This document shows, in pieces, positions 1-64,000 of a stretch of 64,000 nucleotides of DNA. Source of the stretch: Sipunculus nudus (taxonomy: Eukaryota; Annelida; Sipuncula; Golfingiida; Sipunculidae); assembly GCA_026874595.1 (NCBI GenBank), contig CM049320.1, positions 48,496,714 through 48,560,713 on the forward strand, read 5' to 3'. Each line of letters begins with the position of its first letter. Positions within the stretch are counted from its first letter, which is position 1. Below the pieces are notes generated by a model that was not told the origin of the DNA, made no database searches, and saw only the letters and a list, made by a program, of their open reading frames with translations. The translations under genes were made by a program, and so were the position numbers.

Positions 1-856
1 CCATCAAAAACTGCTGTGACCTTTACAAGAGCTTGTATTAGTGCATCATAAACTTTTATTAAAAATTGTTTCTTTTTTAAGTTTTTAGATGTCTACCAGA
101 TGACTTGGGCTTCCCAACAGTAATTGGAATCAAAGATGCATAAAATATGTATAGACTATTGATAGTAATATAGTAGACTAAAACCAGGCTAAAGTGCAGG
201 AGACAAAAACATAGACATCTCTTATTGTCAGGGTTCCATGGCTGTTTGTTATACTTTATAAACAGATCACACATTAAATAAGAAGATCACTGGAATACTC
301 TTTGGATATATGGTCCATCAAAATGCAGTAAATGTAAGACATCTTTGCCAGATTGATGTTTAGGATTCTGTTTGATTGTCTGGGAACACATCACATGTAC
401 ATATATTAAGATGGTCAATAAAATAACAGTAAATACAAGATTCCCTGGCCAGTTAGGCATAAGGCATTCTCTTTCATTTTCTGAAAATTGTATACACACA
501 AAATACCCAGGTTTCCTCGTGCTAAACATTTTTCAAACTGATCTGAGTTTTTTCTCTTTTTATCCCCATTTTAACTGCATTATGAAAGACTAATTCAGCC
601 ATCTTGTAGATCACATGATCATGTTTTTCTGTGAGGTCATTATTTATTCATTTCCCTGTCCTTGATTACTACCCGCTGAACCTCAAGTACATGGCTATAT
701 CACCTAGCACCGTGCTTCTGAACACATCGTACCTCATGAGTTATTAGTCAATGGGGGATCAATTAAGTAACTATTAGGTTTTCAGGTTCATGGGTGTGGA
801 TGTAAATCTATTCAAAAGGGTACTTTTAATGGAAATAATAAAGCTATATCTTTCCG

Positions 857-1145
857 TATGGCTGTGTGTGTGATGTTGATGGGGTGGTGCTGTTTGTATG
901 CTGTGTGTGTGATGTGGATGGGGTGGTGCAGTTTGTATGGCTGTGTGTGTGATGTTGATGGGGTGGTGCAGTTTGTATGCTGTGTGTGTGATGTTGATGG
1001 GGTGGTGCTGTTTGTATGGCTGTGTGTGTGATGTTGATGGGGTGGTGCTGTTTGTATGGCTGTGTGTGTGATGTTGATGGGGTGGTGCAGTTTGTATGGC
1101 TGTGTGTGTTATGTCAATGGGGTGGTGCTGTTTGTATGGCTGTTT
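857..1145. repeat. 40-bp minisatellite, about 7 copies
   Basis: Units of 39-40 bp run head to tail, built on GTATGGCTGTGTGTGTGATG followed by TTGATGGGGTGGTGCTGTTT. Copies differ at a few sites, such as GTGCTG versus GTGCAG and presence or absence of one G. The minus-strand open frame across it is a by-product of the repeat. Confidence 0.9.
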
Positions 1146-1618
1146 TGCACGTTTTCTAGAAGACTGGGAAGGGTTATGTATGTTCACTTGTACCAATTAA
1201 ATCTTATTTTGTGTCATTGAACACTGATTCCCAGTACATATCCTGATTTTGTTCATCAGGCCAGAAAAAAACAGGAGGTTACAATTCCTGTTCAGTGTGT
1301 TTATTGGAAAATAATGACATTTATTGTCGTTGTGGGATCGGTGCTGAAGGTATTTTAAGTTCATGTCATGTGATCTCACACAGCAGCCTGTACACAGCAG
1401 TTCATACATTGTCATGGATCAGTATGGAAAATGACAACCAATCAGCATGTCTCCTAAGGAGTGTGTGGTAGTGAATATAGGACTAAGGCAAATGATGACA
1501 CTCCTGCCTGCGTACCTGTGTGTATTTTTTCATGCTGTTTGGGTGTGTATTGTCTTGAGGGTTGGGGGTTGCATGTAGGTTGTGTTTGTGCCTGTGCAAG
1601 ATTTGCTACCATGCAGTA

Positions 1619-2055
1619 TTATACTGTGGTTGCCTTTTTGTTCGCGAGGGTTTTAAAATTTCGCGATATTCGCGAATGGGAAATAATCGCGAAAATGAAA
1701 CCCTCGGGAATAATTGGCCAATGGATTACGTCCTTCTTATTTAATGTAGCCAATATTTGTATGGGAATAGATTAGAACAATGAGAATTGTTATAATAAGT
1801 TACATCCATGCAGGTATAGGGAAAACGTTCCCCTTAATTTGAACTTAACTACCTGTGCTTTGTGTTCGGGCCCATCATTATATGAGAAAAATATCACAAA
1901 CTCATGACTTATTCTCATTTTATATCACACATAGGTATGGCTTTACCAAATATTTGGGTTCTGGTGAGGTCGCGAAAACGAAACCCTCGCGAAACATTAA
2001 AAATTGAAAAATTGCGAAATTTCAGCCTTGCGAATATGAAGCCAACCACAGTATA
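1619..2055. mobile_element. MITE-like palindromic element, TIR TATACTGTGGTTG
   Basis: The left end reads TATACTGTGGTTGCC. The right end, read on the opposite strand, is TATACTGTGGTTGGC. Both continue into CG-containing sequence (TTCGCGAG at the left, TTCGCAAG at the right). The inner arms also face each other, with GAAACCCTCG on both sides. There is no coding capacity, so it looks like a non-autonomous DNA element. Similar CGCGAAA-rich repeats are, from general knowledge, common in bivalve genomes. Confidence 0.65.
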
Positions 2056-4084
2056 CATGCAATGAAGATGAGGCAGTTGATATGTGATCTCTCATTGCAG
2101 CGGGCCAGTGTGACATAAAGGGCTGTGTGTGTGACATTGTGTGTGTGGGCATGTTTGCTACCAGTGTTGTGTCAAAGTGAAGCCTGTTGATGACAAGATC
2201 TGTCATTGTGGTCTGCTGGTACCAGTGTGACATCACTGGAACATTGAGCAGATTTGTAGGCCTGCATCTTTCATTGATTGATGATGTATCCTGCCTCATC
2301 AGTTGTGCTTCTCACATCAGCCAGATATTAATGTCACTTCTTATTACTTTACAGGGCCAGAAAAATTCTTGTTTATCACCATGAGATGAGATAAACTTAC
2401 AATTCCCTGGTACTTGCCATGCATTTATACCTGTCCTTAAACTCTGTAAGGAAGATCATTCAGATATTATAAATGTTATGTCAGGGTAAAAATATCAGAA
2501 GTTTTCCCTCCCAATGGATTTCTTATATAGTGGTATATAACTTCTTTTAAGTGTTTACTGTTGAATTTTCTTTATCAAATTAAAAAAAAGTATTTAGAAA
2601 ATAATGTGTCTTCGTGTAAGCACAGAGAGGTCACTGTGACCTTGTCCATGCTTGTAGCACAGAAACAGATTACATGGGTTTGATTGATGCAATTCAAATT
2701 GAAATTTTAGCTCAGCGGACTGAAAAATAATTCTACAAAAGAGTGGCCCTTTATGAACATGGCAGTGGACACACTCTGAACACTTTGAAAGTCAGGCTTT
2801 TAGTACTGTTCAGTTTTGCTTGATGAATATTTTTTATTGAATCATTAAAAACATATATCTCTGTCATCATGCCAGCTTTTAAGATAAAAATGTAGCCATA
2901 TCCTATAGTTCTCAAAATTATGAATATTCCTTTTTAAGTAAAACAAGTGATCAGATTTTTTAACGTGTGGCAGATGATTTATCATGTATTTTTAGGAATT
3001 TTATTATCTTGGGTAGCTCAAATAGGTGCCTTGACTTGTTTTGCAATTTACATAAATGCAATTATCAGATTGAAAGATATAGAATCAAGATTTGTCAAAA
3101 GTATGAATCAGATTATAACAATATTTTGTGAATATTAGAAATTGTAGTCGTGTCCCATGTTATGACTTCAGCTCTTCCTAACCTGGTGCAAGTAGAACCC
3201 TAACTCTAGTTCTTTAGATCTGTAAATCATTTATATGCAAAGCATGCACGGCAGTAGCCCCCCTTAGAACTGATGAAGCTGAGTTTGTCTGCAAAGTGCA
3301 ATGTGCACATGCTCTGTGATTTTGGTGTCCATCAATGAATGTGGAGGAGTAGGGACAGAAAAATCAACAGGAACTGTCCAGGCAGCAAAAACTTAATTAT
3401 CATTTACGAGTCATGATGTGTTATCAGGAAATATACTTTCTTTATGAGTAACATACAGAAAATAGAAAGCCAATGCAGCTGAAGTTGCAGATAAAATGGT
3501 CAAAGGGGGAATTATTAAGAATCACTTCAGCAGAATTCACAGATTACAATTGAGAATGATTTTTGTAAGGTTGCGTAATTGTAGTGTATGTATAGTAAGA
3601 TGGACAGTTATAGCAGAATTGATTGGATTTTCTAACAAGCAATGTTCTGAACAGGTCCTGCATGAAGCGATTGTCATACTTAATTAAATTTTGAAATGGG
3701 ATAAAGCTGCACTGTAATTGATTTTTGAGCATGAAGTGTCCTGAGTGACAGTGGCTGCTCAGATATTTGCATTCATTTAAGACACTCGCTGAACATTTGA
3801 AGTATCTAAATCTGATGAAGAATGAGAATCAGTTAAGCCGGGCCTCTGTCCCTCATTTATTTTTACCATAAACAACCATGATGAATGGTGGTCCTGGGAA
3901 CAGATTTCTCGGGGGAAGCTCTCAGAGTCTCTCATTTTATTAAAACAGCCCATGTTCGTGCTGTCTACAGTACTCACCAGATCTTTATTGATATGATGAT
4001 GTACATTTGTATTTAAATAATGTGCTCAGAAATGTAAATTAAAAGAAGTGTCAGCCAATGAATGGTTTAGAGATAATCAAAGCA

Positions 4085-4165
4085 GGTACTGTGGTTGGCT
4101 TCATATTTTCGAGGCTAGTTGTTGGACTTTCATTATTTCGGGAAGGTTCCATTTTTGCAGTCTTA
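4085..4165 (+). mobile_element. Solo end fragment of the TACTGTGGTTGGC element
   Basis: TACTGTGGTTGGCTTCATAT followed by TTTCGAGGC matches the terminal repeat of the element at 1619-2055, read in the right-end orientation. No partner terminus was seen nearby, so this is a truncated or decayed copy. Confidence 0.5.
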
Positions 4166-4439
4166 ACATGAGGTAACCCACAAACAGTATATCCAATATC
4201 ATATTGAGTATTTAACAGGTGCATTATCACATTAATTATTTATAATTAACAGGGGCATTAGTTCTTAACATTTTGGCAAGGACCCAAAAGAATGAATAGA
4301 AATTCTTGTCCACTACAGGCAGATTATGTGAACAATTTATTTATAATGTCAGTCTTAGAACAACAGGTAACATGAAATGTATGTTATTGTTTATTATATC
4401 AATCTTTGCTTTTTGATTTTTAAACCTACAGGCATGGTT

Positions 4440-4560
4440 GCACATGGTGCCTTGACATATGATACTGTTTCTCTCAGATCCTTGCCTTGACATGTGATAC
4501 CATTTCTTTCAGATGCTTGCCTTGACATTTGATACTGTTTCTTTCAGACGCCTGCCATGA
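4440..4560 (+). promoter_or_regulatory. Triplicated 3' splice site, 35-bp period
   Basis: Three successive pyrimidine tracts end in CAG, with the AG at 4476-4477, 4511-4512 and 4546-4547, spaced exactly 35 bp. Each is followed by a version of the exon start: ATCCTTGCCTTGACAT, ATGCTTGCCTTGACAT and ACGCCTGCCATGACGT. Only the third leads into the open Kazal frame. In the same phase, the first two reach TGA within about seven codons. Confidence 0.8.
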
Positions 4561-4763
4561 CGTGCGGTGCCCTGTGGGTTCTCGCTGTGAGAATGGGGAA
4601 TGTGTGTGTATCAAGGAGTGTGCTGACACAGATGATCCTGTGTGTGGTAGTGATGAAAAGACTTACATAAACGAGTGCGAAATGAAACGCCAGGCTTGCA
4701 TGGCAGAAAAGGACGTGGAAGTTGTCCATGCCGGGGAATGTCGTGAAGTTGGATCAGGTACAG
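4548..4763 (+). CDS. AGRN: Agrin exon 1: follistatin/Kazal module
   Basis: Encodes one follistatin-like module: an N-terminal Cys-rich hairpin ([20 protein letters not shown]) then a Kazal core with [14 protein letters not shown] and ten cysteines in all. The exon is in phase 1 at both ends. The acceptor is the third of three tandem AGs; the donor is ACAG then GTAAAG, and an alternative donor six bases earlier (TCAG then GTACAG) keeps the same phase. By order it corresponds to the penultimate Kazal module before the laminin-EGF pair in vertebrate agrin. The tail reads REVGSGT, half of a Ser-Gly cluster completed by exon 2 and a likely glycosaminoglycan attachment site. Kazal modules of agrin are structural and not clearly protease-inhibitory. 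Confidence 0.93.
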
Positions 4764-7700
4764 GTAAAGACTCTAAAAAAATGTGATTACAGCGAGAATA
4801 GTCCAGATGCCTCCCTCACTGTTAGATATACTTTGGCATTGTTAAAAGTAAATAGCTTAAATTTCTCCATCTCTAAATTATTGATGCATAATCTTTTGCT
4901 TTAAAGGTGAAAGTGCCAAATACTTTTTTTAAATATATTTTTTTTCTTTTTGGTGGAGGTAACTGCCCCCATTTTTTGTGTGAACTCATTTGTGATTGAA
5001 ACATAGCCGTTGGGCAAGGTCTTCCCATCAAGCCTGCAGAGTGCTCACCCTGGGTAACAGTGGTATTTAGTGTAATTCATTAAAAGTTTATGACTGTGGA
5101 GGTAGCCTTTGACATGTTATTGTGTAGACCTAAGTAAACGCTTGGAAATATTCCTTACATTTTGTTATTTCATAAACATCAAATATAATGACTGGATTAG
5201 AGTGTTGAACATGCAATCCAATTAATTCTTTATAATCATTAGTTTTGTTTTAGTATTATAAAATATGTGATTGAGCTACCTACACACCCTTCTGTGTGAT
5301 ATATCTTTGTTTTTTATGACTGGAGGCAAAAAAAACAGACCAATAAAACATAATTTTTTTATTTCAAGCAGAAGTTTAAAAATGGTATTTTACTTGTAAC
5401 ATTTTGTTTTTGAATAGACCTTAAGAAGTGACAGGTATTTTGTAATTTAAATTAGCTGTAACTTTTCTTCTTATCATCAGACACTGATACACCCTTTACT
5501 CAGAGATTGGGTATTTTCACAACAGAATTTCAAAACAGTAACCTTGAGAAAGGCCTGAAGTTTTCCTGGAGCAGTGCTCTATTGTTGTGTAGATCTGACT
5601 GTTGCTTTCTGTTTTAGTACATGTATGTTAAATACAGTATATAGTGATTTTAAGTACATATGTTTGTGTATCGTATTTCAGTATCAGTGTTACATTATAA
5701 TCTTGAAAGCTTTGCTTGGTAGCACATGCATGGACAAGTATATTATACTTAACCAGGAACAGACACTGATATCTTAAGGATGACTTGACGTTTATAATGT
5801 AAAAAAACTGATAGCGTTTGGCCATCAACAAATCATGCATATATAATTAATATAAGTTAAATGAATAATAAATAAAAGAGATGAGTCTTCAACAAGCCTT
5901 AGGACCATTACCATGACTTTAAGATTTAAACATTTATTCAGGATGCATTATTTGTCTGTTAATTTGGCCTGGTCATGCCTGCAGAAAGTTCACATTTGCC
6001 TTGATGACATGCATAAATAATCCTGTCACCCTAAGCCAAGGCTACATGCATGTAGCTAGCTTCAGATTAACTGTTCTTCCCACATAGCTCTGGCTGGCGT
6101 GTATAGCTGTTGTATGTTACTTAAGTTGTATTCAGCTGGGCCCTAGTTCACCTCCGGCCAACCCTGCATGCATGTTGTCACCCCAGTTAGCAATCTTTGT
6201 TAATTCCTCGGTGGACCACCAGATGGCTCTGGCATGCAGAATTGTGATGACACCACATGTCAGTTTGGCGGAATGTGCATCCCAGACGATGACGGAAACT
6301 TGGTGTGCAGGTGTAAATTCAACTGCTTGGCCTTGAGGTATGTACAATCTTCATCCCAGCCTTGATGCAAAAAACAGGTCCATCTGAAAATACTTACCAA
6401 CGTACTAGAATATTGGTCATCAATAAAAATGTTAGGAAAAATGGAAATTATACATGAAAATAAAAAAATGATTAGTCAAGCTGGATGCACATTGTAGTAA
6501 AAGCCTTTTTCTTAATTATGATTGATTTTTAGACTTTTATCATATTATTTGTTATCAACCCTTATGGAGATAGAGACTAGATACCAATGTAATTTGTACA
6601 TAATGAAAGACTTGTATGATGCTGAACTTGTAAAAAGTAAGGTTTCCTACAAACCACCAACCTATTTCAGACCATGCATTGTGGCTATGATTAAACATAT
6701 TTTGATTTTTATGGTTAATATGCTTCAGTGTACCACACATGGTATTTTCACTGATGAAGGTATCCCTAACAGATAACACTAGAGGAACAATACTTTAAGG
6801 ATAATGCAGACATGCAAAGACAGCTTTTATGTTGTTTGTTGGTTGATGTCAGTATTCTGTAATTATCAGTCATTATGCTGCACTAAATCACACACATTTA
6901 TTCCATCAGGTCCCCAGTCTGTGGCTCTGATGGCACAAAGTACGGAAACGAATGTGAGCTGAAGGAGGCGTCATGTAAACAACAAAAGGCAATCACTACA
7001 CAACCAATGGAGAACTGTGATGGTAAGAAAACATAGTCTCTGTGTGGCATTAACATTCTCAACTACTGCTTTGTGGTCATTCACTATTCCTGAACAACTC
7101 ATGTTTTTGTTCTCATTTATAGGCCTGTGCACTGACATCATGTAATGATGGCACTAGACACTGTTTAAGATTATCAATTAAAAGATGTCTAGTCAGCATT
7201 AAATCAAGTGAAAAAAAGTCAACTGGAAAAATGCAACAGTTAAATGAGAACATAACAATTTTAAGGCCTATAGGATAGAGACTTAATACATTGATTTATT
7301 TCACAAAATGCTAGACTTTGAGAGCACATTAGCATGAATGCTTGTGTATTTTATGTGTTTTTTTTTTCTCATAAAAGTAAAGCTAATTTGAGATAGAGAT
7401 TATCTGATTTAAATATCATTCTCCAGATATTGAGATGGGTTTCTGTGATGGTGGTGACCCCGTTCGTGATCCACTGACTGGAACGGAACTTGATTGTACC
7501 AATGACAAGTCTGTGTGTCCTCAGGGAAGTTACTGTCACGAGATCGGCAGCCGAGGACAGTGCTGCCAGGGAGGTCAGTCAGTGCACCCACAGCCCTACA
7601 AATACAGTGGAACCTGTCTGAAAGACCACCTGTCTATTTAGACCACCTGTCTGAAAGACCACAAATTAGTGAACTTACAACATTCAGTTAGGTTTTGACT

Positions 7701-10700
7701 GACCTGTCAAATAAAACCACATTTGAATTAAACCCACTTTTCACAGTCCCATGGGTGACCTTATTTCGCAGGTTTCACTGTGACCTCACTTATTGTAATA
7801 ATAAGGTAGATGACATGGAATATTTAATATAAAAAACCTGTTTGGGGAAAAATAATGCATTAATGAAAGACAACATACAATTCTTATATCTGTACTATTT
7901 GTAAATTATTTATGGTTTACGTTTATAATTCATCTTTTAAAAAATGCACTCATCAAAGAATATACTTTTTAACATTCTGGTTTTGTTACAGAGAAGCCTG
8001 TGATCAAATCTTGTGCGGACACTAAGTATGGATGTTGTCCGGATGGTAAAACTGAATCTCCAGGTCCAGATGCTTCTGGATGTCCCAGTATGTCATGTTC
8101 TCCTCAGATTTTTTCTTGGAAATGGAACCACCATTATGTAATAAATTGTGTTAAGACGAAGTGGGGGAAATCCTTAATGTGATACTGGTTGTACTTTACT
8201 TAATGGGAATTGTTTGATACTGGTTTAACTAGGGTGCTTCTTAAAAAATATTAAAATCTGAGAACTTGTATTTCACTCCTCTTGCAGCAAAGATGATCAT
8301 CAGTTATAAATTTTACAAAATTGACTGATTTAATTTGATAATTTATAATTTTGTCATGTTTATTTCAGTGATCATGTTCTGATGCATGGTACCCTCTGCA
8401 TGAGCTTTGCATGTTTGGCATGGAAACATCTGCATGTTATTTGTATAAATCTACTGCTTATAACCCATGCAACCTTACAAAGTATATAATGTATACACAA
8501 CTTCTACAGATGCACTGCACATAATGTGTTCATGATTTAATGCCAAATTTTATTTCCAAATTTCAAAGCCTGCCCAATATATTATTGAATGAACATTTGT
8601 GTTACACAAGTTTATGAACTGTTTTAGTTTCAGTTATGTTGGATGTAAAATGTTCATAAAACTCAATCAAGTTTAACTGAGGTCAGAAAATGAGTTAATT
8701 TATTATTTTGCATGATGCACTCTTTAAAGAAATGTTAAACAATTCAGCAATTCCATTTGATTTCAGACCTGTATGTTTCATGAATTGCAGTCATTTTATT
8801 TTTTTTTTTTGTTATTTATGGCACAAAATTTATAAGAAAAAAAATTATTATAATTTGTAATATAAATGTGATTGCATTTGATTTACTAAGTCCATTCTGG
8901 CATATATATCAAAAGATGATGGGGACCTGAAGAAATCTGTTACAAACATTAATCCTTATTTAGTCTCATTTATATATCCCAAAACAAAATACATTATATT
9001 GCATGATTTATTTATCTTAAAACATTAAATTATTATGTTTCATATATTTATTCATTCTAAAACATATAACATTGTTATGTATCGTTTATGGCTTCAAGGC
9101 AGTAACATTTACTGATGAGGTTGTTGGTTATGTCTGTTTTGGCCTTGCTCTAGATGATGTTGGGTTTTAGGAAGGGTAGTCCCCGCTATGATAGTGTAGA
9201 CCTTTGTGTATGTGGCTTAGCAGTCCTGTAAACTGACAGCGGCTGAACCAGCACAATGTAGCTGTAGCTTACTACAATAGAGTGTTGCTCCATGTGACCT
9301 TTGACATGACTAAGTCATGTGACTGGTGATTTTAAAATTTGCATCATTCAGAAAAGGACTGACTTTCAAAGAGCCAGAAATATTATGATAATCCTTATAT
9401 CATCAGGCAGCTGACAAATTAATGAAATAATAAAGTATCAATTTATTTTCCTTCAAAGGAAATGATTTTCATTTTCTATTTACATCATTAAATTCAATTA
9501 AGTTATAATTTTTTATGAAAACTATTTTTAAGATTTGAAAGTGAAAACAGACATGCTGCTTATAAAGTGTAGCATATATTAGTGTAACTCCGCCTCATCA
9601 AGTGTCCTGGGACATTTGCAGGTTTTAAGTTATGAATAAACATAAGAGGTGGTTGTTTACTTTGGTGCATGTGCTGACACCTGTCATAGGTAGAGAGTAC
9701 TAATTGAGGTTTGTGTGGAACGGGTTTGTTGGTGATGGTTGGTATTGGGTTACCATTGTAATTAGGTAGATGTATGACTGAGTAGCAGTATAATTAACAC
9801 TCCTAGTTCCTTCTTCTGTGACAAAACATAAACCTGCCGACTCTCTCCTGCTCTGCCATCTTGCATCACTGTCCAAGCACTTGTATATTCATACATTAAC
9901 ATTGTCAAAAATGTTCAAATATAATATTTTTATCACAAAGCCCATGAACCTCCATGTGAAGCTTACTTATATGTATATTTTAATGGCCTTCTCGGTCGAG
10001 GATTTGGTGTAGGATATTTTTTGTGTGTGTATGTAAATATATATTATATATCTAATGTACAGATAGTACTGATGACTTGTTTTACATCTCAAGGTGCGTG
10101 TATGTGTAACCAGTTGGGTTCATACAAGGAGACATGTAACCCAACCACCATGCAGTGTGTCTGTAAGCCAGGAGTTGGAGGAAAGCGCTGTGACCGCTGT
10201 GAGCCCGGATACTGGGGCCTACCGCTTATCAAGGAGGGTCATACAGGCTGCTTGCGTAAGTGCCATATTTTTGGAGGAAATTCATGCTTCAGTTCATTGT
10301 TCAGGAGCTGACAAAATCTGTGGATGCCCAGAGAGCTGACAGGAAGGATCACCTCACCACACAGTCTATGTTACTATCCTGACCCATTCCTCACCACACA
10401 GTGTATGGTAGTATCCTGACCCATTCCTCACCACACAGTGTATGGTAGTATCCTGACCCATGCCTCACCATAGTCTATGGTAGTATCCTGACCCATTCCT
10501 CACCACACAGTGTATGGTAGTATCCTGACCCATGCCTCAACATAGTCTATGGTAGTATCCTGACCCATTCCTAACCACACAGTGTATGGTAGTATCCTGA
10601 CCCATTCTTCACCACATAGTGTATGGTGGTATCCTGACCCATTCCTCACCACATGTTGTATGGTAGTATCCTGACCCATTCCTCACAACACAGTCTATGG

Positions 10701-13700
10701 TTGTATCCTGACCCATTCCTCACCACACAGTCTATGGTAGTATCCTGACCCATTCCTCACCACACAGTGTATGGTAGTATCCTGACCCATTCCTAACCAC
10801 ACAGTGTATGGTAGTATCCTGACCCATTCTTCACCACATAGTGTATGGTAGTATCCTGACTTATTCCTCACCACATGTTGTATGGTAGTATCCTGACCCA
10901 TTCCTCACAACACAGTCTATGGTTGTATCCTGACCCATTCCTCACCACACAGTCTGTGGTAGTATCCTGACCCATTCCTCACCACACAGTGTATGGTAGT
11001 ATCCTGACCCATTCCTAACCACACAGTGTATGGTAGTATCCTGACCCATTCTTCACCACATAGTGTATGGTAGTATCCTGACTTATTCCTCACGACATAG
11101 TGTATGGTAGTATCCTGACCCATTCCTCACAACATAGTGTATGGTAGTATCCTGACCCATTCCTCTCAACATAGTGTATGGTTGTATCCTGACCCATTCC
11201 TAACCACACAGTCTATGGTAGTATCCTGACCCATGCCTCACCACAGTGTATGGTAGTATCCTGACCCATTCCTCACCACACAGTGTATTGTTGTATCCTG
11301 ACCCATTCCTCACCACACAGTGTATGGTAGTATCCTGACCCATGCCTCACAAGAGTCTATGGTAGTATCCTGACCCATTCCTCACCACACAGTGTATGGT
11401 TGTATCCTGACCCATTCCTCACCACACAGTGTATGGTAGTATCCTGACCCATGCCTCACCACATAGTGTATGGTAGTATCCTGACCCATTCCTCACGACA
11501 TAGTGTATGGTAGTATCCTGAACCATTCCTCACCACATGGTGTATGGTAGTATCCTGACCCATTCCTCACCACACAGTGTATGGTAGTATCCTGACCCAT
11601 TCCTCACCACATAGTGCATGGTAGTATCCTGACCCATTCCTAACCACAGTGTATGGTAGTATCCTGACCCATTCCTCACCACACATTCTATGGTAGTGTC
11701 CTGACCCATTCCTCACCACACAGTGCATGGTAGTATCCTGACCCATTCCTCACCACACAGTGTATGGTAGTATCCTGACCCATGCCTCACCACAGTCTAT
11801 GGTAGTATCCTGACCCATTCCTCACCACACAGTGTATGGTAGTATCCTGACCCATGCCTCACCACATAGTGTATGGTAGTATCCTGACCCATTCCTCACG
11901 ACATAGTGTATGGTAGTATCCTGAACCATTCCTCACCACATGGTGTATGGTAGTATCCTGACCCATTCCTCACCACATAGTGTATGGTAGTATCCTGACC
12001 CATTCCTCACCACATAGTGTATGGTAGTATCCTGACCCATTCCTAACCACAGTGTATGGTAGTATCCTGACCCATTCCTCACCACACATTCTATGGTAGT
12101 GTCCTGACCCATTCCTCACCACACAGTGTATGGTAGTATCCTGACCCATTCCTCACCACACAGTGTATGGTAGTATCCTGACCCATGCCTCACCACAGTC
12201 TATGGTAGTATCCTGACCCATTCCTCACCACACAGTGTATGGTAGTATCATGACCCATTCCTCACCACACAGTGTATGGTAGTATCCTGACCCATGCCTC
12301 ACCACAGTGTATGGTAGTATCCTGACCCATTCCTCACGACATAGTGTATGGTAGTATTCTGACCCATTCCTCACAACATAGTGTATGGTAGTATCCTGAC
12401 CCATTCCTCACAACATAGTGTATGGTAGTATCCTGACCCATTCCTCACCACATAGTGTATGGTAGTATCCTGACCCATGCCTCACCACAGTCTATGGTAG
12501 TATCCTGACCCATTCCTCACCACACAGTGTATGGTAGTATCCTGACCCATTCCTCACCACACAGTGTATGGTAGTATCCTGACCCATGCCTCACCACAGT
12601 CTATGGTAGTATCCTGACCCATTCCTCACCACACAGTGTATGGTAGTATCATGACCCATTCCTCACCACACAGTGTATGGTAGTATCCTGACCCATGCCT
12701 CACCACAGTGTATGGTAGTATCCTGACCCATTCCTCACGACATAGTGTATGGTAGTATTCTGACCCATTCCTCACAACATAGTGTATGGTAGTATCCTGA
12801 CCCATTCCTCACAACATAGTGTATGGTAGTATCCTGACCCATTCCTCACCACATAGTGTATGGTAGTATCCTGACCCATGCCTCACCACAGTCTATGGTA
12901 GTATCCTGACCCATTCCTCACCACATAGTGTATGGTAGTATCCTGACCCATTTCCCACCACACAGTGTATGGTAGTATCCTGAACCATTCCTCACCACAC
13001 AGTGTATGGAAGTGTCCTGACCCATTCCTCACCACACAGTCTATGGTAGTATCCTGACCCATTCCTCACCACACAGTGTATGGTAGTGTCCTGACCCATT
13101 CCTCACCACACAGTCTATGGTAGTGTCCTGACCCATTCCTCACCACACAGTCTATGGTAGTATCCTGACCCATTCCTCACCACACAGTCTATGGTAGTAT
13201 CCTGACCCATTTCCCACCACACAGTCTATGGTAGTATCCTGATCCATTCCTCACCACACAGTCTATGGTAGTATCCTGACCCATTCCTCACCACACAGTC
13301 TATGGTAGTATCCTGACCCATTCCTCACCACACAGTGTATGGTAGTGTCCTGACCCATTCCTCACCACAGTGTATGGTAGTGTCCTGACCCATTCCTCAC
13401 CACACAGTCTATGGTAGTGTCCTGACCCATTCCTCACCACACAGTCTATGGTAGTATCATGACCCATTCCTCACCACACAGTGTATGGTAGTATCCTGAC
13501 CCATTCCTCACCACACTGTGTATGGTAGTGTCCTGACCCATTCCTCACCACACAGTGTATGGTAGTATCCTGACCCATTCCTCACCACACAGTGTATGGT
13601 AGTGTCCTGACCCATTCCTCACCACACAGTGTATGGTAGTATCATGACCCAATCTAAGATCATTTTGCCCTCTGACATTAAAGAGTTTATCGAGATATCA

Positions 13701-16700
13701 GAGCGTCAGGTTTATAAGGATGAGAACTGCTTGGTTAAGCCAGAACAAATGTTATTTGTGTACTTCTAACAACATGTTCAGTGTGTGAGATAAATTCTGT
13801 TATTTTGACTTGTTGTTTTTTTTTATACTTGCAATTTGTTAAACAGTATACAATCTAAGGTTTTCTTTTTTATGGTTTATTAGAACTATCACATTCTTTT
13901 CCCCCTCACAGACCGTTACCTCCGTTGTCGAATTTTCCCCAAGAAAGCCCTAGTTATTCCCTCCGCATCATTGTTGAATTTAATTTCTCGGTTACTGGAT
14001 GTAAACAGCACAAGAAATCACCTATAACCATACTATATATATTTATGTATATATATATAATGGGGAATTTGATTTTGTCTGTTTCATAGAAATTTTTGAA
14101 AGTTGAGGGTTTGAATAAGTAGACTGAGACTAAGTTTATTTTCTTGGCAGCCTGCCGATGTAACCACCAGGGGTCAGTACGTGATGACTGTGAACAGATG
14201 ACTGGTAGATGCATGTGTAAGGAGGGGATAACGGGACAGAAGTGTGACGTGTGTGCTGACGGACAGATCATGGGACCTGAGGGATGTACAAGTAAGTAAT
14301 GGATCATACAGAACGTGTGTGTAACGAGGCTGTGAGAGCTCTCTGAGGGGTCAGGCTGTACAACTGTTCTACAAAGTTGTACCTTTAACTTAACATGTAA
14401 TAAATGCAGAAAAGGTTTGGCTGAAGCATTTGTTATTCCAATTCCATAAGTGCCTGTTCAAATTTCTGTACACTAGAGCATTTAAAATTAATAGAGTATT
14501 TATGAAATAGAACCTTCATAATAGAAATGTAACTATAATAGTAACAGAAACCTGTAGGTCAGATGGTAAATGCACACATAAGGATGCTGACGTGATATTT
14601 CTTACACAGTATTAAACCTATGATTAGCTTGTTTACATCTTACTACTTCATGTACTCCGTGAATGTTGAGTCTAGGCCCTTATGAGGTAACTGTGATAAG
14701 AATCTTTATGGTATTTTGACCATGTGACTGTTGAATGGGCCTTAATAATAATTTGACCATTTCACTTGAATGGGCCTTATAATGGTATTTTGACCATGTG
14801 ACTGTTGAATGGGCCTTAATATTAATTTGACTTTGTGACCGTGGAATGGGCCTAAATGGTATTTTGACCATGTGACTGTTGAATGGGCCTTAATATTAAT
14901 TTGATCATGTGACATTGGAATGGGCTTTTAATGGTATTTTGACCATGTGACTGTTGAATGGGCCTTAATATTAATTTGACCATGTGACTGTATGTGGAAT
15001 GTTTGTTAATTGTTTTTGACCATGTGAGTATGTGGAATGGTTGTTAATGGTAATTTTACCATGTGACTTTGTGGAATGGTTGTTAATGGTAATTGGACCA
15101 TGTGACTATGGGGAATGGTTGTAAGTGGTAATTAGACCATGTGACTTTGTGGAATGGTTGTTAATGGTTATTCGACCATGTGACTAATTGGAATGGTTGT
15201 TAATGGTAATTTGACCATGTGACTATGTGGAATGGTTGTTAATGGTAATTTGACCATGTGACTATGCGGAATGGTTGTTAATGGTAATTTGACCATGTGA
15301 CTATGCGGAATGGTTGTTAATGGTAATTTGACCATGTGACTATGTGGAATGGTTGTTAATGGTAATTTGACCATGTGACTAATTGGAATGGTTGTTAATG
15401 GTAATTTGACCATGTGACTATGTGGAATGGTTGTTAATGGTAATTTGACCATGTGACTAATTGGAATGGTTGTTAATGGTAATTGGACCATGTGACTAAT
15501 TGGAATGGTTGTTAATGGTAATTGGATCATGTGACTATGGGGAATGGTTGTAAATGGTAATTTGACCATGTGACTATGTGGAATGGTTGTTAATGGTAAT
15601 TTGACCATGTGACTAATTGGAATGGTTGTTAATGGTAATTTGACCATGTGACTATGTGGAATGGTTGTTAATGGTAATTTGACCATGTGACTAATTGGAA
15701 TGGTTGTTAATGGTAATTTGACCATGTGACTATGTGGAATGGTTGTTAATGGTAATTTGACCATGTGACTTTGTGGAATGGTTGTTAATGGTAATTTGAC
15801 CATGTGACTATGTGGAATGGTTGTTAATGGTAATTTTGCCATGACGAATGGACAGGGATTCACTTGCTAACAAGTAAAATGACCATGGAATGGCTCAGAA
15901 GGTGAAGGGTAACATGACAATATAACCAGTATGGATGGTAATAATGACTGTGACCATGGAAAGGGCCTTCATTGTAATTTGACCATTTGATTGTAAAACT
16001 GGCCTTTATTGTAATTTGATCATTTTATTGTTGAACTGGTCTACATTGTAATTTGACCCTTTGATTGTAAAGCTGGCCTTCATTGTAATTTGACCATTTG
16101 ATTGTGGAACTTGCCTAAATTGTCATTTGACCATTTTATTGTAAAACTGGCCTTCATTGTAATTTGACCATTTGATTGTAAAACTGGCCTTCATTGCAAT
16201 TTGATCATTTGATAGAGGAACTTGCCTTCATTCTAATATGACTATTTGACTTTTTAAACTGGCCTAAATTGTATTTTGACTATTCGATTTTGGAACTGGC
16301 CTTCATTGTAATTTGACCATTGACTGTGGAGATTCTCACATTGTAACATTGTTTCCACACCTGGCACAGGAGCTGCATAGAATCAAATTTTTGGCATCCC
16401 TTCAGTGAGAAAATCTCATGAATGTCATTTTATGATATATTTTCTGAATGTGTGTGGGTGTGCTCAGATAACTGTTTTTGACATATTTGTTGATGCTGTA
16501 GGCTAATCACCATCATAGATTTATGTAGGGATCTAAGAAACAATCAGGAGTAAAACTGATCTTTGTCTATTGTCTTTGTATATATTATTTTTTCCCTTTT
16601 AGTTGATGAATAACATGATCAGTAAAGTATGAGAAATAGATGTAGCTATTTTTTTAAACTGATCCATACCTTAGATGATATGTTTTCAATAGTCATTTCA

Positions 16701-19700
16701 TGTGTACAGTCAGTGGGTGAACATTTTATTATTTTTATGATACATCACTAAAATTAGCAGGATATTTAAGAACTATCAAATTTCATTTTACATCTGCCAG
16801 TCTCCGGACAATTAGTAAACAATGTTAATGGATGATGTGTTCTGGTACACTGACAGCTGGCCACCGCAGATTCGCCCTGCGTATGCTCCGAGATGACGAG
16901 TCTAAGTATTTAACAGAAAGTGGGTACAACAAGATTGTGACACTTTTCCCATGCGTGTTTGGACATTTATGCTAATTTATTCACAATCTCTTGTTGTACT
17001 GCACTGGTCCCCAGAACCTGCACACTTGCACTGTGTATGATAATTACTCTGATAGTCTTAAGATGCGTCATGCAACTTCTGCCAACAAATACAATACAGG
17101 AACTACACGGTTCTTTTTGTCCCTCCCAATGATAAAATGTGCCCCAGTGTATACATGATCATGTAAAACAATACTGTATGTCATTTGGAATGTTGATGCT
17201 GGCTTCTAAATGGTATGTTCTACTCATTTTTCTATACTGTTGTTTGGAATTGCTACAAATTTGGTAAATTGACTCACTGTTTGATCCAGTGTAACATTGT
17301 GTTTGGCCAAACATGAGAATGATGCTTTGGAAATCTGGCTTCTAGTACTTCTATATGTGAAATTTCAACATTAAATTGTAAAGCTGAGTGAGTTGCTTTC
17401 AGTTAAAGTGGTAATAATTCCCATCTTCTGAATTCCTGTGTCTGGTGCCTCCTGAACCCATGTGACCCATATATCCCATAATTTACCATCTATTGTGGTT
17501 CCGATTTGTTGGCTCTGCGTGTGCTAGCTGGTGTATCGGTGTTATTTTTTACCCATCTTGTGAATGCCTTCTTGTATGATAGTTCATATCACCAAGTGTG
17601 CCACAATGTGTTAGTTCATGCATGTATTTGCTACCATAAGTGTTTAAATTTTTTTTATGAATATACTTATGAATTCATATTTGCATGTAAATCCTTTATT
17701 TATTGCAGTATGATAATATTTTTTGTTGTCCATTAACATTTTGTTCAGAGTCCTGTTTTTTTTTCTATAAAAAATGCAAATTTCAAAACATGTTAAAATC
17801 ATTTTTAATATATATTAATATAACAATTAAAGAAACTTTACAAAAGTGACCTGATGAGTGGTTCAGAAAACATGACACACACTGTAAAACATTTTATGAT
17901 TTGAGTGTAAATGCCCTTGTTTTATTTGAAAATATAAGAATATCAACTTGCATAACTAAACGTACAGCTGATAACACAGTTAAAATAGATTATTCCTCAG
18001 AATGATATCACATAAAAATAACCAGGGAAAATTATTGCACACTAAATATTTATTTTGATTAAATATAATAGACATGTAAATGAAAATAATATCAGTTTTA
18101 TGTTTTCATGACAAAATAAACGGGATATATTTACTGCATATCAAAATGTCTCTCTGAGAATGAGGCTTTTGTGGGCTTTAATTTAAATGTGATTAACATT
18201 CAATAACAGACTAAATGATTTCAAAGCTAGCATTGTTCTGGTTGAATGTGCTGGATGATACAGCATGGTCTGGCTGTGGTGTTTCAGGATTGGCAACATC
18301 CGTTAGCTTCGAATCAGGTATACCTGCTGCATGTTTCTATGGTTACTGCTCATGAGGTTATGCTAATAAACTGCACTGCTTAGAGATCAAACTACAGCTT
18401 TATGAATATTTAATCAGAAGCATTTGCTTTTAATTTATATAAAATCATAATATTACCATATATGACAAGGTGTGCTGCTAAACTGTTAATATACCTGTGC
18501 ATTTCAGTGCTGTAATTAACTGCTTGTATAAGAAATGAGCACAAGTTTAGCAAATTAGCAGTTTTACATACTTAAATAGTTATAATAATAAAGTGTCTTT
18601 AATTTGCTATGTTATGCATGCTTTCTTCTGTCTGCATGTTTCAGCATCAAATCATCATATCATACAGGATTCCCTGACATTTTGCAAAGTCACCAAGAAG
18701 AGAAATATGTTAAACTAGTCCATTTATCAAGGGAATGATCAGTCATATTTAACATAAAGTGGCCACCTAGTTTTGTTTTGTCATATGATGCTAACAAAAC
18801 AAAGATGAATTTGATTTAGACAAAATTGGCAAGTGTGAAATCCTGATTGATGTGACCCTGTTGATGTCGCCTACATGGTGAGCTGACCCCACTTAATGTG
18901 TACATGCTTGCTTATTATTTATTGCCTGAATAATTGGCTGTGGGTGCCATCTGTTTCTCGGTTGTTTAATTATGTTATAGAAAATATTAATTTTGGTATT
19001 CTATTTTATAGTTTAAAAAACATAATTTTGCCCTGTTGATAATGGGATAAAACTTGGTGATCATTGTATAGAAACAACAGGACATGGGCTTAGTTTAAAG
19101 TTTTTAGTTTTCTGTTAGGGAATTCTTCATTTTAGTGGATTTGTGTGGTCAGGTTGTGTAAAAATGGGTTGCATAATAAACAATATGCACCCTTTCTGTT
19201 AATGTTCAGAAGAACAGGAATTATAACCTACAATCTGCACCCCTTCTGTTAATGTTCAGAAGAACAGGGTTTATAACCTACAGTCTGCACCCCTTCTGTT
19301 AATGTTCAGAATAACAGGGTATATAACCTATAATCTGCACCCCTTCTGTTAATGTTCAGGAGAACAGGGTTTATAACCTACAATCTGCACCCCTTCTGTT
19401 AATGTTCAGAATAACAGGGTTTATAACCTTCAATCTGCACCCCTTCTGTTAATGTTCAGAATAACAGGGTTTATAACCTACAATCTGCACCCTTTCTGTT
19501 AATGTTCAGAAGAACAGGGTTTATACCTGAAAATCTGGAGCCCTCATTTATTCAGAAAAAGTGGGTATTTTTAAATATAACCACAAAACGAGAGCCTGTG
19601 TTTTGATGTTCAAGGTGATGGTTCTATTTCATTAACTGCTCAGCTGACCTTCTCTCTGCAGGACTTAATTCAGCTATAACCATTAAATATACCTCCATGT

Positions 19701-22700
19701 TGCCTCTGCATCAATTTTCAAATCCCCCATTAGACACAGACAAGAGATTAATGGAGATTCAGAAACTTTTTTTATAACTTTTCTTGCTACACATTAAACT
19801 GAATAGTTGTGGACGAAGTTTTTGTGTGAATTACTTTCATAATGCCAAATATGTATATAGGTGCTTGTGACCTTAAAGTTTTAAATTATGTCCTCACATT
19901 GTAATATCTAACAACATTTGATTCTGATCAAATTTATCACTCTGAACTCACTTCCAAACCCTTCTTACCTACCCATTAACAGTAAAAAAGACACAGTTAC
20001 CAGTAAGCAACAGTTGCCTGGTTGAAGGTTTAATAAATGTTTGCTGGGAACTAGTCTTACCTTGAAATGAGCTGTACCTTGTAATATGTAGACATTGGTA
20101 AGCATGCTATCCCATTCAGAAGGTTCCATGTCAAAACACATGTATATGTGAACCTGTGCCATCAGTCTTCTTTCACATATCAGCTCAAGAAAAAAGGTCA
20201 ATGTGACCTTCATTTCTGTTTGTGGTTCCACTTAAATAAGGACTTGTTTCCTCTGCAGTATTACCCTTGATAGAGATTTAATCAGTGTGATCTAAGGTGT
20301 AGAGGCATACGGTCCATATACAGGTTTATACAATAAAAATAGCAATTACTGGAGCAATATATGGCAAAACTAAATAAAATATAGAAGATGTACATTGAAT
20401 ACATAAAAAAAATGATGCAGCCCTGTGATCAATCCACAACTCAAGGATAGCAAAATACAGTATCAGCTGCACACAACACAAAGATATCAAAATACAGTAT
20501 CAGAATTATGACAGCTCAACACAGCACAAAGATATTAAAATAAAGTACCAGAATTATGTACAGCTCAACACATCACAATGATATCAAAATACATTATCAG
20601 AATTATGTACAGCTCAACACAGCACAAGGATATCAAAATACATTATCAGAATTATGTACAGCTCAACGCAGCACAAATATATCAAAATACATTATCAGAA
20701 TTATGTACAGCTCAACACAGCACAAGGATATCAAAATAAAGTACCAGAATTATGAACAGCTCCACACATCACAAGGATATCAAAATACATTATCAGAATT
20801 ATGTACAGCTCAACACATCACAAAGATATCAAAATACATTATCAGAATTATGTACAGCTCAATTCATCACAAAGATATCAAATAAAGTACCAGAATTATG
20901 TACAGCTCAACACATCACAAGGATATCAAAATACATTATCAGAATTATGTACAGCTCAACACATCACAAGGATATCAAAATACATTATCAGAATTATGTA
21001 TAGCTCAACACAGCCAGGGATATCAAAATACATTATCAGAATTATGTACAGCTCAACACATCACAAGGATATCAAAATACATTATCAGAATTATGTACAG
21101 CTCAATTCATCACAAAGATATCAAATAAAGTACCAGAATTATGTACAGCTCAACACATCACAAGGATATCAAAATACATTATCAGAATTATGTACTGCTC
21201 AACACATCACAAGGATATCAAAATACATTATCAGAATTATGTACAGCTCAATTCATCACAAAGATATCAAATTAAGTACCAGAATTATGTACAGCTCAAC
21301 ACATCACAAGGATATCAAAATACATTATCAGAATTATGTACAGCTCAACACAGCACAAGGATATCAAAATACATTATCAGAATTATGTACAGCTCAATTC
21401 ATCACAAAGATATCAAATAAAGTACCAGAATTATGTACAGCTCAACACATCACAAGGATATCAGAATACATTATCAGAATTATGTACAGCTCAACACAGC
21501 ACAAGGATATCAAAATACATTATCAGAATTATGTACAGCTCAACACAGCCAGGGATATCAAAATACATTATCAGAATTATGTACAGCTCAACACAGCACA
21601 AGGATATCAAAATACATTATTAGAATTATGTACAGCTCAATTCATCACAAAGATATCAAAATAAAGTACCAGAATTATGTACAGCTCAACACATCACAAG
21701 GATATCAGAATACATTATCAGAATTATGTACAGCTCAACACAGCACAAGGATATCAAAATACATTATCAGAATTATGTACAGCTCAATTCATCACAAAGA
21801 TATCAAATAAAGTACCAGAATTATGTACAGCTCAACACATCACAAGGATATCAGAATACATTATCAGAATTATGTACAGCTCAACACAGCACAAGGATAT
21901 CAAAATACATTATCAGAATTATGTACAGCTCAAAACAGCCAGGGATATCAAAATACATTATCAGAATTATGTACAGCTCAACACAGCACAAGGATATCAA
22001 AATACATTATCAGAATTATGTACAGCTCAACACAGCCAGGGATATCAAAATACATTATCAGAATTATGTACAGCTCAACACAGCACAAGGATATCAAAAT
22101 ACATTATCAGAATTATGTACAGCTCAACACAGCACAAGGATATAAAAATACATTATCAGAATTATGTACAGCTCAACACAGCCAGGGATATCAAAATACA
22201 TTATCAGAATTATGTACAGCTCAACACAGCACAAGGATATCAAAATACATTATCAGAATTATGTACAGCTCAACGCAGCACAAGGATATCAAAATACATT
22301 ATCAGAATTATGTACAGCTCAACACAGCACAAGGATATCAAAATAAAGTACCAGAATTATGAACAGCTCCACACATCACAAGGATATCAAAATACATTAT
22401 CAGAATTATGTACAGCTCAACACATCACAAAGATATCAAAATACATTATCAGAATTATGTACAGCTCAATTCATCACAAAGATATCAAATAAAGTACCAG
22501 AATTATGTACAGCTCAACACATCACAAGGATATCAAAATACATTATCAGAATTATGTACAGCTCAACACATCACAAGGATATCAAAATACATTATCAGAA
22601 TTATGTATAGCTCAACACAGCCAGGGATATCAAAATACATTATCAGAATTATGTACAGCTCAACACATCACAAGGATATCAAAATACATTATCAGAATTA

Positions 22701-25700
22701 TGTACAGCTCAATTCATCACAAAGATATAAAAAAGTACCAGAATTATGTACAGCTCAACACATCACAAGGATATCAAAATACATTATCAGAATTATGTAC
22801 TGCTCAACACATCACAAGGATATCAAAATACATTATCAGAATTATGTACAGCTCAATTCATCACAAAGATATCAAATAAAGTACCAGAATTATGTACAGC
22901 TCAACACATCACAAGGATATCAAAATACATTATCAGAATTATGTACAGCTCAACACAGCACAAGGATATCAAAATACATTATCAGAATTATGTACAGCTC
23001 AATTCATCACAAAGATATCAAATAAAGTACCAGAATTATGTACAGCTCAACACATCACAAGGATATCAGAATACATTATCAGAATTATGTACAGCTCAAC
23101 ACAGCACAAGGATATCAAAATACATTATCAGAATTATGTACAGCTCAACACAGCCAGGGATATCAAAATACATTATCAGAATTATGTACAGCTCAACACA
23201 GCACAAGGATATCAAAATACATTATTAGAATTATGTACAGCTCAATTCATCACAAAGATATCAAAATAAAGTACCAGAATTATGTACAGCTCAAAACATC
23301 ACAAGGATATCAAAATACATTATCAGAATTATGTACAGCTCAACACATCACAAGGATATCAAAATACATTATTAGAATTATGTACAGCTCAATTCATCAC
23401 AAAGATATCAAAATAAAGTACCAGAATTATGTACAGCTCAACACATCACAAGGATATCAAAATACATTATCAGATTTATGTACAGCTCAACACAGCACAA
23501 GGATATCAAAATACATTATTAGAATTATGTACAGCTCAATTCATCACAAAGATATCAAAATAAAGTACCAGAATTATGTACAGCTCAACACAGCACAAGG
23601 ATATCAAAATACATTATCAGAATTATGTACAGCTGAACACATCACAAGGATATCAAAATACAGTATCAGAATTATGTACAGCTCAACACAGCTGGTTTTC
23701 TTCTCTTGCTGCTGGGTAGTAGCAGTATATAGCAGCTTTATAGCAGCTTTAAACTGAGGCCTTCTGAATGTCATGAAATAGTGGCCAGCTTACAGTCTAT
23801 AGTTATCTTACTGTAGTTATTCAAAGTTGCCACAGTTGGTAAACTAATATATTCTAAACAAATTGTGTAAATGTTGACCTGATTTGCATGTTGTATCTTT
23901 GTAATACGTAAATAATTCACATGCTGATTGTAATAATTTTGTCATTTTCACTGTTAAGTCTTGCATGTAATGTTAATTACAGTTTGTGCACTATTGGCAG
24001 TGTTTTAAGTATGTTTCATGTTTGGTCTACACACTGAATTCTGTTCTAACCAGTAATGATTTATCACATTTTATCTCTCATAGAATCTAGACACACTGTA
24101 GAATAGTTTTTCCTTTTCTTCTTCTTTCAGAATTCCTAGATAGTTTATAATTCTTTTTTCCTACATATTGAAAACTGACCTAAATGATGACCAGTTCTTT
24201 CTACATTTATATATTAACTTTTTTAGTTAATAGTTTAAATAACATTTTTTGGTTGAAAGGTTCTAAACGGTGCTACTCTGAGCTTTAGTGTATATTATCC
24301 CAACTGGATGCTAAACTGCAAAATTACAATGATTAATTTTACTTCTGTTTCAACCTTTCACTACCCTGATGTGAAAAGGTTTGTCACTTCAAGACCGGAG
24401 TACGACTAAACATAATATGGCCTCACACTAGGTGTTTTATATAAGTATATACATGTATATATATATATATATATAGCAGGAATGAACTGGGAGATTCCAC
24501 TTTGTGTTGAATTTCACAAAATCATCCTGTGACTTCACAGATTCATCTGATCCTTTGATTCTGTTTGACAATATTCCAGCGCTGTAGTTTGTTTACTACA
24601 TTAGGCCCTCTCAGACTCTCATCCTGTTGTTTAGTAACACCTGTATAGATACCTGCATTTTCTAAGATGATCAATTTCATCTAGTGTATCAAGTAGAGTT
24701 GGACTGTAATAAATTAGTAAACATATTTTGTTGAATAAAGTGTGAATAATTGCCTGCCAAATTATTCATTGATATCCTTCTGTCATTTTTTTTTATAGTT
24801 TTCACTATGTATCTTGTATAATGTGGTAGAAATAAACTTAAATCATGAGAGTTATTAACTTTCCTTCTAGACATTAAAGGCCCTCGATCCACCTGCGCTG
24901 ACATTAAGTGTCACTATGGAGCAAAGTGTGAAGAAGAGAACGGAGTAGCAGAATGTAAGTGCCTCCACACATGTCCCACAGATGGACCCCCTGTCCTGGT
25001 GTGTGCGACTGATGGTCAGACCTTCACGTCTACGTGTCAGCTGGAGAGGTTCGCATGTCGTCTCCAGAAGGACATCAAAGTGGCGTACCAGGGAGCCTGT
25101 CATGGTAATCTGTCTTTAGAGCGGCTTTAATTTAGGGAACAGCTGTGCTCTACAAATATTAAGTCAATAATTTTGGAACTTGATATTTATCAATTGGGTG
25201 TCCTACATAGGGCTTTATTACATCAGTACCGGTATGCCTGTCACCAGTAATTCTAGTTTGTGTAAAAATGGACACCTCCACATGGTTTCTGTGAATGTGT
25301 GTTTTAATTTGCTTACAAATTTATATAATGCACTTGACACTGCCTGCTTGGTTTAGTCTTTTGTCTGATAAGGAATTCAAATACACAAAAAAGCAAGAAT
25401 ATTATTTAAAATCCTGTTATTTACTTAATTTTGGAACATTATTTACATTATTGATGATGTTGTTTTACAGAGAAGACCACCTCACCTCCGAGCAGAACCA
25501 GAAAGACAACACGTCACGTTGATGGTCGAAACAAGAACATCCTGGGAACACCTCCTTATGGTCAGCACTCAGCCGGTCTCATCATGTACAAAAACAGAAA
25601 AGCTTTGTATACTTGTCACCACAGACAGAGTTCTATATGCAAATATAAGTATCACAGGGTCATGTTCACCTCCTAGTCTACCCTGTATTTTATATTAATG

Positions 25701-28700
25701 TGATTCCTTTTGAGTTATGTATATTGATATGAATTTATAATTCACACAATTATTCTTAGTTTAGCTAGACAGAATATGATTTTTGTGGTGTGACATTACT
25801 GCAATGTTTGAATAATATTCATTTTGTTTATTCAGAGTAAGAAATAGACAAATATATATTTACAATTGCGATAATACTTGAGACAAAATATGTACAACTT
25901 GACCAGTTGTAAACGGTTAGTTTGATTGACAGATGTAAGGGCATGTAATTAATATATTATTTTCATTTTGTAGGGATAATTAATGATTTCTGTGATGATG
26001 ACAGAGACTGTGTAGTGGTCAACAGTTTTTGCCGTGATGGCATGTGTGCTTGTAAAGAAGGTTACCTAGCTACCAAGCAAAACAAAATATGTCAAGGTAA
26101 GTGTTCAGAGGTCAGGGTTCAAAGTGAGGAACTCATAACCAAGTAGTGAGACCTCTGTCAGAGGTCAGGGTTCAAAGTGAGGAACTCATAACCAAGTAGT
26201 GAGACCTCTGTCAGAGGTCAGGGTTCAAAGTGAGGAACTCATAACCAAGTAGTGAGACCTCTGTCAGAGGTCAGGGTTCAAAGTGAGGAACTCATAACCA
26301 AGTAGTGAGACCTCTGTCAGAGGTCAGGGTTCAAAGTGAGGAACTCATAACCAAGTAGTGAGACCTCTGTCAGAGGTCAGGGTTCAAAGTGAGGAACTCA
26401 TAACCAAGTAGTGAGACCTCTGTGAGTGGCTCAATGTGACTTGTATTTTGTACCAAACTCTGAACCCTGAGGATTCAGAATGTGTGAATCACAGATGGCT
26501 GATAAGAAAGTCTTTAAATAGAAGCTGGAGAAATGAAGGGAGCATGTTGCTCTATTTCATGCAGATATTATCATTATGATATGGGTATTGCAGATTTGGT
26601 TAACTCTATTTAGGGATAGGGAGTTTGGAGCACTGTACATATGATTATAGAAACAGTCTAAAAAAATACAGACTACAGAGTTTGGAGTTTAGCTTTCAAG
26701 ACTCAGAAACCAGTTTTTCAGTATCCAATGTCGTGAAAGTGTCATCATAACAATTCAGGGGGCAGTTAAAAAATATTTATAAATTTAGTTTTACCCAGGG
26801 TTCTTGGTATCTGCATGTCACTGTGCCTTTTCCTGTTAGGGTCCCACTTGTAAAGTAGTGACCTAGTAATCACCTTGTGTTTGTCTGTCCTTTTGTCTGT
26901 CAATGACCCTTTCTTTTGTTCACAGTATTTCAGAAAGAATACATATTATCTTTCTCAAATTTAATAGGGATGATTGTTGCCTATGAGGGCTCCAGCCCTT
27001 TTTAATTACAGGCCCAACCAAAAAACAATATGGCCAACAGGACACAATCAGTGATTTTCTTTAACTCACTATTTCTGAAAGAAAATCCATCTTTTTCAAT
27101 TTCATAAAGTTGATTTGTGCCCATGAGCACTATAGCCCTATAAAAGTACAGGTTTGCCCATAAAAGAATGTCAAATTTCAGACATGTTCGTAATACAATA
27201 TGGCTGTCAGGCAATGATCTTGAAATTCCTTTCACATGCAATAAATATCTCAGTAATTCTTTCAGATATTGCAGTGATACTTTTAAATACTGCTCCCTTT
27301 CAGATTATTTGTGGTGATAAATTTTAGACCAATCTCGCATCCAGTATGGCCACCACTGCCATTTCGAGGAACGGGGCAATGCTGGGCCCTAATTGAGGAC
27401 CTTTGCGTCCCAATCATTTCTAGTTCTGGTTTAGTTCTCCAGTGAATGTTTTTTAAGAAAAATATTTCAAAACCAGTAGCAACTCTGATAATATTAACAG
27501 TTTGTGGTGGGTTTGCATACAGGTAAAACTTCATGTTAAATAATAAATCAACATACAGTTTGTGACTGAGAGTTTAGGATGATAAAACTTTGTACAGTGA
27601 TCATACTGACAATGAATAACATAAAGTTTATAATGAGACTACAAAAATAAAATAAAACATATGTGGAAAATCTGTGTGTATCTTATATGCATTTTGTTTT
27701 CATACAGAATGTAAGTTTTTGCTGTTAACATTTTGTTGATCACGTTTAACAGACTTCTGAGAAGTTTGTCAGTTTGATTTCAAACAAAAATCCACCAGTT
27801 ACTGTTTTAGTGCATTTTGCATTTGGATGTTGTATTTGCATGATATTTTGGTGTGACTTATAGTTTGCTGTTGTTTTGTGTGTGTTTATGTTAGCATCAG
27901 GATGTGATCCAAATCCATGTTTATCGGGAGGAAAATGTGTCCTCAACAAATCAGGAACATATCGCTGTGAATGCCCCCTTGGCAAAGGTGGACTTATATG
28001 TGATTCAGGTTTGTATTACAAATGACCACCGGTCAGAATATTCAGCCATACTAATGACATGTTGCTTAACTCCTTGAGGCTTTTATTTATGCAAATTACA
28101 ATTAAGTACATTAATTAAGAAAAAAAACTAGAGTTGCAACAGAGAGATTAATAGAGAGACAGAAGGAGAGACAGATCGAGACACAGACAGGCTTGAGAGG
28201 CAAAGAGACAGGAGAATAGGAAGACAAGATGTACAACAGACAGACTTGGGTAATTAAAGGACACATACTACCTCCATCCATGTATATTTGTCACTGTTTT
28301 TGGCTGTCTTAACAGAAGGCTGACAGTAAAAAAGAAATACCAGGACATATTAACCCCCAACTTGGCCCAAGACACATTGTTATTATCCATGCAGGTTTTA
28401 CACGTGGGTGCTGCCACCTGTCAGTAAAGTGGGTGTATCTGAAACCCGGAGATCTCCGGCGGGAGATCAAAATAAACCCGGAGATCGCGATATCTTAATT
28501 AATAAGGCAGCAATAAGTATTAAACGTTCCCCTTGATATTTCTAAATGACATCCGCATCGAATATGATACTTAATTTGCAAGTGCACAAAGTATTTATTC
28601 AGTTATCCACGGAAACCTCACCCGGAGACGACCCGGAGATCGTCCGGAGACCGCCATCTTGCCCGTGGGTTTTAGATATACCCCAGTAAAGTAGCAAAGG

Positions 28701-31700
28701 AACAACTCTGTGTCACAACAACCAGTTAAATATATTGCCACTAGCTTTACAGATCATCTTATGTAAAATATAGTTGTGACTATAATATCTATGACAAAAC
28801 TAGGCTTACATTATCATGTAGTCATTGATATATGAGGGATGAGCAGTCTCATTCCATCACAATATTTTATCAATATCCACAAAATATGGACATACTTTTG
28901 TGACTGCAGTAACACTTGTTCCTTAGTATTTAAGTTTTTATCAAAAGTGGTAACTTAATTTAAACCTCATGGCATAAGATTAAATGCCCTGTATATATAG
29001 TCTGTATAGTGGGATGGAGATCAGCATTATAGGTTTTGTCCACTTCTGTTCATGAATGCATTTGTAATCATCTTCAATTGCTACTGACCAAAGTGCTGCT
29101 ATTAACAAAACCATTACTCCTTTATAATTTGATAAAGACACTAACATCTCATGTAAATAGAATTCTGTGCACTATTCATTGCTTGATGAATGTGATTTTG
29201 CTTACTTGATTTTCAAAATTATAACATTGCATGGTGTTGGTTTGCAGAAACATCCCTACCTGTACCCTCCATACCAGATATAACCACCCAGCTGCCAATC
29301 ACTGTGATTGACACCACTAAAGTTATTAATAGCTCAATTACACCAAGTAGCCTCCAACTATCAGGTGTTGGAACAGAGGTGTTCAAGACTGAAAGTACCA
29401 CAGGTAATAAAACCAGAATAATTCAGATAAGCAAAGGTAAAAGAAACTGAATTTTCAAACAGTCTTACAGTTTTGATAAGCCAATCTTCAATTTGATTGG
29501 GAAAAGATGTGACCTAGCATTTCTTTGAGTGTAAAATTTACTTTTAGTACATGTTTGTATCTTTTTAAAAGGTCATTCATTTCTTTATTTTGTTCAGTGT
29601 AGTTTACATCATTTTGTTCAAGTAAATTCCCCTAAATTTTCAAAATGTAATATACATTCAGGGAAGTCCTTGAAGCAAACTTATTTTTGATTTGTCAAAC
29701 TCTAGATCACTTAACAAAAAAATGTATGTTAGATTCTCGTGTCAGTTATTGTATGTGATAATATAATGTAAAGCATACAGAGAAAATGCTTCCGTTTGTT
29801 TTTATTCTCATTTGTTACAAATTGATTAGTTTAGGAATATAGGAAACTCATTATTAACCCCATAATTGAAACAAAACATGAATTTTTTAGCCCTAAAACT
29901 GTTACTTTTTCTGGATCACAAGTCTTTAGGTCACACTCTTTTCTTGTTTAACAGTTGTTAGATTCTCATCAACGATCAGTCCATTGTATTTAATCAGTTT
30001 TATCAAGTAATTTTAGTCAACTAATCAAATATAAAATAACAACCACCCACCTCTAGGTAAGACAGTAGAGGTATAGACAAAAATTACAGCAGTATTTTTA
30101 TCAAATTGAACCAGGATAGATAACTACTGTTATACTGTTGATTTTGGAGAATTTTTGGGCTTAAAATTTGTGGTTTTATCTTTGTGTAACTTGTTGATTA
30201 TAAATTCTCCATGGTTGCAGATCAAAGGAAAATAATAATTTGATGCAGTTTTAAAATATATGAATATATTGATGGTTACATTTCATGTGTCAAATTGACT
30301 AAGAAGGTTCACTAAAAATAATGAATAATATTGCCTAAAACTATAGATTCAGCAAATGTGTCACAGTTTTTTTTAATTTTGAAAATTGGGGGTCCACAAA
30401 AAAAACCCAAAAATAAGTTCTGAATCCACAGGAAACATCTCCCGTTTCCACTGTAAGGAAGAAAAGATGGTCAGTTATTGCGTCACTCTAAGTACCTGTA
30501 GTCATGTCAATTTACTGAACCATTTCATTAATTCAGCTTTTTAAAATTTGAGAATTATGGATTTGTATAAATTAGAGACAAGATAAAATGATTTTTAAAT
30601 ACAAGCTAATGTACATATACATTAAACATTCATTTATATCATCAAGTTAATATCATTTTACCACTTGACATTAAAGAGAAATATATGCTGTACTGTAATG
30701 TACTAGGTATAAATACTTGAACACTGATTAAATGTTTGCAGTTAACTATTCATTGTCTAAAAAGTTCATTCTCTTGGGCTGTACAGTGTATGTCTGTACT
30801 GTACTGTATACATTACTTACAGCATGAGAGGCATGACTATGTTTGACTTGACTTTTAAGATTGTTGTGCTTTTCATTTTTCACTGTGCTTTGTTTCACTG
30901 TCTGGTTGCATGTGTTTGATGTTGTATGGGGCACGTTTCATGTTTCCAGATGTACAAGCCATGGCATCTCACACTAATACACAGTCGCTTTCAACTGCTG
31001 GTGAGTCTGCTGTAGGCCTGCTGCTTTCATTATAGCGTATAAATATGTCTGTGTGTGTCTCACTGTAACAACTCCATGTTCAACAAGTGTAACCCTGACT
31101 TATTCTCTGTAAAAAAAGACTGTGTCCTGGAGTGATCAAGATTTTTTGTTGTGTTTTGTTATGTTTTCTTAGATTGACCAGATAGACAGGCCTGTTTGTA
31201 TTTCTCTTGAAAGTTATCTACATTAAATAACCAGAAAGATTAGATAACAAATAGTCATGTTGGTATTTTTCTTGAATGTTATCCATATTGAAACAACCAA
31301 AACTTTCCATGGTTTTCCAACTTTTATGGTCAAAATGTATACATCTGTAAGAATACATATGTTTATGTGCTATATATATATGTTAGTGTGCTGTTACTTA
31401 AATGATTTCATTATAAATGTACATGTTTATCTTTTAATTCATAAATTTATATTTGAATCAAAGAAACCACATTTCCAGTTTCATTAATAGCTAAATTGTC
31501 CAAAGATTATGGACATCTGGAAAAAAAAAGGATTAAAAAAATCTGTGAAATATTAATGGAATGAGATGATAAAAGAAAACATGCTGTGAAGGTAAGAATA
31601 TCTCAAAGCTTACATTTTATTTCAGAGAGAGCATTTACTGTCCCCTCTTTCTCTGGAACATCATATCTTACATTACACCGGACACACAGGGTCCACCAGC

Positions 31701-34700
31701 TGACCACCATTGAGATGACCTTTAACCCCCTGAACAGGGACGGTATCTTGCTGTACAGTGGCCAATCAGATGACGGTAAAGGGGACTTTATTTCTTTGAG
31801 CCTGGTGGATGGATACGTTGTGTTCAGGTTAGTCATCATGTTATTATTTTCCTCAGATTTCTGTTTTTCTTTATTACATTGTTTAAAAATACCTGTCAAC
31901 AGGAGGATATGACCAGAAATGCATGCCCTGAAATGTTGATTGCTCTGAAAATTAGCAAGACTGATGATCCTGGATAGTTTTGCCTTGTAAAGACGTCGTT
32001 ACCATAGAAATGGTAAGCATCCATCTGTCTGAGATATGTTGTTAGCCCAATAACATACATTCACCAGACTCGCACCATTGTTGCATCTTATGAAGGGCTA
32101 GGTTAAATTAGAATATGGATGACCATGACACATTTTTCTAGGTCCATGATTTTGTTAAAATAATGTTAATGCAATAACTTGAAAAGGGTTACAGGCACAG
32201 TCACCAGACCCGAACCATTGAGTGTCTCTTGATTTTCCGGCTGATAATCAAAACCTTTCTGGATGCTACTTCCATGGTAAGCTAGGAAGAAATCAGACCT
32301 TCTCCGAAGATTACTGTTAAATACTTGGTCTGGTCTCATAACAATTGAAAAGTCTGCCTAAAGGTTCAGCATGTATAATATTCAGAAAAGATAAAATGAC
32401 ATAGTGTAATGTTTTAATTTATAGGTATGATCTTGGAAGTGGCCCATCTAAATTGGTTTCCAAGGAAACACTCACATTGGGAAAGCCTCACAAGGTCATA
32501 GCAAAGAGAACAGGATCCGCGGGGTCACTACAGGTTGATAACCAGGAAGAGGTCAAAGGTCAGAGTCCAGGAACACTCAAGTCATTGAACCTCCTTACTC
32601 CATTGTACATGGGATATGTGCCGACCCAGATACAAGTGTAAGTAAACCATTAAGAAATCATGACCAAGATAGAAGTGTAAGTAAACCAACAAGAATTCAT
32701 AAACCAGATACAAGTGTAAGTAAACCATCATGAAATCATAAACCAGATCCAAGTGTAACTAAACCAACAAGAAATCATAACCCAGATACAAGTGTAAGTA
32801 AACCAACATGAAATCATAACCCAGATACAAGTGAAAGTAAACCAACAAGAAATCATAACCCAGATACAAGTGTAAGTAAACCAACATGAAATCATAAACC
32901 AGATACAAGTGTAAGTAAACCAACCTGAAATCATAACCCAGATACAAGTGAAAGAAAACCAACAAGAAATCATGACCCAGATACAAGTGTAAGTAAACCA
33001 ACAAGAAATCATAACCCAGATACAAATGTAAGTAAACCAACATGAAATCATAACCCAGATACAAGTGTAAGTAAACCAACCTGAAATCATAACCCAGATA
33101 CAAGTGTAAGTAAACGAACATGAAATCATAACCCAAATACAAGTGTAAGTAAACCAACATGAAATCATAACCCAGATACAAGTGTAAGTAAACCAACATG
33201 AAATCATAACCCAGATACAAGTGTAAGTAAACCAACATGAAATCATAACCCAGATACAAGTGTAAGTAAACCAACATGAAATCATAACCCAGATACAAGT
33301 GTAAGTAAACCAACATGAAATCATAACCCAGATACAAGTGTAAGTAAACCAACATGAAATCATAACCCAGATACAAGTGTAAGTAAACCAACATGAAATC
33401 ATAACCCAGATACAAGTGTAAGTAAACCAACATGAAATCATAACCCAGATACAAGTGTAAGTAAACCAACATGAAATCATAACCCAGATACAAGTGTAAG
33501 TAAACCAACATGAAATCATAACCCAGATACAAGTGTAAGTAAACCAACATGAAATCATAACCCAGATACAAGTGTAAGTAAACCAACATGAAATCATAAC
33601 CCAGATACAAGTGTAAGTAAACCAACAAGAAATCATAACCCAGATACAAGTGTAAGTAAACCAACAAGAAATCATAACCCAGATACAAGTGTAAGTAAAC
33701 CAACAAGAAATCATGACCCAGATACAAGTGTAAGTAAACCAACAAGAAATCATGACCCAGATACAAGTGTAAGTAAACCAACCTGAAATCATAACCCAGA
33801 TACAAGTGTAAGTAAACCAACATGAAATCATAACCCAGATACAAGTGAAAGTAAACCAACAAGAAATCATAACCCAGATACAAGTGTAAGTAAACCAACA
33901 TGAAATCATAAACCAGATACAAGTGTAAGTAAACGAACATGAAATCATAACCCAGATACAAGTGTAAGTAAACGAACATGAAATCATAACCCAGATACAA
34001 GTGTAAGTAAACGAACATGAAATCATAACCCAGATACAAGTGCAAGTAAACGAACATGAAATCATAACCCAGATACAAGTGTAAGTAAACCAACATGAAA
34101 TCATAACCCAGATACAAGTGTAAGTAAACCAACATGAAATCATAACCCAGATACAAGTGTAAGTAAACCAACATGAAATCATAACCCAGATACAAGTGTA
34201 AGTAAACCAACATGAAATCATAACCCAGATACAAGTGTAAGTAAACCAACATGAAATCATAACCCAGATACAAGTGTAAGTAAACCAACATGAAATCATA
34301 ACCCAGATACAAGTGTAAGTAAACCAACATGAAATCATAACCCAGATACAAGTGAAAGTAAACCAACCTGAAATCATAACCCAGATACAAGTGTAAGTAA
34401 ACCAACAAGAAATCATAACCCAGATACAAGTGTAAGTAAACCAACAAGAAATCATGACCCAGATACAAGTGTAAGTAAACCAACCTGAAATCATGACCCA
34501 GATACAAGTGTAAGTAAACCAACCTGAAATCATGACCCAGATACAAGTGTAAGTAAACCAACAAGAAATCATAACCCAGATACAAGTGTAAGTAAACGAA
34601 CATGAAATCATAACCCAGATACAAGTGTAAGTAAACGAACATGAAATCATAACCCAGATACAAGTGTAAGTAAACGAACATGAAATCATAACCCAGATAC

Positions 34701-37700
34701 AAGTGTAAGTAAACCAACCTGAAATCATAACCCAGATACAAGTGTAAGTAAACCAACCTGAAATCATAACCCAGATACAAGTGTAAGTAAACCAACATGA
34801 AATCATAACCCAGATACAAGTGTAAGTAAACCAACCTGAAATCATAACCCAGATACAAGTGTAAGTAAACCAACCTGAAATCATAACCCAGATACAAGTG
34901 TAAGTAAACCAACAAGAAATCATGACCCAGATACAAGTGTAAGTAAACCAACAAGAAATCATGACCCAGATACAAGTGTAAGTAAACCAACAAGAAATCA
35001 TGACCCAGATACAAGTGTAAGTAAACCAACCTGAAATCATAACCCAGATACAAGTGTAAGTAAACCAACAAGAAATCCTAACCCAGATACAAGTGTAAGT
35101 AAACCAACATGAAATCATAAACCAGATACAAGTGTAAGTAAACCAACCTGAAATCATAACCCAGATACAAGTGTAAGTAAACCAACAAGAAATCATGACC
35201 CAGATACAAGTGTAAGTAAACCAACAAGAAATCATGACCCAGATACAAGTGTTAGTAAACCAACAAGAAATCATGACCCAGATACAAGTGTAAGTAAACC
35301 AACCTGAAATCATAACCCAGATACATGTGTAAGTAAACCAACAAGAAATCATGACCCAGATACAAGTGTAAGTAAACCAACCTGAAATCATAACCCAGAT
35401 ACAAGTGTAAGTAAACCAACAAGAAATCATAACCCAGATACAAGTGTAAGTAAACCAACATGAAATCATAAACCAGATACAAGTGTAAGTAAACCAACCT
35501 GAAATCATGACCCAGATACAAGTGAAAGAAAACCAACCTGAAATCATGACCCAGATACAAGTGTAAGTAAACCAACCTGAAATCATAACCCAGATACAAG
35601 TGTAAGTAAACGAACATGAAATCATAACCCAGATACAAGTGTAAGTAAACGAACATGAAATCATAACCCAGATACAAGTGTAAGTAAACGAACATGAAAT
35701 CATAACCCAGATTCAAGTGTAAGTAAACGAACATGAAATCATAACCCAAATACAAGTGTAAGTAAACCAACATGAAATCATAACCCAGATACAAGTGTAA
35801 GTAAACCAACATGAAATCATAACCCAGATACAAGTGTAAGTAAACCAACATGAAATCATAACCCATATCCAAGTGTAAGTAAACCAACATGAAATCATAA
35901 CCCAGATCCAAGTGTAAGTAAACCAACATGAAATCATAACCCAGATACAAGTGTAGGTAAACCAACAAGAAATCATAACCCAGATCCAAGTGTAAGTAAA
36001 CCAACAAGAAATCATAACCCAGATCCAAGTGTAAGTAAACCAACAAGAAATCATAACCCAGATCCAAGTGTAAGTAAACCAACATGAAATCATAACCCAG
36101 ATCCAAGTGTAAGTAAACCAACATGAAATCATAACCCAGATCCAAGTGTAAGTAAACCAACATGAAATCATAACCCAGATCCAAGTGTAAGTAAACCAAC
36201 ATGAAATCATAACCCAGATTCAAGTGTAAGTAAACGAACATGAAATTATAACCCAGATACAAGTGTAAGTAAACGAACATGAAATTATAACCCAGATACA
36301 AGTGTAAGTAAACCAACATGAAATCATAACCCAGATACAAGTGTAAGTAAACCAACATGAAATCATAACCCAGATACAAGTGTAAGTAAACCAACATGAA
36401 ATCATAACCCAGATACAAGTGTAAGTAAACCAACATGAAATCATAACCCAGATACAAGTGTAAGTAAACCAACATGAAATCATAACCCAGATACAAGTGT
36501 AAGTAAACCAACATGAAATCATAACCCAGATACAAGTGTAAGTAAACCAACATGAAATCATAACCCAGATACAAGTGAAAGTAAACCAACCTGAAATCAT
36601 AACCCAGATACAAGTGTAAGTAAACCAACAAGAAATCATAACCCAGTACAAGTGTAAGTAAACCAACAAGAAATCATGACCCAGATACAAGTGTAAGTAA
36701 ACCAACCTGAAATCATGACCCAGATACAAGTGTAAGTAAACCAACAAGAAATCATGACCCAGATACAAGTGTAAGTAAACCAACAAGAAATCATGACCCA
36801 GATACAAGTGTAAGTAAACGAACATGAAATCATAACCCAGATACAAGTGTAAGTAAACGAACATGAAATCATAACCCAGATACAAGTGTAAGTAAACCAA
36901 CCTGAAATCATAACCCAGATACAAGTGTAAGTAAACCAACCTGAAATCATAACCCAGATACAAGTGTAAGTAAACCAACCTGAAATCATAACCCAGATAC
37001 AAGTGTAAGTAAACGAACATGAAATCATAACCCAGATACAAGTGTAAGTAAACCAACCTGAAATCATAACCCAGATACAAGTGTAAATAAACCAACATGA
37101 AATCATAACCCAGATACAAGTGTAAGTAAACCAACATGAAATCATAACCCAGATACAAGTGTAAGTAAACCAACATGAAATCATAACCCAGATACAAGTG
37201 TAAGTAAACCAACATGAAATCATAACCCAGATACAAGTGTAAGTAAACCAACATGAAATCATAACCCAGATACAAGTGTAAGTAAACCAACATGAAATCA
37301 TAACCCAGATACAAGTGTAAGTAAACCAACATGAAATCATAACCCAGATACAAGTGAAAGTAAACCAACCTGAAATCATAACCCAGATACAAGTGTAAGT
37401 AAACCAACAAGAAATCATAACCCAGATACAAGTGTAAGTAAACCAACAAGAAATCATGACCCAGATACAAGTGTAAGTAAACCAACCTGAAATCATGACC
37501 CAGATACAAGTGTAAGTAAACCAACCTGAAATCATGACCCAGATACAAGTGTAAGTAAACCAACAAGAAATCATAACCCAGATACAAGTGTAAGTAAACG
37601 AACATGAAATCATAACCCAGATACAAGTGTAAGTAAACGAACATGAAATCATAACCCAGATACAAGTGTAAGTAAACGAACATGAAATCATAACCCAGAT

Positions 37701-40700
37701 ACAAGTGTAAGTAAACCAACCTGAAATCATAACCCAGATACAAGTGTAAGTAAACCAACCTGAAATCATAACCCAGATACAAGTGTAAGTAAACCAACAT
37801 GAAATCATAACCCAGATACAAGTGTAAGTAAACCAACCTGAAATCATAACCCAGATACAAGTGTAAGTAAACCAACCTGAAATCATAACCCAGATACAAG
37901 TGTAAGTAAACCAACAAGAAATCATGACCCAGATACAAGTGTAAGTAAACCAACAAGAAATCATGACCCAGATACAAGTGTAAGTAAACCAACAAGAAAT
38001 CATGACCCAGATACAAGTGTAAGTAAACCAACCTGAAATCATAACCCAGATACAAGTGTAAGTAAACCAACAAGAAATCCTAACCCAGATACAAGTGTAA
38101 GTAAACCAACATGAAATCATAAACCAGATACAAGTGTAAGTAAACCAACCTGAAATCATAACCCAGATACAAGTGTAAGTAAACCAACAAGAAATCATGA
38201 CCCAGATACAAGTGTAAGTAAACCAACAAGAAATCATGACCCAGATACAAGTGTTAGTAAACCAACAAGAAATCATGACCCAGATACAAGTGTAAGTAAA
38301 CCAACCTGAAATCATAACCCAGATACATGTGTAAGTAAACCAACAAGAAATCATGACCCAGATACAAGTGTAAGTAAACCAACCTGAAATCATAACCCAG
38401 ATACAAGTGTAAGTAAACCAACAAGAAATCATAACCCAGATACAAGTGTAAGTAAACCAACATGAAATCATAAACCAGATACAAGTGTAAGTAAACCAAC
38501 CTGAAATCATGACCCAGATACAAGTGAAAGAAAACCAACCTGAAATCATGACCCAGATACAAGTGTAAGTAAACCAACCTGAAATCATAACCCAGATACA
38601 AGTGTAAGTAAACGAACATGAAATCATAACCCAGATACAAGTGTAAGTAAACGAACATGAAATCATAACCCAGATACAAGTGTAAGTAAACGAACATGAA
38701 ATCATAACCCAGATTCAAGTGTAAGTAAACGAACATGAAATCATAACCCAAATACAAGTGTAAGTAAACCAACATGAAATCATAACCCAGATACAAGTGT
38801 AAGTAAACCAACATGAAATCATAACCCAGATACAAGTGTAAGTAAACCAACATGAAATCATAACCCATATCCAAGTGTAAGTAAACCAACATGAAATCAT
38901 AACCCAGATCCAAGTGTAAGTAAACCAACATGAAATCATAACCCAGATACAAGTGTAGGTAAACCAACAAGAAATCATAACCCAGATCCAAGTGTAAGTA
39001 AACCAACAAGAAATCATAACCCAGATCCAAGTGTAAGTAAACCAACAAGAAATCATAACCCAGATCCAAGTGTAAGTAAACCAACATGAAATCATAACCC
39101 AGATCCAAGTGTAAGTAAACCAACATGAAATCATAACCCAGATCCAAGTGTAAGTAAACCAACATGAAATCATAACCCAGATCCAAGTGTAAGTAAACCA
39201 ACATGAAATCATAACCCAGATTCAAGTGTAAGTAAACGAACATGAAATTATAACCCAGATACAAGTGTAAGTAAACGAACATGAAATTATAACCCAGATA
39301 CAAGTGTAAGTAAACCAACATGAAATCATAACCCAGATACAAGTGTAAGTAAACCAACATGAAATCATAACCCAGATACAAGTGTAAGTAAACCAACATG
39401 AAATCATAACCCAGATACAAGTGTAAGTAAACCAACATGAAATCATAACCCAGATACAAGTGTAAGTAAACCAACATGAAATCATAACCCAGATACAAGT
39501 GTAAGTAAACCAACATGAAATCATAACCCAGATACAAGTGTAAGTAAACCAACATGAAATCATAACCCAGATACAAGTGAAAGTAAACCAACCTGAAATC
39601 ATAACCCAGATACAAGTGTAAGTAAACCAACAAGAAATCATAACCCAGTACAAGTGTAAGTAAACCAACAAGAAATCATGACCCAGATACAAGTGTAAGT
39701 AAACCAACCTGAAATCATGACCCAGATACAAGTGTAAGTAAACCAACAAGAAATCATGACCCAGATACAAGTGTAAGTAAACCAACAAGAAATCATGACC
39801 CAGATACAAGTGTAAGTAAACGAACATGAAATCATAACCCAGATACAAGTGTAAGTAAACGAACATGAAATCATAACCCAGATACAAGTGTAAGTAAACC
39901 AACCTGAAATCATAACCCAGATACAAGTGTAAGTAAACCAACCTGAAATCATAACCCAGATACAAGTGTAAGTAAACCAACCTGAAATCATAACCCAGAT
40001 ACAAGTGTAAGTAAACCTACCTGAAATCATAACCCAGATACAAGTGTAAGTAAACCAACCTGAAATCATAACCCAGATACAAGTGTAAATAAACCAACCT
40101 GAAATCATAACCCAGATACAAGTGTAAGTAAACCAACCTGAAATCATAACCCAGATACAAGTGTAAGTAAACCAACATGAAATCATAACCCAGATACAAG
40201 TGTAAGTAAACCAACATGAAATCATAACCCAGATACAAGTGTAAGTAAACCAACATGAAATCATAACCCAGATACAAGTGTAAGTAAACCAACAAGAAAT
40301 CATGACCCAGATACAAGTGTAAGTAAACCAACAAGAAATCATGACCCAGATACAAGTGTAAGTAAACCAACAAGAAATCATGACCCAGATACAAGTGTAA
40401 GTAAACCAACAAGAAATCATGACCCAGATACAAGTGTAAGTAAACCAACCTGAAATCATAACCCAGATACAAGTGTAAGTAAACCAACAAGAAATCCTAA
40501 CCCAGATACAAGTGTAAGTAAACCAACATGAAATCATAAACCAGATACAAGTGTAAGTAAACCAACCTGAAATCATAACCCAGATACAAGTGTAAGTAAA
40601 ACAACAAGAAATCATGACCCAGATACAAGTGTAAGTAAAACAACAAGAAATCATGACCCAGATACAAGTGTTAGTAAACCAACAAGAAATCATAACCCAG

Positions 40701-43700
40701 ATACAAGTGTAAGTAAACCAACCTGAAATCATAACCCAGATACAAGTGTAAGTAAACCAACAAGAAATCATAAACCAGATACAAGTGTAAGTAAACCAAC
40801 ATGAAATCATAAACCAGATACAAGTGTAAGTAAACCAACCTGAAATCATGACCCAGATTCAAGTGTAAGTAAACGAACATGAAATCATAACCCAGATACA
40901 AGTGTAAGTAAACCAACATGAAATCATAACCCAGATACAAGTGTAAGTAAACCAACATGAAATCATAACCCAGATCCAAGTGTAAGTAAACCAACATGAA
41001 ATCATAACCCAGATACAAGTGAAAGTAAACCAACATGAAATCATAACCCAGATACAAGTGAAAGTAAACCAACATGAAATCATAACCCAGATACAAGTGT
41101 AAGTAAACCAACAAGAAATCATGACCCAGATACAGGTGTAAGTAAACCAACAAGAAATCATGACCCAGATACAAGTGTAAGTAAACCAACCTGAAATCAA
41201 CCGAGATACAAGTGAAAGTAAACCAACAAGAAATCATAACCCAGATACAAGTGAAAGTAAACCAACATGAAATCATAACCCAGATACAAGTGTAAGTAAA
41301 CCAACATGAAATCCTAACCCAGATACAAGTGTAAGTAAACGAACATGAAATCCTAACCCAGATACAAGTGTAAGTAAACCAACATGAAATCATAACCCAG
41401 ATACAAGTGTAAGTAAACCAACCTGAAATCATAACCCAGATACAAGTGTAAGTAAACCAACCTGAAATCATAACCCAGATACAAGTGAAAGAAAACCAAC
41501 AAGAAATCATGCCCCAGATACAAGTGTAAGTAAACCAACAAGAAATCATAACCCAGATACAAGTGTAAGTAAACCAACCTGAAATCATAAACCAGATACA
41601 AGTGTAAGTAAACCAACCTGAAATCATAACCCAGATACAAGTGTAAGTAAACCAACCTGAAATCATAACCCAGATACAAGTGAAAGTAAACCAACAAGAA
41701 ATCATGACCCAGATACAAGTGTAAGTAAACCAACATGAAATCATGACCCAGATACAAGTGTAAGTAAACCAACATGAAATCATAACCCAGATACAAGTGT
41801 AGGTAAACCAACAAGAAATCATAACCCAGATCCAAGTGTAAGTAAACCAACAAGAAATCATAACCCAGATCCAAGTGTAAGTAAACCAACATGAAATCAT
41901 AACCCAGATCCAAGTGTAAGTAAACGAACATGAAATCATGCCCCAGATACAAGTGTAGGTAAACCAACATGAAATCATAACCCAGATACAAGTGTAAGTA
42001 AACCAACAAGAAATCATGACCCAGATACAAGTGTAAGTAAACCAACAAGAAATCATGACCCAGATACAAGTGTAAGTAAACCAACAAGAAATCATGACCC
42101 AGATACAAGTGTAAGTAAACCAACCTGAAATCATAACCCAGATACAAGTGTAAGTAAACCAACCTGAAATCATAACCCAGATACAAGTGTAAGTAAACCA
42201 ACATGAAACCATAACCCAGATACAAGTGTAAGTAAACCAACCTGAAAACATAACCCAGATACAAGTGAAAGAAAACCAACCTGAAATCATGACCCAGATA
42301 CAAGTGTAAGTAAACCAACAAGAAATCATAACCCAGATACAAGTGTAAGTGAACGAACATGAAATCATAACCCAGATACAAGTGCAAGTAAACCAACATG
42401 AAATCATAACCCAGATACAAGTGCAAGTAAACCAACATGAAATCATAACCCTGATACAAGTGCAAGTAAACCAACATGAAATCATAACCCAGATACAAGT
42501 GTAAGTAAACCAACATGAAATCATAACCCAGATACAAGTGTAAGTAAACCAACCTGAAATCATAACCCTGATACAAGTGTAAGTAAACCAACATGAAATC
42601 ATAACCCAGATACAAGTGTAAGTAAACCAACATGAAATCATAACCCAGATACAAGTGTAAGTAAACCAACCTGAAATCATAACCCAGATACAAATGTAAG
42701 TAAACCAACATGAAATCATAACCCAGAAACAAGTGTAAGTAAACCAACATGAAATCATAACCCAGATACAAGTGTAAGTAAACCAACATGAAATCATAAC
42801 CCCGATACAAGTGTAGGTAAACCAACATGAAATCATAACCCCGATACAAGTGTAGGTAAACCAACATGAAATCATAACCCAGATACAAGTGTAAGTTAAC
42901 CAACATGAAATCATAAACCAGATACAAGTGTAAGTAAACCAACCTGAAATCATAACCCAGATACAAGTGAAAGAAAACCAACAAGAAATCATGACCCAGA
43001 TACAAGTGTAAGTAAACCAACATGAAATCATGACCAAGATTCAAGTGTAAGTAAACCAACATGAAATCATAACCCAGATACAAGTGTAGGTAAACCAACA
43101 AGAAATCATAACCCAGATCCAAGTATAAGTAAACCAACAAGAAATCATAACCCAGATCCATATGTAAGTAAACCAACATGAAATCATAACCCAGATCCAA
43201 GTGTAAGTAAACGAACATGAAATCATAACCCAGATACAAGTGTAAGTAAACCAACATGAAATCATAACCCTGATACAAGTGCAAGTAAACCAACATGAAA
43301 TCATAACCCAGATACAAGTGTAAGTAAACCAACATGAAATCATAACCCAGATACAAGTGTAAGTAAACCAACCTGAAATCATAACCCTGATACAAGTGTA
43401 AGTAAACCAACATGAAATCATAACCCAGATACAAGTGTAAGTAAACCAACATGAAATCATAACCCAGATACAAGTGTAAGTAAACCAACCTGAAATCATA
43501 ACCCAGATACAAATGTAAGTAAACCAACATGAAATCATAACCCAGATACAAGTGTAAGTAAACCAACATGAAATCATAACCCAGATACAAGTGTAAGTAA
43601 ACCAACATGAAATCATAACCCCGATACAAGTGTAGGTAAACCAACATGAAATCATAACCCCGATACAAGTGTAGGTAAACCAACATGAAATCATAACCCA

Positions 43701-46700
43701 GATACAAGTGTAAGTAAACCAACATGAAATCATAAACCAGATACAAGTGTAAGTAAACCAACCTGAAATCATAACCCAGATACAAGTGAAAGAAAACCAA
43801 CAAGAAATCATGACCCAGATACAAGTGTAAGTAAACCAACATGAAATCATGACCAAGATTCAAGTGTAAGTAAACCAACATGAAATCATAACCCAGATAC
43901 AAGTGTAGGTAAACCAACAAGAAATCATAACCCAGATCCAAGTATAAGTAAACCAACAAGAAATCATAACCCAGATCCATATGTAAGTAAACCAACATGA
44001 AATCATAACCCAGATCCAAGTGTAAGTAAACGAACATGAAATCATAACCCAGATACAAGTGTAAGTAAACCAACATGAAATCATAACCCAGATACAAGTG
44101 TAAGTAAACCAACATGAAATCATAACCCAGATACAAGTGTAAGTAAACCAACATGAAATCATAACCCAGATACAAGTGAAAGTAAACCAACAAGAAATCA
44201 TAACCCAGATACAAGTGTAAGTAAACCAACATGAAATCATAACCCAGATACAAGTGTAAGTAAACCAACATGAAATCATAACCCAGATACAAGTGTAAGT
44301 AAACCAACATGAAATCATAACCCAGATACAAGTGTAAGTAAACCAACATGAAATCATAACCCAGATACAAGTGAAAGTAAACCAACAAGAAATCATAACC
44401 CAGATACAAGTGTAAGTAAACCAACATGAAATCATAACCCAGATACAAGTGTAAGTAAACCAACCTGAAATCATAACCCAGATACAAATGTTAGTAAACC
44501 AACATGAAATCATAACCCAGATACAAGTGTAAGTAAACCAACATGAAATCATAACCCAGATACAAGTGTAAGTAAACCAACATGAAATCATAACCCCGAT
44601 ACAAGTGTAGGTAAACCAACATGAAATCATAACCCAGATACAAGTGTAAGTAAACCAACATGAAATCATAAACCAGATACAAGTGTAAGTAAACCAACCT
44701 GAAATCATAACCCAGATACAAGTGAAAGAAAACCAACAAGAAATCATGACCCAGATACAAGTGTAAGTAAACCAACATGAAATCATGACCAAGATTCAAG
44801 TGTAAGTAAACCAACATGAAATCATAACCCAGATACAAGTGTAGGTAAACCAACAAGAAATCATAACCCAGATCCAAGTATAAGTAAACCAACAAGAAAT
44901 CATAACCCAGATCCATATGTAAGTAAACCAACATGAAATCATAACCCAGATCCAAGTGTAAGTAAACGAACATGAAATCATAACCCAGATACAAGTGTAA
45001 GTAAACCAACATGAAATCATAACCCAGATACAAGTGTAAGTAAACCAACATGAAATCATAACCCAGATACAAGTGTAAGTAAACCAACATGAAATCATAA
45101 CCCAGATACAAGTGAAAGTAAACCAACAAGAAATCATAACCCAGATACAAGTGTAAGTAAACCAACATGAAATCATAACCCAGATACAAGTGTAAGTAAA
45201 CCAACCTGAAATCATAACCCAGATACAAGTGAAAGAAAACCAACCTGAAATCATAACCCAGATACAAGTGTAAGTAAACCAACATGAAATCATAACCCAG
45301 ATACAAGTGTAAGTAAACCAACATGAAATCATAACCCAGATACAAATGTAAGTAAACCAACATGAAATCATAACCCAGATACAAGTGTAAGTAAACCAAC
45401 ATGAAATCATAACCCAGATACAAGTGTAAGTAAACCAACATGAAATCATAACCCAGATACAAGTGTAGGTAAACCAACATGAAATCATAACCCAGATACA
45501 AGTGTAAGTAAACCAACATGAAATCATAAACCAGATACAAGTGTAAGTAAACCAACCTGAAATCATAACCCAGATACAAGTGTAAGTAAACGAACATGAA
45601 ATCATAACCCAAATACAAGTGTAAGTAAACCAACATGAAATCATAACCCAGATACAAGTGTAAGTAAACCAACATGAAATCATAACCCAGATACAAGTGT
45701 AAGTAAACCAACATGAAATCATAACCCAGATACAAGTGTAAGTAAACCAACATGAAATCATAACCCAGATACAAGTGTAAGTAAACCAACATGAAATCAT
45801 AACCCTGATACAAGTGTAAGTAAACCAACATGAAATCATAACCCAGATACAAGTGTAAGTAAACCAACATGAAATCATAACCCAGATACAAGTGTAAGTA
45901 AACCAACATGAAATCATAACCCCGATACAAGTGTAAGTAAACCAACATGAAATCATAACCCCGATACAAGTGTAAGTAAACCAACATGAAATTATAACCC
46001 AGATACAAGTGCAAGTAAACCAACATGAAATCATAACCCAGATACAAGTGCAAGTAAACGAACATGAAATCATAACCCAAATACAAGTGTAAGTAAACCA
46101 ACATGAAATCATAACCCAGATACAAGTGTAAGTAAACCAACATGAAATCATAACCCAGATACAAGTGTAAGTAAACCAACATGAAATCATAACCCTGATA
46201 CAAGTGTAAGTAAACCAACATGAAATCATAACCCTGATACAAGTGTAAGTAAACCAACATGAAATCATAACCCAGATACAAGTGTAAGTAAACCAACATG
46301 AAATCATAACCCAGATACAAGTGTAAGTAAACCAACATGAAATCATAACCCAGATACAAATGTAAGTAAACCAACATGAAATCATAACCCAGATACAAGT
46401 GTAAGTAAACCAACATGAAATCATAACCCAGATACAAGTGTAAGTAAACCAACATGAAATCATAACCCAGATACAAGTGTAAGTAAACCAACATGAAATC
46501 ATAACCCCGATACAAGTGTAAGTAAACCAACATGAAATCATAACCCAGATACAAGTGTAAGTAAACCAACATGAAATCATAACCCAGATTCAAGTGTAAG
46601 TAAACCAACCTGAAATCATAACCCAGATACAAGTGAAAGAAAACCAACAAGAAATCATGACCCAGATACAAGTGTAAGTAAACCAACATGAAATCATGAC

Positions 46701-49700
46701 CCAGATACAAGTGTAAGTAAACCAACATGAAATCATAACCCAGATCCAAGTGTAAGTAAACCAACAAGAAATCATTACCCAGATCCAAGTGTAAGTAAAC
46801 CAACAAGAAATCATGACCCAGATCCAAGTGTAAGTAAACCAACATGAAATCATAACCCAGATCCAAGTGTAAGTAAACCAACATGAAATCATAACCCAGA
46901 TCCAAGTGTAAGTAAACCATCATGAAATCATAACCCAGATACAAGTGTAAGTAAACCAACATGAAATCATAACCCAGATACAAGTGTAAGTAAACCAATC
47001 TGAAATCATGACCCAGATACAAGTGAAAGAAAACCAACAAGAAATCATGACCCAGATACAAGTGTAAGTAAACCAACAAGAAATCATGACCCAGATACAA
47101 GTGTAAGTAAACCAACCTGAAATCATAACCCAGATACAAGTGTAAGTAAACCAACCTGAAATCATGACCCAGATACAAGTGTAAGTAAACCAACAAGAAA
47201 TCATGACCCAGATACAAGTGTAAGTAAACCAACAAGAAATCATGACCCAGATACAAGTGTCAGTAAACCAACAAGAAATCATAACCCAGATACAAGTGTA
47301 AGTAAACGAACATGAAATCATAACCCAGATTCAAGTGTAAGTAAACCAACATGAAATCATAACCCAGATACAAGTGTAAGTAAACCAACATGAAATCATA
47401 ACCCAGATACAAGTGTAAGTAAACCAACATGAAATCATAACCCAAATACAAGTGTAAGTAAACCAACATGAAATCATAACCCAGATACAAGTGTAAGTAA
47501 ACCAACATGAAATCATAACCCAGATACAAGTGTAAGTAAACCAACATGAAATCATAACCCAGATACAAGTGTAAGTAAACCAACATGAAATCATGACCCA
47601 GATACAAATGTAAGTAAACCAACATGAAATCATAACCCAGATACAAGTGTAAGTAAACCAACATGAAATCATAACCCAGATACAAGTGTAAGTAAACCAA
47701 CATGAAATCATAACCCAGATACAAGTGTAAGTAAACCAACAAGAAATCATGACCCAGATACAAGTGTAAGTAAACCAACAAGAAATCATGACCCAGATAC
47801 AAGTGTAAGTAAACCAACCTGAAATCATGACCCAGATACAAGTGTAAGTAAACCAACAAGAAATCATAACCCAGATACAAGTGTAAGTAAACGAACATGA
47901 AATCATAACCCAGATACAAGTGTAAGTAAACGAACATGAAATCATGACCCAGATACAAGTGTAAGTAAACGAACAAGAAATCATAACCCAGATACAAGTG
48001 TAAGTAAACCAACCTGAAATCATAACCCAGATACAAGTGTAAGTAAACCAACCTGAAATCATAACCCAGATACAAGTGTAAGTAAACCAACCTGAAATCA
48101 TAACCCAGATACAAGTGTAAGTAAACCAACCTGAAATCATAACCCAGATACAAGTGTAAGTAAACCAACATGAAATCATAAACCAGATACAAGTGTAAGT
48201 AAACCAACCTGAAATCATGACCCAGATACAAGTGAAAGAAAACCAACCTGAAATCATGACCCAGATACAAGTGTAAGTAAACCAACAAGAAATCATAACC
48301 CAGATACAAGTGTAAGTAAACCAACATGAAATCATAACCCAGATTCAAGTGTAAGTAAACGAACATGAAATCATAACCCAAATACAAGTGTAAGTAAACC
48401 AACATGAAATCATAACCCAGATACAAGTGTAAGTAAACCAACATGAAATCATAACCCAGATACAAGTGTAAGTAAACCAACATGAAATCATAACCCAGAT
48501 ACAAGTGTAAGTAAACCAACATGAAATCATAACCCAGATACAAGTGTAAGTAAACCAACATGAAATCATAACCCAGATACAAGTGTAATTAAAACCAACA
48601 TGAAATCATAAACCAGATACAAGTGTAAGTAAACCAACATGAAATCATGACCCAGATACAAGTGAAAGAAAACCAACCTGAAATCATGACCCAGATACAA
48701 GTGTAAGTAAACCAACAAGAAATCATAACCCAGATACAAGTGTAAGTAAACCAACATGAAATCATAACCCAGATTCAAGTGTAAGTAAACGAACATGAAA
48801 TCATAACCCAGATTCAAGTGTAAGTAAACCAACATGAAATCATAACCCAGATACAAGTGTAAGTAAACCAACATGAAATCATAACCCAGATACAAGTGTA
48901 AGTAAACCAACATGAAATCATAACCCAGATACAAGTGTAAGTAAACCAACATGAAATCATAACCCAGATACAAGTGTAAGTAAACCAACATGAAATCATA
49001 ACCCAGATACAAGTGTAAGTAAACCAACATGAAATCATAACCCAGATACAAGTGTAAGTAAACCAACATGAAATCATAACCCAGATACAAGTGTAAGTAA
49101 ACCAACATGAAATCATAACCCAGATACAAGTGTAAGTAAACCAACATGAAATCATAACCCAGATACAAGTGTAAGTAAACGAACATGAAAATCATAACCC
49201 AGATACAAGTGTAAGTAAACCAACATGAAATCATAACCCAGATACAAGTGTAAGTAAACCAACATGAAATCATAACCCAGATACAAGTGTAAGTAAACCA
49301 ACATGAAATCATAACCCAGATACAAGTGTAAGTAAACCAACATGAAATCATAACCCAGATACAAGTGTAAGTAAACCAACATGAAATCATAACCCAGATA
49401 CAAGTGTAAGTAAACCAACATGAAATCATAACCCAGATACAAGTGTAAGTAAACCAACATGAAATCATAACCCAGATACAAGTGTAAGTAAACCAACAAG
49501 AAATCATGACCCAGATATAGGTGTAAGTAAACCAACAAGAAATCATGACCCAGATACAAGTGTAAGTAAACCAACCTGAAATCATAACCCAGATACAAGT
49601 GTAAGTAAACCAACCTGAAATCATAACCCAGATACAAGTGTAAGTAAACCAACCTGAAATCATAACCCAGATACAAGTGTAAGTAAACCAACCTGAAATC

Positions 49701-52700
49701 ATAACCCAGATACAAGTGTAAGTAAACCAACCTGAAATCATAACCCAGATACAAGTGTAAGTAAACCAACATGAAATCATAACCCAGATACAAGTGTAAG
49801 TAAACCAACATGAAATCATGACCCAGATACAAATGTAAGTAAACCAACCTGAAATCATAACCCAGATACAAGTGTAAGTAAACCAACATGAAATCATAAC
49901 CCAGATACAAGTGTAAGTAAACAAACAAAAAAACATGACCCAGATACAAGTGTAAGTAAACCAACAAGAAATCATAACCCAGATACAAGTGTAAGTAAAC
50001 CAACAAGAAATCATAACCCAGATACAAGTGTAAGTAAACCAACAAGAAATCATAACCCAGATACAAGTGTAAGTAAACCAACAAGAAATCATAACCCAGA
50101 TACAAGTGTAAGTAAACCAACCTGAAATCATAACCCAGATACAAGTGTAAGTAAACCAACCTGAAATCATAACCCAGATACAAGTGTAAGTAAACCAACC
50201 TGAAATCATAACCCAGATACAAGTGTAAGTAAACCAACCTGAAATCATAACCCAGATACAAGTATAAGTAAACCAACCTGAAATCATGACCTAGATACAA
50301 GTGTAAGTAAACCAACATGAAATCATAACCCACATACAAGTGTGAGTAAACCAACATGAAATCATTACCCAGATACAAGCATCAGTATTGCCATGTATCA
50401 GTGATGAAATATGTGAGGAAAAAGGTCATGATGGTTTTCTTAATAACGTATTAGATATCATCAGATAAAGATTAGAATGATGGTATTTTAGGCTACAAAG
50501 TTGGATACAGCAGTGACTGAAAGCATTTTGTTATGTATTTTTGAACATTGACTGCAGACAACATCATCAGGATGTATATAGTAAGGATAGCTGTGCTCAT
50601 GTCCTAAATTTTAGAACTTTTGTCCAAAAGTTCTTGCCAGCATCTATCTTTTTTCTTGTATCTGGTGTCAGGAAATTCTCATTTGTGATTTGTTTTTCAG
50701 AATTTTCAAGGATATAGGTACAGACATGGGCTTTGTTGGTTGTATAGAAGACTTGCGCATTGAAGGAGCCAATACTGACAGGGTGTATGACCTTGCGTAT
50801 CCAACGGCAACAGACATCATACAAGGCTGGGATATTGGTAGGTGTGATATAATGAATACAGTTTGACAGATAAGATTAGATAAATAATTAAAGAAATATA
50901 CATAATAGTTGCACTCTTTTCAGCCTGATCAGAGAAACAGTTTATCATTTTGTTAAAAATTACAGAAGGCAGTAATATTAAGTTATGACTAGAAGTTTTA
51001 AACTTTAAATGAAAGAAATGTTAAAAATATTCACAAATTAATAGAACCTTTGAAAAGATAGTTTCTCTGGTGACTGTTAGGTGGCTGTGAAATTCTTAGA
51101 ACGATTCACTGGGCTTTGACTTAGGTGATCATAGAGGTCAGGTTAAACTAGCATAAAGCCTGGTAAGTGCAGGTATGGTTCCTTCTATTTTTATGCCCCC
51201 GCCACAAAGTGGCCAGGGCATATAGTTTTACCCATGTCCATCATTCCGTCATTCCGAAATCAAACAGTTGTACGGACTTTTTTTTTGCAGTGCCTGCAGA
51301 TATTGGCCTGATTTTTGGTGTGTGGGCAGATAATGACCAGTTACAGATCGAGTTCGCGTTTCGTCCCGGTTGAGCTACTTTTGAGCGTTTTACGGCTCCT
51401 AAACTTAGAAAAATTCATGAAATATAGAAATTTTCATGACAAATACACATGTACGGACTTTTTTTTGCAATGCCTGCAGATATTGGCCTGATTTTTGGTG
51501 TGTGGGCAGATAATGACCAGTTACAGATGGAGTTCGCGTTTCGTCCCGATTGACCTACTTTTGGGCGTTTTACGGCTCCTAAACTTAGAAAATTTCATGA
51601 AATATAGAAATTTTCATGACAAATACACATGTACGTACTTTTTTTTGCAATGCCTGCAGATATTGGCCTGATTTTTGGTGTGTGGGCAGATAATGACCAG
51701 TTACAGATCGAGTTCGCGTTTCGACCCGATTGACCTACTTCTTGGTGTTTTATGACTCCTAAACTTAGAAAATTTCATGAAAAATAGAAATTTTCATGAC
51801 AAATACACATGTACAGACTTTTTTTTGCAATGCCTGCAGATGTTGGCCTGATTTTTGGTGTGTGGGCAGATAATGACCAGTTACAGATCGAGTTCGCGTT
51901 TCGTCCCGGTTGACCTACTTTTGAGCCTTTTACGGCCCCTAAACTTAGAAAATTTCATGAAAAATAGAAATTTTCATGACAAATACACATGTACGGACTT
52001 TTTTCCGCAATGCCTGCAGATATTGGCCTGATTTTTGGTGTGTGGACAGATAATGACCAGGTACAGATCGAGTTAGCGTTTCGTCCTGGTTGACCTACTT
52101 TTGACCGTTTTACGGCTCCTAAACTTAGAAAAATTCATGAAAAATAGAAATTTTCATGACAAATACACATGTACAGCTGTTTTTAGCCCTCAGCTCATAG
52201 GCTGATGGGCTATTGTCGTCACCCAAGGTGTCAGTCTGTCCATCTGTCTGTCCGGTGTGTGTATGTCTGTCCGTCCGTCCGTCCGTCCGTTCCGCGTCTG
52301 TTAACTTTTACCTTGTGAGCGGGATATCTCTAAAAGGATTCACCATTGGAATTTTATTTCATCAGTGAAGATGTATATCCATAAAATCTCGGTCAAGTTC
52401 GAAGATGGGTGACCTTGACCCATTTTTCTACATTTTAGAGCTGATTATAGAAAAACACTCAGAAGTTTATATCTTAGGAACCATTGTGTGGATTTTCACA
52501 AAACTTACTTGGGACTGATGGTCTGTATGTGCTGCACAATTTTGGTGGCGCCACCTGCAATTTCTGATTTTTTAATGAAATTTTATCGGATTTTTTCTCA
52601 ATTTTGGCCTTTTGTGCAGGATATCTCCAAAGGTATTCAACACAGGAACTTCACTTTTCAGTGTTATTGCATTATATTGACAAAATCTTGGTCAAGTTCA

Positions 52701-55700
52701 AAGATGGGTGATCTTGACCTACTTTTCAAGCTCACAGAGCTTAGTATAGAAAAAAACTTAGGAGCTTATTTCTCAGGAAGCATTTGGTGGATTGTTATGA
52801 AACATGGTATATACCTCTCCAATTTAAATTTATAAATGATTATCAACTTTTGCTAATATTCTAGTTTCGCAATGCAATGCTTACATATACTGGCCTAATG
52901 TTTGGTCTGTGGGCTCATAATGACCACTTACAGATCGAGTTCGCGTTTTGTCCCAGTTAACCTATTTTTCACCATATGACAGATCCTGAACATAGAAAAT
53001 TTCATGAAAGACAGAAATTTTCATGAAAAATGCACATATATGGACTTTTTTTCACAGTGCCTGCAGATACTGGCCTGATTTTTGGTGTGTTGCTTGATAA
53101 TGACCCTTTACAGATCGAGTTTGCATTTTGCCCTTGTTGACCTACTTTTGACCATACAACACTTCCTGAACTTAAAAAATTTTACAAAATTTAACAAATG
53201 TTTCTAATTTGCCCCAGGCAGGGGCATTCGTGTCGTTCTTACACATCTAGTTTCCCAAAGAAATATTGCTGGTAGAAGTTGAGTTAATTATGCAGTCATG
53301 TGTAAATATCAAGTGAATTATACCTTAGACAGTACTCTGTGATAGTAGTATTGGAGTTATATGGTGTTTTATCATCTGTTTGTTCAGGTGAATGTGGGTC
53401 CAGCCCCTGTAGCGGCCTGCCCTGTAAGAACCACGGTACATGCATGAAGCTGGACAAACAGACTTACAAGTGTCTCTGTCAGAAGAACTTCTCAGGTGAA
53501 CTGTTACATGTTTTCTCTGTGATTTAATTCCAGTGTCTCTGTAATATCCAGATTTCTTTATGAGAATAAACTGCAGTAATAACAGTTACTAGCTACTACA
53601 ACTACAAAAAATTATTCACTTCCTTATTTGAACATGTTAGTGGGCTATCCTTATGATCTGGTATTTACTAGAAATGTGATGTTATTACTTATTTGAACAT
53701 GTCAGTGGGCTATCCTTATGATCTGGTATTTACTAGAAATGTGATGTTATTACTTATTTGAACATGTTAGTGGGCTATCCTTATGATCTGGTATTTACTA
53801 GAAATGTGATGTTATTACTTATTTGAACATGTTAGTGGGCTTTCCTTATGATCTGGTATTTACTAGAAATGTGATGTTATTACTTATTTGAACATGTTAG
53901 TGGGCTATCCTTATGATCTGGTATTTACTAGAAATGTGATGTTATTACTTATTTGAACATGTTAGTGGGCTATCCTTATGATCTGGTATTTACTAGAAAT
54001 GTGATGTTATTACTCATCAAGGAAGAATAGTATTCTGAAATATTATATGAATAAGTTAGAATAAGTGATGTACAGTCCACTAACAAGCTACATAAAATGA
54101 CTGATCAGTTAGAATAAGTGATGTACAGTCCACTAACAAGCTACATAAAATGACTGATCAGTTAGAATAAGTGATGTACAGTCCACTAACAAGCTACATA
54201 AAATGACTGATCAGTTAGAATAAGTGATGTACAGTCCACAAACAAGCTACATAAAATGACTGCTCAGTTAGAATAAGTGATGTACAGTCCACTAATAAGC
54301 TACATAAAATGACTGATCAGTTAGAATAAGTGATGTACAGTCCACTAACAAGCTACATAAAATGACTGATCAGTTAGAATAAGTGATGTACAGTCCACTA
54401 ACAAGCTACATAAAATGACTGATCAGTTAGAATAAGTGATGTACAGTCCACTAACAAGCTACATAAAATGACTGATCAGTTAGAATAAGTGATGTACAGT
54501 CCACTAACAAACTACATAAAATGACTGATCAGTTAGAATAAGTGATGTACAGTCCACTAACAAGCTACATAAAATGACTGATCAGTTAGAATAAGTGATG
54601 TACAGTCACTAACAAGCTACATAAAATGACTGATCAGTTAGAATAAGTGATGTACAGTCAACTAACAAGCTACATAAAATGACTGATCAGTTAGAATAAG
54701 TGATGTACAGTCCACTAACAAGCTACATAAAATGACTGATCAGTTAGAATAAGTGATGTACAGTCTACTAACAAGCTACATAAAATGACTGATCAGTTAT
54801 AATAAGTGATGTACAGTCTACTAACAAGCTACATTAAATGACTGATCAGTTAGAATAAGTGATGTACAGTCCACTAACAAGCTACATAAAATGACTGATC
54901 AGTTAGAATAAGTGATGTACAGTCTACTAACAAGCTACATTAAATGACTGATCAGTTAGAATAAGTGATGTACAGTCCACTAACAAGCTACATAAAATGA
55001 CTGATCAGTTAGAATAAGTGATGTACAGTCTACTAACAAGCTACATTAAATGACTGATCAGTTAGAATAAGTGATGTACAGTCCACTAACAAGCTACATA
55101 AAATGACTGATCAGTTAGAATAAGTGATGTACAGTCTACTAACAAGCTACACTAAATGACTGATCAGTTAGAATAAGTGATGTACAGTCCACTAACAAGC
55201 TACATAAAATGACTGATCAGTTAGAATAAGTGATGTACAGTCTACTAACAAGCTACATTAAATGACTGATCAGTTAGAATAAGTGATTTACAGTCCACTA
55301 ACAAGCTACATTAAATGACTGATCAGTTAGAAAAAAGTGATTTACAGTCCACTAACAAGCTATATAAATGACTGATCAGTTAGAATAAGTGATGTACAGT
55401 CCACTAACAAGCTACATAAAATGACTGATCAGTTAGAATAAGTGATGTACAGTCAACTAACAAGCTACATAAAATGACTGATCAGTTAGAATAAGTGATG
55501 TACAGTCCACTAACAAGCTACATAAAATGACTGATCAGTTAGAATAAGTGATGTACAGTCTACTAACAAGCTACATAAAATGACTGATCAGTTAGAATAA
55601 GTGATGTACAGTCTACTAACACGATACATTAAATGACTGATCAGTTAGAATAAGTGATGTACAGTCCACTAACAAGCTACATAAAATGACTGATCAGTTA

Positions 55701-58700
55701 GAATAAGTGATGTACAGTCCACAAACAAGCTACATTAAATGACTGATCAGTTAGAATAAGTGATGTACAGTCCACAAACAAGCTACATTAAATGACTGAT
55801 CAGTTAGAATAAGTGATGTACAGTCCACTAACAAGCTACATAAAATGACTGATCAGTTAGAATAAGTGATATACAGTCCACAAACAAGCTACATTAAATG
55901 ACTGATCAGTTAGAATAAGTGATGTACAGTCTACTAACAAGCTACATAAAATGACTGATCAGTTAGAATAAGTGATGTACAGTCCACAAACAAGCTACAT
56001 AAAATGACTGATCAGTTAGAATAAGTGATGTACAGTCCACAAACAAGCTACATTAAATGACTGATCAGTTAGAATAAGTGATGTACAGTCTACTAACAAG
56101 CTACATTAAATGACTGATCAGTGGACTACATAATGGATGAAGAACCCTTTAAGATGTGATGTTAAAATTGTCACAAAACACAAACCATTAGCAGGGAAGA
56201 TCCCTCTGAATAATTAGTGACATTATGGGGTTATGAAGGTGGGAGAAAACATAGCATTGTGACAAGAGTAACCTTTTGGGCTTATCATTAATCAAAACAT
56301 ATTACTATGACAGGTGAAAACTGTGAAATAGACCTGACACAGCCCTGCAGCTCCAAGCCCTGCCAGGCTGGTGGCAAGTGTATTGACCACAAAAACAGCA
56401 CCTTCAGCTGTATCTGCTCACAGGAAAGACGAGGGAAACTCTGTGATAAAGGTAAGGTCACATCTGATAATCATAATAATACACCTGACCAAGGTAATAA
56501 ATTACACCTGACCAAGGTAACGTCATATTACATGTGGCCAAGGTAACATCATATTACACCTGACCAAGGTAATGTCATATTACAGTTGACCAAGGTCATG
56601 TCATGTAACACCTGATCAAGGTAAAATCATATTACACATGACCAAGGTAACATCTTATTACATCTGACCAAGGTAATATCCTAGTACACCTGACCAAGGT
56701 AATATCATAACACACCTGACCAAGGTAACATTATAATACACCTGACCAAGGTTATATCTTATTACACCTGACCAAAGTTACATCATAATACACCTGACCA
56801 AGGTAACGTCTTATTACACCTGACCAGGGTAACATCATAATACACCTGACAAAGGTAATTTCATAATACACCTGACCAGGGTAATGTCATATTACACCTG
56901 ACCAAGGTAACATCATAATACACCTGAAAAAGGTAATATCATAGTACACCTGACCAAGTTACATCATAATACACCTTACCAAGGTTACTAGATATTACAC
57001 CTGACCAAGGTTATATCATAGTACACCTGGCCAAGGTAACATAATGGTACACCTGACCAAAGTAACATGATATTACACCTGACCAAGGTGACATCATATT
57101 ACTCCTGACCAAGGTAATATCATAGTACACCTGGTCAAGCTAAAATCATATTACACATGACCAAGGTAACATCTTATTACATCTGACCAAGGTAACATCA
57201 TATTACAGCTGATCAATGGTAAATTCATAATACACCTGACCAAGGTAACATCATATTACAGCTGATCAATGGTAAATTCATAATACACCTGACCAAGGTA
57301 ACATCATAGTACACCTGATCAAGATAACATGATATTACACCTGACCAAGGTAACATCATATTACACGTGACCAAGGTAACATCATAGTACATCTGACCAA
57401 GGTAACATGATATTAAACCTGACCAAGGTAACATCATAATTCACCTGACCAAGGTAACATCATAATACACCTGACCAAGGTAACATCATAATACACCTGA
57501 CCAAGGTAACATTATAGTACACCTGACCAAAGAGTACACCTGACCAAAGTAACATGATATTACACCTGACCAAGGTAACATCATATTACCCCTGACCAAG
57601 ATAACATCATAGTACACCTGACCAAGGTAACATGATATTAAACCTGACCAAGGTAACATCATAATACACCTGACCAAGGTAATATCATAGTACACCTGAC
57701 CAAGTTACATCATAATACACCTAATCAAGGTTACTAGATATTACACCTGACCAAGGTGACACCTTATTACACCTGACCAAGGTAATATCATAGTACACCT
57801 GGCCAAGGTAACATTATAGTACACCTGACCAAAGTAACATGATATTACACCTGACCAAGGTAACATCATATTACACCTGACCAAGGTAATATCATAGTAC
57901 ACCTGACCAAGTTAACATGATATTACACCTGACCAAGGTAACATCATATTTCACCTGACCAAGGTAACATCTTAATACACCTGACCAAGGTAATATCATA
58001 ACACACCTGACCAAGGTAACAATATAATACACCTGACCAAGGTTATATCTTATTACTCCTGACCAAAGTTACATCATAATACACCTGACCAAGGTAACAT
58101 CTTATTACACCTGACCAGGGTAACATCATAAAACACCTGACCAAGTTAACATGATATTACACCTGACCAAGGTAACATCATATTTCACCTGACCAAGGTA
58201 ACATCATAATACACCTGACCAAGGTAATATCCTAGTACACCTGACCAAGGTAATATCATAACACCCCTGACCAAGGTAACATTATAATACACCTGACCAA
58301 GGTTATATCTTATTACACCTGACCAAAGTTACATCATAATACACCTGACCAAGATAACGTCTTATTACACCTGACCAGGGTAACATAATAATACACCTGA
58401 CCAAGGTAATTTCATAATACACCTGACCAGGGTAATGTCATATTACACCTGACCAAGGTAACATCATAATACACCTGACCAAGGTAAGGTCATATTACAC
58501 CTGACCCAGGTAACATCATATTACACCTGACCAAGGTAACATCATATTACACCTGACCAAGATAACATCATAGTACACCTGACCAAGGTAACATGATATT
58601 AAACCTGACCAAGGTAACATCATAATACACCTGACCAAGGTAATATCATAGTACACCTGACTAAGGTGACATCACACATGATAATCATCGTTTAACCCCT

Positions 58701-61021
58701 AACCAATTCATTTGACTGCTAATCAAAATGATTTATGACCTGACTGAGGTGATGTCAAACCTAATCAGTGTCATGATACACATGGTAGAGGTCACACCTA
58801 AGTAACACTGAGGTTTTCTGAAAACTTTTGTCATCAGGAGTTTCTGTCCATCAGAGAGAAATCCTTTGATTTGAGCCGTATACAGACAACTTGACCATGA
58901 TATTCCTCATGGTAACAGTTAGATGTTTCAGTTCTGATGTTTTGTTTTTGTATCATTTATGATATTACCTCAGTGGTTACAGTTAGATGTTTCAGTTCTG
59001 ATGTTTTGTTCTTGCATCTTTTATATTACCTCAGTGGTAACAGTTAGATGTTTCAGTTCTGATGTTTTGTTCTGGCATCTTTTATGATATTACCTCAGTG
59101 GTAACATTTTGATGTTTCAGTTCTGATATTCTGTTCCTGTATCATTTATGATATTACCTCAGTGGTAAAAGTTAGATGTTTCAATTCTGATGTTTTGTTC
59201 TGGCATCTTTTATGATATTACCTCAGTGGTAACAGTTTGATGTTTCAGTTCTGATGTTTTGTTCTGGCATCTTTTATGATATTACCTCAGTGGTAATAGT
59301 TTGATGTTTCAGTTCTGATGTTTTGTTCTAGTATCATTTATGATATTACCTCAGTGGTAACAGTAAGATGTTTCAGTTCTGATGTTTTGTTCTGGCATCT
59401 TTTATGATATTACCTCAGTGGTAATAGTTTGATGTTTCATTTCTGATGTTTTGTTCTTGTATCATTTATGATATAACCTCAGTGGTAATAGTTAGATGTT
59501 TCAGTTCTGATGTTTTGTTCTGGCATCTTTTATGATATTACCTCAGTGGTAATAGTTTGATGTTTCAGTTCTGATGTTTTGTTCTAGTATCATTTATGAT
59601 ATTACCTCAGTGGTAACAGTAAGATGTTTCAGTTCTGATGTTTTGTTCTGGCATCTTTTATGATATTACCTCAGTGGTAATAGTTTGATGTTTCATTTCT
59701 GATGTTTTGTTCTAGTATCTTATATGAAGCTAGTTGATCAGAAACAAATGGTCCTGACAAGTAATAAGTATGTGTCCTGGGCTTTATATGTCCTCATGTT
59801 TCATCTGTAGATAAATTAGGTGCCAGAAGGACCACTGATAGTTTGTGAGTTGTAATTTGAGAATGTTTCGTTTATTGACAGTGATGTAATAATTGTAGAC
59901 TTGAAGGAGCTGAAGGACATCACGGTCCCTCTGTTCCGTGGAGACTCGTACCTGGAGATACCACTGGAGAGCAACATGGCCAAGTCTCTACACTTTGAAC
60001 TGTGGTTCCTGACTACAGAGCCAAATGGTAACAACAGTGATAATCTGAAATAATACTAAAATAAATAATACTGCATTATCTGTCACTGCAGAATCTCTGT
60101 TCAGGGAATGATGGCTCATCCATCAGTCTCATATTGACAATATAAGTATCCCAGAGATGATTTTCATGGTGACCTCTGTATTCACATCATGTTATTTTAC
60201 ATAATTAGAAAGAAATAAACTTGATGAACCAAATAGGAAAAATATTGAGGCTAAGCTTATTGATATTTGTTTGATTTACCCAAGATTTAAGTATTTGCAC
60301 ATATGTTTTGGGTGTGACATAATCAGAGAATCTGTGGTCTTCCTCTAGATAGCAGACCATAGAAACCTAAAGTACATTAAGTACAAATCTGTGTTGATTT
60401 TTAGACAAGGGAACTGCCTCTGTAGGAATTATTTCTGTGTATATTAGCCTTCCTAACTTTCCTAAGCCACATTGACTGGAGGAGGCTTTTTTGTTTACAG
60501 GTGTACTGCTGTACGCGGGACAGAGGGAGGATGGAGCGGGGGATTTCATCTCCCTTAACTTGGTACACGGCCGATTACAGTTCACCTTTGACCTTGGCAG
60601 TGGCATGGCCAACATAACGTGAGTAGCTAAGATTAGCTGCCTTAGTGATGGGGTCAATTTTAACTTCTAGGTTTTTTTATTTTTGAATCTGCTTCATATT
60701 ATCATAGGATACAGTAATTCATCATGGAATGCTGGTCAGTTCAGTTTCATGGAGCAGTGTTTTAGCTTTGAACAACTGTAAACCCATAACATTTTTGTAT
60801 TTGATGGAAGTAAGATGTGACATGCTTTGTAGTGATGAAGTCCTTTGAGGAGGTCAGGTAATGGCTCTGGATCTAGGTTAATGAGTGCATTTTGATTTGT
60901 TTACAGGTCATCATCCATGGTCAGCCTGAACACCTGGCACAAAGTCACCATCACAAGGACCAACAAGCTCGGCTCCCTGTCACTGGACGACAAGACTCCT
61001 AAAGATGTGGGAGAATCAGGG
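4548..61021 (+). CDS. AGRN: Agrin-like heparan sulfate proteoglycan, internal part (21 exons)
   Basis: Twenty-one exons with GT-AG junctions join without a frame break into 972 codons. Seen in sequence: follistatin/Kazal modules, two laminin-EGF modules, EGF modules and laminin G domains in the order FS-FS-LE-LE-FS-EGF-LG1-EGF-EGF-LG2. Known for the family: this order is that of agrin, a secreted basement-membrane proteoglycan that organises synapses and links laminin to cell-surface receptors. The YGCCPDG module running straight into the first laminin-EGF, and [10 protein letters not shown] in the second, are recognisable agrin signatures. The protein is incomplete at both ends: the signal peptide and early Kazal modules are upstream, and the end of LG2, an EGF and LG3 are downstream. 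Differences from vertebrate agrin are an added Cys-rich module (exon 4), an EB-like module (exon 10) and no visible SEA domain. Perlecan is excluded because it lacks Kazal modules. Exon limits are read by eye from splice consensus and phase. Confidence 0.93.
4764..6222 (+). other. Intron 1
   Basis: AT-rich and single-copy in appearance. I see no exon, array or mobile-element end in it. Confidence 0.7.
6223..6337 (+). CDS. AGRN: Agrin exon 2: Ser-Gly site and first half of a Kazal module
   Basis: Reads [19 protein letters not shown] and onward to [10 protein letters not shown], the follistatin hairpin preceding the Kazal core in exon 3. It enters in phase 1 and leaves in phase 2 (AG before GTATGT). 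Together with exon 1 it forms GSGTDGSG between two Kazal modules. Vertebrate agrin carries a Ser-Gly-rich heparan sulfate attachment cluster at this point, so the site appears conserved. That conclusion is inferred from position and motif. Confidence 0.92.
6338..6909 (+). other. Intron 2
   Basis: Splits one Kazal module between its hairpin and core, in phase 2. AT-rich; nothing else recognised. Confidence 0.75.
6910..7022 (+). CDS. AGRN: Agrin exon 3: Kazal core
   Basis: Completes the module begun in exon 2 with [20 protein letters not shown], then CKQQ and a final Cys in MENCD. VCGSDG.KY..ECEL is the canonical Kazal signature. The acceptor is CATCAG then GTCCCC; the donor is GATG then GTAAGA, leaving phase 1. 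In order this equals the Kazal module lying immediately N-terminal to the laminin-EGF pair in agrin. Confidence 0.94.
7023..7426 (+). other. Intron 3
   Basis: Short AT-rich intron with no repeat or exon recognised. Confidence 0.75.
7427..7573 (+). CDS. AGRN: Agrin exon 4: lustrin-like Cys-rich module
   Basis: Encodes about 49 residues: [14 protein letters not shown], a Cys, then [17 protein letters not shown]. The pattern (C, G.P..D, C, CP.G.YC, QCC) resembles the lustrin-type cysteine-rich repeat found in mollusc shell-matrix proteins and in many invertebrate extracellular proteins. It is a self-contained phase 1-1 exon, so it can be gained or skipped without changing frame. Vertebrate agrin has only a short linker here, so this looks like an insertion in this lineage. 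The acceptor is CTCCAG, and the donor GGAG then GTCAGT. The family name is assigned by eye from cysteine spacing. Confidence 0.85.
7574..7991 (+). other. Intron 4
   Basis: Contains the ACAGTGGAACCTG inverted-repeat element starting about 30 bp after the donor; the remainder is AT-rich. Confidence 0.75.
7603..7782. mobile_element. MITE-like element, TIR ACAGTGGAACCTG
   Basis: The left end ACAGTGGAACCTGTC is matched, on the opposite strand at the right end, by ACAGTGAAACCTGCG. The interior has a short direct repeat of GACCACCTGTCT (tgtctgaaagaccac occurs twice). About 180 bp with no coding capacity, fitting a small non-autonomous DNA element. Confidence 0.6.
7992..8087 (+). CDS. AGRN: Agrin exon 5: YGCCPDG module
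   Basis: Encodes [20 protein letters not shown] followed by ASGCP. This four-cysteine module is also seen in papilins, and in vertebrate agrin it sits directly before the first laminin-EGF. The codon split (A then GT, giving Ser) joins GCP to the ACMCN start of exon 6, the same junction as in agrin. Phase 1 at both ends; acceptor TTACAG, donor CCCA then GTATGT. Confidence 0.92.
8088..10093 (+). other. Intron 5
   Basis: About 2 kb, strongly AT-rich, with no array, mobile-element end or exon that I can support. Confidence 0.7.
10094..10255 (+). CDS. AGRN: Agrin exon 6: laminin-EGF module 1
   Basis: Encodes [18 protein letters not shown], then [20 protein letters not shown] and WGL, ending at HTGCL. 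The eight-cysteine spacing and G..CDRC.PGYWG are diagnostic of laminin-type EGF repeats. Phase 1-1; acceptor CTCAAG, donor TTGC then GTAAGT. It is the first of the laminin-EGF pair inserted between the last two Kazal modules of agrin. Confidence 0.95.
10256..14150 (+). other. Intron 6
   Basis: Almost filled by the 37-bp minisatellite. The 3' part, 13652-14150, is ordinary AT-rich intron with an AT microsatellite near 14028-14060 and an orphan strong 3' splice site at 13911. Confidence 0.85.
10345..13651. repeat. 37-bp minisatellite, about 90 copies
   Basis: Unit: GTATGGTAGTATCCTGACCC followed by ATTCCTCACCACACAGT (37 bp), with 34-36 bp variants such as CATGCCTCACCACAGTC. Variants recur in blocks; for example the stretch beginning near 11690 is repeated near 12085, and 12300-12480 near 12700-12880, showing local segmental duplication. 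There is no coding capacity of its own; short minus-strand frames are by-products. Confidence 0.95.
14151..14291 (+). CDS. AGRN: Agrin exon 7: laminin-EGF module 2
   Basis: Encodes [20 protein letters not shown], then [16 protein letters not shown] and ends at GPEGCT. Eight cysteines in laminin-EGF spacing; [10 protein letters not shown] is essentially the vertebrate agrin sequence at this site. Phase 1-1; acceptor TTGGCAG, donor ACAA then GTAAGT. The seam with exon 6 makes CLPCRCN, so no exon is missing between them. Confidence 0.95.
14685..15850. repeat. 39-bp minisatellite, about 30 copies
   Basis: Unit: GTTGTTAATGGTAATTTGAC followed by CATGTGACTATGTGGAATG (39 bp). The first 300 bp hold a diverged form with GAATGGGCCTTAATATTAAT. 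Because 39 is divisible by three and the unit lacks stops in one reverse frame, a 231-codon minus-strand frame appears; it is not considered a gene. Confidence 0.93.
15870..16340. repeat. Decayed continuation of the preceding minisatellite
   Basis: Irregular units of about 37-38 bp built on TTCATTGTAATTTGACCATT then TGATTGTAAAACTGGCC. They share TAATTTGACCAT with the 39-bp array and look like an older part of the same repeat. Confidence 0.75.
19175..19530. repeat. 50-bp minisatellite, about 7 copies
   Basis: Exact 50-bp spacing between successive AATGTTCAGA motifs (19201, 19251, 19301 and so on). The unit continues AGAACAGGGTTTATAACCTA then CAATCTGCACCCCTTCTGTT. Only a few substitutions separate copies. 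Confidence 0.93.
20434..23693. repeat. 49-bp minisatellite, about 66 copies
   Basis: Unit: AGAATTATGTACAGCTCAAC, then ACAGCACAAGGATATCAAAA, then TACATTATC (49 bp). Variant types include AATTCATCACAAAGATATC, AAGTACCAG and a shorter CACAGCCAGGGATATC form. A long block near 20740 recurs near 22347, offset about 1,607 bp, so the array also grew by segmental duplication. All plus-strand open frames across it are repeat artefacts. Confidence 0.95.
24871..25104 (+). CDS. AGRN: Agrin exon 8: last follistatin/Kazal module
   Basis: Encodes [25 protein letters not shown], then a Kazal core [20 protein letters not shown] ending QGAC. This is the Kazal module C-terminal to the laminin-EGF pair, as in vertebrate agrin. 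The usual VCGSDG is changed to VCATDG, a tolerated Kazal variant. Phase 1-1; acceptor CTTCTAG, donor CATG then GTAATC, whose weak +5 position makes it one of the poorer donors here. Confidence 0.94.
25105..25470 (+). other. Intron 8
   Basis: Short AT-rich intron; nothing recognised. Confidence 0.75.
25471..25560 (+). CDS. AGRN: Agrin exon 9: basic Ser/Thr/Pro linker
   Basis: Encodes 30 residues, [20 protein letters not shown] then [11 protein letters not shown], with no cysteine. It is a low-complexity, Arg/Lys-rich spacer following the last Kazal module, where vertebrate agrin has a long Ser/Thr/Pro-rich region. Phase 1-1; acceptor TTTTACAG, donor TATG then GTCAGC. Support comes from frame, phase and position rather than from a domain. 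Confidence 0.75.
25561..25973 (+). other. Intron 9
   Basis: Short AT-rich intron; nothing recognised. Confidence 0.75.
25974..26096 (+). CDS. AGRN: Agrin exon 10: EB/EGF-like cysteine module
   Basis: Encodes [20 protein letters not shown], then [16 protein letters not shown]. Six cysteines in the pattern C....DC....S.C..G.C.C..GY......C resemble the invertebrate EB module or a compact EGF. It lies where vertebrate agrin has a YGCC-like motif and the SEA domain, neither of which I find. Phase 1-1; acceptor TTTGTAG, donor CAAG then GTAAGT. Confidence 0.9.
26104..26423. repeat. 53-bp minisatellite, 6 nearly identical copies
   Basis: Unit: GTCAGAGGTCAGGGTTCAAA, then GTGAGGAACTCATAACCAAG, then TAGTGAGACCTCT (53 bp; starts at 26157, 26210 and so on). 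Copies are almost identical, implying recent expansion. The first copy starts within 10 bp of the exon 10 donor but does not include it. Confidence 0.95.
26930..27530. repeat. Decayed dispersed repeat
   Basis: Two or more diverged copies of about 150 bp can be aligned by eye: TTGCCTATGAGGGCTCCAGC near 26975 against GTGCCCATGAGCACTATAGC near 27118, each followed by an ATGG-containing segment (AATATGGCCAACAGGACAC, AATATGGCTGTCAGGCAAT). The family is unknown. Confidence 0.4.
27895..28008 (+). CDS. AGRN: Agrin exon 11: EGF module 1
   Basis: Encodes [18 protein letters not shown], then [16 protein letters not shown]: a complete six-cysteine EGF. It corresponds to the EGF preceding LG1 in agrin (C...PC..GG.C, C.CP.G.GG..C). 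NKS is a possible N-glycosylation site. Phase 1-1; acceptor ATGTTAG, donor TCAG then GTTTGT. Confidence 0.94.
28009..29247 (+). other. Intron 11
   Basis: Contains a purine-rich GA/CAGA tract near 28139-28215 and the GATATACCCC-ended palindromic element at 28428-28685; otherwise AT-rich. Confidence 0.75.
28428..28685. mobile_element. MITE-like palindromic element (CCCGGAGATC-rich)
   Basis: The left end GTGGGTGTATCTGAAACCC is matched by the right end CGTGGGTTTTAGATATACCC, which on the other strand reads GGGTATATCTAAAACCCACG. The interior carries repeated CCCGGAGATC motifs and CCGCCATCTTG. About 258 bp with no coding capacity; its GC-rich motifs contrast with the AT-rich intron. Confidence 0.55.
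29248..29403 (+). CDS. AGRN: Agrin exon 12: Ser/Thr-rich linker
   Basis: Encodes 52 residues without cysteine, rich in Ser, Thr, Val and Ile: [20 protein letters not shown] through [15 protein letters not shown] to FKTESTT. It is probably an O-glycosylated spacer between the EGF and LG1. NSS is a possible N-glycosylation site. Phase 1-1; acceptor TTTGCAG, donor ACAG then GTAATA. There is no domain, so support rests on frame, phase and splice consensus. Confidence 0.8.
29404..30949 (+). other. Intron 12
   Basis: AT-rich; nothing recognised. Confidence 0.7.
30950..31000 (+). CDS. AGRN: Agrin exon 13: 51-nt linker exon
   Basis: Encodes [18 protein letters not shown], a 17-codon Ser/Thr-rich spacer before LG1. 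Phase 1-1 and only 51 nt long, so it could be skipped without a frame change. Acceptor GTTTCCAG, donor GCTG then GTGAGT. It is less certain than the domain exons because there is no homology to lean on. Confidence 0.68.
31001..31625 (+). other. Intron 13
   Basis: AT-rich; nothing recognised. Confidence 0.7.
31626..31827 (+). CDS. AGRN: Agrin exon 14: laminin G domain 1, N-terminal part
   Basis: Encodes the first beta strands of LG1: [39 protein letters not shown] and [27 protein letters not shown]...GDFISL.L.DG.V.F is the classic LamG core. It enters in phase 1 and leaves in phase 2 (CAG before GTTAGT). In agrin LG1 lies after the first EGF, as here. Confidence 0.94.
31828..32424 (+). other. 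Intron 14
   Basis: Ordinary intron. It contains two related segments (CACCAGACTCGCACCATTG near 32062 and CACCAGACCCGAACCATTG near 32201), probably old dispersed-repeat remnants. Confidence 0.7.
32425..32637 (+). CDS. AGRN: Agrin exon 15: laminin G domain 1, middle part
   Basis: Continues LG1 with [20 protein letters not shown], a [16 protein letters not shown] segment and [25 protein letters not shown] and PLY.G..P are typical LamG blocks. It enters and leaves in phase 2. The donor is ACAAGT then GTAAGT; exon 16 needs one base to complete a codon, which fits this site and excludes the GT two bases earlier. The last 15 exon bases plus the donor are the seed of the 39-bp array that follows. 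Confidence 0.94.
32638..50392. repeat. Giant 39-bp satellite seeded by the exon 15 5' splice site, about 455 copies
   Basis: Unit: GTAAGTAAACCAACATGAAA followed by TCATAACCCAGATACAAGT (39 bp). The exon 15 junction, GACCCAGATACAAGT then GTAAGTAAACCA, matches the unit without mismatch over 27 bases, and the second donor lies exactly 39 bp after the first. Common variants are AACAAG or AACCTG for AACATG, CATGACCC for CATAACCC, and GATCCAAG for GATACAAG. Donor variants include GAAAGT, GTAGGT, GCAAGT and GTTAGT. Higher-order units of about 77, 21 and 24 monomers occur. Two reverse frames lack stops, giving apparent minus-strand frames up to 1,044 codons of 13-residue repeats; these are not genes. 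Confidence 0.97.
32638..50700 (+). other. Intron 15 (18.1 kb)
   Basis: Nearly all of it is the 39-bp array. Only the last 308 bp (50393-50700) are unique, ending with a good pyrimidine tract and TTTTTCAG. Confidence 0.93.
50701..50837 (+). CDS. AGRN: Agrin exon 16: laminin G domain 1, C-terminal part
   Basis: Completes LG1 with [20 protein letters not shown], then [27 protein letters not shown] is the conserved end of a LamG domain with its disulfide cysteine. It enters in phase 2, matching the exon 15 donor at 32638, and leaves in phase 1 at ATTG then GTAGGT. With exons 14-15 it makes about 185 residues, the normal size of a LamG domain, so no exon is hidden in the array. Confidence 0.95.
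51270..52175. repeat. 180-bp tandem repeat, 5 copies plus 2 decayed copies downstream
   Basis: The motif GCCTGCAGATATTGGCCTGA recurs every 180 bp, followed by TTTTTGGTGTGTGGGCAGAT, AGATCGAGTTCGCGTTTCGT and TTTCATGACAAATACACATG. Two diverged units lie at about 52865-53200 beyond the inserted block. Confidence 0.9.
52175..52860. repeat. Inserted repeat with CCGT microsatellite and internal duplication
   Basis: Begins GCCCTCAGCTCATAGGCTGA, followed by a CCGT run near 52257-52292. It then has two related segments of about 190 bp about 300 bp apart, sharing GGATATCTC, CTTGGTCAAGTTC (CTCGGTCAAGTTC in the first) and AAGATGGGTGA. It interrupts the 180-bp units, suggesting nested insertion or a compound element. 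Confidence 0.6.
53388..53495 (+). CDS. AGRN: Agrin exon 17: EGF module 2, first part
   Basis: Encodes [19 protein letters not shown] then [18 protein letters not shown], with the final Cys supplied by exon 18 (GENC). The EGF links LG1 and LG2, as in agrin, where two consecutive EGFs lie at this position. Phase 1-1; acceptor TTGTTCAG, donor TCAG then GTGAAC. Confidence 0.93.
53622..54013. repeat. 65-bp minisatellite, 6 copies
   Basis: Unit: ATGTTAGTGGGCTATCCTTA, then TGATCTGGTATTTACTAGAA, then ATGTGATGTTATTACTTATT, then TGAAC (65 bp; spacing measured from AACAT at 53631 and 53696). Copies are nearly identical. Confidence 0.95.
54045..56122. repeat. 53-bp minisatellite, about 39 copies
   Basis: Unit: AGTTAGAATAAGTGATGTAC, then AGTCCACTAACAAGCTACAT, then AAAATGACTGATC (53 bp). 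Variants include AGTCTACTAAC, CCACAAAC and CATTAAATG, which partly alternate, indicating dimeric higher-order structure in 54830-55260. Confidence 0.95.
56314..56451 (+). CDS. AGRN: Agrin exon 18: end of EGF 2 and complete EGF 3
   Basis: Begins [12 protein letters not shown], finishing the EGF of exon 17. It continues [35 protein letters not shown], a full EGF. NST is a possible N-glycosylation site. Phase 1-1; the acceptor TGACAG is weak, the donor AAAG then GTAAGG. A second donor 42 bases on (CCAAG then GTAATA) would extend the exon in frame by 14 codons. Confidence 0.94.
56480..58670. repeat. 26-bp minisatellite carrying AAGGTAA donor-like motif, about 85 copies
   Basis: Unit: ACACCTGACCAAGGTAACAT then CATAAT (26 bp), with variants GTAATATC, GTTATATC, GTGACATC and CATATT. 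It begins about 28 bp after the exon 18 donor. The exon junction AAAGGTAAGGTCACATCTGA resembles the unit's CAAGGTAACATCATATTACA, so the array may descend from that donor, though less clearly than for exon 15. Confidence 0.93.
58905..59735. repeat. 64-bp minisatellite, about 13 copies
   Basis: Unit: TCAGTGGTAACAGTTAGATG, then TTTCAGTTCTGATGTTTTGT, then TCTGGCATCTTTTATGATAT, then TACC (64 bp, with one 61-bp copy). Variant pairs (GTAACAGTAAGATG, GTAATAGTTTGATG) recur as larger blocks, for example near 59355 and 59615. Confidence 0.93.
59899..60027 (+). CDS. AGRN: Agrin exon 19: laminin G domain 2, N-terminal part
   Basis: Encodes [20 protein letters not shown] then [20 protein letters not shown] and EPNG. 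G.SYLE.P and the following hydrophobic strand are the opening of LG2. The acceptor used is AATTGTAG. The AG at 59880-59881 would give an immediate stop in phase 1, so the downstream AG is chosen. Leaves in phase 1 at AATG then GTAACA. Confidence 0.92.
60028..60500 (+). other. Intron 19
   Basis: Ordinary AT-rich intron without arrays. Confidence 0.75.
60501..60618 (+). CDS. AGRN: Agrin exon 20: laminin G domain 2, middle part
   Basis: Encodes [20 protein letters not shown] then [42 protein letters not shown] is the LamG core and parallels exon 14 of LG1. NIT followed by Ser may be glycosylated. Enters in phase 1 and leaves in phase 2 at TAAC then GTGAGT. Confidence 0.94.
60619..60906 (+). other. 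Intron 20
   Basis: Short ordinary intron; nothing recognised. Confidence 0.75.
60907..61021 (+). CDS. AGRN: Agrin exon 21: laminin G domain 2, third part
   Basis: Encodes [20 protein letters not shown] then [20 protein letters not shown]...R...GSL..DD is the LamG strand pair. It leaves in phase 0 right after GESG. In vertebrate agrin the small alternatively spliced y exon (four basic residues, heparin binding) enters LG2 after the equivalent GES-containing turn, so this intron probably corresponds to the y-site intron. The last exon bases AATCAGGG and the donor GTAT resemble the unit of the array that follows. LG2 continues beyond the window. Confidence 0.92.
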
Positions 61022-61059
61022 GTATGTGGTACATATACAGACCTAATAAACTCCTCTAA

Positions 61060-64000
61060 ATGAAGGATATCATCAGGGGTACATACAAAACCCTCTAAAT
61101 CAGGGGTACAAACAAAACCCTCCAAATCAGGGGTACATACAAAACCCTCCAAATCAGGGGTACATACAAAACCCTCCAAATGAGGGGTACAAACAAAACC
61201 CTCCAAATGAGGGGTACATACAAAACCCTCCAAATGAGGGGTACAAACAAAACCCTCCAAATGAGGGGTACATACAAAACCCTCCAAATGAGGGGTACAA
61301 ACAAAACCCTCCAAATGAGGGGTACATACAAAACCCTCCAAATGAGGGGTACAAACAAAACCCTCCAAATGAGGGGTACATACAAAACCCTCCAAATGAG
61401 GGGTACATACTAAACCCTCCAAATCAGGGGTACAAACAAAACCCCCCAAATGAGGGGTACATACAAAACCCTCCAAATGAGGGGTACATACTAAACCCTC
61501 CAAATCAGGGGTACAAACAAAACCCTCCAAATGAGGGGTACATACAAAACCCTCCAAATGAGGGGTACATACTAAACCCTCCAAATCAGGGGTACAAACA
61601 AAACCCTCCAAATGAGGGGTACAAACAAAACCCTCCAAATGAGGGGTACATACAAAACCCTCCAAATGAGGGGTACATACTAAACCCTCCAAATCAGGGG
61701 TACAAACAAAACCCTCCAAATGAGGGGTACATACAAAACCCTCCAAATGAGGGGTACATACTAAACCCTCCAAATCAGGGGTACAAACAAAACCCTCCAA
61801 ATGAGGGGTACAAACAAAACCCTCCAAATGAGGGGTACATACTAAACCCTCCAAATCAGGGGTACAAACAAAACCCTCCAAATGAGGGGTACAAACAAAA
61901 CCCTCCAAATGAGGGGTACATACTAAACCCTCCAAATCAGGGGTACAAACAAAACCCTCCAAATGAGGGGTACATACAAAACCCTCCAAATGAGGGGTAC
62001 ATACTAAACCCTCCAAATCAGGGGTACAAACAAAACCCTCCAAATGAGGGGTACATACAAAACCCTCCAAATGAGGGGTACATACTAAACCCTCCAAATC
62101 AGGGGTACAAACAAAACCCTCCAAATGAGGGGTACATACAAAACCCTCCAAATGAGGGGTACATACTAAACCCTCCAAATCAGGGGTACATACAAAACCC
62201 TCCAAATCAGGGGTACATACAAAACCCTCCAAATCAGGGGTACAAACAAAACCCTCAAATCAGGGGTACATACTAAACCCTCCAAATCAAATCAGGGGTA
62301 AATACAAAACCCTCCAAATCAGGGGTACAAACAAAACCCTCCAAATCAGGGGTACATACAAAAACCCTCCAAATCAAATCAGGGGTAAATACAAAACCCT
62401 CCAAATCAGGGGTACAAACAAAAACCCTCCAAATCAGGGGTACATACAAAACTCTCCAAATCAGGGGTACATACAAAACCCCCAAAATCAGGGGTACATA
62501 CAAAACCCCCCAAATCAGGGGTACAGACAAAACCCTCCAAATCAGGGGTACATACTAAACCCTCCAAATCAGGGGTACATACAAAACCCTCCAAATCAGG
62601 GGTACATACAAAACCCCCAAAATCAGGGGTACATACAAAACCCCCAAAATCAGGGGTACACACAAAACCCTCCAAATCAGGGGTACATACAAAACCCCCA
62701 AAATCAGGGGTACATACAAAACCCCCCAAATCAGGGGTACAGACAAAACCCCCCAAATCAGGGGTACATACTAAACCCTCCAAATCAGGGGTACAAACAA
62801 AACCCTCCAAATGAGGGGTACATACAAAACCCCCCAAATCAGGGGTACATACAAAAACCCTCCAAATCAAATCAGGGGTAAATACAAAACCCTCCAAATC
62901 AGGGGTACAAACAAAAACCCTCCAAATCAGGGGTACATACAAAACTCTCCAAATCAGGGGTACATACAAAACCCCCAAAATCAGGGGTACATACAAAACC
63001 CCCCAAATCAGGGGTACAGACAAAACCCTCCAAATCAGGGGTACATACAAAACCCTCCAAATCAGGGGTACATACAAAACCCTCCAAATCAGGGGTACAT
63101 ACAAAACCCCCAAAATCAGGGGTACAAACAAACCCCCCCCCCCCCCCCCCCCCCAAATCAGGGGTACACACAAAACCCTCCAAATCAGGGGTACAAACAA
63201 AACCCTCCAAATCAGGGGTACAAACAAAACCCTCCAAATCAGGGGTACATACAAAAACCCTCCAAATCAGGGGTACATAGAAAACCCCCCAAATCAGGGG
63301 TACATACAAAACCCTCCAAATCAGGGGTACATACAAAACCCTCCAAATCAGGGGTACATACAAAACCCCAAAAATCAGGGGTACATACAAAACCCCCAAA
63401 ATCAGGGGTACAGACAAAACCCTCCAAATCAGGGGTACATACAAAACCCTCCAAATCAGGGGTACATACAAAACCCCCAAAATCAGGGGTACAAACAACC
63501 CCCCCCCCCCCAAATCAGGGGTACATACAAAACCCTCCAATTCAGGGGTACATTCAAAATCCCCCAAATCAGGGGTACATACAAAACCCTCCAAATCAGG
63601 GGTACATACAAAACCCCCCAAATCAGGGGTACATACAAACCCCCCCCCAAATCAGGGCTACAATCAAAACCCCCCAAATCAGGGGTACAGACAAAACCCT
63701 CCAAATCAGGGGTACATACAAAACCCTCCAAATCAGGGGTACATACAAAACCCCCAAAATCAGGGGTACAAACAAACCCCCCCCCCCCCCCCAAATCAGG
63801 GGTACATACAAAACCCTCCAATTCAGGGGTACATACAAAATCCCCCAAATCAGGGGTACATACAAAACCCTCCAAATCAGGGGTACATACAAAACCCCCC
63901 AAATCAGGGGTACATACAAACCCCCCCAAATCAGGGCTACAATCAAAACCCCCCAAATCAGGGGTACAGACAAAACCCTCCAAATCAGGGGTACATACAA
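61060..64000. repeat. 27-bp minisatellite derived from the exon 21 donor, about 109 copies, open at window end
   Basis: Unit: AAATCAGGGGTACATACAAA then ACCCTCC (27 bp). The first part, AATCAGGGGTA, is identical to the exon 21 junction (AATCAGGG then GTA). Early copies alternate GGTACAAAC and GGTACATAC as 54-bp dimers (61150-61390), then as 81-bp trimers with CATACTAAAC. Later copies carry C runs of 9-22 bases. The long minus-strand frames (up to 443 codons) arise because 27 is divisible by three. Confidence 0.95.

Follow-up and report, generated by a model that had tools for sequence, protein, structure and literature searches.

The ~18 kb intron that follows the LG1 exon of agrin in Sipunculus nudus is filled by ~455 copies of a 39-bp unit, the first of which starts within the exon and runs across its 5' splice site. 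This array is very probably a boundary-spanning minisatellite of the type called 'mirages' in amphioxus—the product of a tandem duplication across the exon–intron boundary and a subsequent large neutral expansion, tolerated through the use of the exon-proximal donor. As such, it would offer a natural stress test of how 5' splice sites are chosen, with hundreds of near-identical donors only the first of which is predicted to yield the protein, and would indicate that boundary-spanning minisatellites can grow until they fill an intron and can arise at several genes within one genome. All positions refer to the window, i.e. the whole stretch of 64,000 nucleotides analysed, and the features are collected in Table 1.

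Table 1 Features of agrin in the window and boundary arrays at other genes of the same genome; a slash marks a splice boundary
Feature	Position	Strand	Details
Agrin LG1 exon	32425..32637	+	acceptor ...TATAG/G; ORF; 3' end ATA CAA GT, phase 2
39-bp minisatellite	32624..50379	+	TRF: period 39, 455.3 copies, 95% matches; 394 copies with GTAAGT
Exon-proximal 5' splice site GTAAGT, presumed authentic donor	32638..32643	+	LG1 frame kept into exon 50701
Internal duplication, apparently recent	34106..40000 (approximate)	+	74 consecutive units recur identically 77 units (~3.0 kb) on
Next agrin exon	50701..50837	+	acceptor ...TTTTTCAG/AATTTTC
26-bp array	56472..58674	+	begins 20 bp past the donor (56452) of the EGF exon; AAGGTAA within the unit
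27-bp array after LG2 exon	61072..64000	+	unit has AATCAGGGGTA in common with exon end/donor at 61022; extends past window end
ENOSF1-like exon end			45 bp unit, ~8.9 kb; ...CVMADGCYQVPK/GTAAGT
fn3 exon end			...TSPVVVETQP/GTACAT
WD40 gene acceptor			...AG/GCCTCGGGTTCCTGGGAC
Ig-like (by eye) exon end			...AEFTVTVSG; coding by reading frame only
PTPKPRLQ exon end			...PPTPKPRLQ/GTATGT; coding by reading frame only

Structure of the array and its likely seed

The continuity of the giant array with the exon–intron boundary, as claimed in an earlier note on this DNA, was confirmed: unit 1, ACCCAGATACAAGT/GTAAGTAAACCATTAAGAAATCATG, matches the consensus at 35 of 39 positions, and unit 2 starts directly after it, with a gap of 0. 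The note had taken the last 15 exon bases and the first 12 intron bases as identical to the unit; the identity with the consensus spans 26 bp, i.e. the 12 intron bases as claimed and 14 exon bases (32624-32637; ACC CAG ATA CAA GT), the G at the fifteenth exon base being a minority variant at the last position of the unit (82 of 456 rows). These rows come from our own decomposition of the array, 450 of them being full 39-mers without indels. The donor GTAAGT is intact in 394 of the 455 rows in which it is readable, and AGTGTAAGT is present in 380; in 61 rows the donor is changed, 27 of these forming a spreading GAAAGT/GAAAGA class.

The first four units show 4, 4, 2 and 4 changes with respect to the consensus, against a mid-array mean of 1.18; the interior of the array is homogenised and the units at the 5' edge are left out, as in mirages. 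The 3' edge is less clear than the 5' edge, the last eight complete units showing 1, 1, 1, 1, 1, 3, 1 and 3 changes. The identical 74-unit block was found by comparing unit strings, the TRF rows 35743-36553 and 38745-39555 match, and it suggests, in this one assembly, a recent change; the copy number, taken from the same single assembly, may be an assembly artefact. Across the array, the antisense strand contains open reading frames of up to 1045 aa; these long frames arise because the 39-bp unit is a multiple of three, they are repetitive, and they were taken neither as a coding repeat nor as an antisense gene.

Concerning the origin of the array, the exact 24-base core of the unit has 268 matches genome-wide, 0 of them in reverse, and all 268 are located in the agrin array; a dispersed satellite—the competing origin considered in the earlier note—is ruled out at zero mismatches. 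Local alignment of the junction with the unit gave a score of 61, the maximum among 400 background windows being 25, and the chance of 14 exon bases matching in exact register is, by simple arithmetic, ~4^-14. The joined LG1 is recognised by Pfam as Laminin_G_2 (E 6.4e-27), and its best solved chain is the agrin 8s9p_A (E 4.8e-60). The exon tail is found inside the laminin-G alignment (VPT-QIQVIFKDI vs VPEdQAAVALERT of the first domain of 8s9p_A; VPTQIQ vs APDF-S of the second one), where it occupies a weakly conserved loop; its place within that alignment makes it probably old coding sequence and, since it aligns with a solved agrin chain, the LG1 exon most likely seeded the array, in line with the amplification of a boundary proposed in the note.

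It appears improbable that the array was born elsewhere, or inside the intron, and reached the exon only later, the donor being captured from a unit. Gene conversion could yield the same identity between the exon tail and the array, and a tail held in a weakly conserved loop might have been converted by the array at a later time. However, this tail falls within the stretch aligned with the laminin-G domains of agrin, the units next to the exon belong to the most divergent rather than the most homogenised of the array, the exact core is found nowhere else in the genome, and at the ENOSF1-like, fn3 and WD40 genes the repeated exon part is, as judged from database support, coding sequence.

With a duplication across the boundary, a 39-bp stretch covering 14-15 bases at the 3' end of the LG1 exon and 24-25 bases at the start of the intron would have been copied in tandem, and slippage, unequal exchange and block duplication would then have enlarged the intron-side copies, one 3-kb block being nearly fresh, with the exon-side edge escaping homogenisation. 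The agrin mRNA would have been preserved through the exon-proximal donor, the stop-bearing mRNA from later donors being presumably lost by nonsense-mediated decay.

Donor choice and the surplus splice sites

In translation, LG1 stays open when the exon ending at 32637 is joined to the exon 50701-50837. With donor 2 or donor 3, the reading frame ends at ...QIQV, the stop codon lying immediately behind the exon, in agreement with the note, and any later donor would lead to a stop, the same first stop being retained after every one of them. The exon-proximal donor scores 6.2 bits, which places it ninth among the 12 placed agrin donors; it is presumably the one used in the agrin mRNA, because it is first in order and tied to the exon, and later choices would end in the stop.

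It is very unlikely that the surplus GTAAGT sites form a functional platform, loading U1 snRNP on the nascent transcript and either guarding against premature polyadenylation within the long intron or tuning agrin output by the array length. U1 binding by the array donors is possible, 394 GTAAGT sites lying within 17.8 kb and a U1 gene of the same genome (the one read among 42 matches) having the canonical ATACTTACCTG 5' end, but position -1 is T, unable to pair with U1, and the 61 altered donors with their class of 27 also speak against such a role. The hexamers AATAAA and ATTAAA occur, respectively, 2 times and once in the array vs 45 and 49 times in the remaining 46 kb of the window; AGTAAA, a variant polyadenylation signal, is found, however, 423 times in the array and 17 times outside it, the array thus not being poor in all polyadenylation-like hexamers. 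Both the low and the high counts follow from the composition of the unit.

The idea that the donors have been kept fared no better: in the agrin array, the divergence of the donor hexamer is 0.027 vs a mean of 0.031, and 24 of the 39 hexamer windows are as conserved or more so. Preferential conservation of the donor hexamer was absent in three of the four arrays tested and its conservation was unexceptional in the fourth; in the ENOSF1-like array, the hexamer (0.006 vs a mean of 0.033) is cleaner than average, with 13 of 45 windows being as good. In the arrays tested, hexamer-window conservation gave no signal of selection on donors. Nothing in the sequence shows the surplus donors to be maintained for any function, and they are best taken as passengers. 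Even less probable is the full form of the U1-loading proposal, in which each transcript, through its ~400 intact 5' splice sites, would hold U1 over 18 kb and suppress premature polyadenylation (including that at the AGTAAA overlapping nearly every donor), while the allele length would set how much of the agrin mRNA is productive relative to stop-bearing; were it true, U1 loading would have a second case in the ENOSF1-like array, and giant boundary arrays would be a genome-wide regulatory device.

Comparison with known systems

The scale of the agrin array is new—no description of an array of comparable size was found in the open-licence literature—and so, probably, is its taxon. Its kind is already described, contrary to the note, which knew of no such satellite. 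The amphioxus mirages are minisatellites that span exon–intron boundaries in Adh3, the globins BflGb6/BflGb9, troponin C and PGBD5, the hosts described so far in these accounts being cephalochordates (PMC3087553, PMC3902484). In the genome studied here, family searches gave no match to the GFP family and none to the molluscan haemocyanin beta-sandwich, neither search giving a signal in a control either, and at least 141 matches to C1q. The mirages share with the agrin array the many copies with splice signals, the occurrence at both 5' and 3' boundaries and in several genes per genome and, in the globin case, the edge units escaping homogenisation. As reported there, the units of the BflGb6 cluster measure 150-160 bp and number 3 or 6, whereas the agrin array has ~455 units of 39 bp in an 18-kb intron; moreover, normal splicing of the mirage-bearing genes is suggested by RT-PCR and by the Adh3 data, whereas for agrin it is a prediction. 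A model presented in PMC3087553 proposes boundary arrays as raw material for new introns.

The minisatellite of human IFI6 (6-16), which has several splice donors (Turri et al. 1995, cited in PMC4526556), also presents donors in tandem units at an exon end. According to that account, splicing there uses two of the downstream repeat units as donors, giving rise to isoforms, whereas in agrin a downstream donor leads to a stop, so that productive later donors of the IFI6 type are not seen with donors 2 and 3. The internal tandem repeats at exon–intron boundaries in human segmental duplications (PMC2812944) are likewise described as able to alter splicing or create introns, but they belong to variable, recently duplicated human paralogs and the agrin array is giant and intron-filling. 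The 38-bp VNTR in hTERT intron 6, which affects splicing (PMC3948165), is an intronic minisatellite of similar unit length; as presented there, it lies >1 kb from exon junctions and acts by RNA:RNA pairing, and not through repeated donors.

Boundary arrays elsewhere in the genome and in agrin

The agrin array is not unique within its genome either, since boundary arrays recur at several genes on both the donor and the acceptor sides, i.e. at four further exon ends and one acceptor. Among the matches listed (C1-C4), there are six arrays of tandem AAGGTAAGT, with a clear exon end at two of them (L083, L085) and a possible one at L082; at the array edge of the remaining three (L079/L086, L080, L081), no exon was recognised by eye.

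A mutational bias making 5' splice sites favoured starting points of minisatellites in this genome, the agrin array being one product of a donor-specific process, is unlikely. The tandem AAGGTAAGT triplets gave 48+204 matches vs 28+15 for the reversed control, and several exons have donor-spanning or donor-abutting arrays; these triplet matches, however, are not independent, 84 of the 100 listed out of 252 belonging to one array. The seeding sample consisted of 78 loci giving 61 segments with 67 predicted donors, 64 predicted acceptors and 38 arrays of period 15-150, i.e. 37 arrays after the agrin segment (T15) had been left out; a third donor array (T17) is outside the count, its exon not being a seed exon, and the sample is partly non-independent, 17 of 24 fn3 loci lying on one 64-kb stretch of C16. 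In these 37 arrays, the donor of a seed exon falls in the first period in 2 cases vs 0.54 expected (P=0.096, rounded 0.10) and the acceptor falls in the last period in 1 vs 0.52 expected (P=0.40), boundary seeding thus not being significantly above chance.

Within agrin, 12 arrays were compared with boundaries by local alignment against 400 background windows, and three of these (the 27-mer, 26-mer and 53-mer ones, the focal array not being among them), with the 37-mer one as a fourth, against 600 background windows with the array bases left out. The 37-mer array at 10352 showed no boundary likeness against the 600 windows. For the 53-mer array at 26105, 0 of 400 windows were as good, the value being 0.05 of 600 with the array bases left out. 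About 19 of 600 windows align as well as the 26-bp array, which hints weakly at a boundary origin, and ~4 of 600 as well as the 27-bp array, which is suggestive of a second boundary array.

A minisatellite at the LG1 exon boundary of an agrin-like gene

The + strand of the window carries an agrin-like gene with exons of the Kazal, laminin-EGF, EB, EGF and laminin-G types, the joined LG1 having agrin (8s9p_A, E 4.8e-60) as its top match among solved chains. Many more arrays occupy its introns, so that the gene is repeat-rich in general. The 39-bp array at the LG1 exon (the agrin array) decomposes into 456 rows, 450 of them of exact length without indels, the first row being the exon end itself. 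The earlier note had described an intron filled by copies of its own 5' splice site, and this is confirmed: the first row shares 14 exon and 12 intron bases with the consensus (35/39 over the full unit), the 12 intron bases being as claimed and the 15 exon bases one too many. The exact count of units with GTAAGT, which the same note had called for, is 394 rows, with AGTGTAAGT in 380 (row decomposition). Aligned with the unit, the LG1 junction scores 61, against a background maximum of 25 (400 windows).

This array is, with good confidence, a boundary-spanning ("mirage"-type) minisatellite expanded from the agrin exon-intron boundary. The unit was not found dispersed elsewhere: counting exact matches only, its 24-base core has 268 occurrences in the 1.43-Gb genome, all 268 inside the agrin array, and none in reverse orientation in the whole genome. 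The laminin-G alignment to 8s9p_A includes the exon tail, pairing VPT-QIQVIFKDI with VPEdQAAVALERT of the first domain; the second domain scores slightly higher, with VPTQIQ aligned with APDF-S. It should be noted that this tail is a weakly conserved loop, yet part of the laminin-G domain, and the exon is therefore the likely seed of the array. The amplification of a boundary, as originally proposed, is thus supported by both the locus-confined core and the tail. The weakly conserved loop does slightly lower the confidence in this origin and slightly raise that in the converse, i.e. an exon tail taken from the array, which we nevertheless regard as improbable. Under expansion from the boundary, the divergence of the exon-side units (4, 4, 2 and 4 changes vs 1.18 mid-array) is as expected of an unhomogenised array edge. 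Further inside, 74 units are repeated identically 77 units further along.

Tandem arrays and the associated agrin exon (a slash marks the exon end)
Feature	Location	Strand	Unit and remarks
LG1 exon of agrin-like gene	32425-32637	+	agrin array starts at exon end
39-bp agrin array	32624-50379	+	TRF: 455.3 copies, 95% matches, uninterrupted; begins at LG1 exon end
Further arrays in introns of agrin-like gene	856-1143, 10352-13651, 14708-16330, 19180-19544, 20464-23690, 26105-26423, 51269-52174, 53623-56122, 58897-59727		
Array at end of an fn3 exon			86 bp x 3; ...TSPVVVETQP/GTACAT
Array at exon end that looks Ig-like			64 bp x 3; ...AEFTVTVSG/GTAAGA
Donor-abutting array			49 bp x 2.8
Acceptor-spanning array, WD40 exon start (L057)	G000:C5:2650123-2653236	-	61 bp x 24; codons ASGSWD repeated
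Array at ENOSF1-like exon end (L084, L085)	G000:C4:24479403-24488365		45-bp units, ~8.9 kb (upper half from sequence, lower half only from spaced pattern matches); VIEFVDHLHEHFVSPCVMADGCYQVPK/GTAAGT
Array at exon end, route 2			42 bp; ...PPTPKPRLQ/GTATGT
40-bp array (L079, L086)	G000:C1:104719700-104722760		AAGGTAAGT or AAGGTTAGT in many units; edge without recognised coding exon

Boundary repeats in other genes and genomes

Two reports describe amphioxus mirages as minisatellite-like tandem duplications of exon-intron boundaries, on either side and in several genes, with splice signals often intact and, according to the authors, normal splicing apparently undisturbed (PMC3087553; PMC3902484). 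Leaving host taxon aside, four of six mirage features were assessed in the agrin array and all four were found; it differs in scale. On the host side, family searches of the genome gave at least 141 C1q matches, and neither a molluscan haemocyanin nor a GFP turned up, in searches in which no control gave a match either. A human IFI6 minisatellite provides alternative donors (PMC4526556) and boundary repeats in human segmental duplications are able to create introns (PMC2812944). Novelty of kind thus falls, and the agrin array is an extreme new case of already described boundary-spanning repeats.

Arrays of this kind recur in the S. nudus genome, the agrin one being only the largest among those inspected. 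By one route, loci were picked by protein family and not by repeats—28 laminin-EGF, 24 fn3 (17 on a single 64-kb stretch) and 26 WD40, the agrin gene being one locus—and merged into 61 segments (214,241 bases; 67 predicted donors, 64 predicted acceptors, 38 arrays); this route gave the fn3, Ig-like, donor-abutting and WD40 arrays of the table. By a second route, all six arrays with tandem AAGGTAAGT among the first 100 of 252 matches listed were inspected; one lies at the ENOSF1-like exon end and one at ...PPTPKPRLQ/GTATGT, no exon was recognised at the edge of three of these six, and an exon end is possible at one further. Donor-like motifs need not derive from exons, as the 40-bp array illustrates. 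The ENOSF1-like exon best matches a mandelate racemase-like protein among solved chains (E 6e-07; ENOSF1 itself, E 0.007). Its array repeats a unit similar to the final 45 coding bases of that exon, with AAAG/GTAAGT at most junctions, and its exon-side edge units are open in frame, making a 15-residue repeat translatable in principle. Tandem repeats at five loci (L002, L019, L027, L035, L085; units 61-302 bp) share GGTGGCGCC or GGTGGCGCCACC, perhaps representing one dispersed element forming short arrays.

With the agrin segment excluded, a seed-exon donor falls in the first period of 2/37 arrays (0.54 expected, P=0.096) and an acceptor in the last period of 1/37 (0.52 expected, P=0.40). Donor-specific seeding thus shows no significant excess over chance among the 37 sampled arrays, and random array starts in a repeat-rich genome account for the counts well enough. 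Within the agrin-like gene, AATCAGGGGTA is common to the end of the LG2 exon and the 27-bp array that follows it (0.007 of 600 background windows equally good); 26-bp and 53-bp arrays beside other agrin donors are weak cases (0.03 and 0.05 of background windows).

Donor conservation, splicing and U1 pairing

Hexamer divergence gives no sign of preferential keeping of donors in the agrin, 26-bp, 27-bp or ENOSF1-like arrays. The agrin donor hexamer diverges by 0.027 vs 0.031 for the unit, 24 of 39 hexamer windows being as conserved or more so; the ENOSF1-like one by 0.006 vs 0.033, with 13 of 45 windows equally good; and the donor-like hexamers of the 26-bp and 27-bp arrays lie above average. 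In the agrin array, units with a dead donor (GAAAGT or GAAAGA) form a class that has spread to 27 copies. A U1 function of the agrin array, raised in the earlier note as a binding platform, is unsupported. Nearly all units have AGTAAA, a variant polyadenylation signal, overlapping their donor (423 copies vs 17 elsewhere in the window), and AATAAA and ATTAAA are scarce (2 and 1 vs 45 and 49 outside), both following from unit composition.

When the first donor, CAAGT/GTAAGT (phase 2), is joined to the acceptor before 50701, the LG1 frame stays open. Donors 2 and 3 translate to ...QIQV*, bearing out the predicted stop right after the exon, and every later donor retains that same stop. Only one donor of the array would be productive, its hundreds of copies being unproductive. 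By a donor matrix, the LG1 donor scores 6.2 bits, ranking 9 among the 12 agrin donors placed. One U1 gene of this genome has the canonical 5' end ATACTTACCTG, so that donor positions +1 to +6 are able to pair; the T at -1 is not. At least 42 U1 snRNA matches lie in two tandem clusters on opposite strands (G000:C6:50256640-50368881 and C6:88238231-88297588), spaced mostly by 2.8-2.9 kb.
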